NCBI RefSeq assembly: GCF_001463745.1
Contig: NZ_BBWJ01000041.1
Coordinates: forward strand, 1-50,243
Length of the DNA: 50,243 nt
Source: Aureimonas sp. AU22
GTDB lineage: Bacteria > Pseudomonadota > Alphaproteobacteria > Rhizobiales > Rhizobiaceae
Direction: 5' to 3'
A program made the translations under genes and the position numbers. Numbering within the stretch: the first letter of the stretch is position 1; every line of letters starts with the position of its first letter. Shown in pieces: positions 1 to 50,243 of this stretch. The notes beneath the pieces were generated by a model, which saw only the letters and a list, made by a program, of their open reading frames with translations, was not told the DNA's origin and did no database searches.

Positions 1-194
1 CCAACCTCGTCTTCACGCTGCCGATGGAGAGCGAGATCATGGGGGCGATCCTGGACGGGGGCGAGGACGCGGAGGCGGCCGCCCGCACCTGGCTCGCCGC
101 CCATCCCGACGCCTGGAAGCCATGGCTCGACGGCGTGACCACCTTCGACGGAAAACCGGGGGCCGAGGCCGTTCAGGCGGCCCTCGAGGGTTGA
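1..194 (+). CDS. choX: Choline/glycine-betaine ABC transporter substrate-binding protein, C-terminal fragment
   Basis: Only the last 63 codons are in the window; the reading frame is open from the first base and stops with TGA at 192-194. The tail contains WLAAHPDAWKPWLDGVTTF followed by DGKPG, the usual C-terminal signature of periplasmic choline or glycine-betaine binding proteins (OpuAC family). The protein would capture choline in the periplasm and deliver it to the permease encoded next. The order binding protein, permease, ATPase matches choXWV of rhizobia. The ligand is inferred from the family and the neighbours. Confidence 0.85.
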   Translation, partial: NLVFTLPMESEIMGAILDGGEDAEAAARTWLAAHPDAWKPWLDGVTTFDGKPGAEAVQAALEG

Positions 195-338
195 GCGGGG
201 CGGCCGAGCGCCGCGAGAAACGGGACCCGGGGTGGAACGGCATCTCCCCGGTCTTTCGAGCGCGCGACGTCGCACCACGATCCGCGCCTGCCGGAAAGGT
301 TGCCGCCTTCCTTCCCATCAGCCGGACTTCGAGGACGC

Positions 339-1193
339 ATGACGCAGTGGCTCATCGATCATAAGATCCCCCTCGGCGTCTGGCTGCGCAGCCTGGTCGA
401 CGCGTTGACGACGAACGCGCAAGGCCTGTTCGACGCGATCTCCGTCACGCTGGAGTTCCTCATCGGCGGCCTGACGGCCGGTCTCTCGGCCATCCCGCCG
501 CTCGTCTTCATCGCGCTCGTCGCAGCGGGTGCCTATGCGCTGCATCGCTCGCTGGCGCTTGCCGCCTTCGCGCTCCTGTCGCTGCTGCTCGTGGTCAATC
601 TCGGCTACTGGACGGAGATGATCCAGACCCTGTCCCTGGTCTTCTGCGCGACCCTCGTCTGCGTGCTCCTCGGCGTTCCCCTCGGCATCGCCGCCGCCCA
701 TCGCCCGGTCGTCTACACCGCGATGCGCCCGTTCCTCGATCTGATGCAAACGATCCCGACCTTCGTCTACCTCATCCCGACGCTCGTGCTCTTCGGCCTC
801 GGCGTCGTGCCCGGCCTCATCTCCACCGTGATCTTCGCCATTCCCGCCCCGATCCGGCTCACCTATCTCGGGTTCACGTCCGTGCCGGGAACCTTGCGCG
901 AGGCGGCCAGCGCCTTTGGCGCCACCAAGCGGCAACTCCTCCTCAAGGTCGAGCTTCCCTATGCCCTGCCGACCATCATGGCGGGCATCACCCAGTGCAT
1001 CATGCTGAGCCTGTCGATGGTGGTGATCGCCGCGCTCGTGGGCGCCGACGGTCTCGGCAAGCCGGTGGTGCGTGCGCTCAACACGGTCAATATCGGCATG
1101 GGTTTCGAGGCGGGCCTTGCCATCGTCATCCTCGCCATCCTCCTCGACCGCATCTGTAAGGCGCCCGAGCGCCGCGCCGTTAAGGGGCATTGA
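339..1193 (+). CDS. choW: Choline ABC transporter permease
   Basis: This 284-aa integral membrane protein is the permease of a choline-type ABC importer. Several hydrophobic segments are visible, and the cytoplasmic EAA loop (EAASAFGATKRQLLLKVELP) marks the docking site for the ATPase. The tail of that loop is followed by more membrane helices ending near VGADGLG. The ATG at 339 gives the family's usual length of about 280 aa; a more upstream start would add a non-conserved leader. It lies 144 bp after choX and 2 bp before choV, so the three are probably one operon. The family is clear; choline rather than glycine betaine or proline as substrate is inferred from overall resemblance. Confidence 0.88.
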   Translation: MTQWLIDHKIPLGVWLRSLVDALTTNAQGLFDAISVTLEFLIGGLTAGLSAIPPLVFIALVAAGAYALHRSLALAAFALLSLLLVVNLGYWTEMIQTLSLVFCATLVCVLLGVPLGIAAAHRPVVYTAMRPFLDLMQTIPTFVYLIPTLVLFGLGVVPGLISTVIFAIPAPIRLTYLGFTSVPGTLREAASAFGATKRQLLLKVELPYALPTIMAGITQCIMLSLSMVVIAALVGADGLGKPVVRALNTVNIGMGFEAGLAIVILAILLDRICKAPERRAVKGH

Positions 1194-1195
1194 GC

Positions 1196-2392
1196 ATGGA
1201 CGAAGAGCTTCCCGCGATCGAGTTCCGCGACGTCGACATTATCTTCGGCGACCGGCGCGCCGAGGCGCTTGCCATGTTGGATCGGGGCGCGACGCGCGAC
1301 GAGATCCTCCAGAAGACGAACGCAGTCCTAGGGGCTGCCGGGGTCAACCTCACGGTGCGCCCCGGCGAGATCTGCGTGCTGATGGGTCTGTCGGGTTCCG
1401 GCAAGTCGACGGTGCTGCGCGCGGTGAACCGCCTCAACACGATCTCGCGAGGCCAGACGATCGTGCGCCATCGCGGGCGGGCCGTGGAGGTCGGGTCCTG
1501 CGATGCGGCGACCCTGCGCGATCTTCGCACCCACACCGTTTCCATGGTCTTCCAGCAGTTCGCGCTCCTGCCCTGGCGCACGGTGCGCGAGAACGCCGGG
1601 CTCGGACTCGAGCTGCAGGGCATCCCCGTCGCCGAGCGCAACCGCATCGTCGACGAGAAGCTCGCCATGGTCGGCCTCACGCAATGGGCCGACAAATACG
1701 CCCACGAGTTGTCCGGCGGCATGCAGCAGCGCGTCGGGCTCGCGCGCGCCTTCGCCACGGATGCCGATATCCTTCTGATGGACGAGCCGTTCTCCGCGCT
1801 CGATCCCCTGATCCGCACCAAGCTGCAGGACGAGCTCCTGGAATTGCAGAAGTCGATCCGCAAGACGATCCTCTTCGTCAGCCACGATCTCGACGAGGCG
1901 CTCAAGCTCGGCAACCGGATCGCCATCATGCAGGACGCCCGCATCGTCCAGCAGGGGACGGCCGAAGACATCCTCCTGTCGCCCGCGACCCCCTATGTCG
2001 CCGAGTTCGTGCAGCATATGAACCCGCTGAACGTCCTGCGCGGCTCCGCCCTCATGCGCCCGGCCGGCTCGCTCCGACGCGACGGCGGCGCGGTGCTTCT
2101 CGACCGGGACGGCGCCATCCGTCTCGAGCTCGACGGAGCCGATCGGCCGAAGGAGGTGCGGATCGGGGCGGCAAGCGGCACGCTCGGCCATGCCGACGCG
2201 GCGGAAGGGCAGGTGGATCGCCCGTGCGACGTGATCGTCGCGCCGGCCGATCTCAAGCTGCGCGCCGCGATCGCCCTGAAGCGCCAGACCAACCATCCGA
2301 TCCTGCTCGTGGACGAACTTGGCCGTCTTGCCGGGCTCTGCGGCGACGAGGAGATCTATCGCGGTCTCCTGCAACGATCCGTGCCGGGCTGA
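1196..2392 (+). CDS. choV: Choline ABC transporter ATP-binding protein
   Basis: This 398-aa ATPase energises the choline importer. It shows Walker A GLSGSGKST (Lys70), the Q-loop in FQQFALLPWRTV, the ABC signature LSGGMQQR and Walker B ILLMDEPFSALDP. The C-terminal third carries a CBS-like regulatory region (IVAPADLKLRAAIALKRQ onward), as in ProV/OpuAA proteins that sense ionic strength. ATG at 1196 is preferred over the TTG at 1190 because AAGGGG lies about 8 bp upstream of it. It follows choW with a 2-bp gap, so translation is probably coupled. The family assignment is firm and the substrate is inferred. Confidence 0.9.
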   Translation: MDEELPAIEFRDVDIIFGDRRAEALAMLDRGATRDEILQKTNAVLGAAGVNLTVRPGEICVLMGLSGSGKSTVLRAVNRLNTISRGQTIVRHRGRAVEVGSCDAATLRDLRTHTVSMVFQQFALLPWRTVRENAGLGLELQGIPVAERNRIVDEKLAMVGLTQWADKYAHELSGGMQQRVGLARAFATDADILLMDEPFSALDPLIRTKLQDELLELQKSIRKTILFVSHDLDEALKLGNRIAIMQDARIVQQGTAEDILLSPATPYVAEFVQHMNPLNVLRGSALMRPAGSLRRDGGAVLLDRDGAIRLELDGADRPKEVRIGAASGTLGHADAAEGQVDRPCDVIVAPADLKLRAAIALKRQTNHPILLVDELGRLAGLCGDEEIYRGLLQRSVPG

Positions 2393-2706
2393 TCGTCCGC
2401 GGCGCGAGCGGGCAGAATTCGCGCGCAAATGCCGGCGAAGCGGGAGCCGCGGACGCGACGTCGCGTCGAAGAGCAAGGCGTCTTGGGATGACACTGCCAG
2501 CGCTGGGATATTCAGTCAGCCGTCTTCACCGTCCGCCGGCATGACCTGATCGCTCGGACGGCGGGCCTGAGACCGGACCCCGGCTCACCGGTCGACGCCT
2601 CCTTGCCAAGGTTTAACTGCGCAGCCCGTCGTGCACGGCGCCTCGTCTTCCAAGGGACGAGGAAGCTCCCCATCCGCCTGGGGCGGGGCGCCGTGCGTGG
2701 TGCGGA
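2393..2706. other. Intergenic region between convergent choV and the Crp/Fnr gene
   Basis: No credible gene is seen in these 314 bases. The second half contains a nested inverted repeat (2633-2696) that could end transcription from one or both sides; it is listed separately. Short open frames here have irregular composition and lack ribosome sites. Confidence 0.6.
2633..2696. terminator. Nested inverted repeat, possible bidirectional terminator
   Basis: A perfect 10-bp outer repeat (GCACGGCGCC at 2633-2642 and its complement at 2687-2696) encloses an inner 7-bp hairpin (CCTCGTC at 2641-2647 with GACGAGG at 2656-2662). The inner and outer stems share bases 2641-2642, so they may be alternatives. 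There is no clear T-run. The position just downstream of the stop of the minus-strand Crp/Fnr gene, between convergent genes, fits a transcription stop. Confidence 0.4.
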
Positions 2707-3411
2707 TCAGGACGCCAACTTGGCGATGTCTGGCACCACGAGGCGATCATCCTCCCGGATGATGATGCCGGCATATTGCAGATGGCTCATCGCGCGCGAC
2801 ACCGCTTCGCGATAGGTGCCGATGCGGCGCGCGATATCGGAATGCGTGGGGATCGGGTGAATGCATGCCGATCCATCGTGCCGCGCATGCTTGCGACAGA
2901 GGCGCATGAGCTCGCTTCGGATGCGTTGGCTGACGTCGAGCGTCGTCAGCTCGACGACCTGTTCCATCAGGATCTGTTCGCGATCGACGGTGCTCCGCAA
3001 GATCGAAAGGACCAGTTCGCGGTCCTGGGCGAACAGGTCGAGGATCGCCGCCGGCTTGATCGCCGCGATGGTGGAATCGACGGATGCCTCGACCGCGAAG
3101 TTGGCCACGCAACCGCCGACCAGCGCCGCTTCTCCGATGAACGACCCGACCCCCGCCTCGCGCAGCGAGACGACCTTTCCTTCCTTCGTATAGGCGAAGA
3201 ACCAGAACTCGCCTCGCGTGACGAAGAACACCTTGTCCAGAAGATCGCCCGGCAGGACGATGGCTGCGCCCTCTCGGACGTCGAGCCAACGCGCCTGCCG
3301 GTTGAGTTCGCGAATGGTGGTTTCGGACACGCGGTGAAACATCGGGAGCGTGCGCAGATCCCTCGCGGATTCACCGTTGAGCGAACCGATGGTCTGCAAG
3401 CTTTCACGCAT
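2707..3411 (-). CDS. Crp/Fnr-family transcriptional regulator
   Basis: This 234-aa protein has an N-terminal cyclic-nucleotide-binding-like beta-barrel (about residues 20-125, including GSFIGEAALVGG), a long dimer helix and a C-terminal winged helix-turn-helix (about 165-230, PTHSDIARRIGTYREAVSRA). The cysteine cluster of true FNR iron-sulfur sensors is absent, so a small-molecule or protein signal is more likely than oxygen sensing through a cluster. GGAG lies 9 bp before the ATG at 3411. The LuxR-type gene lies just upstream in the same direction, 76 bp away, so both may be co-transcribed. Control of the neighbouring polysaccharide genes is plausible from position only. Confidence 0.85.
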   Translation of the reverse strand: MRESLQTIGSLNGESARDLRTLPMFHRVSETTIRELNRQARWLDVREGAAIVLPGDLLDKVFFVTRGEFWFFAYTKEGKVVSLREAGVGSFIGEAALVGGCVANFAVEASVDSTIAAIKPAAILDLFAQDRELVLSILRSTVDREQILMEQVVELTTLDVSQRIRSELMRLCRKHARHDGSACIHPIPTHSDIARRIGTYREAVSRAMSHLQYAGIIIREDDRLVVPDIAKLAS

Positions 3412-3487
3412 CGAACGCTTCTCCTCGCCCGGCTTGACTTACAAAAGACGTATGGCGTCCCCGATCAGGAGTCGTAAAGGAATAATC

Positions 3488-4291
3488 TTACTGACCCATT
3501 GTATTGCCAGCGCCTTCCAGCTTGCTTAATAGGTAGACGACTTCGGTTCTGTTGCGAGCCTTCAGTCGCTTCATGATGTTTCTGACATGCACCTTCACAG
3601 TGCTCTCGCACATGTTCAGGTCGTAGGCGATGATCTTGTTGGCCTTGCCTTTGCGCAGAGCATCGATCACCAGCATCTGCCGGGACGTGAACAGGCTGAC
3701 ACTGTCTTCATGCGGGTTGGCGGCAGGGCTCTGACGGATGAGCTGTTCGCAACGGGAGAGGATGCTGGCCGGGACATAGATCCCTCCGGCCGCCACCAGA
3801 CGCATGGCGCTGACCGCGACCTCCAGGCTGACGGTCGGAGGAATGTAGCCGCGCACCCCGAACTCGAAGGCGCGCAGGACATCCGAGACGTCCTCGATCT
3901 CCGACAGGATGATCGTGTCGGTCTCCGGCCGGTCGGCGCGGATCTGTGCGATCTGCGACATGTAGACGTCGGACTTCGCCTTCGACCAGGTTGCGCAGAT
4001 CAGGATGATGTTGATGCGCTCGACGGCCGCCTCCGACGCCTCGAGCGACGTCAGATCCGAGAAATAGTGAAGCTCCAGCGTCTCGTCGACGGCTCTCAAC
4101 CCGCGCCCGAAACAGTCTCGGATCAGCGGGCGATCGTCGATGACGGCGATCGTCAGCGGGCTGACCCGGTCGAGACCCCGTCTGTAATCCTCGAGCCGGG
4201 ATTCGTTGAGGAAACGGCCGACGACACGCGGCGAAACCCTCGGATCGACCGGGTGAATGCTGAAGGAGGAGGCATCATGCACGGCGCTCAT
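3488..4291 (-). CDS. LuxR/NarL-type regulator with degenerate receiver domain
   Basis: This 267-aa protein combines a receiver-like N-terminal domain (about residues 45-165) with a LuxR-type helix-turn-helix (about 200-257; SLFTSRQMLVIDALRKG, NKIIAYDLNMCESTVKVHV). The acidic pair is present (IAVIDDRPLIRD, Asp52-Asp53). The strand that should end in the phosphorylated Asp reads INIILICATWSKA, with Cys99 at about that place, and the usual Lys after GYI is Pro. It therefore looks phosphorylation-independent. No sensor kinase is nearby. ATG at 4291 with GGGG upstream is preferred over a TTG at 4306. A role in controlling the polysaccharide locus, as for VpsT/CsgD-like regulators, is inference. 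Confidence 0.8.
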   Translation of the reverse strand: MSAVHDASSFSIHPVDPRVSPRVVGRFLNESRLEDYRRGLDRVSPLTIAVIDDRPLIRDCFGRGLRAVDETLELHYFSDLTSLEASEAAVERINIILICATWSKAKSDVYMSQIAQIRADRPETDTIILSEIEDVSDVLRAFEFGVRGYIPPTVSLEVAVSAMRLVAAGGIYVPASILSRCEQLIRQSPAANPHEDSVSLFTSRQMLVIDALRKGKANKIIAYDLNMCESTVKVHVRNIMKRLKARNRTEVVYLLSKLEGAGNTMGQ

Positions 4292-6314
4292 CGCTTGACC
4301 CCACAAATGTTATCTCACGTCATCCCTATCATTTAGGCGGAATGCGACGGGCCCGTCCGACCCGTCCGATCGCGTGGGAATGCCAGGCCCTGCACCTTTG
4401 GCATTCGGTTAACGATCCCTTAACTCAACCTATGCATCTATATTGCCTATTACGAATTGGTAAGGTGTGACGAAAAGCACAAGACCAAGGAAATCCGGCA
4501 CTTGATAACGCATTGCCGGGCTGGACGTTGCGGCACTCGGTTGTTGCCGCGTGGCTATTCACTTATCCACAGAGTAGTAAAAACTTATGTCAAACTCGCA
4601 CATAGTCGCGAGAACGTAATCTTCCTGAAACAAGCTTCGTTACGACGCCCTTCACGAGATCACGGCGAGCAAGCAGCGCTTGCGGTCCTTCCTGCCGCGC
4701 GCGAAGACCATGACTCCGCAGCGCGCAGGCTCGATGCACTGCTTCTTCCCGGTGCTGTTGCAAGCCGCATCGCTGCAAGATGGATGATCTCCCGAGGTCG
4801 ATGGCCGTGTGCGGGTTGGCTCGATCGAACCCTGTCGTTCGACGTCAGGACCAAGGGATAAACGGTACACGAGCGTGACGGTCGTCGATGGTTGGAGACG
4901 AATAGAGTCCGCATCGTGCAAGAAGAAACACCCTCTAGATCGAGATCGATGCCCAAGCGTGTGGGGACAGGCCCGATACGGCAGAGGGCGGGAGCGCTAC
5001 GAAGGGTATTTCGGCCTTTGGGACATGTGATCAATAGAAGGAAAGTCTGCGATCGAACGGGTGCGATGCTCTGAAGAGCAGGAAGAAGCAACCGCCACCA
5101 GCTCGGCACCCTCAGCTACATCGGCGATATTGCTTTGAAGACGCTTCATCCGAGATCCGCTTCCAGCGAGGATATGCGGTGGCGGAAGACGAGAAAATCC
5201 CGGTCGCTTTCGATCAATCCGTAAGCTCTTTCCCGGCTGCGAGCGCATCTCAGCGGTTCGACCGCCTGCGCCGTCGGGCGGTCAGCATGGGACCGTCGCA
5301 TGCCCGCGACATTCGCTGCCCGTCCGTCGGCAGCCTTCCTGTTTCGACGGCGGGACGGGCGGGGCTCGTTACCCCAGCCACGACGGCGGCACGTGCCGCT
5401 CGTCCTTTTTTGATCGTCTGTAGCGCTCTTCGGAGGGCGACATTGCCGGCATACACAAAACGCGTGCCCAAGCCCGCTATCGAACAAGTTGTGCCCAGAG
5501 TCCCGCTTCTCGGATGAACCGAGAACCATCAAATTGATGCGGCCTCGGCAACGAAGACGTAAGCGTCGCCGCTCGATCGGACGAAAGACTTACGCAAGGG
5601 CAGCGAGGAGGGCGCGGATCGAGCACGGCACCGATGCGGTCGGTCCGCCGCGGCAGCCTTGTCGGCCGAAACTTGGCGCGAACGGGTGCGCGACCATCGC
5701 TTCCTCATGCGACCGGGGGTTCGACCGTCGTTCGGATCTCAGTCACGGTTAACCGCCGGGCCGGTCTCGTCGGCAGGCCCGTCGTGCCGCCATCGCCGGT
5801 CTGGGGGATCTGGGTCGGCGAGGCCGCACATCGCGCCACAGGGATCGCTCCCGACGCCGCTGCCGAGGTCGCCGTCGTCTTCAACCCTTGAGAACCTTTC
5901 CGTCCCCGCACCCGGGCGAGGCGACGACCGGTTCCTTCACCTCGACGACGCACCCCTCCTGTCCACCAACCGGCATACGTCCGAACGCATCAGGTGCGCG
6001 GCGAACGCCTGCCCCGCATGAGACGACCTTTGAAAGGGAATGGTCACTCACGAGGGACGTCGTCGCCCAGGCCGCCGCGTGGCGACCCATGGCGCGCCCA
6101 GTCGAGGGATGGGGTCATCTTTTTGGCTAGGTTGCGGGTGGTGGGCCAGCAGGACTAGCGCTTGGAGCGCGTGATCAGCCAGCAGGGGCATCCCGGCGAT
6201 GATGTCCGTCTTCCATGCCCGACGAGGCGACCGGGCGTCCCGCCGTCCCGGCCATCGATTCCGAACCCTTGTCGCCGCCCGTGCGCAGAGGGGAACCACA
6301 AGGGGAGCCACCGC
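4292..6314. other. About 2 kb without a convincing gene
   Basis: No reading frame here has both a plausible ribosome site and a recognisable product. The stretch around 4390-4640 is clearly AT-richer than its surroundings and contains a TTAC-N6-GTAA dyad (4450-4463) and a single DnaA-box-like TTATCCACA (4563-4571). A 14-bp near-palindrome lies at 5067-5080 (TGCTCT-GA-AGAGCA). One short frame near 4640-4790 (through LRSFLPRAKT) faintly resembles an IS110-type transposase piece, which is not enough to call. The region separates the divergent LuxR-type gene and GT4 gene and probably holds their promoters. Confidence 0.5.
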
Positions 6315-7502
6315 GTGATCGGCATCGAAGGAAACCCTCGGACCGTCAGGTCTTCGAGCGATCGGGCCATCCATACGGTGCTCGTTCTCGCGGGCCTCGA
6401 TACCGGCGGCACCGAGAAGATCGTCAACATGCTGGCCCATCATCGCAGCAACCGCGGCGACCGCATCACGGTGGTCGCCGTCAACGCCGACGATCCCGTG
6501 TCCTTCTTCTCCTACAGGAACGACATCGACGTTCTTGCGCTCGGAAACCCGCGTGGGCCCCGCTTCCTGACGAGTATCAGGCGCCTGTGGCGCCTGCGTC
6601 GGGCCCTTCGTCGTCTGCGGCCCGATGTCACCTTATCGTTTCTGACCAAGATCAACGTCCTGACGGCGATCGCCTCGACGGGTCTCGGCACGTGCCTGGT
6701 GCTGTCGGAGCGCAACAATTTCCTGGTCCAGAAGATGCATCCGCTATGGCACGGCGCCTTTCGCTGGGCGGCGCGCGGCACGCGCCTCGTCATGCAGACG
6801 GGGCAGGCCAAGGCCGCCTTGCCCCCGTCGCTGCGTGCGAAGGCCGTGGTCATTCCCAATCCGGTCGCGCCGCCCGCCGAGGCGTGGAAGTCCGCCAGTT
6901 GGCGACCGCATTTCATTGCGGCCGGCCGGCTCGACCCGCAGAAGGGTTTCGATCTCCTCGTCGATGCATTCGCGCGCATCCTGCCGCACGTGCCGTCCGC
7001 ATCCCTGTCGATCTTCGGCGAGGGGCCCGATCGCGGCACTCTCGAAGCGCAGATCGGGGAACTGGGTCTTGCGGAGCGGGTGCGGCTGCCGGGCCGGGTC
7101 TCGTCGCCGGACGACTGGATGGCGGCCGGCTGCGTCTTCGTCCTCAGCTCCCGTTTCGAGGGTTTCCCGAACGTTCTCATCGAAGCCCTGTCGCGGAGCG
7201 CGCCGGTCGTTGCCTTCGATTGCCCGTGGGGGCCCGCCGACATACTTCGCGATGCACCGGGCTATCCGCTCGTGCCGGCCGGCGACATACAGGCGCTTGC
7301 CGACGCCATGGTTCGCGTTTCGCTGGATGCGTCCTTGCGACGGCGCATGGCGGATGCGGGGCCGGTCATCGCCGGAAAGTATTCGACGGCGACGGTGTTT
7401 GCTCGGTGGGACGCGTTGATCGATGACGCGCTGTCGGAGCGGCACGCGCGCGTGGGGGCCGGAGGGATCAGCCGCCTGGGCGGGATCCCCGGACCGGTCT
7501 GA
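6315..7502 (+). CDS. GT4 glycosyltransferase
   Basis: This 395-aa GT-B enzyme would add one sugar from a nucleotide donor to the growing lipid-linked repeat unit at the inner membrane. Visible marks are the N-terminal acceptor motif LAGLDTGGTEKIVNML, the donor-domain start AAGRLDPQKGFDLLVDAF and the GT4 E-x7-E region FEGFPNVLIEALSRSAPVV. GTG at 6315 is chosen because AAGGGGAG lies just upstream and the conserved region starts about 20 residues later. It is clearly similar to the minus-strand GT4 at 15228-16442, sharing SFLTK/R-NV, SERNN and the WGP loop. The sugar and linkage cannot be predicted. It converges on the next gene with a 12-bp gap. Confidence 0.88.
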   Translation: MIGIEGNPRTVRSSSDRAIHTVLVLAGLDTGGTEKIVNMLAHHRSNRGDRITVVAVNADDPVSFFSYRNDIDVLALGNPRGPRFLTSIRRLWRLRRALRRLRPDVTLSFLTKINVLTAIASTGLGTCLVLSERNNFLVQKMHPLWHGAFRWAARGTRLVMQTGQAKAALPPSLRAKAVVIPNPVAPPAEAWKSASWRPHFIAAGRLDPQKGFDLLVDAFARILPHVPSASLSIFGEGPDRGTLEAQIGELGLAERVRLPGRVSSPDDWMAAGCVFVLSSRFEGFPNVLIEALSRSAPVVAFDCPWGPADILRDAPGYPLVPAGDIQALADAMVRVSLDASLRRRMADAGPVIAGKYSTATVFARWDALIDDALSERHARVGAGGISRLGGIPGPV

Positions 7503-7514
7503 CGATCCGGGCTT

Positions 7515-9104
7515 TCAGTCCGCGGGCTTCAGGTAGAGACGCCCCGTGCCGTAGCGATCGACGATGCCAAAGTCCGGAACGGGCTGGTAGCCTTGGGAAA
7601 GCGCATAGTCGAGGAGCGGCTTCTCCAACGCCGGCTCGAAGCCGAGGAGAAGGGCTGCGGGGGGATCCGAGGCGAGAAGCGCGGGGATCCCGGCCGGCGA
7701 CACCATCCTGTAGTGGCTGGCAAGGGATGCGGGCGTCAGCGTCGCTGTTCGGTAGGCGAAAAGGCCGGTTGCGAGCTCCGGGTAGACGGGAAGGCCGCCT
7801 TCGAGCGGATAGAGCGGCGCGAGCGTTGCGACCTTGCCCCGGCGCTGGGCGGCGTCCAGATGCCGGGCGATGTTGACCCCGGCCTGATGGACCCGTGCCA
7901 CGGCCCATCGCTCCGGATGCGGGAGGGTCGCCAGATTCTGGACGAGGCGGGGGGCCTGGGCGAGAAGGGCGATCGTCGCCACGCACAGCAGTACCGCCGC
8001 GGCTTGCGCGCGTGCCGTCTTCGAGAGGTCCCGCGCGAGGAGAGCCAGCGCGAGCGGCAGGCACACGAGCGGCGGCGCGAAATACTGCGGGAAGCTCGGC
8101 GTCGGCAGGAGGCTGAACGCTGCGCCGACGCAGAACGCGCAAGCGGCCAGAAGCAGGAGCGCTCCGGTCCCCGAGCGATGCGGCGCTGGGTCCTGGCGGC
8201 GGATCAGCGCAAGCAGCAGCAGGGCGACGAGACCCAGCGATCCCGCGCCGCCGATCCAGATTTCGTAGGCGAAGGTCAACTTGCCGGCACGGCTCGTGAC
8301 GGCGCCTTCGTCCGGTGCCGCACCGGACAGCCAGTATTGCGCGTGCGGTCCCATATGCCACCCCACCACGTGGGCGAGGAACCCCGTGGGATCGGACACG
8401 AGATAGAAGAGGATCGGCAAGGCGCCGACGAGCCCGCCGACAGCGAGTGGCAAGACGACGCGGACGAGGCGCTCTCGAAAGGCGAGCTCGCGCGGCAGGA
8501 GAAGAGCCGCCAGCGCGACGGGGAAAATGAAGGCCACGCCGCTGATCTTGAAGACGACGCCGAGGGAAAGGCAAAGGCCTGCCGCCGCCGCCATCGCGCT
8601 CCGCACGGGTGTCGACACCACGGCGAGCGTGAAGAGGCCGAGGCCGAGGAAGGCGAAGGGCAGGGGAAGGAAGTTGTTGGTCGCCCCCATGCCGGTGACG
8701 GACAGAAACAGTTCGTTCGCCAGCGTGAGAACGACGATGCCCCAACTCGTCCAATAGGAGCGCGTCAGCGCATAGCTGATCGCCCCGATCCCCCCGATCA
8801 GGAGCAGCCAGCCGGCGAACACGCCGAGCCGGGCGTCGAGCAGCAGGTAATCGGAACCGGTCAGGCGACGGATGGCGTGGAACAGCCACGCGGCTCCCGG
8901 CGTGTGGTTATAGAAGAAGTCCTGGTAGATCGACTGATCGTCGAGGAGGCGGGTCGGCGGAACGTAGAGCTGCTCGTCGCGCCGCAGTTCGAAATTCATG
9001 AGGCGCAGGAACAGACAGACCGTCAGCGCGCCGGCAACAAACGGCATGACCCGTGTCGCCGTCGGCAAGCGGGGGATATCCAACCGGACCGCGTTGATGG
9101 ACAT
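7515..9104 (-). CDS. Polytopic GT-C-like glycosyltransferase (ArnT/PMT-type)
   Basis: This 529-aa protein has roughly ten membrane segments and an early periplasmic loop with RRDEQLY (Asp43-Glu44), the acidic motif typical of GT-C enzymes that use polyprenyl-phosphate sugars. A C-terminal soluble region (about 430-529) ends the protein. It would transfer a sugar in the periplasm from undecaprenyl-phosphate to a glycan or lipid. ATG at 9104 is preferred, with AAGGGA about 11 bp upstream. The neighbouring GT2 plus GtrA-like pair, which makes and flips lipid-linked monosaccharides, suggests it is the third part of a Gtr-like system; that link is inference. The donor sugar is unknown. Confidence 0.75.
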   Translation of the reverse strand: MSINAVRLDIPRLPTATRVMPFVAGALTVCLFLRLMNFELRRDEQLYVPPTRLLDDQSIYQDFFYNHTPGAAWLFHAIRRLTGSDYLLLDARLGVFAGWLLLIGGIGAISYALTRSYWTSWGIVVLTLANELFLSVTGMGATNNFLPLPFAFLGLGLFTLAVVSTPVRSAMAAAAGLCLSLGVVFKISGVAFIFPVALAALLLPRELAFRERLVRVVLPLAVGGLVGALPILFYLVSDPTGFLAHVVGWHMGPHAQYWLSGAAPDEGAVTSRAGKLTFAYEIWIGGAGSLGLVALLLLALIRRQDPAPHRSGTGALLLLAACAFCVGAAFSLLPTPSFPQYFAPPLVCLPLALALLARDLSKTARAQAAAVLLCVATIALLAQAPRLVQNLATLPHPERWAVARVHQAGVNIARHLDAAQRRGKVATLAPLYPLEGGLPVYPELATGLFAYRTATLTPASLASHYRMVSPAGIPALLASDPPAALLLGFEPALEKPLLDYALSQGYQPVPDFGIVDRYGTGRLYLKPAD

Positions 9105-9423
9105 GGCGGGAACGTCCCTTTCGACGAAACGACACAAGGTCTGCTGGCCTGGTCTTTTCTAAGAGAAGTTCAGCGAGCCCGCGCTTTGCCGCCGCTAGGC
9201 CTTTCAGCCAGCCCTTGCCTACCACCGCCTACCCGAAAGAGGAGGTTTCCAGCCGTTTCGAGAGATCGGGCCTGGCGTGGCCGGTATCGACACGGATCAT
9301 GGGGCAACGGCTTTAAGCCATTCGGGCAGATCGCGACGGGCAACACCCCCCAAGAGACAAAGCTCTTCGGTTTCCGCCGACTGTATAACCGCGGTGTCAA
9401 CAATCGCGGCGAATGAGGCGGTC
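9105..9423. promoter_or_regulatory. Divergent intergenic region upstream of the rfb operon
   Basis: These 319 bases separate the minus-strand GT-C gene from rfbF and must hold promoters for both. No gene and no clear -35/-10 pair was recognised. A GAGG ribosome site lies at 9416-9419, just before rfbF. Confidence 0.4.
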
Positions 9424-10260
9424 ATGAAGGTGATTCTTTTGGCCGGCGGTCTCGGCTCAAGGCTTGCCGAAGAAACGGTGCGCGTTCCCAAACCGATGGT
9501 CGAGATCGGCGGGCGGCCGATCATCATGCATGTCATGGACATCTACAGTCGCTGGGGGTTCCGCGACTTCGTCGTCGCCGGCGGCTACAAATGCATGTCG
9601 ATCAAGGCCTACTTCCAGAACTTTCACCTGACCACGGCCGACTTCACCGTCGAACTGGGCAGCGGCGTCATGACGCTGCGCCCGACGCGTCCGCTCGACT
9701 GGAACGTGTCGGTGGTCGATACCGGCCTTTCGACGATGACGGGCGGTCGCCTGCTGCTGCTCCGGGACTGGATCGGGCGGGACACGTTCATGGTCACCTA
9801 CTCGGACGGCGTGGGCAATATCGATCTCAAGGCGCTTCTGGCGTTCCACCGGTCCCATGGCCGCCTTGCGACGGTCACCGCCGTGCGTCCGCCGGCGCGC
9901 TTCGGCGCGCTCGAGATCGAGGACGGCCAGGTCGTCGATTTCAGCGAAAAGGTTCGTCAGAAGGAAGCCTGGATCAACGGTGGCTTCTTCGTCTTCGAGC
10001 CGGGCGTGTTCGACTACATCCCGGCTCTGTCGGAGCCGCTGGAGCAGTCGCCCCTGTCGCAGCTCGCCCGCGACGGCGAGCTGTTCGCCTACCAGCACGA
10101 CGGCTTCTGGCACCCGATGGACACGATCCGCGACCGCGACCATCTCGACGGCCTGTGTCGGGAGGCGACGCCGCCCTGGCTGGAAGGCATGCCGGAACAC
10201 CCGGCCGAGCTCGCCCCCCATGTCCTGAATCTGCCGCAGCGCGAGCCGATCCATGTCTGA
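9424..10260 (+). CDS. rfbF: Glucose-1-phosphate cytidylyltransferase
   Basis: This 278-aa enzyme makes CDP-glucose from CTP and glucose-1-phosphate, the first step to CDP-linked 3,6-dideoxyhexoses. The N-terminus has the nucleotidyltransferase signature MKVILLAGGLGSRLAEET followed by PKPMVEIGG; the metal-site region YSDGVGNIDL and the sugar-binding stretch WINGGFFVFEPGV are also present. Length is close to the family (about 257). ATG at 9424 has GAGG at 9416-9419. It overlaps rfbG by 8 bp, marking a translationally coupled operon rfbF-rfbG-rfbH-SDR-GT2-gtrA. The family is very recognisable. Confidence 0.95.
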   Translation: MKVILLAGGLGSRLAEETVRVPKPMVEIGGRPIIMHVMDIYSRWGFRDFVVAGGYKCMSIKAYFQNFHLTTADFTVELGSGVMTLRPTRPLDWNVSVVDTGLSTMTGGRLLLLRDWIGRDTFMVTYSDGVGNIDLKALLAFHRSHGRLATVTAVRPPARFGALEIEDGQVVDFSEKVRQKEAWINGGFFVFEPGVFDYIPALSEPLEQSPLSQLARDGELFAYQHDGFWHPMDTIRDRDHLDGLCREATPPWLEGMPEHPAELAPHVLNLPQREPIHV

Positions 10261-11404
10261 AGCCGAGCTTCGCAGGGCCCTTGCCGGCCGCCGGGTGCTC
10301 CTGACCGGTCATACGGGCTTCAAGGGCGGATGGCTGGCGCTCTGGTTGCGCCGGTTGGGCGCCGAGGTCACGGGCGTTTCGCTGGAGCCCGAGCCGCGTT
10401 CCTTCTGCAACGCGGTTCGGTTGGAAGAGGTGATCGACGGGCGGCGGGGCGACATCCGCTCCGGCGAGAGCTTTCGGGCGGCGGTGGACGGCGAGCGCTT
10501 CGACCTCGTGTTCCACCTCGCGGCCCAGGCCATCGTGCGCGACGGCTATCGCGACCCCGTCGACACCTACATGACGAACGTCATGGGAACGGCCGTGGTT
10601 CTCCAGGCCGCGCGGGAGATGCCCGGCCTGAAGGCTGTGGTCGTCGTCACCAGCGACAAATGCTACGACAACCGCGAATGGGCCTGGGGCTACCGCGAGG
10701 GCGACGCGCTCGGCGGTCACGATCCCTACTCGTCGTCCAAGGCCTGCGCCGAACTCGTCACCTCGGCGTATCGCGACTCCTACTTCCGCGACCCGCAGGG
10801 GCCGCAACTGGCGAGCGTGCGGGCCGGCAACGTGATCGGCGGCGGCGACTGGAGCACGGATCGCCTTCTTCCCGATCTCATCCGCGGCATGGAGGAGGGC
10901 CAGCCCGCCCGCCTTCGTAATCCGCGAAGCGTTCGCCCCTGGCAGCACGTTCTGGAGCCCCTTCGAGGCTATCTCATGCTGGCGGCGCGTCTGGTCGAAG
11001 AGGGGTCTCGGTTTGCCGGAGCGTGGAACTTCGGCTGCGACCGCGATGCCGCCGTCGACGTTGCGACCCTTGCACTCCTCACCTCTCGCCGGATGAAGCA
11101 CGAGGGCCTCGGTTTCGTCATCGAGAGCGACGGCGGCCCGCCGGAATCGACGCTTCTGCGCCTCGACAGCACGAAGGCCTTCGTCGAGCTCGGCTGGAAA
11201 CCGGTGTTCTCGCTGGAGGATGCCGTGGGCGAAACGGTGGCCTGGCACCAGAGTTTCGTGCGCGATCCCAGCGCCATGGTCGACGTCAGCCTCCGGCAGA
11301 TCGCCGACTATGTCGAGCGATGGGAAGCCTCGTCCCCTCGTCCGACCCTCTCGGACATCCTTCCATTCTCCGAACAACAGGCAAGGGTCGCGGCATGCGT
11401 GTGA
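10253..11404 (+). CDS. rfbG: CDP-glucose 4,6-dehydratase
   Basis: This 383-aa extended short-chain dehydrogenase converts CDP-glucose to CDP-4-keto-6-deoxyglucose using bound NAD+. It has the cofactor loop TGHTGFKGGWLALWL near the N-terminus, the HLAAQAIVRDGY stretch, and the catalytic Tyr/Lys in DPYSSSKACAELV, with the active-site SDKCYDN region before it. Length matches RfbG/AscB/DdhB proteins. The start overlaps rfbF and its 3' end overlaps rfbH by 10 bp. It is the second step of the CDP-dideoxyhexose pathway in the cytoplasm. Confidence 0.95.
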   Translation: MSEAELRRALAGRRVLLTGHTGFKGGWLALWLRRLGAEVTGVSLEPEPRSFCNAVRLEEVIDGRRGDIRSGESFRAAVDGERFDLVFHLAAQAIVRDGYRDPVDTYMTNVMGTAVVLQAAREMPGLKAVVVVTSDKCYDNREWAWGYREGDALGGHDPYSSSKACAELVTSAYRDSYFRDPQGPQLASVRAGNVIGGGDWSTDRLLPDLIRGMEEGQPARLRNPRSVRPWQHVLEPLRGYLMLAARLVEEGSRFAGAWNFGCDRDAAVDVATLALLTSRRMKHEGLGFVIESDGGPPESTLLRLDSTKAFVELGWKPVFSLEDAVGETVAWHQSFVRDPSAMVDVSLRQIADYVERWEASSPRPTLSDILPFSEQQARVAACV

Positions 11405-12657
11405 ACTACGGACAGGCCGTCTTCGGCGAAGACGAGATCGCAGCGGTGATGCGCACCTTGCGCACATCCACGCAGATGGGGCCGCAGGTGCGCAGCCTAC
11501 AGGAGCGCGTTGCCGCGCTCTTTGCCAAGCGCCACGGCATCATGGTCAATTCCGGTTCATCGGCGAACTACCTGGCCATCGAGATCCTGGGCCTGCCGAA
11601 GGGCGCCGAAGTGATCACCCCGGTGCTGACCTTCGCCACCACGGTCGCGCCGATCGTGCGCGCCGGGCTCGTGCCCGTCTTCGTGGATGCCACCGAGGGC
11701 ACCTACAACATCGACGTCGAGAAGATCGAACAGGCGATCACCCCTCGGACCAAGGCGATGATGATCCCGTCCCTGATCGGCAACCTGCCGGACTGGGACC
11801 GCATTCGCGCCATCGCCGACCGGCACGGGCTGATGGTCATCGAGGACAGCGCCGATACGCTGGGCGCGACGCTGCGCGGGACGAGCACCGGCACGCGATC
11901 CGACATCAGCACGACCAGCTTCTACGGATCGCATGTGGTGACGGCGGCCGGCAATGGCGGCATGCTCTGCGTGAACGACGAGGCGCTGGCGAGGCGGGCG
12001 CTGCTTCTGCGGTCCTGGGGGCGGACGTCCTCGCTCTTCGTGGAATCGGAGACGATCGAGAACCGCTTCAATGTCGAGCTCGACGGTTTCGAGTACGACG
12101 CCAAGTTCCTGTTCGAGGAACTCGGCTTCAACGTCGAGCCCTCGGAGATCGGCGCGGCCTTCGGGCTGGTCCAGCTCGACAAGCTCGATCGCAACATCGA
12201 GGCGCGGGAGGCCAACTTCGCCGCGCAATACGAATTCTTCCGCCGCTACGAGGACTGGTTCGTGCTGCCGAGCCAGTTGCCGCAGGCGCGCACCGGCTGG
12301 CTGGCCTTCCCGCTGACCGTGCGCGAGGATGCCCCGTTCACGCGGCGCGACATGCAGATCTTCCTGGAGCGGCGCGACATCCAGACACGCCCGGTCTTCA
12401 CCGGCAACATCCTGCGCCAGCCTGCGATGCGCGGCGTCGAGGTTCGCGCCGACCCCGCCGGATACCCGCAGGCCGATGCGGTGATGCGCGGCGGCATTCT
12501 CCTCGCATGCCATCACGGATTGGGTGACGAACAGATCGCCTTCATCCACGAGAGCTTCGAAAGCTTCGCCGACGAACGGTCTCATCCCAACAGGACCGCG
12601 GCGGGCTTTCGGACCCAATCTGTTCCTGCAGCGTCGGCCCAGTTGCAGGGAGCCTGA
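11395..12657 (+). CDS. rfbH: RfbH-like PLP/PMP-dependent 3-dehydrase lacking Fe-S cysteines
   Basis: This 420-aa protein has the aminotransferase fold of RfbH/DdhC/ColD dehydrases, which remove the C3 hydroxyl of a 4-keto-6-deoxy nucleotide sugar. The usual PLP lysine is replaced by histidine (TSFYGSHVVTAAGNGG, His180), the hallmark of this dehydrase group. The [2Fe-2S] cysteine cluster that follows WGR in Salmonella RfbH is missing: the stretch reads WGRTSSLFVESETIENRFNV, and the protein has only two cysteines, at MLCVND and LLACHHG. No partner flavo-iron-sulfur reductase is encoded nearby. The chemistry may thus be closer to cluster-free ColD, although the substrate should be CDP-linked because rfbF and rfbG precede it. 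Confidence 0.85.
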   Translation: MRVNYGQAVFGEDEIAAVMRTLRTSTQMGPQVRSLQERVAALFAKRHGIMVNSGSSANYLAIEILGLPKGAEVITPVLTFATTVAPIVRAGLVPVFVDATEGTYNIDVEKIEQAITPRTKAMMIPSLIGNLPDWDRIRAIADRHGLMVIEDSADTLGATLRGTSTGTRSDISTTSFYGSHVVTAAGNGGMLCVNDEALARRALLLRSWGRTSSLFVESETIENRFNVELDGFEYDAKFLFEELGFNVEPSEIGAAFGLVQLDKLDRNIEAREANFAAQYEFFRRYEDWFVLPSQLPQARTGWLAFPLTVREDAPFTRRDMQIFLERRDIQTRPVFTGNILRQPAMRGVEVRADPAGYPQADAVMRGGILLACHHGLGDEQIAFIHESFESFADERSHPNRTAAGFRTQSVPAASAQLQGA

Positions 12658-12801
12658 TCCATGGCCGCTCGTTGCCGGCGCCAAGATCGTATGGCCCCGA
12701 CTACCCAACCTGTCCGGCCGAAGGGCGATCATCCGCCCGCCGTGTGACGCCGGTTGGCTGACCGCGGGATCCGGGCAGCGCTACGCGAAAGGGACGCCGT
12801 C

Positions 12802-13809
12802 ATGTCTCGCATCCTGATCACCGGCGGTGGCGGCTTCGTCGGCTCGCATCTGGCGGCGCGCGCGCTGGCGGAGGGCCACGAAGTCCATGTCACGGTCCGG
12901 CCGGGTTCCGACCACGCGCGGCTGACGCGGGTGGGACGCGAACTCGTGTGCCACAGTCTCGATCTTCGCGACGAGGCCGCGCTCGGTCGTTGCCTCGAGG
13001 ACGCGGCTCCAGAGCGGATCGTGCATCTGGCTGCCTCGCCGCGCCGCCCCGAGCGAGCCGATCTCGGCGACGTCGCCGATTTCGTCCGGGACGATCTCGG
13101 CGGCCTCGTGCGGCTTCTTTCGCTGGCCGCGGCCCTGCCGCGCCCACCCGCGGCGTTCGTTCGCACGGGATCGCTCGCCGAGTACGGCTCCGCTCCCGTG
13201 CCGCAGGCCGAGGTCGCGCGCGAGCAACCCGTGACGGCCTACGGCGCCGCGCTCGTTGCCGCCACGCAGATCATGGGAGCGATCGCACCTCGCCTGCCGT
13301 TTCCGGTGCTGACCGCGCGCCTTGCCCTCGTCTTCGGTCCCGAACAGTCGCCGGACTACCTGATCCCGCGGTTGGTCGCCGGTTGTCTGGAAGGATCGGA
13401 GACCGTGATCCGGCGTCCCGGGGACAGGCGGGACCTGATCCATGTGGACGACGTCGTGGATGCGCTGATGCGGCTCGTGGACGAGCGCGCCACGGGGATC
13501 GTCAACGTCGCCAGCGGCGTCGCGCCGACGATGCGAGAGGTCGCGGCGGAAATCGTGTCGCTCACCGGATGCGATCCCGCGCTCGTACGCTTCGAAGCGG
13601 GCGCACCGTCCGGTTCGGCGCATCTGTGCTGCGCGACCGACAAGGCCCGCGAGCGCTTCGGCATTCGTCCGCGCACCGACTGGCGCGAGGGATTGGCGGA
13701 AACCGTGGATTGGTATCGATGGCGCCGGGCGGTGACGCGGCTGGGCATCGTGGCTGGCCCGCGCGTTCATCCGACGCCCGGCCGGGAGCTTGTTTCAACG
13801 GGAGTCTGA
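12802..13809 (+). CDS. NAD-dependent epimerase/dehydratase-family protein, putative CDP-dideoxyhexose reductase
   Basis: This 335-aa extended SDR has the Rossmann motif ITGGGGFVGSHLAARAL at the N-terminus and HLAAS at about residue 76. From its place after rfbFGH it is likely to reduce the C4 keto group and give a CDP-3,6-dideoxyhexose, as paratose or abequose synthases do. The catalytic motif is unusual: Tyr147 lies in TAYGAALVAATQ, so position 151 is Leu where YxxxK should have Lys. Ser124 (RTGSLAEYG) is kept. It may be altered in mechanism or impaired. ATG at 12802 has GAAAGGGA upstream. It follows rfbH after 144 bp and precedes the GT2 gene by 3 bp. Confidence 0.8.
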   Translation: MSRILITGGGGFVGSHLAARALAEGHEVHVTVRPGSDHARLTRVGRELVCHSLDLRDEAALGRCLEDAAPERIVHLAASPRRPERADLGDVADFVRDDLGGLVRLLSLAAALPRPPAAFVRTGSLAEYGSAPVPQAEVAREQPVTAYGAALVAATQIMGAIAPRLPFPVLTARLALVFGPEQSPDYLIPRLVAGCLEGSETVIRRPGDRRDLIHVDDVVDALMRLVDERATGIVNVASGVAPTMREVAAEIVSLTGCDPALVRFEAGAPSGSAHLCCATDKARERFGIRPRTDWREGLAETVDWYRWRRAVTRLGIVAGPRVHPTPGRELVSTGV

Positions 13810-13812
13810 TCG

Positions 13813-14805
13813 ATGCTCGTGCCAACCCCCAAGCTCGTTTCCGTTCTCGTGCCCGCCTTCAACGAGGAGGCCAACGTCGAGCGCTGCTACGAGGCGATCG
13901 TCTCCGTGTTCGCCGAACTGCCGGGTTACGAATGCGAGATCGTCTTCACCGACAACCATTCGACCGACCGCACCTTCGAGCTCCTGCGCGCCATCGCGCA
14001 GCAGGACGCGCGCGTGCGCGTGATCCGCTTCAGCCGCAACATCGGCTACCAGCGCTCGCTGCTTGCGGCCTACAAGGCGGCGCGCGGCGACTGCTCGGTG
14101 CAGATCGATTGCGACCTCCAGGATCCCCCGAGCCTCATACCGCACATGCTGGGTCTCTGGCGCGAGGGGCATCAGGTGGTCTACGGCGTGCGCCGGTCCT
14201 TGCCCGACCGATGGCACGTCGCCCTGATGCGGCGTGGCTTCTACTGGTTCGTCAACGCGCTCAGCGAGGACGACCTGCCGCCGAACGCAGGCGAGTTTCG
14301 TCTGGTCGACCGGCGCATCCTCGACGAGCTGCGCGACATCGACGACACCTCGCCCTATCTGCGCGGCCTGATCAGCGCGATGGGCTTTGCCCAGGTCGGC
14401 TTTCCCTACGATCGTCACGACCGTGTCGCGGGCACGAGCAAGTTTCCCTTCCGCGCCATGCTGATGCTCGGCGTCGACGCCGTGCTCAACCATTCGCTTC
14501 TGCCGCTGCGTCTCGCCTCGTGGACGAGCCTCCTGGTGGGAAGCCTCACCTCACTCCTTCTGTTCGGCTACATCGTCGGTGCGCTGGTCCTGGGCAGCGG
14601 CTGGCCGCGGGGCTTTGCGACCACCACCATCCTGCTTCTCCTGGCGATCACCTTGAATGCGATGTTCATGGGGATCCTCGGCGAATATGTCGGACGCATC
14701 TTCATGCAGTCGAAACGTCGCCCCTCCACGATCGTGGAGGAGATCGTCGAGGTGGGGCCGCGGCCCGTGGTGAGGCTCGCGATCCGCGACGGGGTCGAGG
14801 CGTGA
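13813..14805 (+). CDS. GT2 glycosyltransferase, GtrB/ArnC-like polyprenyl-phosphate sugar synthase
   Basis: This 330-aa protein has a GT-A domain (VSVLVPAFNEEANVERCY at the start, DNHSTDRT, IDCDLQDPP as the metal/nucleotide site) and two C-terminal membrane helices (about residues 226-250 and 262-290). This layout is that of GtrB, ArnC and dolichyl-phosphate-mannose-synthase-like enzymes that load a sugar onto undecaprenyl phosphate on the cytoplasmic side. The very next gene is gtrA-like and overlaps by 4 bp (GTGA), supporting a GtrA/GtrB pair. The donor is probably the CDP-sugar made upstream, by context only. Confidence 0.88.
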   Translation: MLVPTPKLVSVLVPAFNEEANVERCYEAIVSVFAELPGYECEIVFTDNHSTDRTFELLRAIAQQDARVRVIRFSRNIGYQRSLLAAYKAARGDCSVQIDCDLQDPPSLIPHMLGLWREGHQVVYGVRRSLPDRWHVALMRRGFYWFVNALSEDDLPPNAGEFRLVDRRILDELRDIDDTSPYLRGLISAMGFAQVGFPYDRHDRVAGTSKFPFRAMLMLGVDAVLNHSLLPLRLASWTSLLVGSLTSLLLFGYIVGALVLGSGWPRGFATTTILLLLAITLNAMFMGILGEYVGRIFMQSKRRPSTIVEEIVEVGPRPVVRLAIRDGVEA

Positions 14806-15188
14806 AGAGCAAAGATGCGGCGAACGCTCTTGCGACGCTTTTGCGCTTTGCGGGTGTCGGCGTCGTCACGACGCTTCTCGATACCGTGCTGTTCGCCGGG
14901 CTGACCAATGCCGGCGTGCCGCCGGCGCCGGCCAACCTCCTGTCCTACTCCTGCGGCATCGCGGTGAGCTACAGCCTCAATCGGCGCTGGACGTTCCGCG
15001 CGGCTGGCTCGCACGGCCAGGCGGTCAGGTTCGCCCTGTCGATGCTGCTCGGCCTTGCCATCAGCACGGCCCTCGTCGCGACGCTTTCGACGTATCTGGC
15101 GCCGGTCGCCGCGAAGGTCGTGACCGTCCCGATCGTGTTCCTGTGGAACTTCGCAGCGTCGCGCTTCTGGGTCTTTGCGAAGGCATAG
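14802..15188 (+). CDS. GtrA-family membrane protein, putative lipid-linked sugar flippase
   Basis: This 128-aa protein has four predicted membrane helices and the GtrA features LLRFAGVGVVTTLLDTVLF near the start, SYSLNRRWTF in the middle and NFAASRFWVF at the end. GtrA proteins are thought to move undecaprenyl-phosphate monosaccharides across the inner membrane. It starts with GTG inside the stop region of the GT2 gene (4-bp overlap), so the two are coupled. A third component that uses the flipped sugar in the periplasm could be the GT-C-like protein at 7515-9104. Confidence 0.87.
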   Translation: MKSKDAANALATLLRFAGVGVVTTLLDTVLFAGLTNAGVPPAPANLLSYSCGIAVSYSLNRRWTFRAAGSHGQAVRFALSMLLGLAISTALVATLSTYLAPVAAKVVTVPIVFLWNFAASRFWVFAKA

Positions 15189-15227
15189 CGGCTCGCACGC
15201 CCCGTGAACGCCGGCCCCGAAGCGGCG

Positions 15228-16442
15228 TCAGATCGCTTCCATCCGATATCGACGCGTCCGCCGTCGCGGATCCGGCCGCGAACCGAAGGCCGCGAGCGCC
15301 ACTTCGTCCCAGCGATCGACGATCCGTTGCGGGGTGAACTCCCGGGCCGTCATCCCGGCGGCGTCGCCCAGTTGGCTGCGAAGGCTCGGGCTGCTCAGCA
15401 TTCGGCGCAGGGCGTCGGCCAATGCGCCGACATTCTCCCGCTCGACGAGGATGCCGTTCTTCTCGTCCTCGATCATCTCCCGGGGGCCCCACTCGCAGTC
15501 GAACGATACCACGGGCAGGTCGGCCGCCATGGCCTCGAGAAGAACGATGCCCCAGCCCTCGAAACGCGAGGAGAGGACGAAGACGTCCGCGGTTTCGACC
15601 CAGGTGCCGGGCTTCGGCGTCACGCCCGGCATCCTGACCCGCGCCGTCAGGCCGAGTTCGTCGCGCTGCCTCTCGAGCTCGGCCCGGCTCGTGCCTTCGC
15701 CCCAGATCACGAGCGTCCACTCCGGGTGATCGCGGCTCACGTCCGCGAAGGCCTGGAGCAGGAGATCGAACCCCTTCTGCGGCACCAGGCGGCCAACCGC
15801 CACCAGCGTCTTGCCCTCCCGCCGCCGTTCGCCGATCTCCGACAAGTCCACGGGATTGGGAATGACCCAGCTCCTCTTGCGCAGGGCAGGCGGAAAGAAC
15901 GCCAGGGCGCCGCTCGTCATCGTCACGAGGCCGAAGGCGCGGGGATAGAACGTGTTTCGCAGGAAACCCCAGACCGGACCGACGTCCTGGAGCGCCGGGT
16001 TGTTGCGTTCCGACACGACGACCTGAAGCGGAAGACCCGATGCCGCGGCCAGCACCATGACGTTCGTTCGCGTCAGGAAGCTGAAGACGAGATCGGGTTT
16101 GATGTCCTTGAACGCGCAGCGCAGGGCCCGAACCCGGCGGACGCCGGCGAACATCGCCTTGGCGGCCGTGTTCTTGAAAGGCGGAACGCCGAGCTTGCGG
16201 ATCTCGATGTTGGGGTCGAGGCGATAATACGGGACCGCGTCGGCGTTCTCGAGCGTCAGCAGCGTGACGGCCCAGCCCCGCGCGATCCACTCGTTGGCGA
16301 GAACGCTGACGACGCGCTCCGTTCCCCCTGCGCTCAATCCCGGCAGCACGATGCAGATGCGCAGCAAGGGTCGGTCCCGGGGGCGAGCGCCGATCGTTTC
16401 GAAGGGAAACTCCGTTTCTCTTTCTGCAGCGGAACTGGGCAA
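15228..16442 (-). CDS. GT4 glycosyltransferase
   Basis: This GT-B enzyme of about 404 aa would transfer one sugar during repeat-unit assembly. The acceptor domain opens with IVLPGLSAGGTERVVSVLAN, the donor domain with LVAVGRLVPQKGFDLLLQAF, and the GT4 acidic motif is SSRFEGWGIVLLEAM. The frame's only candidate at the 5' end is TTG at 16442 (an in-frame stop lies about 30 bp upstream), so the start is uncertain; a TTG about 26 codons later is an alternative. It resembles the GT4 at 6315-7502 along its whole length, suggesting duplication. It converges on gtrA and is divergent from wzx. Confidence 0.85.
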   Translation of the reverse strand: MPSSAAERETEFPFETIGARPRDRPLLRICIVLPGLSAGGTERVVSVLANEWIARGWAVTLLTLENADAVPYYRLDPNIEIRKLGVPPFKNTAAKAMFAGVRRVRALRCAFKDIKPDLVFSFLTRTNVMVLAAASGLPLQVVVSERNNPALQDVGPVWGFLRNTFYPRAFGLVTMTSGALAFFPPALRKRSWVIPNPVDLSEIGERRREGKTLVAVGRLVPQKGFDLLLQAFADVSRDHPEWTLVIWGEGTSRAELERQRDELGLTARVRMPGVTPKPGTWVETADVFVLSSRFEGWGIVLLEAMAADLPVVSFDCEWGPREMIEDEKNGILVERENVGALADALRRMLSSPSLRSQLGDAAGMTAREFTPQRIVDRWDEVALAAFGSRPDPRRRTRRYRMEAI

Positions 16443-16778
16443 GATCGTCCATCCATTTTCTCGGCCCAGTTACGGCGGTTCGCGGCGCATTCGGAAGATG
16501 GACCTTGGACGCTATCGAGGCGACGCATCTACGCCAAAAGGAGAGGCTGGACGGCGCCCCCGAGCGGCGCTCCAATCTCGTGAAACGTGCCGCTTGCTTC
16601 GTGGTTCGGATCGCGGTGGCAGCCCTCGACCAGGATGCCGATGCGCCGCGCCGCAGGGGTCTTACTCGTTGCGGCCTCGGTGGTCGCACGATCGCGATCA
16701 TCCATCCGGCACCCCGGTCGATGCTGCCGGATGGCCGGCTGCCTTCAGTGTAATGCAACGATACGGGACGAGGTGGCT
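16443..16778. promoter_or_regulatory. Divergent intergenic region between a GT4 gene and wzx
   Basis: No gene is supported in these 336 bases. It must carry the promoters of the two divergent genes; no convincing promoter boxes were recognised. GACGAGG at 16766-16772 is the likely wzx ribosome site. Confidence 0.4.
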
Positions 16779-18185
16779 GTGATCCTGTCGAAAGCGATCC
16801 GAAACCTTCCGTCCAAGGTCCGCGGGTCGGCGAACGGAAGCGGCAACGGCCGGCGTCTGGTCAACATCGCGCACCTCTTGACCGGCAGTTTCGCCGGCTC
16901 CCTCCTCGGGTTGATCGCCTTCGCCTTGTGCGCTCGCAGCCTCGGCGTCGCCGAGTACGGGCAACTTGCGCTGATGCTCGCCTATACGCGTGTGATCGAG
17001 CGCATCGCCAGCTTCCAGTCCTGGCAGCCCATCATCAAGTACGGCGCGGGCCTGTCGACGGCGGAGCAAAGGGAAGACCTTCGCAAGCTTCTGAAGTTCG
17101 GCTTGCTGATGGACATGAGCTCGGCGCTCTGCGCCTGGCTCATCGCGATATCGGGGGCCTATCTGGCGGCGCCCTACCTCGGATGGACCGCGGACAGCGT
17201 CCATGTCCTCGTCCTGTTCTCGACCGTTCTTCTCTTCCAGATCCCCAGCATGCCGACCGCGGTCCAGCGCCTTGCGGGGCGGTTCAGCCTCCTCGCCTAT
17301 GGCCAGCTTGGAACGGCATTGCTGCGCGTTGCCCTTTGCTTCGTCGGCTTGATGAACGATGCGGGGCTTGGCTATTTCGCGTTCGTCTGGGCGTTCACGC
17401 AGATCCTCGGCAACATGACGCTTCTCGGCTTCGCACTGCGAACCCTGCGACGGCAGGGCGTGCGCAACATTCTGGGCGCTTCTCTTGCCGGTCTGCGGCA
17501 GAAATTCCCCGGCATCTGGGGTTTCGCTTGGTCGTCGAACCTGTCCTTGACGATCCAGTCGAGCTCCCAGGAGCTCGACACGCTCCTCGTCAGCCTGTTG
17601 ACCGATCCCGCGTCGGCTGGCCTCTACCATATCAGCAAGCGGATCGGGCGCATGGCGCAGCAGGTGGGCGGTCTCGTTCAGAGCGTCATCTATCCCGACG
17701 TGTCCCGCCTGTGGGCGGCGGGCAAGATCAAGGAGTTCAAGCGCCTCGTGCTGCAGGTCGAACTGCTTCTCCTTACGGCGGGCGTGGCCGCCGTCGTCTT
17801 CATGGCGGTGAGCGTCGATCGGCTTCTTCTCTGGACGGCGGGTCCGCAATTTCTTCCGGCGGCCAATCTCGTCGTGGTCCAGATGTTCGCGGTCGCGCTC
17901 GCCCTGTCGGGCTCGGCCGCGCGCGTGGCGCTTCTCGCCATGGGCCGCCCGCGCGACGTGCTCGTCGTGGTGGTGACGGCGACGGTGATCTTCCAGGTGA
18001 CGGCGGTTCTGCTTCTGCCGCAGATCGGGCCGATGGGAGCGAACATCGCCCATATCGTCATGGGCACCGTCTGGATGATCGGGCTCGGCTGGCACCTCCA
18101 TCGGGCGCTGCGAGCCTCGCAGCGGGAACGGGCGGAGAAGACCGAACCCGCCGACTATCCGCTTCTGGCGCCCGAAAGCGCCTGA
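16779..18185 (+). CDS. wzx: Oligosaccharide flippase, Wzx/polysaccharide-transport family
   Basis: This 468-aa polytopic protein has about twelve hydrophobic segments and the Polysacc_synt/MOP-superfamily look (SLLGLIAFALCARSLGVAEYG at the N-terminus, then repeated pairs of helices). It would flip undecaprenyl-pyrophosphate-linked repeat units to the periplasm for polymerisation by Wzy. GTG at 16779 is preferred (a GTG two codons upstream is possible), with GACGAGG just before; earlier in-frame codons look non-coding. It is the only flippase of this type in the window, alongside the GtrA-like protein. It ends 18 bp from a convergent GT4 gene. Confidence 0.87.
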   Translation: MILSKAIRNLPSKVRGSANGSGNGRRLVNIAHLLTGSFAGSLLGLIAFALCARSLGVAEYGQLALMLAYTRVIERIASFQSWQPIIKYGAGLSTAEQREDLRKLLKFGLLMDMSSALCAWLIAISGAYLAAPYLGWTADSVHVLVLFSTVLLFQIPSMPTAVQRLAGRFSLLAYGQLGTALLRVALCFVGLMNDAGLGYFAFVWAFTQILGNMTLLGFALRTLRRQGVRNILGASLAGLRQKFPGIWGFAWSSNLSLTIQSSSQELDTLLVSLLTDPASAGLYHISKRIGRMAQQVGGLVQSVIYPDVSRLWAAGKIKEFKRLVLQVELLLLTAGVAAVVFMAVSVDRLLLWTAGPQFLPAANLVVVQMFAVALALSGSAARVALLAMGRPRDVLVVVVTATVIFQVTAVLLLPQIGPMGANIAHIVMGTVWMIGLGWHLHRALRASQRERAEKTEPADYPLLAPESA

Positions 18186-18208
18186 CCTGCAAAGCGCGAG
18201 GGGTCAGG
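18181..18208. terminator. Inverted repeat at the convergent wzx/GT4 stop codons
   Basis: CCTGACC at 18181-18187 pairs with GGTCAGG at 18202-18208 (loop of 14). The left arm includes the wzx TGA stop and the right arm overlaps the end of the opposite GT4 gene. No T-run follows, so a terminator role is only suggested by symmetry and location. Confidence 0.35.
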
Positions 18209-19487
18209 TCGGGCGTCCCGCCGCGCGCCGCTCCGCCGCCGAGAGGTCAGCGCGCCGGAGCGCCCGGCCGTACAGCGTCATGATCTGATCGACATGGCCG
18301 GCGGTCCCATAGCGGCGCAAGGCCTCTTCGCGCGCCGCGCCCGTGATCCGTTCGGCGGTGCCGGGGTCGCGCAGGAGCGCGGCGACGGGCTCGACGAAGG
18401 CGTCGGCGTTCTCCGGCTCGACGAGATATCCGTTGGCGCCGTCCCGGATCGCTTCCCGATTGCCGCCATGATCGGTCGCGACGACCGGCGTTCGAAGAAA
18501 CATCGCCTCGATCAGCGTCCGGCCGAACGGCTCACCCATGGCCGTCACCAGGAGCACGTCGGTTGCCGCCATGAACGGTTCGACGGGAGTTCGATACCCC
18601 ATGAGACGGATCGCCTCGCCGATCCCCAGACGCGCGGCGCGGTCCCGGATCTCGTCTTCCACATGCCGGCCGTCCGGCGCGCAAACGCCGAAGAGGCAGC
18701 CGACGACGGGAATGTCCGGATGGCGCTCGCGGAAGCGATGGATGACGTCGACGAACAGGAGTGGCCGCTTGCGCTCGATCAGACCGCCGAAATAGCCGAG
18801 GATCCGCGTTTGCTGGGGCAGACCGAGTTCCAGAAGCAGCGCCGCCTTGGCAGCCTCGCGATCCGGAACGACCGGAGGGTGGTCGAACGGGCTATGAACC
18901 ACATGGAGGCGGTCCTTCAGCGGCAGAACGGGCCGTGACGGACGCGAGAACCGCGAGACGGTGGCCATCTGATGGGCGAGGACGGGCGCCAGGTGGTTGG
19001 CGCCCCACGCGTCCGGATCGCCGCGATGGTGCCAGACGAGCTTGGTCCCGGCGAGGCGCGCAGCCAGTCCCCAGTTCACATGGGTCCGGCCGTCGTTGGT
19101 GTGGACGATGTCGAACCGGCCGTCCCGCAGAAAGCGCCGGATCCGCGGGAGCGTCTGCAGGACGTAGCCCCGCATCGCAGTCATCGGCGCGGTTGCGGAA
19201 AGGAGCTCAGGAAGCGAGAGGTGGACGTAGTCCAATCCTTCCCGTTTCAGAAACGCCGCGACCGGGCCGTCGGCATGCTGGAGCACCACGACCGGCTTGA
19301 CGCAGCTGCGGTCGAGATTGGCGACGAGTTTGGCGGCGGACACGTGGCTGCCACCCAGATCGTCTCCGACGAAGGGGAAGCAGACGCGGATCGGACGGTG
19401 ATCGGAGCCGACGCGCGAGGCCCCGTCCGCTCGTTCGGATGCCACCTCATGCCGGTCGAGGGCGACGCTGTCCGGAACAGTCTTCAC
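18204..19487 (-). CDS. GT4 glycosyltransferase
   Basis: This 427-aa GT-B enzyme shows an acceptor domain opening IRVCFPFVGDDLGGSHVSAA, a central region with VHTNDGRTHVNWGLAARLAG, the donor-domain start LGYFGGLIERKRPLLFVDV, and the GT4 acidic region AMGEPFGRTLIEAMFLRTPVV. GTG at 19487 is chosen because GAGG lies just upstream; the longer open frame to 19811 has a different composition and no family similarity. The enzyme probably adds a sugar to the repeat unit at the membrane. Its donor is unknown. It is divergent from the PL10-like lyase gene, with about 610 bp between. Confidence 0.83.
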   Translation of the reverse strand: MKTVPDSVALDRHEVASERADGASRVGSDHRPIRVCFPFVGDDLGGSHVSAAKLVANLDRSCVKPVVVLQHADGPVAAFLKREGLDYVHLSLPELLSATAPMTAMRGYVLQTLPRIRRFLRDGRFDIVHTNDGRTHVNWGLAARLAGTKLVWHHRGDPDAWGANHLAPVLAHQMATVSRFSRPSRPVLPLKDRLHVVHSPFDHPPVVPDREAAKAALLLELGLPQQTRILGYFGGLIERKRPLLFVDVIHRFRERHPDIPVVGCLFGVCAPDGRHVEDEIRDRAARLGIGEAIRLMGYRTPVEPFMAATDVLLVTAMGEPFGRTLIEAMFLRTPVVATDHGGNREAIRDGANGYLVEPENADAFVEPVAALLRDPGTAERITGAAREEALRRYGTAGHVDQIMTLYGRALRRADLSAAERRAAGRPT

Positions 19488-20098
19488 AGGGGCCTCGCGT
19501 TCTCGCCCCGAGCAACAGTGGCCGGGCGTGTGGATCCCGTCGGTGCCGTCCCGAAGGGCCGACGCCTCCTCGAAGCCGCCGACGCCCCGCGGTTCGGTCC
19601 GACGTCCGCGAAGAAGAGTCCTCCGAGTTCGAGAGGGGGTGCAAGGCCCCCTATCGCGCCCGTTGGTGCGCGGCGTCAGTCTTTTGAGGTAGGGACCGTG
19701 CTGTCGTGCGCTGGAGACCGACGACCCACCACGTCTGCGGTCCGATCCGCTGTCTCGCAAGCCGCGGCGCGCGACGGCGCCGGCGGCCTTCCCGCAGCGG
19801 CCGGCCGCCACGCCCGTGGCGGCGTGGACGGGTGTCCCGCGCCAAACCCTTACGCCTTTCGATGGATCCTGGCCGGGAACCTATACGATCGGCCGCGCCG
19901 GAGGACCCATTGGACCCGTGGAGGCTGGTGATACGCGGTTGTAGTCCTGGAAACGCGCGCCCTCGCGCCGGCCGATTCGGTGCCATCGTGTTGCGGGCGT
20001 CGCCGAATATCCGAGGGCAGGACAGATCCCCGTGTAACGCCGCACGGCGCCTCTGTCGCGACGGTCGACAATGCGGCGGGCGAAACCACGGCGTTCCC
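19488..20098. promoter_or_regulatory. Long divergent intergenic region before the lyase pair
   Basis: These 611 bases lie between the minus-strand GT4 gene and the plus-strand PL10-like gene. Both strands have open frames here, but they extend the real genes upstream without conserved residues or ribosome sites. No repeat or clear promoter was recognised. The length would allow regulated lyase expression. Confidence 0.4.
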
Positions 20099-21709
20099 AT
20101 GAAAGACATCGAACTCCCTCTCGGATCACGCTCCGACCCGACCACCTTGCGCCGACGGACGACGGCCACGACGCCGCTGGGGCCTTTGCCGGTCGACCGT
20201 TCCACGGATCGTCGCGTCGTCACGCCGAAGCGCGCCCGGTCGGTGTTTCGGCCCGCGACCGTGGTCGCGGGATGCGTTTCCCGCCTGTTCGCGTGCGCGG
20301 GGCTGGCGATCCTTCTTTCCGCGTCCGGTATCGCGCAGGCTGCGACCCCGCATGATGCCCTCTCCGTTCTCGAACGGGCGGCCACGTTCTTCCGCGATCG
20401 TCTGGGCGTCGAAGGAACCTATGTCTGGCGCTATTCCGCCGACGGCACGGTGCGTATGGGCGAGGGCGGCAAGGTGCCGTCCAGCATCGGTTGGGTCGAG
20501 CCGCCGGGTACGCCCGCCATCGGGGCCGCCTTTCTCCGCCTTCACCAGATCACCGGCCAGCCGGAATGGCTTGAGGCCGCCCGCACGGTCGCCGAAGCGC
20601 TCGTTCGCACGCAGCTCGTCTCCGGCGGATGGTTCTACAAGATCGAGACATCCCCCGAACTCGTCGGCCAATGGTGCTACCGGTCCCTCGATGCGGGCAA
20701 GAAGTGCCCCGACGCCGAAGACAACCCCAACAGGAACAGGACGGTTCTCGACGACAACACGACGCAGAGCGTCCTCAACTTCCTGATGTGGTTCGACGAG
20801 GCCAGCGCGCATTCAGTTCCCGCGGTCGACGAGGCGATCAAGAAGGGGCTGAAGCGACTGATGAAGGCCCAGTACGCCAACGGTGCCTTTCCGGTCTTCT
20901 TCACGAACAAGATCCCGGGTCAGGACGTGCCGTCCGCGGCGGAAGCGACGATGCCCGACAGCTGGTCGCGGACCTGGATCAAGCCCACGACGGCCCCTTA
21001 CTTCGTGACCAACGACAACCTGCCGCGCAACGTCGGGCGCTCGTTTCTCAACGCCTATCGGCTCTACGGCAAGGACCAGTACCTCGCCACCGCCCGGCGG
21101 GTCGGCGACTTCCTCCTCGCGGCACAGCTACCCGCGCCCCAGCGGGGATGGAGCCAGCAGTACGATCGGACCATGCAGCCCGTCTGGGGCCGCAAGTTCG
21201 AACCACCGGCGGTGGTTTCGCACGAGACGGCCGGCTGCATCGAGTACCTGATCGAGCTGTCCGGCGAGACGGGGGAGCGCAAGTATCTCGATGCTGCCCG
21301 ATCGGCGGCGGACTGGCTGGAGGCGGTTCGGCTCCCCGACGGGAACTGGGCTCGCTTCTACGAGCTGAAGACCGATCGACCTCTCTATGTCGACAACGAG
21401 AACCGCCTGACCTTCAGCGACGACGACCTCCTCGGTCATTACGGCATGAAGGGCCAGTTCGAGATCCCGAAGGTGCTCGCGCGGCTGCGAAGCATCGAGA
21501 AGGGGGCACCGATCGTCCCCGAGAAGCTGTGGGTCAGCGAGGCGGACGAGCTCGACCCGTCCGAGCTCTCCGCGCAGGCCCAGGCGTTCGTCGACGGGAT
21601 CGACGCGCAGGGGAGATGGGCGGACGACGGCTGGATCGACGGGCGGCGCTTCATGCAGGGCGTCTTCGTGCTCGCGCGCTTCTTCGAGGACAATGGCGAC
21701 GGCCCCTGA
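20099..21709 (+). CDS. Secreted pectate-lyase-type enzyme, PL10-like (Pec_lyase)
   Basis: This 536-aa protein has an unusually long, basic N-region followed by a hydrophobic stretch (about residues 54-78) and an AQA cleavage-like site near 81, so export is likely. The mature part looks like an alpha/alpha-toroid of the pectic acid lyase family: YVWRYSADG, WVEPPGTPAIGAAFLRLHQI, TQLVSGGWFYKIE, repeated helical units, QQYDRTMQPVWGRKFEPPAV, and a C-terminal WARFYELKTDRPLY (about 418-430), a strong PL10 mark. Such enzymes cleave polygalacturonate by beta-elimination. It is followed 117 bp later by a second lyase. With UDP-galacturonate genes in the same locus, cleavage of the locus's own polymer is a reasonable guess. 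Confidence 0.78.
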   Translation: MKDIELPLGSRSDPTTLRRRTTATTPLGPLPVDRSTDRRVVTPKRARSVFRPATVVAGCVSRLFACAGLAILLSASGIAQAATPHDALSVLERAATFFRDRLGVEGTYVWRYSADGTVRMGEGGKVPSSIGWVEPPGTPAIGAAFLRLHQITGQPEWLEAARTVAEALVRTQLVSGGWFYKIETSPELVGQWCYRSLDAGKKCPDAEDNPNRNRTVLDDNTTQSVLNFLMWFDEASAHSVPAVDEAIKKGLKRLMKAQYANGAFPVFFTNKIPGQDVPSAAEATMPDSWSRTWIKPTTAPYFVTNDNLPRNVGRSFLNAYRLYGKDQYLATARRVGDFLLAAQLPAPQRGWSQQYDRTMQPVWGRKFEPPAVVSHETAGCIEYLIELSGETGERKYLDAARSAADWLEAVRLPDGNWARFYELKTDRPLYVDNENRLTFSDDDLLGHYGMKGQFEIPKVLARLRSIEKGAPIVPEKLWVSEADELDPSELSAQAQAFVDGIDAQGRWADDGWIDGRRFMQGVFVLARFFEDNGDGP

Positions 21710-21826
21710 GCGACGGTTCGGCAGGGCCGATCCTCGTGCCGCGGAAGTCGGAGGGCGGTGGCGCCGCCGCGAGCTTTGATGCCGGGCGAACCCGGCGGCC
21801 ATCACCAATGCCTTGGAGATCCCCGA

Positions 21827-23221
21827 ATGCGCTTTCGAAGGCCCTCGCTCGTGCGGCGCTCGTCGCTGCCCCGTGCGCTTCTCCTCGGCGCTCTCGCCGC
21901 CGCCATCCTCTCGCTCCCGGCCGCCGGCGCCGACACGCTCGCGGCCTTTCCCGGCGCCGAAGGGCATGGGCGCCAGGCACAGGGCGGTCGCAACGGGCGC
22001 ATCATCGTCGTGAGCAACCTCGACAATTCGGGCCCCGGTAGCCTTCGGGCCTGCGTCCTCGCCACGGGGCCGCGTAACTGCGTCTTTCGGGTCTCCGGGG
22101 TGATCGTGCTTCAGCGGACCCTGTTGATCGACGGGCCGCAATCGAGCTTCCTGTCGATCCTCGGGCAGACGGCGCCGGGCGGCGGGATCACCATCACGGT
22201 GGATCCGAACTCGAAGGATTTCATGCGCGCCCCGATCGCCGTGCGCAATACGCACGACGTCGTGCTTCGTCATCTGCGCCTGCGCTCGCAGGCACCCGAA
22301 GAGGTGCCGAACGTCGACGCGTTGACCGTCGAGAACAGCCGGGACGTCTATGTCGATCATGTCTCCGGTTCGTGGGCGAGCGACGAGAACGTCAACATCC
22401 AGGGCCAGGCGACGAACGTCACCATCGCCTATTCGATCTTCGGCGAGGGACTTCGCAAGCACAGCAAGTGCGCCCTGTTCGGGTCCCAGTCGACCGCGCC
22501 GCAAGCCATCAGCTTCTGGCGCAACCTGTGCATCTCGAACAACGACCGCAATCCCGACGACAACCACGCGCGCCGCTCCTGCGTCGAGATCGTGGACAAC
22601 CTGTTCTACAACGCGCGTTCGGAATGGGCCGAGGTGTTCAGCCAACATGCCGGCGGAACCACCATCTCCTTCGTCGGGAACTACTTCAAGGCGGGGCCGT
22701 CCACGCTGGAGCGCACCGCCGCGATCAACTGGAACGATACCGAAAGCGTCGCCGAACCGTCGATCTACGCGGTGGAAAACGCCGTCTGGGCTCCACCGTC
22801 CAAGATCCTGACACCGATCGCCGAAGACACGCTGCCGGTTCTCGTCGACCGGCCGGAATGCCCCTTGTCGGTGCCGAGCTTCGCGAATGCCGAGGCAAGC
22901 TACCGGGAGGTGCGCGCCCGAGCGGGCGCCTTCCCGCGCGATCGTGTCGACCGCCGGTTCGTTCAGGAGGCCGGCGAACTCGGCCGCGAGGGGTCCGGAT
23001 CCCTGAAGCATGAGCCGGGCGCACTGGAACCGGTTTCCGACGCGCCGGCCTATGAGGACGTCGACGGGGATGGCATGGCCGATCGGATCGAGGAGCGGTT
23101 CGGGGCGAAGGTCGGCCGGAACGATGCCTGGGCCACGCGCGACGACGACGGCTGGTCGAGCTTCGATCGCTTCATGGAATGGTTGTCGCAAGAACGTCTG
23201 GCGGGCCGATATCCGGACTGA
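21827..23221 (+). CDS. Secreted pectate-lyase-like beta-helix protein, PL1-like
   Basis: This 464-aa protein has a signal peptide (basic MRFRRPSLVRR, hydrophobic 16-33, likely cleavage near AAGA) and then FPGAEGHGRQAQGGRNGRI, the usual opening of bacterial pectate-lyase-like beta-helix proteins. The helix continues with repeated short strands (VVLRHLRLRSQ, VTIAYSIFGEGL, ISFVGNYFKAG). Near residue 411 there is a DVDGDGMADRIEERFG calcium-binding-like motif, common at the C-terminus of this group. It would cleave a uronic-acid polymer in the periplasm or outside. ATG at 21827 places the signal peptide right at the start. It is probably co-transcribed with the PL10-like gene. The exact polymer is unknown. 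Confidence 0.82.
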   Translation: MRFRRPSLVRRSSLPRALLLGALAAAILSLPAAGADTLAAFPGAEGHGRQAQGGRNGRIIVVSNLDNSGPGSLRACVLATGPRNCVFRVSGVIVLQRTLLIDGPQSSFLSILGQTAPGGGITITVDPNSKDFMRAPIAVRNTHDVVLRHLRLRSQAPEEVPNVDALTVENSRDVYVDHVSGSWASDENVNIQGQATNVTIAYSIFGEGLRKHSKCALFGSQSTAPQAISFWRNLCISNNDRNPDDNHARRSCVEIVDNLFYNARSEWAEVFSQHAGGTTISFVGNYFKAGPSTLERTAAINWNDTESVAEPSIYAVENAVWAPPSKILTPIAEDTLPVLVDRPECPLSVPSFANAEASYREVRARAGAFPRDRVDRRFVQEAGELGREGSGSLKHEPGALEPVSDAPAYEDVDGDGMADRIEERFGAKVGRNDAWATRDDDGWSSFDRFMEWLSQERLAGRYPD

Positions 23222-23280
23222 GGCATTCCCGGCGGTAGGGATCGCCCCCGCCGCGCCCGTCCTGGCTCCCGTCGCCGCAG

Positions 23281-24396
23281 TCAGGCCGCCGCGCGGGCGC
23301 GCCGCCGAAGGCCGGGCAACCTCGTCGGCCGACCGAGCACCCGTTCCCCATAGGCCCACTCATAGGGCCAGCGTTCGAAGAGGACGTGGACGAGGTGCGT
23401 CACGGGGATCACGGCGAGCACCGTCGCCGCCATAAACAGCACGGCCGAGCTGGCGACGTCGGTCGTGAAGAGCCCCGCACGAACGAACACCAGTCTCATC
23501 GCGTAGTAGATGTACGGATGCACGAGGTAGAGGCTGTAGCTGATCGTCCCGAAGTACAGGATCGCCCGGTGGGAGACGATCCGCGTCGTGAGGCTGTTGC
23601 GCGACACGGCGAGAGCGAAATAGCCCGCGGTCGCCAGGATCAGCAGCGTCAGGACCGGGTTCCGGAATTCGATCCAGTCGTAGTTGTAGTGTCCGAGCGA
23701 GGCCAGGAACACGCATGTTCCCAGCATCGCGGCCTCGGCCAGCCAGTGGCGTCCCGATCGCAGGCCGTCCCAGCGATCGTAGGCGAGCCGAACGCATAAG
23801 CCGGCGATGAAGTAGGAGGTGATGGGATAATAGGCCAGGAAGGCGGCGACCGCGGCCACCAGGACGCCGCGTGCCAGAAGCGTTGGGCGGCGCAGGATCG
23901 CGTAAACGCCGAGCGCCGTGAAGATGTAGAACCAGACCTCGAAGGTCAGGCTCCAGGCGTTCGGCGTCAATTGCTCGGTCGACGTGAACAGATCGAGGAA
24001 GGTCAGCGCGATCGCGATGGTGAAGGGATCGTTGGCCTCCGGCTGGATGTGCGTCAGGGCGTTCACAGCGATGAAGACGAGCGACAACGCGAAGAACAGC
24101 GGATAAAGGCGCATGAACCGCCTGGCCGCGAACTCCCGCCAGGTATAGCGCAGGGCGCTCGGCAGGATGACGAAGCCGCTGATGACGAAGAAGAGATCGA
24201 CGCCGAAGGTGCCGAAGTTCCAGTAGGGAACGATCCCTTCTACATAGGCGGTGTTCGATGCGTAGACATGCTCCGCCATGCCGCCCGTCATGTGGGCGAA
24301 CAGCACCATCAGGGATGCGATGCCGCGCAACCCATGCGTCGCCGCGTTGAAGGCCTTCGGCTCGCTCGTTCGGTCCTGCGTGTGCTGAGGGCTCAT
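23281..24396 (-). CDS. Membrane acyltransferase, OafA/ExoZ-type (Acyltransferase_3)
   Basis: This 371-aa polytopic protein begins with THGLRGIASLMVLFAHM, the conserved Arg/His motif of the acyltransferase-3 family, and has about ten membrane segments (for example YYPITSYFIAGLCVRLAYD and SYSLYLVHPYIYYAMRL). Such proteins O-acetylate or otherwise acylate sugars of surface polysaccharides at the membrane. ATG at 24396 puts the motif about 20 residues in, as usual; the longer open frame upstream is not conserved. It lies 223 bp after the HAD gene in the same direction. Which sugar is acylated is unknown. Confidence 0.88.
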   Translation of the reverse strand: MSPQHTQDRTSEPKAFNAATHGLRGIASLMVLFAHMTGGMAEHVYASNTAYVEGIVPYWNFGTFGVDLFFVISGFVILPSALRYTWREFAARRFMRLYPLFFALSLVFIAVNALTHIQPEANDPFTIAIALTFLDLFTSTEQLTPNAWSLTFEVWFYIFTALGVYAILRRPTLLARGVLVAAVAAFLAYYPITSYFIAGLCVRLAYDRWDGLRSGRHWLAEAAMLGTCVFLASLGHYNYDWIEFRNPVLTLLILATAGYFALAVSRNSLTTRIVSHRAILYFGTISYSLYLVHPYIYYAMRLVFVRAGLFTTDVASSAVLFMAATVLAVIPVTHLVHVLFERWPYEWAYGERVLGRPTRLPGLRRRARAAA

Positions 24397-24619
24397 GGCG
24401 GGCTTCCGGTGACGTCGTCTGGTCGTTCGCAAGGGCGAGTCTAGGGTCGTCCATGGCCCGGCGCACAGACGAGCAGCCGGAGATGAGCCGTGTCCGAACA
24501 GGCATCGCCGATGCTGGGGATCCCTCCATTGGGCGGCCGGCCTAAGCCGAAAGGGGAGAGCAGGCCGGTCGGTTGCGCTGGAGGCGGGACGCAGGCGGCG
24601 TTCGATGCGTGGAGCGGCC

Positions 24620-25309
24620 TCAAGCGGCCAGGCCGGCGAGGCACGCGTCGAGGTCGTCGAGCGAACCGATCGTTGCTCGTGCGGCATGGTCGCGATCGAT
24701 GGCATGTGAGGGATGGATCTTGCCGACCCGTTCGATCTGGACCGTCAGCCAACCCCGCGCGTTCGGCGTCACGAAGTCCTTGGCCGGATTGTCGGCGACA
24801 TAGACCAGCGGCCGGCGGAAGGGGGAGGCCCAGTCCTCGACGATGGCGAAGGGGCGCGCATGCGGCTTGCCGAAGCCCGGCCCGAGATGCCCCGTGCACA
24901 CGATGCAGGGAAGGATGCGATCCAGCCCGAGGGCCTTGATCTTGGCTTCCTGCGTTCGCGCCGGTCCGTCCGTCACGAGGGCGGCGAGGAGCGCGGTGCC
25001 GTGCTTATGGAAATAGCGTCGCGCGTCGGGCGCCAGCGCGATCGCCGGGCGATGGGAGCGATAGGTCTCGACGAGTTCGGCCAGCTCGTCCGGTGCGAGC
25101 GACAGCCCGATCCGCGCCGCCGCTTCGTCGAAGATGCGGGCGCGCGAGCCCGCGTCCAGGAGCGCGAGGCAGAGGTCGGCGAAGCCCGACACCGTCGGAT
25201 GGCGTTCGCGAAGCCGCGTCTCGACCGCTGCATAGCCGCTGCGCGCGAAATCGCGTTCCAGGAAGAGCGTGTCGTCGAGATCGAAGACGACCAGTGGCGA
25301 GGCGCGCAT
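24620..25309 (-). CDS. HAD-family hydrolase paired with an ATP-grasp protein
   Basis: This 229-aa protein has the HAD motif I FDLDDTLF (Asp10 and Asp12), a helical cap, motif II in LVTDGPARTQ, the Lys region near GFGKPHARPF and motif IV in YVADNPAKDF. It is thus a complete phosphatase-type HAD enzyme of the cytoplasm. It starts 2 bp after the stop of the ATP-grasp gene, so the pair is made together. A joint job, such as making or activating a small group to be coupled to a sugar, is inferred from this pairing and the polysaccharide context; the substrate is unknown. Confidence 0.83.
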   Translation of the reverse strand: MRASPLVVFDLDDTLFLERDFARSGYAAVETRLRERHPTVSGFADLCLALLDAGSRARIFDEAAARIGLSLAPDELAELVETYRSHRPAIALAPDARRYFHKHGTALLAALVTDGPARTQEAKIKALGLDRILPCIVCTGHLGPGFGKPHARPFAIVEDWASPFRRPLVYVADNPAKDFVTPNARGWLTVQIERVGKIHPSHAIDRDHAARATIGSLDDLDACLAGLAA

Positions 25310-25310
25310 G

Positions 25311-26270
25311 TCAGCCTTCGAACACGGCCGCGTCGTAGCGCAGCATGGTCACGCCGTCCCGCCACCCGTCGTGGGCGGTACGAGGAAGGTCGGCCACCTC
25401 CTCCAGGAGCCAGCGGCTGAACTCGGCGCCCGCATGGTGGGCCAGGGGATAGCCGCCACCGAAGCGGGCGTTGATCTCGAAGACGCAGGGTCCGGCTCCC
25501 GGATCCTGGATCAGCTGGAAGCACAGAACGCCGCGCGCCTCCGGCAGGGCACGCAGCACGCCGGCCGCCAGCTGCGTGAAGAGAGGCGCCCGCTCGGTCC
25601 GGCCTTTCTCGACCTCGCCGGCACGCACGCTGAGCCGGCGATGCGCCACGACGCTGCGCAAGGTGCCGTCGATGTCGACGAACATGTTCACCGTGTATTC
25701 CGGACCATGCAGGAGTTGCTGCAGCACCATCGGCTCGTCGATGGCGTCCGGCAGCTCCTGCGGACCGGACACGACCCGTATGCCCCGACTGGCACTGCCG
25801 CCCGAGGGTTTCAGGAACATCGGCCAGGCAAAGCCGTTGGCGTGGCTCGTCGGGTCGAAGGCGCGCGTTCGAGGAACGGGGACGCCGGCCGCCGCCAGCA
25901 CCTCGGCGGTCCGCAGCTTGTCGCGCGCCACGGCGATCACCGATTCCGGGCTGACATGAACGCGTGCGCCGCGACGGGCGAATGCGTCGCGGGCGGATGC
26001 GAGGACCTCGAGTTCGGGATCGATCGTCGGCACGACGAGGCGAATGTCGTGCGCCTCGACGATGTCGATCAACGCGTCGACATAGCCAGCGTCCGTGCAG
26101 CGCGGCAAGGCCAGGGCGACGTCGGCCAGATGGCACGCGGCGCTGAGTTCCGGCCGGAGGTCGCAGGCGACGATCTTGAGCTCGAGCCCCAGCGCTTCGC
26201 CGGAGCGGCGAAAGCAGTCCACGAGGCCCGCACGACGTCCCGCCGATGAGATCAAGATACCAAGCGCCAT
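25311..26270 (-). CDS. ATP-grasp ligase-like protein
   Basis: This 319-aa protein has a Rossmann-like N-terminal part (LGILISSAGRRAGLVDCF), the glycine-rich nucleotide loop MFLKPSGGSASRGIRVV (Lys154 onward), EPMVLQQLL near the adenine site and the metal-binding stretch FEINARFGGGYPLA (about 264-277). This is the CarB/PylC-like ATP-grasp layout, forming acyl-phosphates and then amide or similar bonds. ATG at 26270 trims a non-conserved leader. It is coupled to the HAD gene. In this locus it might attach an amino acid or similar group to a uronic acid or nucleotide sugar, but nothing in the sequence identifies the acceptor. Confidence 0.85.
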   Translation of the reverse strand: MALGILISSAGRRAGLVDCFRRSGEALGLELKIVACDLRPELSAACHLADVALALPRCTDAGYVDALIDIVEAHDIRLVVPTIDPELEVLASARDAFARRGARVHVSPESVIAVARDKLRTAEVLAAAGVPVPRTRAFDPTSHANGFAWPMFLKPSGGSASRGIRVVSGPQELPDAIDEPMVLQQLLHGPEYTVNMFVDIDGTLRSVVAHRRLSVRAGEVEKGRTERAPLFTQLAAGVLRALPEARGVLCFQLIQDPGAGPCVFEINARFGGGYPLAHHAGAEFSRWLLEEVADLPRTAHDGWRDGVTMLRYDAAVFEG

Positions 26271-26454
26271 CGTGGATCCCGTGTCCGGCCGCCATTGTTG
26301 GTCGAGACGTCGCAAGAACAGGCTGCGGCCTGCGGCAACGACTGAACGTATCGATCCCGAACCGGCCGCTCAATGCGACCTTCGACTACGCAAGAGGCGT
26401 GGGGCCGCCGAAGGCCTTGCACGAAGGGTGCAGTTGACAGTCGCAGGGGAATCG

Positions 26455-26479
26455 CGGGGCTCGAGGTCTCCGAGCCCCG
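26455..26479 (-). terminator. Hairpin downstream of wzy
   Basis: CGGGGCTCG at 26455-26463 and its exact complement at 26471-26479 give a 9-bp GC-rich stem with a 7-base loop. It lies about 27 bp beyond the wzy stop on the minus strand, the right place for a terminator. There is no long T-run. It suggests wzy and the downstream ATP-grasp/HAD genes may be separate transcripts. Confidence 0.45.
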
Positions 26480-26505
26480 GCTCGAACGTCGGACCCTTGC
26501 GGGCC

Positions 26506-27819
26506 CTAGCCTCGGCGTCTTCCCGCGCGTGGCCGGACAGGGCCCTTGGCCGGTGCCCGCCGCAGCGCCGCGATGCTGGGCGCGATGCCGAGCAGGAGGG
26601 GAACCACCATGAAGCGCCCGTAGACGTGCGGAAGCGTGTTCAGCATCAGGATGAAGGATCCGGTCATGACGAGGGTGCAGGTCCCCGCCAACCGGTCTCC
26701 TCCCTTGCCGAAGGCCGAGATGCCGACGAGGATCGGAGCCAGCAGCATCAGGCAGAAGCCGATCAGTCCGGGGAAGCCGGCCTCGTTCCAGATCAGGAGA
26801 TAGGTGTTGTGGACCGGGGCGTTGAGGGTTCCGAGGGTGCGGAACTGGTCCGCCCCCGCCCCGAAGATCATGGACCGCTCGGCCATGTTGACCGCCGCGT
26901 GGACGAGCTGCATGCGGCCGACGAAGGTTCCGGCACTGTCGATGTCGCCGGTCTCCAGGGCGCCCAGAACGCGGCGCTGGAAGACGTCGGGAAGGAAGTC
27001 CCGCCCCCAGGTCAGGACGACATTGACGATGCCGGCGAGGATCGCCCCGATCATGACCATCTGCTTCATCGAGCAGCCGATCAGGACGAAGGCCCCGATC
27101 GAATACGAGAGCATGATCAGCCCCGTGTTCGATCCGGTGAGCACGATGCCGTAGGCGAGAAGCGGCAGGCCGAGAACCAGCCAGAGCCGCCCGACCCGGC
27201 CCGTTTCCGTCAGCCAGAAGAGCAGGGGCACCGCCATCGCGATCACCGCGGCGCACTCGTTCTCCCGCTCCACGAACCCGAGGAACCGCCCGTTGCCGCT
27301 CACAAAGGTCGTGCCCGTCGTCTGGAGCACATGGATGACGTAGATCCCCTGCACGCAGATGATCCACATGGCGACGACGTAGATCTTGGCGAAGGTGGCC
27401 ACCTCGCCGGAGGGCCGGCCAAGCAGGATGTGGCCAAGGAGCCAGTAGGCGAAGAGATACTGGCCGACCACGATGAAGCCGCGCTCCGGGTCTCCGAAGA
27501 GGAGGCTGCTCGTCAGCATCATGACGGAGAACAGGGCGATGCCGCTGTTCCAGAACACGGTGGCGGCCTTCAGCGGCGCGACTTCGAACCCCCGGCCGAG
27601 CAGCATGACGAACAGGAGGACCGCGGCGAACGCATCGCTCAAGGTGAAGTAGAAGGCGTCGAGCCGAAGGAGGTTGAAGGGGGCCAGGAAGACGAAGGCG
27701 CATCCCAGCGCCAACCGGATGCCATCGACGCTCCATCCCCGCGCCAAGGGGGGCGGGGTCGTGGCGAGGGGGCGAAGAGGTCGTGCCCAGCCGTCGTCGA
27801 AAGGGGGATTCTGGTTCAT
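26506..27819 (-). CDS. wzy: O-antigen-ligase/polymerase-like membrane protein, putative Wzy
   Basis: This 437-aa polytopic protein has about ten to twelve hydrophobic segments and a long loop in the second half containing RMQLVHAAVNMAERSMIFGA and GTLNAPVHNTYLLIWNEAGF, typical of the Wzy_C/ExoQ superfamily (the HNTYL-type stretch). It would polymerise repeat units in the periplasm, with chain length set by the divergently encoded Wzc. ATG at 27819 gives MNQNPPFDDGW; the longer open frame to 28119 lacks coding character. It could in principle be a ligase, but the flanking Wzx and Wzc favour a polymerase. Confidence 0.83.
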   Translation of the reverse strand: MNQNPPFDDGWARPLRPLATTPPPLARGWSVDGIRLALGCAFVFLAPFNLLRLDAFYFTLSDAFAAVLLFVMLLGRGFEVAPLKAATVFWNSGIALFSVMMLTSSLLFGDPERGFIVVGQYLFAYWLLGHILLGRPSGEVATFAKIYVVAMWIICVQGIYVIHVLQTTGTTFVSGNGRFLGFVERENECAAVIAMAVPLLFWLTETGRVGRLWLVLGLPLLAYGIVLTGSNTGLIMLSYSIGAFVLIGCSMKQMVMIGAILAGIVNVVLTWGRDFLPDVFQRRVLGALETGDIDSAGTFVGRMQLVHAAVNMAERSMIFGAGADQFRTLGTLNAPVHNTYLLIWNEAGFPGLIGFCLMLLAPILVGISAFGKGGDRLAGTCTLVMTGSFILMLNTLPHVYGRFMVVPLLLGIAPSIAALRRAPAKGPVRPRAGRRRG

Positions 27820-28093
27820 CGTGATCCGGGACCCCGGGTTGGCCGGCATGCAGCCACGAGCGACGAGGCGCACGCGAGCCCGCAGTGTCCTTCTGGAAGT
27901 GGATGAATTCGACGAGCGACAAAAGTTGGATTCTCGGCCGCCCGCTTCATCCATCCGGATAGGGCCGTACCCGTCCATTCCCCCGATTGGTGCCGTTCGA
28001 CCGGTCTCGGGCCATGCTAAGCGTCGGCTCCGTGAGAAGATCGAGAAAAGCCGACAGTGCAGGGCTTGCGCAGTCGTTTCCAACGGATGTTCC

Positions 28094-30373
28094 ATGACCG
28101 TAAGCATGATCGGCGACAACCTGATTTCGAACCGTTCCGACGGTCATCGCCGGGACCCTTTCGATCGACCGGAGCCGCCCGAGAGAAGCGTCATCGGGCC
28201 GCGCGAACTCTACGGGCTGCTGCATCGCCGCTTCCTGCTCATCGCGGCGATCGTCTGCGTCGGCACGCTGGCCGCGGCGACCGCGGCCTACACGTTGCCG
28301 AAGTCCTATTCCGCCCGGTCGATGATCCTTCTGGAACCCGACGATCCGAACCTTCTCGAGGACCAGCCCGACACGCAGACGAGACCGCCGTCTCACGAGA
28401 CGCTGGATACGGAGTCCGACCTCATCAAGTCGCGCAGCTTCGCCGGGCGCGTCGTCGACGACCTTCAGCTCGTGAAGGATCCCGACTTCAATCCATACCT
28501 GCCGAAGACCGCGGCCGACGGCTCAGCCGAGCCGGCCCAAGCTTCCGGCATCCTGGGATCCGTCGTTGCCTTCTTCGGCGGCGAGGGCGAGCGGACCAAC
28601 GCGAGCGTCCCGAGCGCCGACGTGCAGAGGGACCAGGCGATCTCGATCCTCCTGTCCAAGTTGTCGACCGTTCGCAACGGCGAGAGCATGGCGCTCACCG
28701 TTTCCGTCACGCACGGCGACGCCGAGATGGCGGCCAAGCTCGCCAATGCGATCACCGGACAGTTCGTCGAATGGTCGCGCGACCAGAAGCGCGACGATAT
28801 CCGCAATGCGACCGCGTTCCTGCGGCAGCAGTCAAGCGACCTTGCCGCCAGCATCGCCAGCAAGGAACTCGAAATCTCCGAGTACAGCAGCCGGTTGAAC
28901 GTTTCGATCGATCCCCGGGACGATCTCCTGCGTCTCGCGATGCAGCAGACGAACGAGCAGCTCAGCACTGCGCGCGGGGACTACACGCAGGCTCAGGCGC
29001 GGTTGGAGCAGGTCCAGGGCGATGTCAGCGGCGCCGTCGCGGGCACGGACCCGCTGCTCAAGTCCGAGTTCCTGACGACGCTTCGCAACGAGGAAGCCTC
29101 CGCGCAGCGCGACCGGGCACAGCTGGCCCGTAACTACGGCGAGAACCATCCGCTGATCCAGGACGCGGACGCCAAGATCGCCAGCGTGCGCAAGCTCATA
29201 TCGGGAGAGATGAACGACATCGTCGCCAACCTGCGGAACGATGTCAGCGTCGCGCAGGAGCGCATCACCAAGCTCGAGAGCGACCTTGCCGGCCTCAACA
29301 AGGAGCTACGTCGGCGAAGCGTCGACGAGATCCGGCTGCGTGAGTTGAACCGCGACCTGATGACGGAACAGAAGCTCTATGATCTGATCTCGTCCCGCCT
29401 CGGCAAGCTCGATCCCTACTCGGACGCCGCCGATCCCGGCGCGCGCGTGATCTCCTATGCCGAGGTCCCGCGGGAGCCGGCCTTCCCGAAGCCTCGAATG
29501 ATGACGGCGGGCGCGCTGGCGGGCTCGGTGGTCCTCGCCTTCATCATCGCCCTGACGATCGAAGGCGCCGACTCGCGCGTCCACAATGCCAAGCATCTGG
29601 CTTCCATCCTGCAGGCGCCGGTCATGGGCATCGTGCCGCGCATGCGATCGCGCTTCTTCGGCCGGCCGGTGAACGTTGCGAGCCGGCTTTCCTCGTCGAG
29701 GCGCTCGCGCGTCGGCGAGGCGTTCCATACCTTGTGCAACGCGTCCCGCCGCTCCTATCCGGGAACGCGCGCCTTCGTCGTCATGGTCAGTTCCGCCTCG
29801 CCCGCCGAGGGCCGCACCACGACGGCGATCGGGTTCGCCTGCGCCGCGGCGCTGCAGGGCGAGCGCACGCTCCTCGTCGATCTCGATGGCTGGAGCGATG
29901 AGATCCGAGGGCAGCTCGGCGTGAACGAGAACCCGCCGCGGACCATCGAAAGCTATCTGGACGGCCATTGCGCGCAGGGCGATACGCTTCGGGCGGTCGT
30001 CGATACGCCCAACCTCGACGTCGCCGTTTCGGAAGGGCGGCGTGGGGGGGGGCGTGGTCTTCTGCAGCGCCAGTCCTTCGAGACCTATATCGGCACCTTG
30101 CGCGAGAACTACGACGTCATCGTCCTCGACGCGCCGCCCCTTCTCGCCGTCGAGGACGCCACGACGATCGCCGGCTCCGCCGACGCGGTGGTCCTGGTCG
30201 CGCTGTGCGGGCGAAGCTCGGAGGATGCCCTTCGCGAGGCGCGCGACAAGGTCTGGCTGACGAATGCGAGGCTGATCGGCGTCCTGAACGGGGCGGATCC
30301 GGGAACGAGCCAGAACGGGCTTCGCACGTCCCGTGCCGCCCGTCGCAAGACCCGCCGCTACTTCACCGAGTAG
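28094..30373 (+). CDS. wzc: Wzz/Wzc-type polysaccharide co-polymerase with degenerate kinase domain
   Basis: This 759-aa protein has a first membrane helix at about 45-65 (FLLIAAIVCVGTLAAATAAY), a long periplasmic Wzz/GumC region with coiled coil (about 230-440), a second helix at about 475-495 and a C-terminal BY-kinase-like domain. The Walker A region reads SASPAEGRTTTA, with Arg574 in place of the catalytic Lys, while Walker A' (LLVDLDGW) and Walker B (YDVIVLDAPPLL) persist. The C-terminus RRKTRRYFTE has one Tyr instead of a cluster. It probably controls chain length and links Wzy to the ExoF-like exporter, with doubtful kinase activity. Starts at 28094 or 28106 are both possible. It is divergent from wzy. 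Confidence 0.87.
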   Translation: MTVSMIGDNLISNRSDGHRRDPFDRPEPPERSVIGPRELYGLLHRRFLLIAAIVCVGTLAAATAAYTLPKSYSARSMILLEPDDPNLLEDQPDTQTRPPSHETLDTESDLIKSRSFAGRVVDDLQLVKDPDFNPYLPKTAADGSAEPAQASGILGSVVAFFGGEGERTNASVPSADVQRDQAISILLSKLSTVRNGESMALTVSVTHGDAEMAAKLANAITGQFVEWSRDQKRDDIRNATAFLRQQSSDLAASIASKELEISEYSSRLNVSIDPRDDLLRLAMQQTNEQLSTARGDYTQAQARLEQVQGDVSGAVAGTDPLLKSEFLTTLRNEEASAQRDRAQLARNYGENHPLIQDADAKIASVRKLISGEMNDIVANLRNDVSVAQERITKLESDLAGLNKELRRRSVDEIRLRELNRDLMTEQKLYDLISSRLGKLDPYSDAADPGARVISYAEVPREPAFPKPRMMTAGALAGSVVLAFIIALTIEGADSRVHNAKHLASILQAPVMGIVPRMRSRFFGRPVNVASRLSSSRRSRVGEAFHTLCNASRRSYPGTRAFVVMVSSASPAEGRTTTAIGFACAAALQGERTLLVDLDGWSDEIRGQLGVNENPPRTIESYLDGHCAQGDTLRAVVDTPNLDVAVSEGRRGGGRGLLQRQSFETYIGTLRENYDVIVLDAPPLLAVEDATTIAGSADAVVLVALCGRSSEDALREARDKVWLTNARLIGVLNGADPGTSQNGLRTSRAARRKTRRYFTE

Positions 30374-31685
30374 CCGCTGCGGAGCCGGCCCAGGCCGCAG
30401 CGGCCGGGCCGGCCGCCTCGCCGCCGATCGAAGCCGGCGCAGCGCCGGCCCAATGTGCCCCGTCGCGCTCATCGCGGTCCGCGGCAACGGATCGAAGCCC
30501 GAACGCGCGGATCAAGCCGTCGGCCACGATCCGAACGTCGAACCGCTCCTGCGCAAGGCGCCGCGACTGCGCTCCCATGCGCCCGGCCAGCGTCTCGTCC
30601 AGGAGAAAGGCCCGCATGGCATCGGCCAGCGCCGCCGGATCCTTCGGCGGAACCAGAAACCCGTTTCGCCCGTCCACCACGGTGTCGCGGCAACCCGGCG
30701 CGTTCGTGGTGACGACGGCGCGTCCCGTGGACAGGGCTTCCAGCGCGCTTCGCGGGATGCCCTCGCGATAGGTCGACGGAAGCACGAAGACGGTCGCTGC
30801 CGCCAGGAACGGCGCGACGTCGGTGGTTTCGCCCAGGTACTCGATCGAGCCGTCGGCATGCCAGCGGTCGAGTTCGTCGCGCGTGATGCCGAGCGGGCTG
30901 GGATCGAAGGGCCCCAGAACCTGAAAGCGGGCGTCCGGGAAATCGCGCTTGAGACGCTTTGCGGCCTCCGCGAACTCCGCGATCCCCTTCTCGCGCAGCA
31001 GTCGCGCCACCAGAAGGAAGACCGCAGGGCCGGCGGGAACCGGGACCGCGGCGAACTGATCGAGGTTGACGCCGGAACCGGGCACCATGACGAGCGGGGT
31101 TCGGGCGTCGATCATGCGATGGCGCCGGATGTCCTGCGCATCGGCCTCGTTGTAGGCGAAGGCCGACGTCAAGCCGACGAGCGCGCGGCGATACAGGGCG
31201 ACGCTCAGCCATCGCAGCATGGTGGCGCGGGGACCGTTCCGGTCTCCACTGAACACGTAGCCCATGCCCGTGAACAGCGCGTAGCGCTTTCGAACTCCGG
31301 CCAAGCGCGCGGCCAGGCTGCCGTAGATGATCGGCTTCATCGTGTAGGCGACGACGACATCCGGCGCCAGCCGGCGGATCTCCCGGTGGATCGATGCGAG
31401 CGTTGCGATATCGGCGATCGGATTGCTCCCTGTCCGTGCCATCGCGATCCGTCGGAAGCCGATGCCGGCCCGCGACAGCGCCCCAATGGATTGCGGATCG
31501 TCGTCGGGGGCGAGCGCCGTGACCTCGTGGCCCCCGGCGACCATGCCGGCGAGCAGCTCCAGCCGGAAGTTGACAAGGGATCGCGTGAGGCTCGCGATCA
31601 CCACGACCCGTTGCATCGACGCCGCAGCGCCCTCGTTCGGCGACGCGCCGCCGCCGGAGACCAGGGGCCGTTCGGACCGGGACAT
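30363..31685 (-). CDS. GT4 glycosyltransferase, TuaC/PglA/CapM-like
   Basis: This 440-aa GT-B enzyme has the opening VVVIASLTRSLVNFRLELLA, DVVVAYTMKPIIYGSLAARLAGV and YALFTGMGYVF, typical of GT4 enzymes that extend lipid-linked hexosamine or deoxyhexosamine chains, and a donor domain with LLVARLLREKGIAEFAEAA and the acidic motif YREGIPRSALEAL. A strong ribosome site, AAGGAG, lies 7 bp before the ATG at 31685 and overlaps the stop of the upstream GT4 gene. The last 25 residues are an Ala/Gly-rich tail of low complexity. Its 3' end overlaps the convergent wzc by 11 bp. Confidence 0.88.
   Translation of the reverse strand: MSRSERPLVSGGGASPNEGAAASMQRVVVIASLTRSLVNFRLELLAGMVAGGHEVTALAPDDDPQSIGALSRAGIGFRRIAMARTGSNPIADIATLASIHREIRRLAPDVVVAYTMKPIIYGSLAARLAGVRKRYALFTGMGYVFSGDRNGPRATMLRWLSVALYRRALVGLTSAFAYNEADAQDIRRHRMIDARTPLVMVPGSGVNLDQFAAVPVPAGPAVFLLVARLLREKGIAEFAEAAKRLKRDFPDARFQVLGPFDPSPLGITRDELDRWHADGSIEYLGETTDVAPFLAAATVFVLPSTYREGIPRSALEALSTGRAVVTTNAPGCRDTVVDGRNGFLVPPKDPAALADAMRAFLLDETLAGRMGAQSRRLAQERFDVRIVADGLIRAFGLRSVAADRDERDGAHWAGAAPASIGGEAAGPAAAAWAGSAAATR
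30373..30404. terminator. Perfect 10-bp hairpin just after the wzc stop
   Basis: GCCGCTGCGG at 30373-30382 pairs with its exact complement at 30395-30404 around a 12-base loop. The left arm begins at the last base of the wzc stop codon, and the whole hairpin lies inside the coding tail of the opposite GT4 gene. It may end wzc transcription; no T-run follows. Confidence 0.45.
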
Positions 31686-31695
31686 GGCACTCTCC

Positions 31696-32886
31696 TTAGT
31701 GCGAGGCGGTGGATCGTCGGCCGGCCAGGGCGCCTGCGTAGAGATCCAGGTGCCGGCTGACGTATTGCGCCAGCGAGAAGTTCTCGATCACGCGCTGCCG
31801 GGCCTTGGCGCCGAGGGCGCGGCGGTCCTCGTCCGACATGGCGACGAGGCGCTCCAGCCCGGCGTCGAAGGCGTCCTGGTCTCCCGGCGGGACCACGGCG
31901 CCGGTCGGGCCGACGAGCCAGCCGCAGTCGCCGAGCGAGGTGACCACCGCCGGAACGCCGCAGGCCATGGCTTCGCCGACCGCCAGCGAGAAGGCTTCCC
32001 CCCAGCTGGACGAAAGCGCGAAGACGTCGAAACCGGGAAGAAGATCGGCCACATCGCTTCGGATGCCGGGCGTGGTGATCCGGGCGTCGATGCCGAGCTC
32101 GCGGGCGACATGGCGCACCGGCCCCTCGTCGTGGCCGTCGCCGATGAAGATGCCCTGGATGTCGTGGCCCTGGTCCACGAGGCGCTTGATGGCGCGAACG
32201 ATCGAGGCCGGGTTCTTCATCGGATGGTTGCGGGCGACGTGGCCGACGATCAGGCGATCCGCCGGGATACCGAAGATCTGCCGCACGTGCCTCGGCCCGT
32301 CCGGCCTCGGCTGGAATTCGGCGCAGTCGATGCCGTTCGGTATCACCACCCGCCGGGCCGGGTCGAAGCCGAGGCGCTCGTGGTCGTCCGCAGCGACGCG
32401 GGAGCAGTAGGAGATCGCGGCAACCCGGCTGGAGAGCCTTGCGGAGATGGCGATGAGACGCCGGGTCAGGCTGTTCTCGTTCTCGATGTCGGGGATCGTG
32501 TGATGGATGCTCCACACGATCGGAACGATGTTGAACCCAAGGAGCGACCCAAGCGTCGCAGCGACATTGCCGTGATACATCCAGCCGTGGATGAGGTCGG
32601 GCCTGGAGCGACCGACGAGACGGGCGAGGCGCACGGCGTCGCGCGCGCGCGGCCGGCGGTCCATGTCGACGGAGACGACATCGGCCCTCGTGCGCAGGAC
32701 ACGCGGTTGCAGAAGACCCGGCGGAAGCAGCGACAGGACCGTCGAGGAGAAGGCAGCCCGGTCCAGCTGTTCCAGAAACCGGGTCAGCATGTATTCCGCA
32801 CCGCCGACGTTGAGACCGGTGATGGTGTGAAGGACGTTGACGGACGCGTCCGTTTCGATCGCGGGGAAAGCTGGCGGCAGCGTCAC
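31696..32886 (-). CDS. GT4 glycosyltransferase
   Basis: This 396-aa GT-B enzyme has the N-terminal LHTITGLNVGGAEYMLTRFL, a middle DLIHGWMYHGNVAATLGSLL, the donor-domain start IVGHVARNHPMKNPASIVRA and the acidic motif SSSWGEAFSLAVGEAMACG. These are standard GT4 marks of polysaccharide clusters. GTG at 32886 is the only near start; its ribosome site is weak. Its stop is 10 bp before the next GT4 start, so both are one transcript. The two probably add neighbouring sugars of the repeat unit; specificity is unknown. Confidence 0.87.
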   Translation of the reverse strand: MTLPPAFPAIETDASVNVLHTITGLNVGGAEYMLTRFLEQLDRAAFSSTVLSLLPPGLLQPRVLRTRADVVSVDMDRRPRARDAVRLARLVGRSRPDLIHGWMYHGNVAATLGSLLGFNIVPIVWSIHHTIPDIENENSLTRRLIAISARLSSRVAAISYCSRVAADDHERLGFDPARRVVIPNGIDCAEFQPRPDGPRHVRQIFGIPADRLIVGHVARNHPMKNPASIVRAIKRLVDQGHDIQGIFIGDGHDEGPVRHVARELGIDARITTPGIRSDVADLLPGFDVFALSSSWGEAFSLAVGEAMACGVPAVVTSLGDCGWLVGPTGAVVPPGDQDAFDAGLERLVAMSDEDRRALGAKARQRVIENFSLAQYVSRHLDLYAGALAGRRSTASH

Positions 32887-33099
32887 GGGGTTCAGACTCC
32901 ATTCGACGCCATCGGACCTTACGGAAGTTCCGCCAAGCCTCCAGTTGGCTCAACGGCACCAAGGCCTAGCCGGAGGAGGTAGCGGGCGCATCGAAAGATC
33001 GCATCGATCCGCCCGGTCCATCGCGCGGTCGCGCCCGAGCCGTCGGGGGAGCCCGACGCGAGCACGCGCCGTGATGGTCAGTGGGGTGGGGATCGCCGG

Positions 33100-33348
33100 C
33101 TACCACCAGCCCGGCATGGCGAGCCACCCGAACCAGACCTTCTTGAAGATCACCCAGCCGAAGGCCGCGTTCATCAGAAGGGCGCTGAGGCCCAGGACGA
33201 TGAAACCCGCATCGCTCTCGCGCGACTGGTAGGTGTTGCCGTGCGTGCGTTCAAATTCCAGGAGCTCGGCTTCCAGCTCGGTCATGCCTCCGGGATGGAT
33301 ATCGAGCGACCTACCGGACATGTTCATCGAGTTTCGCTGTCCAACCAC
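33100..33348 (-). CDS. Small single-span membrane protein
   Basis: This 82-aa protein starts with GTG at 33348, five bases after a near-perfect AGGAGGT ribosome site (33354-33360). It has an acidic N-terminal part (MTELEAELLEFERTHGN), one membrane helix (about 48-66, DAGFIVLGLSALLMNAAF) and a short aromatic C-terminus ending GWLAMPGWW. No family is recognised. Its location, upstream of the GT4 pair on the same strand and divergent from ugd, suggests a role in the polysaccharide machinery, perhaps as a small regulator or assembly factor of a membrane enzyme; that is a guess. Confidence 0.65.
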   Translation of the reverse strand: MVGQRNSMNMSGRSLDIHPGGMTELEAELLEFERTHGNTYQSRESDAGFIVLGLSALLMNAAFGWVIFKKVWFGWLAMPGWW

Positions 33349-33760
33349 GACCGACCTCCTCTTTCGCGGGCCGACTGTTCGAACGGGTTCGCGCTGCCGA
33401 GCGGCCTTGCTTCCACGCACGACCGCTTCATGCCGATGGTAGGGCGAGCGCCGAGGGCGGGCCACAGCCGCGTCGCTCGCAAAAAGCCCGGCTTGGCAGC
33501 CGCAAACGGAGGGGGCGCCCGCGTCTCCGCCTGCCGAATGGCGTAGCGCCATCGCCGAAGGGGGAAGCGGGATCGTCCTTTCGGCCGAACTCGATGCGGG
33601 ACGGCGGGAGGCGCAGGCGAGCCGCGTCCCCACAATGAACCCGCCGAGGCAACTACCGGCGGGATCGATCCTGCGCCCATGGCCGATTTGACCACTCGGC
33701 GCGAAGGCCGTCTCGCCGCAGGATCGCGGCACGTCCTTTTCGGGGAGCATCGTCGGCGTC
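33349..33760. promoter_or_regulatory. Divergent intergenic region between the small membrane protein and ugd
   Basis: These 412 bases have no supported gene other than upstream extensions of the flanking frames. The AGGAGGT site of the small protein is at 33354-33360 (minus strand), and GGGGAG before ugd is at 33742-33747. A short CCCGCC/GGCGGG dyad lies near 33640-33663. No firm promoter was recognised. Confidence 0.4.
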
Positions 33761-35107
33761 ATGCGGATCGCGATCATAGGCTCGGGTTACGTCGGTCTCG
33801 TCAGCGGGGCGTGCTTTGCCGATTTCGGTCATGTCGTGACCTGCGTCGACAAGGCGGAGCACAAGATCGCCGCGCTTCTGGCCGGCCGGATGCCGATCTA
33901 CGAACCGGGGCTGGCCGACCTCGTCGAGCGCAACGTCGAGGCCGGGCGGCTCTCGTTCACGACCGACCTGGCAGGTCCCGTGTCGGAGGCGGACGTCGTC
34001 TTCATCGCGGTGGGCACGCCCTCCCGGCGCGGCGACGGGCATGCCGACCTCAGCCACGTCTACGCGGTCGCCCGGGAGATCGCGAGCCACGTCCAGGGGT
34101 TCACCGTGGTCGCCACGAAGTCCACCGTGCCGGTCGGCACGGGCGACGAGGTGGAATACATCATCCGGAGCCAGAACCCCGCGGCCGACGTCGCCGTCGT
34201 CTCCAACCCCGAGTTCCTGCGCGAGGGCGCGGCGATCGAGGACTTCAAACGTCCCGACCGGATCGTGGTCGGTCTGTCCGATCCGCGCGCCCGCGACGTG
34301 ATGACCGGAATCTACCGGCCGCTCTACCTCAACGAGGCGCCCCTCCTGTTCACCACGCGGCGCACGTCCGAGCTCATCAAGTACGCGGCCAACGCCTTTC
34401 TCGCGCTCAAGATCACCTTCATCAACGAGGTGGCCGATCTGTGCGAAAACGTCGGGGCCAACGTTCAGGAGGTCGCCCGCGGCATCGGCCTCGACAAGCG
34501 CATCGGCGCAAAGTTCCTGAACGCGGGGCCGGGCTACGGCGGTTCCTGCTTTCCCAAGGACACGCTCGCCCTCGTCAAGACCGCGCAGGACAGCAACGCC
34601 CCCTTGCGGCTGATCGAGACCACGGTCGCCGTCAACGACCAGCGCAAGCGCGCCATGGCGCGCAAGGTCATCGCGGCCTGCGGCGGGCGGGTGCGATCCA
34701 AGATGATCGCGGTGCTCGGACTGACCTTCAAGCCCAACACCGACGACATGCGCGAAGCGCCCTCGATCTCCATCGTCCAGGGGCTCATCGACGCCGGCGC
34801 GCACGTCACCGCCTACGATCCGCAGGGCATGGAACAGGCGCGCCAACTCCTGGATCCGGCGGTCCGCTACGCCGCCGATCCGTATGAATGCGTCGAGGGC
34901 GCGCAGGCGGTCGTCATCGTCACGGAATGGGACCAGTTCCGCGCCCTCGACATCGACCGCCTGGCGCGGATCATGTCGGGAGACGTCCTCGTCGACCTGC
35001 GCAACATCTATCGCGCCGACGAGATCGAGCAGCGCGGGCTGCGCTACACCAATCTCGGCGATGGCTCCATGCCGGTGCCCCACGGCCTGCCGGTGGCGGC
35101 CGAATGA
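33761..35107 (+). CDS. ugd: UDP-glucose 6-dehydrogenase
   Basis: This 448-aa enzyme oxidises UDP-glucose to UDP-glucuronate with two NAD+. It has the N-terminal cofactor motif [20 protein letters not shown], the conserved [13 protein letters not shown] stretch, [20 protein letters not shown] around the substrate site, and the catalytic cysteine in [12 protein letters not shown] (Cys263). The C-terminal domain has [16 protein letters not shown]. Length is typical. The next gene, 88 bp on, is a UDP-glucuronate 4-epimerase, so the two supply UDP-glucuronate and UDP-galacturonate to the polysaccharide pathway. Assignment is firm. Confidence 0.96.
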
Positions 35108-35195
35108 CGATTCGCAACGGCGCCGCCCTTTCCGACCCGGGACCCGGCGCGCCACCGCGCGCCGTCCTCATCTCCTTTCGCAAGGTCCGAGCGCC

Positions 35196-36248
35196 ATGAG
35201 GATCCTCATCACCGGGACGGCGGGCTTCGTCGGCTTCCACCTGGCGAGCCGGCTGCTCGCCGACGGGCACGTCGTCGTCGGCTTCGACGCGATGACGCCC
35301 TACTACGACGTGAAGCTGAAGAGCGCGCGGCACGCGATCCTGGCGCGACATCCTAACTTCCAGGGGCTGACGGCGCGGCTGGAGGACATGGACGCGCTGC
35401 GCCATGCAGCCGACCTCGCGGACCCGGAGATGATCGTGCATCTCGCCGCGCAAGCCGGCGTGCGCTATTCGATCGAGCACCCGCAGACCTATGCCGACAG
35501 CAACCTTCTGGGCTCGTTCAACGTCCTCGAACTCGCTCGCGGGCTGAAGATCCGGCACCTGATGCTGGCGTCCACGAGTTCGGCCTACGGCGCCAACACA
35601 GCCATGCCGTTCCGCGAGAGCGACAAGGCGGACCATCCCCTGACCTTCTATGCCGCCACCAAGAAGGCGATGGAGGCGATGTCGCACGCCTATGCGCATC
35701 TCTTTTCCATCCCGACGACCTGCTTCCGCTTCTTCACGGTCTACGGGCCGTGGGGACGGCCGGACATGGCGCTGTTCCGTTTCGTAGAGGCGATCGAGGC
35801 CGGTCGGCCCATCGACGTCTATGGCGAGGGTCGGATGCAGCGCGACTTCACCTATATCGACGATCTCGTCGAGGCCGTGGTCCGGTTGGCGGCGCGCGCG
35901 CCGGTGATGGGACGTCCCGTGTCGGGCGAGGGCTTCACCGACACGCTGTCGCCCGTGGCACCCTGGCGACTCGTCAACATCGCGGGCGGAGAGCCGGTCG
36001 AACTCGTGCGTTTCATCGACACGATCGAGCGGTGCCTTGGCAAGCCGGCCGTCCGCAGGATGCTTCCCATGCAGCCGGGCGACGCTCGCGCCACCTTCGC
36101 GGACCACCGCCTTCTCGAGGCGCTGACCGGCTATGTGCCCCATACCGCGGTGGAGGAGGGCGTCGAGGCCTTCGTCCGGTGGTACCGCGAGCAATGGCCG
36201 GCCGCCGTTCCGGCTTCCGACCCCGCCCCGGTTCCCGTCCCCGCCTGA
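35196..36248 (+). CDS. UDP-glucuronate 4-epimerase
   Basis: This 350-aa extended SDR interconverts UDP-glucuronate and UDP-galacturonate. Visible are the NAD motif [32 protein letters not shown], the catalytic STSSAYG and FYAATKKA (Tyr-x3-Lys), [17 protein letters not shown], and the [19 protein letters not shown] loop typical of bacterial UDP-glucuronate epimerases as opposed to GalE. It sits just after ugd. The product UDP-galacturonate fits the presence of two pectate-lyase-type enzymes in the locus. Its stop codon lies in an 18-bp palindrome shared with the convergent gene. Confidence 0.9.
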
Positions 36249-36259
36249 CGCGTCAGGCG
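36242..36259. terminator. Perfect 18-bp palindrome holding both convergent stop codons
   Basis: CGCCTGACG followed directly by its complement CGTCAGGCG forms an uninterrupted palindrome. It contains the epimerase TGA (36246-36248) and, on the other strand, the TGA of the formyltransferase-like gene (36253-36255). With no loop it is more a cruciform or protein site than a classic terminator hairpin. Confidence 0.35.
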
Positions 36260-37167
36260 CCTGCGAGTTTCACGTGGATCCGCGGCTTCGAGGCCGCCCC
36301 GCTCCAGGCGGTGACCTCGATCGCCGCCCCATCGCCGCACAGAACGCTGAACCCTTCGGCGGTGTGGGTCTGGACCTGTCCCGCCAGGCCGATGAAGCGC
36401 CCGCGTGGAGCAAGGAGGCGGGCCGCTTCGATGCGAATCTTGGTGCCGGCGTCGTGGGTGAACGCGCCGGGATAGGGATCGCCCACCGCGCGCACCAGGC
36501 GTAGGACCGCCTCGGCCGGCTCGCGCCAGTCGATCTCCCCGTCCGCCTCGGTCCGCTTGGCGCAGTAGCTGGCGAGCGAATGGTCCTGCGCCGTTCCCAC
36601 GCAATCACCGGCCGCCACGCGACGCGCTACCAGCGGCACGAGTTGGGCCAGCGCGCCCGTATGCTTGTCGTAGAGCGAGCGGGCGGTTTCGTCGGGCGCG
36701 ACCGGAAACAGGCGCTGGGCGACGATCGGGCCGCTGTCGGTGCCCTCGTCCAGCCAGAACACGGTGGAGCCGGTGGTCTCCTCCCCCGCAAGGATGGTCC
36801 ACGGAATGACCGCGCGGCCGCGGAAGCGGGGCAGGGGGGCGGGGTGATAGCCGAGCGTTCCGAGCCGCGCCGCCGCGCGAAACGGCTCGCGGCAGATCTG
36901 CGACCAGCCCACCACCATCGTGAGGTCCGGCGCAGCCGCTCTGATCGCCTCCACCGTCTCGGGCGCGTTGATGTTGCCGGTGAAATGAACGGCAGCCTCG
37001 GCGCGCCGGGCGGGCGCCGCGAGATCGGCGAAGTCGGAATGGCGGTGGGCGGCTTCCGGGGCGAGCGTCACCACGAGGATCGGGGCGAGCCCGTCGTCGA
37101 TGAGCGCGTTGAGGGCGACGAGCGAGCCTTCCACTGCGCCGACGAAAGCGATGCGCATCGACGTCAT
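36253..37167 (-). CDS. Formyltransferase-family protein (ArnA-N/QdtF-like)
   Basis: This 304-aa protein has a formyltransferase fold: LTMVVGWSQICREPF, then LGYHPAPLPRFRGRAVIPWT (His108) and WLDEGTDSGPIVAQRLF (Asp144), and a C-terminal OB-like part. Such enzymes use N10-formyl-tetrahydrofolate to formylate an amino sugar. The usual Asn-x-His of ArnA/Fmt is Gly106-x-His108 here, so one catalytic residue differs; this may be a subfamily feature. Starts at 37173 or 37167 are possible; the latter has GGGGG at a good distance. A formamido sugar made from the CapD/DegT product is the likely use, by context. Confidence 0.78.
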   Translation of the reverse strand: MTSMRIAFVGAVEGSLVALNALIDDGLAPILVVTLAPEAAHRHSDFADLAAPARRAEAAVHFTGNINAPETVEAIRAAAPDLTMVVGWSQICREPFRAAARLGTLGYHPAPLPRFRGRAVIPWTILAGEETTGSTVFWLDEGTDSGPIVAQRLFPVAPDETARSLYDKHTGALAQLVPLVARRVAAGDCVGTAQDHSLASYCAKRTEADGEIDWREPAEAVLRLVRAVGDPYPGAFTHDAGTKIRIEAARLLAPRGRFIGLAGQVQTHTAEGFSVLCGDGAAIEVTAWSGAASKPRIHVKLAGA

Positions 37168-37497
37168 GGGCATCCCCCGTGCTTCCGAATCGAACCGGCG
37201 CTCCGGCCGGTCCCCGAGCCGACGCCACGACGGATGCGGGGCAAGGTGAAGAGCGCCTTTAGGCGTAGGGCTTCGGTGCCCGATCCTATCCGATGTCCGC
37301 ACTGTTCCATCGGGCCGCCGTCCTCATACTGGAGCCGTCGCGCACGCGGGGGGCATCGACGCGGCTCCCCGCCGGGGATCGCGTGCTGTCCGGTGGTCCT
37401 TCCCCCGAGCGGCTGCCGGCGGCCCCTGACGGCCACGGCGTCTCGGATGACGCCAGAGCAGGTCGATCCGGCGTCGACGTCGAGGGGGGTGGGGTCG
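37168..37497. promoter_or_regulatory. Divergent intergenic region between the formyltransferase and sulfotransferase genes
   Basis: No gene is supported in these 330 bases; open frames on both strands run through it but are extensions without conserved residues. A G-rich ribosome site (GAGGGGGG) lies just before 37498. Promoters for both genes must be here, but none was recognised with confidence. Confidence 0.4.
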
Positions 37498-38343
37498 ATG
37501 ACGATGATGTATCGAAGTGCGCTGCGGAAAGTGAGCCGCCGGGCTCGGCTGGTCTGGACGGCCGCGGGCGCCGACACGTTTCTGGCGTCCTATCCGAAGT
37601 CGGGGCGTACCTGGTTCCGCTCGATCCTGTCGCACTACTTCGCCTCGGTCGTCGGCGAGGCGGACAGGGCCGGTCTCCATGAGATGTTCGGGGTCGTACC
37701 GAACTACGATTCCGATCCCGTTCGCGGCATTCCCGCCTTCCGCTATGGTGGCCTCCGGTCGCAGGTGCCCCTCATCGTCGTCACGCACCACCTCTACAGG
37801 CGCACCCTGTTCCTCAACCGGCCGGTCGTCTTCATGGTGCGCGATCCAAGGGACGTCCTCGTCTCGGCCTATTTCCACGAAACGCGTCACAAGCGCCGGT
37901 TTTCCGGGGAGCTCGACGCGTTCATCGCGCACGAGAGCCTGGGCGTCCCCGCCCTGATCCGATATCTCAACGCCTGGGGCCGGGGGCTCGCGCACCATCG
38001 CAACGCCGTCCTCAGCTACGAGGATCTGTCGGCCGACACGCAACGTGCGAGCGCCGAGATCATCGCGTTCCTCGGCCATCCGTTGCAGCCGACTCTCCTT
38101 GGCGAGGCCGTGCGCGCATCCCGGTTCGAGGCCATGCGCCAACGCGAGATCGAACAGGGAATTCCCGCCCACGAATACGATCGCGGCGATGTGGAGAGCC
38201 TGCGGATGCGCCGCGGAAAGCCGGGTGGCTTCGGCGACTATCTCACGCAGGCCCAGGCGGCAAAGATCGTCTCGGCCTGCGAGCGTCAACTGACGCCCGC
38301 CGCCAAGGCTTTGGTGGCAAGAACGGGTCTTCTGCTCAACTGA
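37498..38343 (+). CDS. Sulfotransferase-domain protein
   Basis: This 281-aa protein has the PAPS 5'-phosphosulfate loop LASYPKSGRTWFRSIL (about residues 29-44) and the 3'-phosphate motif VVFMVRDPRDVLVSAYFHE (110-128), both classic for Sulfotransfer_1 enzymes. The C-terminal part includes MRRGKPGGFGDYLT, like the RxGxxGxW/F PAPS-binding region. It would move sulfate from PAPS to a sugar or lipid in the cytoplasm. The next genes, cysD and cysNC, make PAPS, strongly supporting the function. ATG at 37498 or 37504 are both possible. The acceptor is unknown; the local polysaccharide is the natural candidate. Confidence 0.9.
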   Translation: MTMMYRSALRKVSRRARLVWTAAGADTFLASYPKSGRTWFRSILSHYFASVVGEADRAGLHEMFGVVPNYDSDPVRGIPAFRYGGLRSQVPLIVVTHHLYRRTLFLNRPVVFMVRDPRDVLVSAYFHETRHKRRFSGELDAFIAHESLGVPALIRYLNAWGRGLAHHRNAVLSYEDLSADTQRASAEIIAFLGHPLQPTLLGEAVRASRFEAMRQREIEQGIPAHEYDRGDVESLRMRRGKPGGFGDYLTQAQAAKIVSACERQLTPAAKALVARTGLLLN

Positions 38344-38794
38344 TCCATCGCGGCCGTCGTCCTGCACCAACGTTACCGCGAACGGAGTAGGCGTCGCGCG
38401 TCGCCGGCGACGGGCCGTATCCGATTGTGACACGCGGTCCGCAATCCTCGCCGAAGGGTGAACTGGTCGCCCGCCCGCCGTCGCTGTGGAATGCCGATGC
38501 GGTGAATCGGCGGGACGACACCGCACCCGGGAACCGCCGAGAGGATGTCGTGGATCGTTCGAGCGTGATCGGCAGAACCGCTGGATGGATCACCGGCAGG
38601 GACGGCAGGAATGGCGTCCGACGGACGCGCCTTGCCGACATCGCCCATCCCCCCGCAGACCGCAACGATCCTGCCGCGCGGGTGAACTCGCGTGGCTTCG
38701 GCATCCCGCCACGTTCCGCCTCGGGCGCATGCGTCCCGGCACCGCGCGCCGGAACGGCTCCCGCCACCGATCTCCCCGTCTGGAAAGGCACCCC
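38344..38794. other. Intergenic region before cysD
   Basis: These 451 bases lie between the first sulfotransferase and cysD. Open frames are extensions of neighbours with poor coding character. No hairpin or promoter was clearly recognised; GGAAAGG at about 38782-38788 is the cysD ribosome site. Confidence 0.4.
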
Positions 38795-39760
38795 ATGTCG
38801 ATTTCCGCCATCGCGCCGGTCGAGCCCCAGCCCCGTCACGCGCGTGCTGCCTCCAGCGGAGCCGCCCTCACGCATCTCCGGCGCCTCGAAGCCGAGGCGA
38901 TCCACATCTTCCGGGAGGTGGCCGCCGAGTTCCGCAATCCGGTGCTGATGTATTCGATCGGCAAGGATTCGGCCGTGATGCTGCATCTGGCCTGCAAGGC
39001 GTTCTTTCCCGCCCCGCCGCCGTTTCCGCTGCTCCACATCGACACGACGTGGAAGTTCGCCGAGATGATCCGGTTTCGCGACGAGACGGCGGCGCGCCTC
39101 GGCCTCGATCTCATCGTTCACCGCAACGAGGCAGGGCTGGCGGAGGGGATCAACCCGTTCACGCACGGATCCTCGTTCTACACGCAGGTGATGAAGACCG
39201 AGGCGCTGAAGACGGCGCTCACGACCCATCGCTTCGACGCCGCCTTCGGCGGGGCGCGGCGCGACGAGGAGAAGTCCAGAGCCAAGGAGCGCATGTTCTC
39301 GTTCCGCTCGGCCAACCACGGCTGGAACCCGAAGGACCAGCGGCCGGAGCTCTGGAACCTCTTCAACACGCGCATCAAGCCGGGCGAATCGATCCGCGTC
39401 TTCCCCTTGTCCAACTGGACCGAGCTCGACGTGTGGGAATACATCATGGCGGAAGACATCCCCATCGTGCCCCTCTATTTCGCCGCCCCGCGTCCCGTCG
39501 TCGAGCGCGACGGCCAGTGGATCATGGTGGACGACGATCGCCTGCCGCTGCGCGAGGGCGAGGTTCCGCAGATGCGCAGCGTGCGCTTCCGCACGCTCGG
39601 CTGCTATCCGCTGACGGCGGCCTGCGACAGCGAGGCCGCGACCCTTTCCGACATCGTGCGCGAGATTTCGGGGGCCCGGACCTCGGAGCGTTCGGGACGC
39701 CTCATCGACCACGACGAGGCCGCTTCCATGGAGAAGAAGAAGCAGGAGGGATATTTCTGA
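38795..39760 (+). CDS. cysD: Sulfate adenylyltransferase subunit 2
   Basis: This 321-aa subunit makes adenosine 5'-phosphosulfate (APS) from ATP and sulfate, driven by the GTPase CysN. It has the PP-loop [19 protein letters not shown] (from residue 53), [30 protein letters not shown] and the C-terminal [27 protein letters not shown] tail. Length and ending are typical. Its stop overlaps the cysNC start by one base (TGATG), so the two are coupled. No cysH, cysI or cysJ is nearby, so this copy seems devoted to sulfation, as nodPQ is, rather than to cysteine synthesis. Confidence 0.96.
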
Positions 39761-41691
39761 TGAGCGCCGTCCTCGATACCCCTCTCGCGCAGAGCGAGAT
39801 CACGTCCGACTTCCCCGGCCTCCTGCCCGGCGCCGAGCGAAAGAGCCTCCTGCGCTTTCTCACCTGCGGCAGCGTCGACGACGGCAAGTCGACGCTGATC
39901 GGCCGGCTCCTCTACGACACCAAGCTCCTGACCGAGGACCAACTCGCCGCCCTCGGGCGCGACTCCGGCCGTCGCCGCGGCGCGACGGAGGACGAACTCG
40001 ACTTCGCCCTCCTCGTCGACGGCCTGGCCGCCGAGCGCGAGCAGGGCATCACGATCGACGTGGCCTATCGCTTCTTCGCCACGGAGGCGCGCAAGTTCAT
40101 CGTCGCCGACACGCCGGGCCACGAGCAATACACCCGCAACATGGCGACCGGCGCCTCCAATGCGGACCTTGCCGTCCTCCTCGTCGATGCGCGGCACGGC
40201 ATCCTCACGCAGACGCGCCGCCACTCGTTCATCGTCTCCCTTCTCGGCATCCGGCACGTCGTCCTTGCCGTCAACAAGATCGACCTCGTCGACTACAGCC
40301 AGGAGGTCTTCGACACCATCGTCGCGCAGTATCGGGCCTTTTCGGAAAGCTTCGGCTTCCGTTCGTTCCAGGCGATCCCGCTGGCGGCGCGTTTCGGCGA
40401 CAACATGCTCGCCCGAAGCGAGCGCACGCCCTGGTACGAGGGCCCCTCGCTCGTCGAGCATCTCGAAGCCGTCGACGTCGAGGACACCGATCGCAACGCC
40501 CCGTTCCGCATGCCGGTGCAATGGGTCAACCGTCCGCACCTGAACTTTCGCGGCTTCGCCGGCACCATCGCGGCAGGCTCCGTGCGCCCCGGCGACCGCG
40601 TGGTGGTGGCAGGATCGGGCGTGACCAGCCGCGTCAAGCAGATCGTCACCTATGACGGGGATCTCGAGGCGGCAGGTGCCGGCGAAGCCGTGACGCTGAC
40701 CCTCGAGGACGAGATCGACGCTTCGCGCGGCGACGTCATCGCCGCGGCGGTCGCCCGTCCCCAGGTCTCCGACCAGTTCGCGGCGCACCTCATCTGGATG
40801 CATGCCGACCCTCTGATCGCCGGCCGGCCCTATCTCGTGAAGATCGGCACGCGGACGCTCACGGCGAGCGTCACCGACCTCAAGCACAAGGTCGACGTCA
40901 ACACCCTCCAGAAGCTGGCCGCCAAGACGCTGGAACTGAACGAGGTCGGTTTCGTCAACCTCTCGACCCACGAGCCCATCGCCTTCGACCCGTTCTCCAG
41001 CGTCAAGGAGACCGGCGCCTTCATCGTCATCGACCGCATGACCAACCTGACGGTCGGCGCGGGGATGATCGAGTTCGGCCTTCGGCGGGCCCAGAACATC
41101 CACTGGCAGGCGCTCGACGTCGACAAGTCGTCGCGCGCCTCGCTGAAGGGACAGAGGCCCGCCGTCTTGTGGTTCACCGGGCTCTCGGGCGCGGGCAAGT
41201 CGACGATCGCCAACCTCGTCGAGAAGCGGCTCCATTCGCTGGGGATTCACACCTACATCCTGGACGGCGACAACATCCGGCACGGGCTGAACCGGGACCT
41301 CGGCTTCACCGAGGCCGACCGGGTCGAGAACATCCGGCGCGTGGCCGAGGCGGCCAAGCTCTTCGCCGATGCGGGGCTGGTGACGCTCGTGTCGTTCATC
41401 TCGCCCTTCCGCGCCGAGCGGCGCATGGCGCGCGAGATGCTCGGCGACGGGGAGTTCATCGAGATCTTCGTGGACACGCCCATCGAGGTCGCCGAAAGCC
41501 GCGACCCGAAGGGTCTTTACAGGCGTGCCCGCCAGGGACTGATCGAGAACTTCACCGGCATCGACAGTCCCTACGAGCCACCCGAGCGCCCCGACATCCG
41601 GATGACGCCCGACATGAGCGCGGCGGAAGCCGCCGAGCACGTGGTGCGGTATCTGACGGACGCCGGCTACCTCAGGACATTCGCGGGCTGA
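39760..41691 (+). CDS. cysNC: Fused sulfate adenylyltransferase subunit 1/APS kinase
   Basis: This 643-aa bifunctional protein joins a CysN GTPase (about residues 1-450) to a CysC APS kinase (about 465-643). The GTPase has [30 protein letters not shown] and NKIDLVDY; the kinase has the P-loop [14 protein letters not shown] and [17 protein letters not shown]. Together with CysD it makes PAPS, the sulfate donor. It is the NodQ type of fusion. It is flanked by two sulfotransferase genes, at 37498 and 41777, which are its probable clients. Assignment is firm. Confidence 0.96.
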
Positions 41692-41776
41692 GGCCGCGCC
41701 GCGTCGGCCTTCGATCCGGGCGGCTGCTTGGCCGCCCGCAAGCGCAATCCTTCCATCGAGAACCGGATCCTCCTCC

Positions 41777-42616
41777 ATGCAGGCGCAATCCATCGATTTC
41801 CTGATCATCGGCGCCGCCAAGAGCGCGACGACCTGGCTGCAGAAGTCGCTGCAGGCCGACCCGTCCGTCGCCATGCCCGATCCCGAGCTCCATTATTTTA
41901 GCCGCAACCATCATCGCGGGCTCGAATGGTATCTCGACCAGTTCCCCCCCGGCGCCGACGATCGCCTCGCAGGGGAGAAGTCGAACTCCTATCTGGACAA
42001 TCCCGTCGCCCCGCCGCGCGTGCATGCCTTGCTGCCGCACGCCAAGCTCATCGTGCAACTGCGCAGCCCCGTGGCGCGCGCCTATTCCGATTATTGCATG
42101 CTCTACCGGCGCGGCGAGGTGGATGCCGACATCGACGCGCATCTCGATACGGGCAAGGGCCGGACGAACCGGTTCCTGAACGGCGGCCTCTACCACGAGC
42201 AGCTCCAGGCCTATCTCGATCTGTTCCCGGCCGAGCGGATCCTCGTCCTGTTCTACGAGGACATGCTGGCCGCGCCCGACGCCCAGCTGCGCCGCGCGCG
42301 CTCCTTCCTTGGACTGCCCGCCGAAGCGCCGGGTCCGATCCTCCAGAAGGTCAAGGACCGCACCGAGCCGATGCTGTCGCCAGGACTCCGCAAGGCCGTC
42401 GCTCCGTTCAAGCCGATCCTGAAGCGATTCCGGGGCAACTCCATCTTCGCGGCGGCGCGAAGCCTCGTGGCGCACGAGATCGCCTATCCGGCCCTGTCGT
42501 CGCCGCTGCGCCAGCGCCTCGTCGACTTCTACACGACCGACGCCAACCGTTTGGGGAACCTGGTCGGCAGGGATCTGTCGAATTGGGTAGCGGACGACGC
42601 CGTGCGCGCCCATTAG
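41777..42616 (+). CDS. Sulfotransferase-domain protein
   Basis: This 279-aa protein opens with DFLIIGAAKSATTWLQKSL (PAPS 5'-loop at about 11-19), then HYFSRNHHRGLEWYLDQF and KLIVQLRSPVARAYSDYCML (3'-phosphate motif, 96-104), which is the pattern of heparan/NodH-like sulfotransferases. It is more distant from the first sulfotransferase than a duplicate would be, so the two may act on different positions. It follows cysNC by 85 bp in the same direction. The acceptor is unknown but likely the polysaccharide or its lipid-linked precursor. Confidence 0.9.
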   Translation: MQAQSIDFLIIGAAKSATTWLQKSLQADPSVAMPDPELHYFSRNHHRGLEWYLDQFPPGADDRLAGEKSNSYLDNPVAPPRVHALLPHAKLIVQLRSPVARAYSDYCMLYRRGEVDADIDAHLDTGKGRTNRFLNGGLYHEQLQAYLDLFPAERILVLFYEDMLAAPDAQLRRARSFLGLPAEAPGPILQKVKDRTEPMLSPGLRKAVAPFKPILKRFRGNSIFAAARSLVAHEIAYPALSSPLRQRLVDFYTTDANRLGNLVGRDLSNWVADDAVRAH

Positions 42617-42853
42617 ACGAAGGACGATGCCGCCGGCGCGCGCATAACGATGACGCGCGCAGCATCGAACACACGGCCTTACCCGTCCGGGCAGTCGCAC
42701 TTGCAACAAGGATGATGGACGCGGCTTTACGGCTGAATTTCCGGAACGGCACCGCCTCGATACATCGGACACTCGGTCCCGAACGGGTGGAATTCGTTCC
42801 AGATGTCCCCTTCACTTGTCGGGTCTCTTGGATCGTCTGTCCGGAGCGCTCAG

Positions 42854-45034
42854 ATGACGATTGAAATCGCGCACGCGCGAACTGCCTCCTCCTCGCTCGG
42901 CTTCCACGCCATCCCGCTGAAGGGCGCGGCCATCGTCCGCCACATGCTGAACGGGCCCGCGCCCCTGCCGTGGCCAAACCCGCCCGGAAGGGCTGAGGTC
43001 TATGCCTATCTGAGGCAGCGCTTCGTCAATCGGGTGCGGGCCGCCTGGGCCAGCCGCTGGCTCTATGCGACCGATATCGCCATGGCGGGCTGTGCTTTTC
43101 TCCTCGCCGCGCTCGTGCGTCTCGACCTCGACGGCTCGGCCTCGGCGGCGGAACGGTTCCGCTTGCTTCTCGGCGTGCTGCCCTGGTTTCTGCTGATCTG
43201 CGGCCTGGTGTTCCCGTTCACCTGCCTCTACCGGCGCAACTGGCGCTACGCGTCCGTTCGCGATCTTCTGGGTGTCGTGCGAGCCGTCGTGATCACCTCA
43301 CTCGGCTTCGTGTTCTGTCTCTTCGTGGTCGGGCAGATGGATGCGATCCCGCGGTCCATCGCGCTGATCCAGACGGCGATCCTCGTGCCGCTGCTCCTGG
43401 CCCCGCGCATGCGGTTCAAGTTCGCCGACACGCGGCGCTTGCGCTCGGCCGTCGCCGCTGCCCCGGCGGCGGGAGGCGACAGCGTTCCTGTGCTCCTGAT
43501 CGGGGCGGGCGACGTCGCCGATCTCTATCTGCAGGCCCTTCAGCGGGAAGAGGGGGCGCGCCACCGGCCGGTCGGCATCCTCGACCGCGTCGCCGGCACG
43601 GAAGGGTTTCTCCTGCGCGGGGTTCCGATCCTCGGCAGCCTCGGCGATTTCGAAACCGTGGTGGCCGATCTCACCGCGCGCGGCTGCAAGCCGCGGCACC
43701 TGATCTTCACCGAGACGGTGTCCGGCTTCACCGATCCCGACACCAAGGCGCTCATCGACAAGGCCGATCAGCTCGGCATCGCGATCTCGCGGCCCGCGCC
43801 CGTCCTGGAGCTGCGCAACCCGAAGTCCGAGAACCGGCTCGACCTGCGGCCGATCGAGTTGACCGATCTCCTCGAACGGCCCCAGGCCGCGCTCGACAAG
43901 GAAGCTCTCCGCCGCATGATCGAGGGTTGCCGCGTCGTGGTGACGGGCGCCGGCGGCTCGATCGGCCGGGAGCTGACCCTTCAGGTCGCGGCCCTTCGTC
44001 CGGCCGAGATCGTGCTGATCGAGAACAGCGAGTACAATCTCTATGCCGTCGACATGGAGCTGTCGGAGACCTTCCCCGCCGTCCCGCGCACCGCGTATCT
44101 GTGCAATGTGCGCGACGCAGGGCGCCTCGGCGAGATCTTCGATCGGCACCGGCCGGAGCTCGTTTTCCATGCGGCGGCGCTGAAGCACGTTCCCATGGTC
44201 GAGCTGAACCCTTGCGAGGGGATCCTCACCAATGTCATCGGCACGCGAAACGTCGCGGACGCGGCACGACGGTGCGGCGCACGCGCCTTCGTCCAGATCT
44301 CCACCGACAAGGTGGTGAACGCGACGAGCGTCATGGGCGCCACCAAGCGGCTCGCCGAACTCTACTGCCAGGCGCTGGACCTTGCCGGGACGCAGGACGA
44401 TGCACGCTTCATGACCGTGCGGTTCGGCAACGTGCTCGGCTCGAGCGGGTCGCTGATCCCGCTCTTCGAGCGGCAGCTCGCGCGCGGCGGCCCTCTAACG
44501 GTCACCGATCCGGCGATGACGCGCTACTTCATGACCATCCGCGAAGCCGTGGAACTGACCCTCCAGGCCTCGTCGCACGGTCTGGAGAAGGGCCTCGGTC
44601 GCGGCGAGATCTTCGTTCTCGACATGGGCGAGCCGATCCGCATCGTCGACATGGCGCGGCGCATGATCAAGCTGGCCGGCTATCGTCCGGACGAGGAGAT
44701 CAAGATCGAGATCATCGGCTGCCGGCCGGGAGAGAAACTGTTCGAGGAACTGTTCGACACCCACGAGCGGCGGGTCGCATCCCCGGTTCCCGGCGTACTG
44801 GGTGCCATTCCCGACGCCGTGCCGCTCGAGGATCTCCAGCAGGCCTTCGCGGGGCTCCAGCACCTGGCGGCGACCGGCGACATGGCCGGGGTCGTCGCCA
44901 GCATCGCGGCGGTTCTTCCGAGCTACCAGGGGGCGCCGGGGAACGCGGCCGCCGCGGTTCGGCAAGGCCATGCCCCGGCGACATCGGCGGCCTTCACATC
45001 CCTCACGGCCGCCGCGGCCGCGGCCCCGCGATGA
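42854..45034 (+). CDS. capD: CapD/WbpM/FlaA1-like nucleotide-sugar dehydratase
   Basis: This 726-aa membrane-anchored protein has several N-terminal membrane helices (about residues 70-200), a first Rossmann-like CoA-binding-type domain, and the catalytic extended SDR domain starting near residue 360 (VVVTGAGGSIGRELTLQVA). The active-site stretch ISTDKVVNATSVMGATKRLAE has Met where other SDRs have Tyr, as is normal for this large CapD/WbpM class. It makes UDP-4-keto-6-deoxy-HexNAc from UDP-GlcNAc, the precursor of QuiNAc, bacillosamine-type or FucNAc sugars. GGAG lies 7 bp before the ATG at 42854. Confidence 0.92.
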   Translation: MTIEIAHARTASSSLGFHAIPLKGAAIVRHMLNGPAPLPWPNPPGRAEVYAYLRQRFVNRVRAAWASRWLYATDIAMAGCAFLLAALVRLDLDGSASAAERFRLLLGVLPWFLLICGLVFPFTCLYRRNWRYASVRDLLGVVRAVVITSLGFVFCLFVVGQMDAIPRSIALIQTAILVPLLLAPRMRFKFADTRRLRSAVAAAPAAGGDSVPVLLIGAGDVADLYLQALQREEGARHRPVGILDRVAGTEGFLLRGVPILGSLGDFETVVADLTARGCKPRHLIFTETVSGFTDPDTKALIDKADQLGIAISRPAPVLELRNPKSENRLDLRPIELTDLLERPQAALDKEALRRMIEGCRVVVTGAGGSIGRELTLQVAALRPAEIVLIENSEYNLYAVDMELSETFPAVPRTAYLCNVRDAGRLGEIFDRHRPELVFHAAALKHVPMVELNPCEGILTNVIGTRNVADAARRCGARAFVQISTDKVVNATSVMGATKRLAELYCQALDLAGTQDDARFMTVRFGNVLGSSGSLIPLFERQLARGGPLTVTDPAMTRYFMTIREAVELTLQASSHGLEKGLGRGEIFVLDMGEPIRIVDMARRMIKLAGYRPDEEIKIEIIGCRPGEKLFEELFDTHERRVASPVPGVLGAIPDAVPLEDLQQAFAGLQHLAATGDMAGVVASIAAVLPSYQGAPGNAAAAVRQGHAPATSAAFTSLTAAAAAAPR

Positions 45035-45184
45035 GGCGGGCGCGTCCGATCCGCCCCGCGCTATCCGAATGGCTGTGAGGGCTGCGACCTCGGCGTACCC
45101 CCTTCATCGAATGGATAACTCCGCGACTCCGCTGAACGGTCCTAGCCTTGGGCCAACCTCCCGTTGAAACGTGCGGAGAAGAGC

Positions 45185-46477
45185 ATGATCGGACGCGCAA
45201 AACGCAATGCGCTCTTCCTGGGACAGGTCCTTGCGTTGGCGGGCTGGGCGGTCTTCGGGTCGGGTTCTGGAGCCAATGCAAGAGCGCCTGCGGCCGACGC
45301 CTACCAGCTCACCGTGGGCGACGTCGTGTCGTTCGACTTTCTCGACGACACCCTCCCGTCCGAACAACTCACCGTATCCAGCGACGGCCAGGTGAACCTG
45401 CCGCTCATCGGTGGCTTCAAGGTCGAGGGGCTGACGGTCTCCGAGGCGCTGGGTGCGATCCGCCGCGCCTTCGTCGAGCGCCGCTTCTTCATCGATCCCC
45501 AGATCTCGTTCGCCATCGTCAACTTCCGCCCGATCTACGTTCTGGGCGACGTTCGCTCGCCGGGATCCTACCCCTTCCAGCCGACCATGAACGTCGAGCA
45601 GGCCGTGGCGCTCGCCGGCGGCCAATCCACCGGCACCGGCACCAACGAGGATCGCATCGTCATGCAGACCCGCCTGCGCGGCGACATCGACGAATCGTCG
45701 GTGGAGATCGCGCGGGCGGCGATCGCGGCCGCGCGCGTCCGCGCCCAGTTGGACGGGCGTCTGGAGATCGCCGCCGACGACATTCCCGAGAAGGCCCGGC
45801 CGATCGTCACCGACGCCTTGCGCGCGACGCTCATTCCCACCGAGCAGAAGATCCTCGAAGTCGAGGCGCGCGGCTACAAGACGCGCTTCGGCCAGCTGAC
45901 GGCGGCGGTGACGGAAGTCAACGGGGCGCTGGAGAACCTTGCCCAGCTTGTCGAGAACAAGAAGGTGGCCATCGCTTCGGCCCGCGAGGACCTCGAGCGA
46001 AGCCGCGCCCTCTACAAGCGCGGCATCAAGACGATCACCGAACTGTCCGGCATCGAGCGGGAAACCACCGCACAGGAGTCGCAGCTCCTGGAGATCTACA
46101 ATCAGATGTCCTCTACCCGCCGGGAACTCGGCGATCTCCAGCGTGACCTGTCCGACACCACCGATACCCGAACCAAGACCGCCCTTTCCGAACTCCAGGG
46201 TCATTATGCCGACATCGAGCGCCTGCTCGCGCTGCGCGACGCCACCGAGAAGCAGATCGTCCTCCTGAGCAGCCTCTCCGCCGAGGAAGCCAGCCAGGAC
46301 TCGACCATCGTCTTCTCCTATCGCGTCCGCAGCAAGGTCGACGGTCGGACCGTCACGCACGACGTCGACATCTTCGACGACATCGCACCCGGCGACACGG
46401 TGCTCGTGTCGATCGATCCCGCCTCCCGGGCGCGCGGTGCGACGCTGGCGAGCGCTGCCGTGGGTCGTCTGCCATGA
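45185..46477 (+). CDS. exoF: ExoF-like polysaccharide export protein
   Basis: This 430-aa exported protein has a signal peptide (about 1-35), a poly_export/SLBB region (YQLTVGDVVSFDFLDDT, then PIYVLGDVRSPGSYPF near 115-135) and a long coiled-coil stretch (about 170-380) not found in classic Wza. Length and layout fit ExoF of Sinorhizobium (about 421 aa). There is no lipobox cysteine. It would form or support the outer-membrane export channel for the polymer. GGAGAAGA is right before the ATG at 45185. It overlaps exoY by 4 bp, and exoF-exoY adjacency is typical of rhizobial succinoglycan-like loci. Confidence 0.87.
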   Translation: MIGRAKRNALFLGQVLALAGWAVFGSGSGANARAPAADAYQLTVGDVVSFDFLDDTLPSEQLTVSSDGQVNLPLIGGFKVEGLTVSEALGAIRRAFVERRFFIDPQISFAIVNFRPIYVLGDVRSPGSYPFQPTMNVEQAVALAGGQSTGTGTNEDRIVMQTRLRGDIDESSVEIARAAIAAARVRAQLDGRLEIAADDIPEKARPIVTDALRATLIPTEQKILEVEARGYKTRFGQLTAAVTEVNGALENLAQLVENKKVAIASAREDLERSRALYKRGIKTITELSGIERETTAQESQLLEIYNQMSSTRRELGDLQRDLSDTTDTRTKTALSELQGHYADIERLLALRDATEKQIVLLSSLSAEEASQDSTIVFSYRVRSKVDGRTVTHDVDIFDDIAPGDTVLVSIDPASRARGATLASAAVGRLP

Positions 46478-47148
46478 TGCTGAACGAGACGCGGCATCGG
46501 CGCGAGACGGGGGTGGGCCAGCCCCACCGTTCGACCGGCGCGATCGTCGGTCGATGCCTGGCCGCCCTCATCCTCGTCGCGACATTGCCGTTCTGGCTGC
46601 TCGCGGCCGGCATCGTCTACGCGAGCATCGGCCGCCCGCTTCTGTTCCGGCAGACGCGAAGCGGTCTCTCGGCCAAGCCGTTCATGATCTGCAAATTCCG
46701 CACGATGCGCGATACGCGCGGCCCCGACGGGATGCTGCTGCCCGATGCCCTGCGGGAAACCCGGGCAACCCGGCTCATGCGGGCCTGGCGGCTGGACGAG
46801 CTTCCGCAGCTCCTCGCGGTTCTTCGCGGCGACATGACCCTCGTCGGACCGCGTCCGCTCCTGCCGAGCACGATCGCCGCCTTCGGCGACTGGGGCGTGG
46901 AGCGATGCACCGTGCTGCCGGGCTTCACCGGCTGGGCTCAGGTCAACGGCAACACCCATCTCTCCGATTCCGAGAAACTCACGCTGGATCTCTGGTACGT
47001 GCGCCACCGCAATCTCCTTCTCGATCTCCGGATCCTTCTGATGACGGGGCTCGTCCTCGTGCGGGGCGAGCGGCGGATGCTCGCGACCATCGCCGCGGCC
47101 GCCGCGGAGCTGAACCCCCTCGACGTGTCCGGCAGGACGGCGCCATGA
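46474..47148 (+). CDS. exoY: Initiating sugar-phosphate transferase, ExoY-like
   Basis: This 224-aa protein has one membrane hairpin (about 30-52) and the bacterial sugar transferase core FMICKFRTMRDT and MRAWRLDELPQLLAVLRGDMTLVGPRPLL. It transfers a sugar-1-phosphate (galactose-1-phosphate in ExoY itself) to undecaprenyl phosphate and thus starts the repeat unit. It is the small monotopic form. It is coupled on both sides by 4-bp overlaps to exoF and to the deacetylase gene. The sugar is not certain; a HexNAc or deoxy-HexNAc from CapD is an alternative. Confidence 0.92.
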   Translation: MMLNETRHRRETGVGQPHRSTGAIVGRCLAALILVATLPFWLLAAGIVYASIGRPLLFRQTRSGLSAKPFMICKFRTMRDTRGPDGMLLPDALRETRATRLMRAWRLDELPQLLAVLRGDMTLVGPRPLLPSTIAAFGDWGVERCTVLPGFTGWAQVNGNTHLSDSEKLTLDLWYVRHRNLLLDLRILLMTGLVLVRGERRMLATIAAAAAELNPLDVSGRTAP

Positions 47149-47831
47149 CGGAGCGACTGACGTCCTTCGGCCGCGTGCTCGTGGTCGCGCCCCATCCGGA
47201 CGACGAGGTCCTGGGATGCGGCGGCACGATCGCCCGGCTTGGCGATGAGGGCTGCGAGGTTCATGTCGCGGTCGTCACGCGGGGCAGCCTGCCGGAATAC
47301 GACGAGGCGACCGTCGCCCGCATCCGCGCCGAGGCCCGCGCCTCGCACGCCCATCTCGGTGTCACGCAGACCCACTGGCTCGATCAGCCGGCGGCAAAGC
47401 TCGGCGAAACGCCCCATTCGACCCTGAACGGCGCCCTGCAGGGGATCGTTCGCGAGGTGCGCCCCGACACGCTCTTCATTCCCTTCGTCGGCGACGTCCA
47501 TCTCGATCACCAGCTGATCTTCCTGTCGTCGCTCGTCGCCGCGCGCCCCCACCAGCACGAGTATCCCCGCCGGATCCTCGCCTACGAGACGGTGTCGGAG
47601 ACCAACTGGAACGCCCCCTACGTCACGCCCGGCTTCCTGCCGCAGGTGTTCGTCGACATCCAAAACACCCTCGAGCGCAAGCTCGAGGCGATGGCGATGT
47701 TCGCCTCCCAGGTCCGTCCCTTTCCGCACGAGCGCTCGATCGACGCCCTGCGCGCGCTCGCGCTCGTTCGTGGCACGCGCATCCACCGAAGCGCGGCCGA
47801 GGCCTTCGTGCTCGTGCGCGACGTGCTCTGA
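47145..47831 (+). CDS. PIG-L/LmbE-family deacetylase
   Basis: This 228-aa protein has the zinc motif VVAPHPDDEVLGCGG (His17, Asp19, Asp20) and the second metal site HLDH (119-122) of PIG-L/LmbE-like N-deacetylases. Such enzymes remove acetyl from N-acetylated sugars or related compounds. It overlaps exoY by 4 bp and the following DegT gene starts at or just after its stop, so all are one operon. It might deacetylate a nucleotide or lipid-linked HexNAc so that a different N-substituent can be added; this is inferred. Confidence 0.88.
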   Translation: MTERLTSFGRVLVVAPHPDDEVLGCGGTIARLGDEGCEVHVAVVTRGSLPEYDEATVARIRAEARASHAHLGVTQTHWLDQPAAKLGETPHSTLNGALQGIVREVRPDTLFIPFVGDVHLDHQLIFLSSLVAARPHQHEYPRRILAYETVSETNWNAPYVTPGFLPQVFVDIQNTLERKLEAMAMFASQVRPFPHERSIDALRALALVRGTRIHRSAAEAFVLVRDVL

Positions 47832-47860
47832 TGTCTTCCGATGCTCAAGGAGCGATCCCT

Positions 47861-49144
47861 ATGAAACGCTGGCCGATCTATGACGAGGAGCAGATCTCCG
47901 ACGTGGTCGAGGTTCTGCGGTCCGCGAAGGTCAATGCCTGGACGGGCGATCATGTCGCCCGCTTCGAGGAAGCCTATGCGAACCATCTGGGGCGCCGCCA
48001 TGCGGTCGCGGTGGCCAACGGAACCGTGGCGCTGGACCTTGCCTTGCGCGTTCTGGGGATCGGGGCGGGCGACGAGGTCATCGTCACGCCGCGCAGCTTC
48101 GTGGCATCGGCGGCCTGCGTGCCGTTTGCCGGCGCAACGGCTGTGTTCGCCGACGTCGACCCCGTTTCCGGCAACCTCACCGCCGAGACGATCGCACGCC
48201 GGATCACGCCGCGCACCAAGGCCGTCATTCTCGTTCATCTGGCGGGGTGGCCCTGCGACATGGAGCCGATCATGCGGCTCGCGCGGCGCCGCGGCATCAA
48301 GGTCATCGAGGACTGCGCCCAGGCGCATGGGGCGCGCTACGACGGGCGACCCGTCGGCTCGTTTGGCGACATTGCGGCCTTCTCGTTCTGCCAGGACAAG
48401 ATCATCACGACCGGCGGGGAGGGGGGGCTCATCGCGATGGACGACGACGCCCTCTGGCAGGCGGCCTGGAGCCTGAAGGATCACGGGAAGTCCTATACGC
48501 TGGCTCATCAGGGCATCGGAACGCCGGGCTTTCGCTGGTTGCACCAGTCGATCGGCACCAACTGGCGGATGATGTCGATCCAGGCGGTTCTGGGTCTGCG
48601 GCAGCTGGAACGCCTCGAGGACTGGCGCCTGCAGCGCGAGCGCAACGCGCGGATCTGGATGGACGGGCTGCGGGATCTTTCGCTGGTCTCGATCCCGGAA
48701 CTGGCGTCGCAGCACACGCACGCCTGGTATCGGCTCTATGCGTATGTGGATCCGTCGCGGCTCGCCGACGGCTGGACGCGCAACACGCTGGTGGCCGCCA
48801 TCGCCAAAGGGGGCGTGCCCTGTTTCTCCGGCAGCTGTTCGGAGATCTACCTGGAGGAGGCCTTCGCCTCCGCCCATCTCGGCCCCGCCAAGCGGCTGCC
48901 CGCGGCCCGGCGCCTCGGCGAGCGAAGCCTGGCATTCCTGGTCGACCCGTCCTGGAGCGCGCAGGAAACGACCGAGGCCGTGGCAGTGGCCCGCGACGTC
49001 CTCCTCGGCGCCACCAGGGACGTGGCCTCCGTGCGGCCGGCGGTCGAGCTTCGCGACCTCTCGAAGATCAAGCCCGTCCGCCTGCCCGACGCCGTGGTGG
49101 CGCAAGCGGTGCTGCGTCCGCCCCTTCAGGATCGGGCGGGCTGA
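47861..49144 (+). CDS. DegT/DnrJ/EryC1-family aminotransferase
   Basis: This 427-aa PLP enzyme has GTVALDLALRVLGIGAGDEVIV, VIEDCAQAHGARYDGRPVGSFGD, and the PLP lysine in SFCQDKIITTGGEGG (Lys180), so it is a true aminotransferase, unlike the RfbH-like protein. It would add an amino group to a 4-keto nucleotide sugar such as the CapD product. ATG at 47861 has AAGGAG 8 bp upstream; an ATG at 47831 overlapping the previous stop is possible and adds 10 residues. A strong hairpin follows. The last 40 residues (RPAVELRDLSKIKPVRLP onward) extend beyond the usual domain. Confidence 0.9.
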   Translation: MKRWPIYDEEQISDVVEVLRSAKVNAWTGDHVARFEEAYANHLGRRHAVAVANGTVALDLALRVLGIGAGDEVIVTPRSFVASAACVPFAGATAVFADVDPVSGNLTAETIARRITPRTKAVILVHLAGWPCDMEPIMRLARRRGIKVIEDCAQAHGARYDGRPVGSFGDIAAFSFCQDKIITTGGEGGLIAMDDDALWQAAWSLKDHGKSYTLAHQGIGTPGFRWLHQSIGTNWRMMSIQAVLGLRQLERLEDWRLQRERNARIWMDGLRDLSLVSIPELASQHTHAWYRLYAYVDPSRLADGWTRNTLVAAIAKGGVPCFSGSCSEIYLEEAFASAHLGPAKRLPAARRLGERSLAFLVDPSWSAQETTEAVAVARDVLLGATRDVASVRPAVELRDLSKIKPVRLPDAVVAQAVLRPPLQDRAG

Positions 49145-49163
49145 CCGCCGTCGCGGAAGCCGA

Positions 49164-49205
49164 AACGCGAAACGGGCCGAGTGGAAGCTCGGCCCGTTTC
49201 GCGTT
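49164..49205 (+). terminator. Strong 18-bp hairpin after the exoF-exoY-DegT operon
   Basis: A perfect 18-bp inverted repeat (left arm 49164-49181, AACGCGAAACGGGCCGAG; right arm 49188-49205) with a 6-base loop lies 20 bp after the DegT stop. This is the most convincing terminator-like structure in the window, although only a short T-rich stretch (about 49214-49220) follows. It marks the end of the operon. Confidence 0.75.
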
Positions 49206-49388
49206 CTGCAGGTTGATTTTGTCTCACGATCATCGCCGCGGCAGGGGCGCTTCGCACTTCGCGGTCGCCAGTCAGGATCCGGCATGCAGCGCGGCCAGCC
49301 GGCCCCGAAATCGGGAGCGGTATCCTTCAAGGAAATGAGGTGACGCCGGGCCGCCAGCGCGGAAGGCGAACGAGACGACCAGCCTTGC

Positions 49389-49547
49389 CTAGAGAGCCAG
49401 CCAGGCAACCGCGACGCTGAGCCAGATGATGGCCGACAGAGCCAGGCCGACGAACAATCCACGTGCCGGGCGAAGGTCTTCCGGAATGGACGCGCGTTCG
49501 ATGCGCTTGGTGCTGCCTGTGACAATTGGCGTTGTTTGAGTGATCAT
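49389..49547 (-). CDS. Small single-span membrane protein
   Basis: This 52-aa frame starts with ATG at 49547 and has a basic-polar N-terminus (TKRIERASIPEDLRPARG) and a hydrophobic C-terminal helix (LFVGLALSAIIWLSVAVAWL). The composition is like a real small membrane protein and unlike the surrounding shadow frames. The ribosome site is weak (ACGGAT). No family is recognised. It lies just past the operon terminator and convergent to it, and may be unrelated to the polysaccharide. Confidence 0.5.
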   Translation of the reverse strand: MITQTTPIVTGSTKRIERASIPEDLRPARGLFVGLALSAIIWLSVAVAWLAL

Positions 49548-50128
49548 GATCGATCCGTTTCTCTGACCGCACATCCCGATATTACAACGGTCATGCGCCG
49601 GTTCGCAGCACCGTCTTTAGGCGATGATGGGACGGGGACCCGGACCGGGCCTGTGCAAAGGGTGCACGATACGGGACGCAGGGCCGGGGCGCGCGATGCC
49701 GGCGATATCTGCAGCCGTGCTGCATGAGCACGAAGGAAAGCGCGAGCGTTGGTTTCGGCGGGGCACTCCCCGTCGGAACACGGCTGACACCCTGTGGTGC
49801 GCGAAACGAGGGCATCGGCGAGAGGAGGGTCCTCGACGGGATCGCGTGATGTCGCTCGAACCCGTCGATCGGCGGAGCCTTCACCGGACGATGCGCAGAC
49901 ACTGCGCCGCTCCGGCAGGCCGTTCGATCGGGCCGGGGGCGAACGCCCGCATCTCTGCCGGCGTTCGGACACGCAAAGGCAGGACCGACGACGACGGATC
50001 GTCGGCGGTCCTGTCATGGGTTGCATAGCGTGTTGGAGAGTCCGCCCGTCCCAGCGCAATCGACATGGCGGGACCGAGGAGGCCCGATCGCTCATGGCGG
50101 CGTTCGGGCCGTCCCCTAGATTGTCGGA
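49548..50128. other. About 580 bp with no supported gene
   Basis: Open frames on both strands are present but have irregular composition, no recognisable product and no ribosome sites. A hairpin with a small bulge is found at about 49980-50013 (CAGGACCG at 49980-49987, complement at 50006-50013; inner CCGACGA with TCGTCGG), which may be a terminator for the glycine-rich gene on the minus strand. Confidence 0.45.
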
Positions 50129-50243
50129 TCAGTTGCCCTTTCCGCCGGCATCGCCGCCCTTCTCGCCGCCTCCCTGGTCGCCGCCACCTTTGCCGCCGCC
50201 GTCACCACCGCCATGGTTGCCGCCGCCGTCACCACCGCCATGG
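50129..50243 (-). CDS. Glycine-rich protein, C-terminal fragment
   Basis: On the minus strand an open frame enters at the window edge and stops with TGA at 50129-50131. The 37 visible residues are about 60 percent glycine with Asp, Asn, Lys and His (HGGGDGGGKGGGDQGGGEK and then GGDAGGKGN). The DNA has a 27-bp tandem repeat. The strict GGN codon phase up to a stop supports a real gene. It may be a low-complexity tail of a secreted or surface protein; no function can be assigned from the fragment. Confidence 0.55.
   Translation of the reverse strand, partial: HGGGDGGGNHGGGDGGGKGGGDQGGGEKGGDAGGKGN
50192..50243. repeat. 27-bp tandem repeat within the glycine-rich gene
   Basis: One full unit (50192-50218) and 25 bases of a second (50219-50243) are identical; each unit codes for nine residues (GGGNHGGGD type) on the minus strand. 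The array probably goes on beyond the window. Confidence 0.8.

Follow-up and report, generated by a model that had tools for sequence, protein, structure and literature searches.

The window, a 50,243-nt contig of Aureimonas sp. AU22, comes from a relative of leaf-dwelling species. Two genes of pectate-lyase type were located on its plus strand, encoding a PL10-like lyase (20099..21709; start at 20099 ATG or 20243 GTG) and a PL1-like lyase (21758..23221; start at 21758 GTG or 21827 ATG). Both products scored above their Pfam cut-offs, confirming the place and type given in the first-pass annotation: PF09492 matched the PL10-like lyase with 61.2 bits (cut-off 22), the best stretch covering only positions 142-218 of the 292 in the profile, and PF00544 matched the PL1-like lyase with 31.1 bits (cut-off 24). 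The PL10-like lyase fell below the NCBI pectate-lyase equivalog TIGR02474 (68.4 vs. 189.8 bits), and the PL1-like lyase fell below the pectate lyase PelZ equivalog NF041900 (95.6 vs. 840 bits). A hydrophobic, signal-peptide-like stretch, recognized by eye and not by a signal-peptide program, followed the later start in each lyase; both enzymes are probably secreted.

The lyase genes lay between wzx and wzy, as had been proposed. On one side stood a gene for a Wzx-type flippase (16587..18185, +; PF01943, 42.5 bits; true start probably later), and on the other a gene for a Wzy-type polymerase of a lyase-associated subfamily (26506..28119, −; PF04932, 52.7 bits; profile A3). The same interval contained genes for a GT4 glycosyltransferase (18204..19811, −; PF00534, 98 bits; matched in 23/24 loci), a membrane acyltransferase (23281..24705, −; PF01757, 119 bits), a HAD-family protein (24620..25309, −; PF12710), and an ATP-grasp protein (25311..26315, −; PF02655, PF21360). 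Further along were genes for a Wzz/Wzc-type chain-length protein and kinase (27674..30373, +; PF02706, PF13614; true start inside the ORF), two more GT4 glycosyltransferases (30363..31685 and 31696..32886, both −), a CapD-type sugar dehydratase (42803..45034, +; PF02719, 359.6 bits), a Wza-type outer-membrane export protein (45164..46477, +; PF02563, PF10531), a PIG-L type deacetylase (46474..47148, +; PF02585 in the overlapping frame 46437-47831, with matches in relatives), and a DegT aminotransferase (47831..49144, +; PF01041, 312.8 bits). CDP-dideoxyhexose-type genes, comprising rfbF, rfbG, an rfbH-like gene, and an epimerase gene, occupied 9277..13809 (+); TIGR02622 and TIGR02623 scored over their cut-offs there, while the RfbH model remained below its own (316 vs. 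423 bits).

The ugd and epimerase genes previously assigned to 33761-36248 were both present. The UDP-glucose 6-dehydrogenase Ugd (33761..35107, +) matched PF03721/PF00984/PF03720 and TIGR03026 (450.9 bits, cut-off 189.8), and it was followed by a UDP-GlcA 4-epimerase-like protein for UDP-GalA supply (35193..36248 in frame 34884-36248, +; PF01370). Among solved structures, the latter matched 5u4q (364 bits), deposited as a dTDP-glucose 4,6-dehydratase, as well as 6zl6 (152 bits) and MoeE5 (124 bits), which we take to be UDP-GlcA 4-epimerases. Within the stretch examined per locus, ugd was matched near the lyases in 6/24 loci and the epimerase in 7/24, a minority that speaks against the proposed polymer; an epimerase homologue occurred somewhere in the genome in 15/15 lyase genomes. 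The polymer most likely contains a 4-linked uronic acid, presumably galacturonate supplied by the Ugd/epimerase pair. Sulfation genes, which the first-pass annotation had not mentioned, were also identified: sulfotransferase 1 (36580..38343, +; PF00685, 80.9 bits); CysD, the sulfate adenylyltransferase small subunit (38822..39760, +; NF009214, 519.8 bits, cut-off 413; start approximate); CysN/C, a sulfate adenylyltransferase large subunit-APS kinase fusion for PAPS supply (39802..41691, +; NF004035, 1025.5 bits, cut-off 715; start approximate); and the heparan-sulfate-sulfotransferase-like sulfotransferase 2 (41777..42616, +; PF00685; 1t8t, 80.9 bits), matched in 22/24 loci. The exopolysaccharide of the locus is probably sulfated.

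The predicted models of the lyases were confident (mean pLDDT 88.8 and 90.3) and bore out the view that their folds are unrelated: the PL10-like lyase had the helical toroid of PL10, and the PL1-like lyase had the beta-helix of PL1. The models were searched against solved structures using VIA-align on a Foldseek ranking, and solved relatives of both lyases included pectate lyases. In the PL10-like lyase, which carries the PL10 catalytic arginine (presumably R524 in the Cellvibrio enzyme) and an acidic stretch near its first half, R318 and D171/D172 lined up with solved lyases and were invariant in 28 alignment rows; the motifs LDD and WGR.FEP were kept in 21/21 proteins compared. For PL1, we took catalytic R218, lysine K190, and second arginine R223 of PelC as the active-site reference. 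As read by eye, the catalytic arginine was found in 21/21 proteins compared, the lysine was present in the window protein and replaced in 7/21 proteins (RAR-N type), and the second-arginine position was Asn in the window protein.

A parallel with AlgL or ExoK had been drawn earlier; the idea of a lyase for the cell's own polymer was well supported, and VexL is a closer parallel than either. VexL (PDB 6fi2), which we take to originate from Achromobacter and to act on the Vi capsule, was the second-best structural match and, going by its title, is a periplasmic depolymerase. That title names ABC-transporter-dependent secretion, whereas the window locus is of the Wzx/Wzy type; identity with VexL was 23%, and the window pairs a second lyase of another fold. 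By its Wzx, Wzy, Wzz, and Wza genes, the locus does not look like an ABC-transporter-dependent Vi-type locus with a VexL orthologue. AlgL belongs to PL5, a family other than PL10 and PL1, and differs in its synthase-dependent export and mannuronate/guluronate substrate. Like the PL10-like lyase, it has a helical-toroid fold, and its gene sits inside the operon that makes the uronate polymer it acts on, as is proposed here (PMC8829089, PMC5099689); in Pseudomonas, it clears periplasmic alginate (PMC8829089). RbmB of Vibrio cholerae (PDB 9ozl, 9ozd) was a more distant fold match with a different polymer. The PL10 pectate lyases of Cellvibrio (1gxm) and Azospirillum (1r76) shared 19-23% identity and bear the name of pectate lyases, a name whose TIGR02474 model the window protein did not reach. 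PfPL1 of Pseudoalteromonas fuliginea (PDB 9buj) was also among the closest known systems. The open-licence literature yielded nothing on such a locus or polymer class, though one may have been described elsewhere.

Homologues of the window's polysaccharide genes surrounded 13/15 alphaproteobacterial PL10 loci from named genomes, indicating that the lyases and the locus occur together by more than chance. PL10 came immediately after capD in 12/17 locus-linked cases (window excluded), and the gap between PL1 and wzy was 110-313 nt in 7/13 genomes measured, with a maximum of 15,257 nt among the 13. PL1 and the lyase-associated Wzy were also found on replicons of Ensifer, Rhizobium, Sinorhizobium, Roseibium, Labrenzia, and Sphingobium. 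The wzx/wzy synteny that the first-pass annotation had proposed to check in relatives was kept across several families, and the lyases, like VexL and AlgL, are encoded inside a biosynthetic locus and stay there in relatives apart from the exceptions given below. We then compared distributions using profile A3, which is biased in being built from 11 Wzy proteins of lyase-bearing loci, including 7 whose genomes belong to the two samples searched. In the order (E 1e-30), the Wzy subfamily occurred in 10/397 genomes, the same 10 that had a strong PL1 match (≥251 bits); the 6 remaining of the 16 genomes with PL1 matches (≤170 bits) lacked it. In the genus (E 1e-20), it occurred in 4/21 genomes, the same 4 with lyases; both searches covered the closer Wzy proteins, down to these cut-offs. 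Fisher tests, which treat genomes as independent although they are not, gave P = 4e-20 for strong PL1 matches in the order (cut-off set after the gap was seen), P = 3e-16 with all 16 PL1 matches, and P = 1.7e-4 for lyases and Wzy within the genus. PL1 was likewise present in 6/6 Wzy genomes outside profile A3 (G001, G077, G117, G266, G331, G401). The mirror-tree analysis did not point to a special co-evolution of PL1 and Wzy: their distance correlation (0.66) barely exceeded the 0.63 that PL1 reached with sulfotransferase 2 or with wza.

The exceptions were as follows. Kaistia PL10 genes of three genomes (L011, L012 = G357, G430) lay outside the locus, and the one Kaistia PL10 gene scanned adjoined SGNH/AlgX-like and carbamoyltransferase genes. 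G040 had PL10 inside the locus without PL1 and without the lyase-associated Wzy, and G128 had an additional PL1 copy away from the locus. Of the 80 PL10 loci retained, the 65 from outside Alphaproteobacteria (L017-L081) had no more than a single glycosyltransferase match each, and the profiles for Wzy and PL1 found nothing in them, an absence that is weak evidence because the probes came from one alphaproteobacterium and several stretches were short.

Because such lyases accompany one and the same gene for polymer building in related bacteria, their most likely task is to trim or remove the cell's own polymer, not to feed on plant pectin; we hold with good confidence that both are dedicated lyases of the polymer made by their own locus. 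The earlier proposal of a galacturonate polymer cut by its own lyases is well supported in its self-polymer part, through synteny and PL1-Wzy co-occurrence, while the galacturonate part we only infer. The product would be an exported, Wzx/Wzy-assembled, probably sulfated exopolysaccharide, most likely with 4-linked uronic acid. Signal peptides would take both lyases out of the cytoplasm, and uronate links would be broken through beta-elimination, either in the periplasm at Wzy polymerization or at the cell surface. There the enzymes may remove polymer that has stalled, keep chains from growing too long, or free the matrix, a job like that of AlgL on alginate.

The first-pass annotation had named the use of plant pectin as the alternative. 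In this reading, the lyases would attack pectin, with a leaf-associated bacterium loosening or eating the walls of host cells, and their placement would be incidental or serve co-expression on plants. Besides the pectate lyases among the solved relatives, a strong KduI away from the window fits this, as unsaturated uronates could then be eaten; an equally strong KduI was found in 17/21 genus genomes, 13 of those without the lyases. Among 22 comparison plasmid loci, hand-picked to span genera and similarity and therefore non-random, 9 had several pectin-use genes, and PL1 stood in such loci in nine genera (Novosphingobium, Croceicoccus, Pseudoalteromonas, Saccharobesus, Bacteroides, Rufibacter, Streptomyces, Halosolutus, and Indioceanicola, the last with a distant PL10 and PL1 pair). 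However, no GH28, GH88/105, pectinesterase, KduI/KduD, UxaC, or TonB/TRAP uptake gene was found near the lyases in the window frames scanned, and the genome search gave no GH28 or GH88/105 match anywhere. The conserved synteny and the distribution shared with a single Wzy subfamily also argue against pectin use, as does the isolation of Labrenzia THAF191b, a relative with the locus, from plastic in a marine aquarium. We therefore consider this alternative unlikely. PL1 bit score alone was rejected as a separator of polysaccharide-locus and pectin-use genes, because Streptomyces (233.7) and Saccharobesus (224.2), both from pectin-use loci, exceeded S. meliloti 1021 (217.5).

Slightly less probable still is that one or both enzymes are C5-epimerases of the polymer's uronic acids, setting its sequence and stiffness, a reaction that shares the first step of C5 proton removal. 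A use of the lyases as weapons or for grazing on neighbours' polymers from related loci, or as non-catalytic polymer binders, would suit their patchiness among close relatives (4/21 genus genomes), but this patchiness tracks a biosynthetic Wzy, and the PL10 catalytic residues and the PL1 catalytic arginine are conserved; we regard it as very improbable.

Returning to lyases dedicated to the polymer of their own locus, we tentatively suggest, at somewhat less than even confidence, a widespread alphaproteobacterial class of Wzy-dependent, sulfated, uronate (glycosaminoglycan-like) exopolysaccharides that includes the laboratory strain Sinorhizobium meliloti 1021, whose PL1 gene lies around 804377-805582 of NC_003078. 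In every sampled case a beta-eliminating lyase, PL1 or PL10 alone or together, would stand beside the polymerase as a functional part of Wzy-dependent assembly. If so, 'pectate lyase' annotations in such bacteria would mislead, the enzymes serving the cell's own matrix, and the locus would provide a sulfated uronate polymer of bacterial origin together with matching lyases. The copy in the genetically easy strain S. meliloti 1021 would then allow a direct test of the lyase in Wzy-dependent assembly.

A family scan of the window's reading frames showed what reads as a single polysaccharide locus, lying between roughly 6 and 49 kb and comprising glycosyltransferases, Wzx, Wzy, Wzz/Wzc, Wza, CapD, acyltransferase, ATP-grasp, HAD, PIG-L and DegT families. 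As proposed in the first-pass annotation, the PL10-like gene (20099..21709, + strand) and the PL1-like gene (21758..23221, +) were located within this locus between wzx (16587-18185, +) and wzy (26506-28119, -), and Ugd and a UDP-GlcA 4-epimerase-like protein were coded in the same locus. Each lyase gene was the sole match to its profile in the AU22 genome (E 0.001). Wzy polymerises in the periplasm; with signal peptides judged by eye for both lyases, the enzymes would be exported to that compartment or beyond. The locus also carries a gene set of the CDP-3,6-dideoxyhexose kind (rfbF, rfbG, rfbH-like and epimerase; 9277-13809), which is common to Kaistia, Roseibium, Labrenzia and one Mesorhizobium. 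A 540-residue protein (7515-9137, -) had no Pfam match and no NCBIfam match at 1e-20; in several loci it is found next to rfbF with 43-57% conservation.

Conservation of this arrangement, suggested at first pass as a check, was assessed in named-genome loci around the best 80 of 147 PL10 relatives, 15 of which came from Alphaproteobacteria. Homologues of the window locus surrounded 13 of these 15 genes, the exceptions being two Kaistia genes (L011 and L012). In L012 (6031-13287), the neighbours of PL10 identified by family scan, three SGNH/AlgX-like proteins and one carbamoyltransferase, hint at polysaccharide work there too. Among 17 locus-linked cases other than the window (the 13 named plus G040, G091, G128 and G266), PL10 directly followed capD in the same direction in 12. 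In the window, capD (42803..45034, +) lies 21 kb from PL10, indicating that the window locus has been rearranged.

The distribution of the lyases was then compared with that of the accompanying Wzy subfamily, using a profile (A3) built from 11 Wzy proteins of lyase-bearing loci. The loci of relatives were gathered via the lyases, and the Wzy searches alone are free of that selection, yet their profile comes from lyase loci; at E 1e-30, they detected the subfamily in 10 of the 397 genomes sampled from the order. PL1 profile matches occurred in 16 of the 397, and the 10 genomes with strong matches (at least 251 bits) were the same 10 that carry the Wzy, while the six with weak matches (170 bits or less) had no Wzy of this subfamily. 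PL10 matches were found in 11 of the 397 genomes; seven were full length (at least 608 bits), five of them in the locus and two outside it (G357 and G430, probably Kaistia). Within the genus, the Wzy was present in 4 of 21 genomes, and the identical four carry lyases (three both, one PL1 only). Over both samples, PL1 was present in all 13 distinct Wzy genomes, of which seven had contributed sequences to the profile and six had not. PL1 and Wzy were separated by 110-313 nt in 7 of the 13 genomes measured, with a maximum of 15,257 nt across all 13; this set includes G031 (probably Rhizobium sp. TRM95111), whose Wzy was identified by comparing loci, and excludes G001, which has the two genes on different contigs, near their ends. 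The PL1-Wzy mirror-tree correlation (0.66) barely exceeded the value for PL1 paired with sulfotransferase 2 or wza (0.63), and most pairings among the other locus genes correlated more strongly. G040 (probably Rhodoligotrophos) carries PL10, capD, wzx and sulfotransferase 2, and profile searches found neither PL1 nor the Wzy subfamily there. Besides its locus copy, G128 (probably Rhodoligotrophos) carries a further PL1, again of the type seen in the window, away from the main locus (L104 9345-12138), adjoining a single divergent glycosyltransferase in a stretch with lower third-position GC. Two further PL1-like genes in G001 (L148 6379-13783) have a UDP-GlcA 4-epimerase homologue in their vicinity, at distances of about 2.4 and 5.6 kb.

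The alternative, that the lyases serve the use of plant pectin, was weighed against 22 loci read from 152 plasmid records with a PL1 relative. Nine were loci for pectin use, in which several genes of the set TonB or TRAP uptake, pectinesterase, GH28, GH88, UxaC and Kdu were present, and a distant PL10 and PL1 stand together in such a locus on an Indioceanicola plasmid (L159 2547-19209). None of the marks of these nine loci was seen in the window frames scanned. Nine others had the same Wzy subfamily within 16 kb of PL1: Ensifer adhaerens, S. medicae, Rhizobium CC1099, Sphingobium V4 (183 nt between match ends), S. meliloti ABS7, S. meliloti 1021, Roseibium, Labrenzia and S. fredii. The window looks like this second kind. 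Two (R. etli CIAT 652 and Rhizobium BT04; L157 and L169) represented a different kind of exopolysaccharide locus, in which the lyase adjoins a sugar-nucleotide dehydrogenase gene and an epimerase gene lies some 10 kb off. The last two, Hymenobacter (with a GH28 gene at the end of its stretch) and Monoglobus, fitted no kind clearly. The S. meliloti 1021 pSymB region (NC_003078, about 786.7-820.1 kb; L153 2329-35744) is the same locus as the window's, with cysD, cysN/C, capD, three sulfotransferase matches, PL1, wzz, wzy, wzx, wza, PIG-L and DegT; a targeted search of the open-licence literature found no paper on it. A second PL1 type, with RAR-N replacing the HSK lysine, occurs in the same kind of locus (L006, L094, L096, L107, L108, L109 and L116).

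In the AU22 genome, neither GH88/105 nor GH28 was matched at E 0.001 by searches that gave matches in control genomes. A strong KduI was present, so recycling of unsaturated fragments is possible. KduI was equally strong (E 1e-100 or better) in 17 of 21 genus genomes, 13 of them without these lyases, and fragment recycling therefore does not separate the pectin reading from the own-polymer reading.

Two sulfotransferases are coded in the locus, together with CysD and CysN/C for PAPS supply. Sulfotransferase 2 (41777-42616, +), closest among solved structures to heparan sulfate 3-O-sulfotransferases, had matches in 22 of the 24 loci examined, and cysN/C in 9 of 24 within the stretches compared. 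This gene content suggests that the polymer is likely sulfated. An epimerase homologue with at least 50% identity to the window's (best match per genome) was present in all 15 lyase genomes, so UDP-GalA is plausibly available to these bacteria.

Overall, we consider it quite probable that both enzymes are lyases of the bacterium's own polymer. The second-best structural match was VexL, titled a periplasmic depolymerase. One study reports that AlgL removes stalled alginate from the periplasm (PMC8829089); in another it was dispensable and influenced yield and acetylation (PMC5099689). The window case would be a Wzy-dependent counterpart. The own-polymer role may be clearance, length control or release, among which we do not choose.
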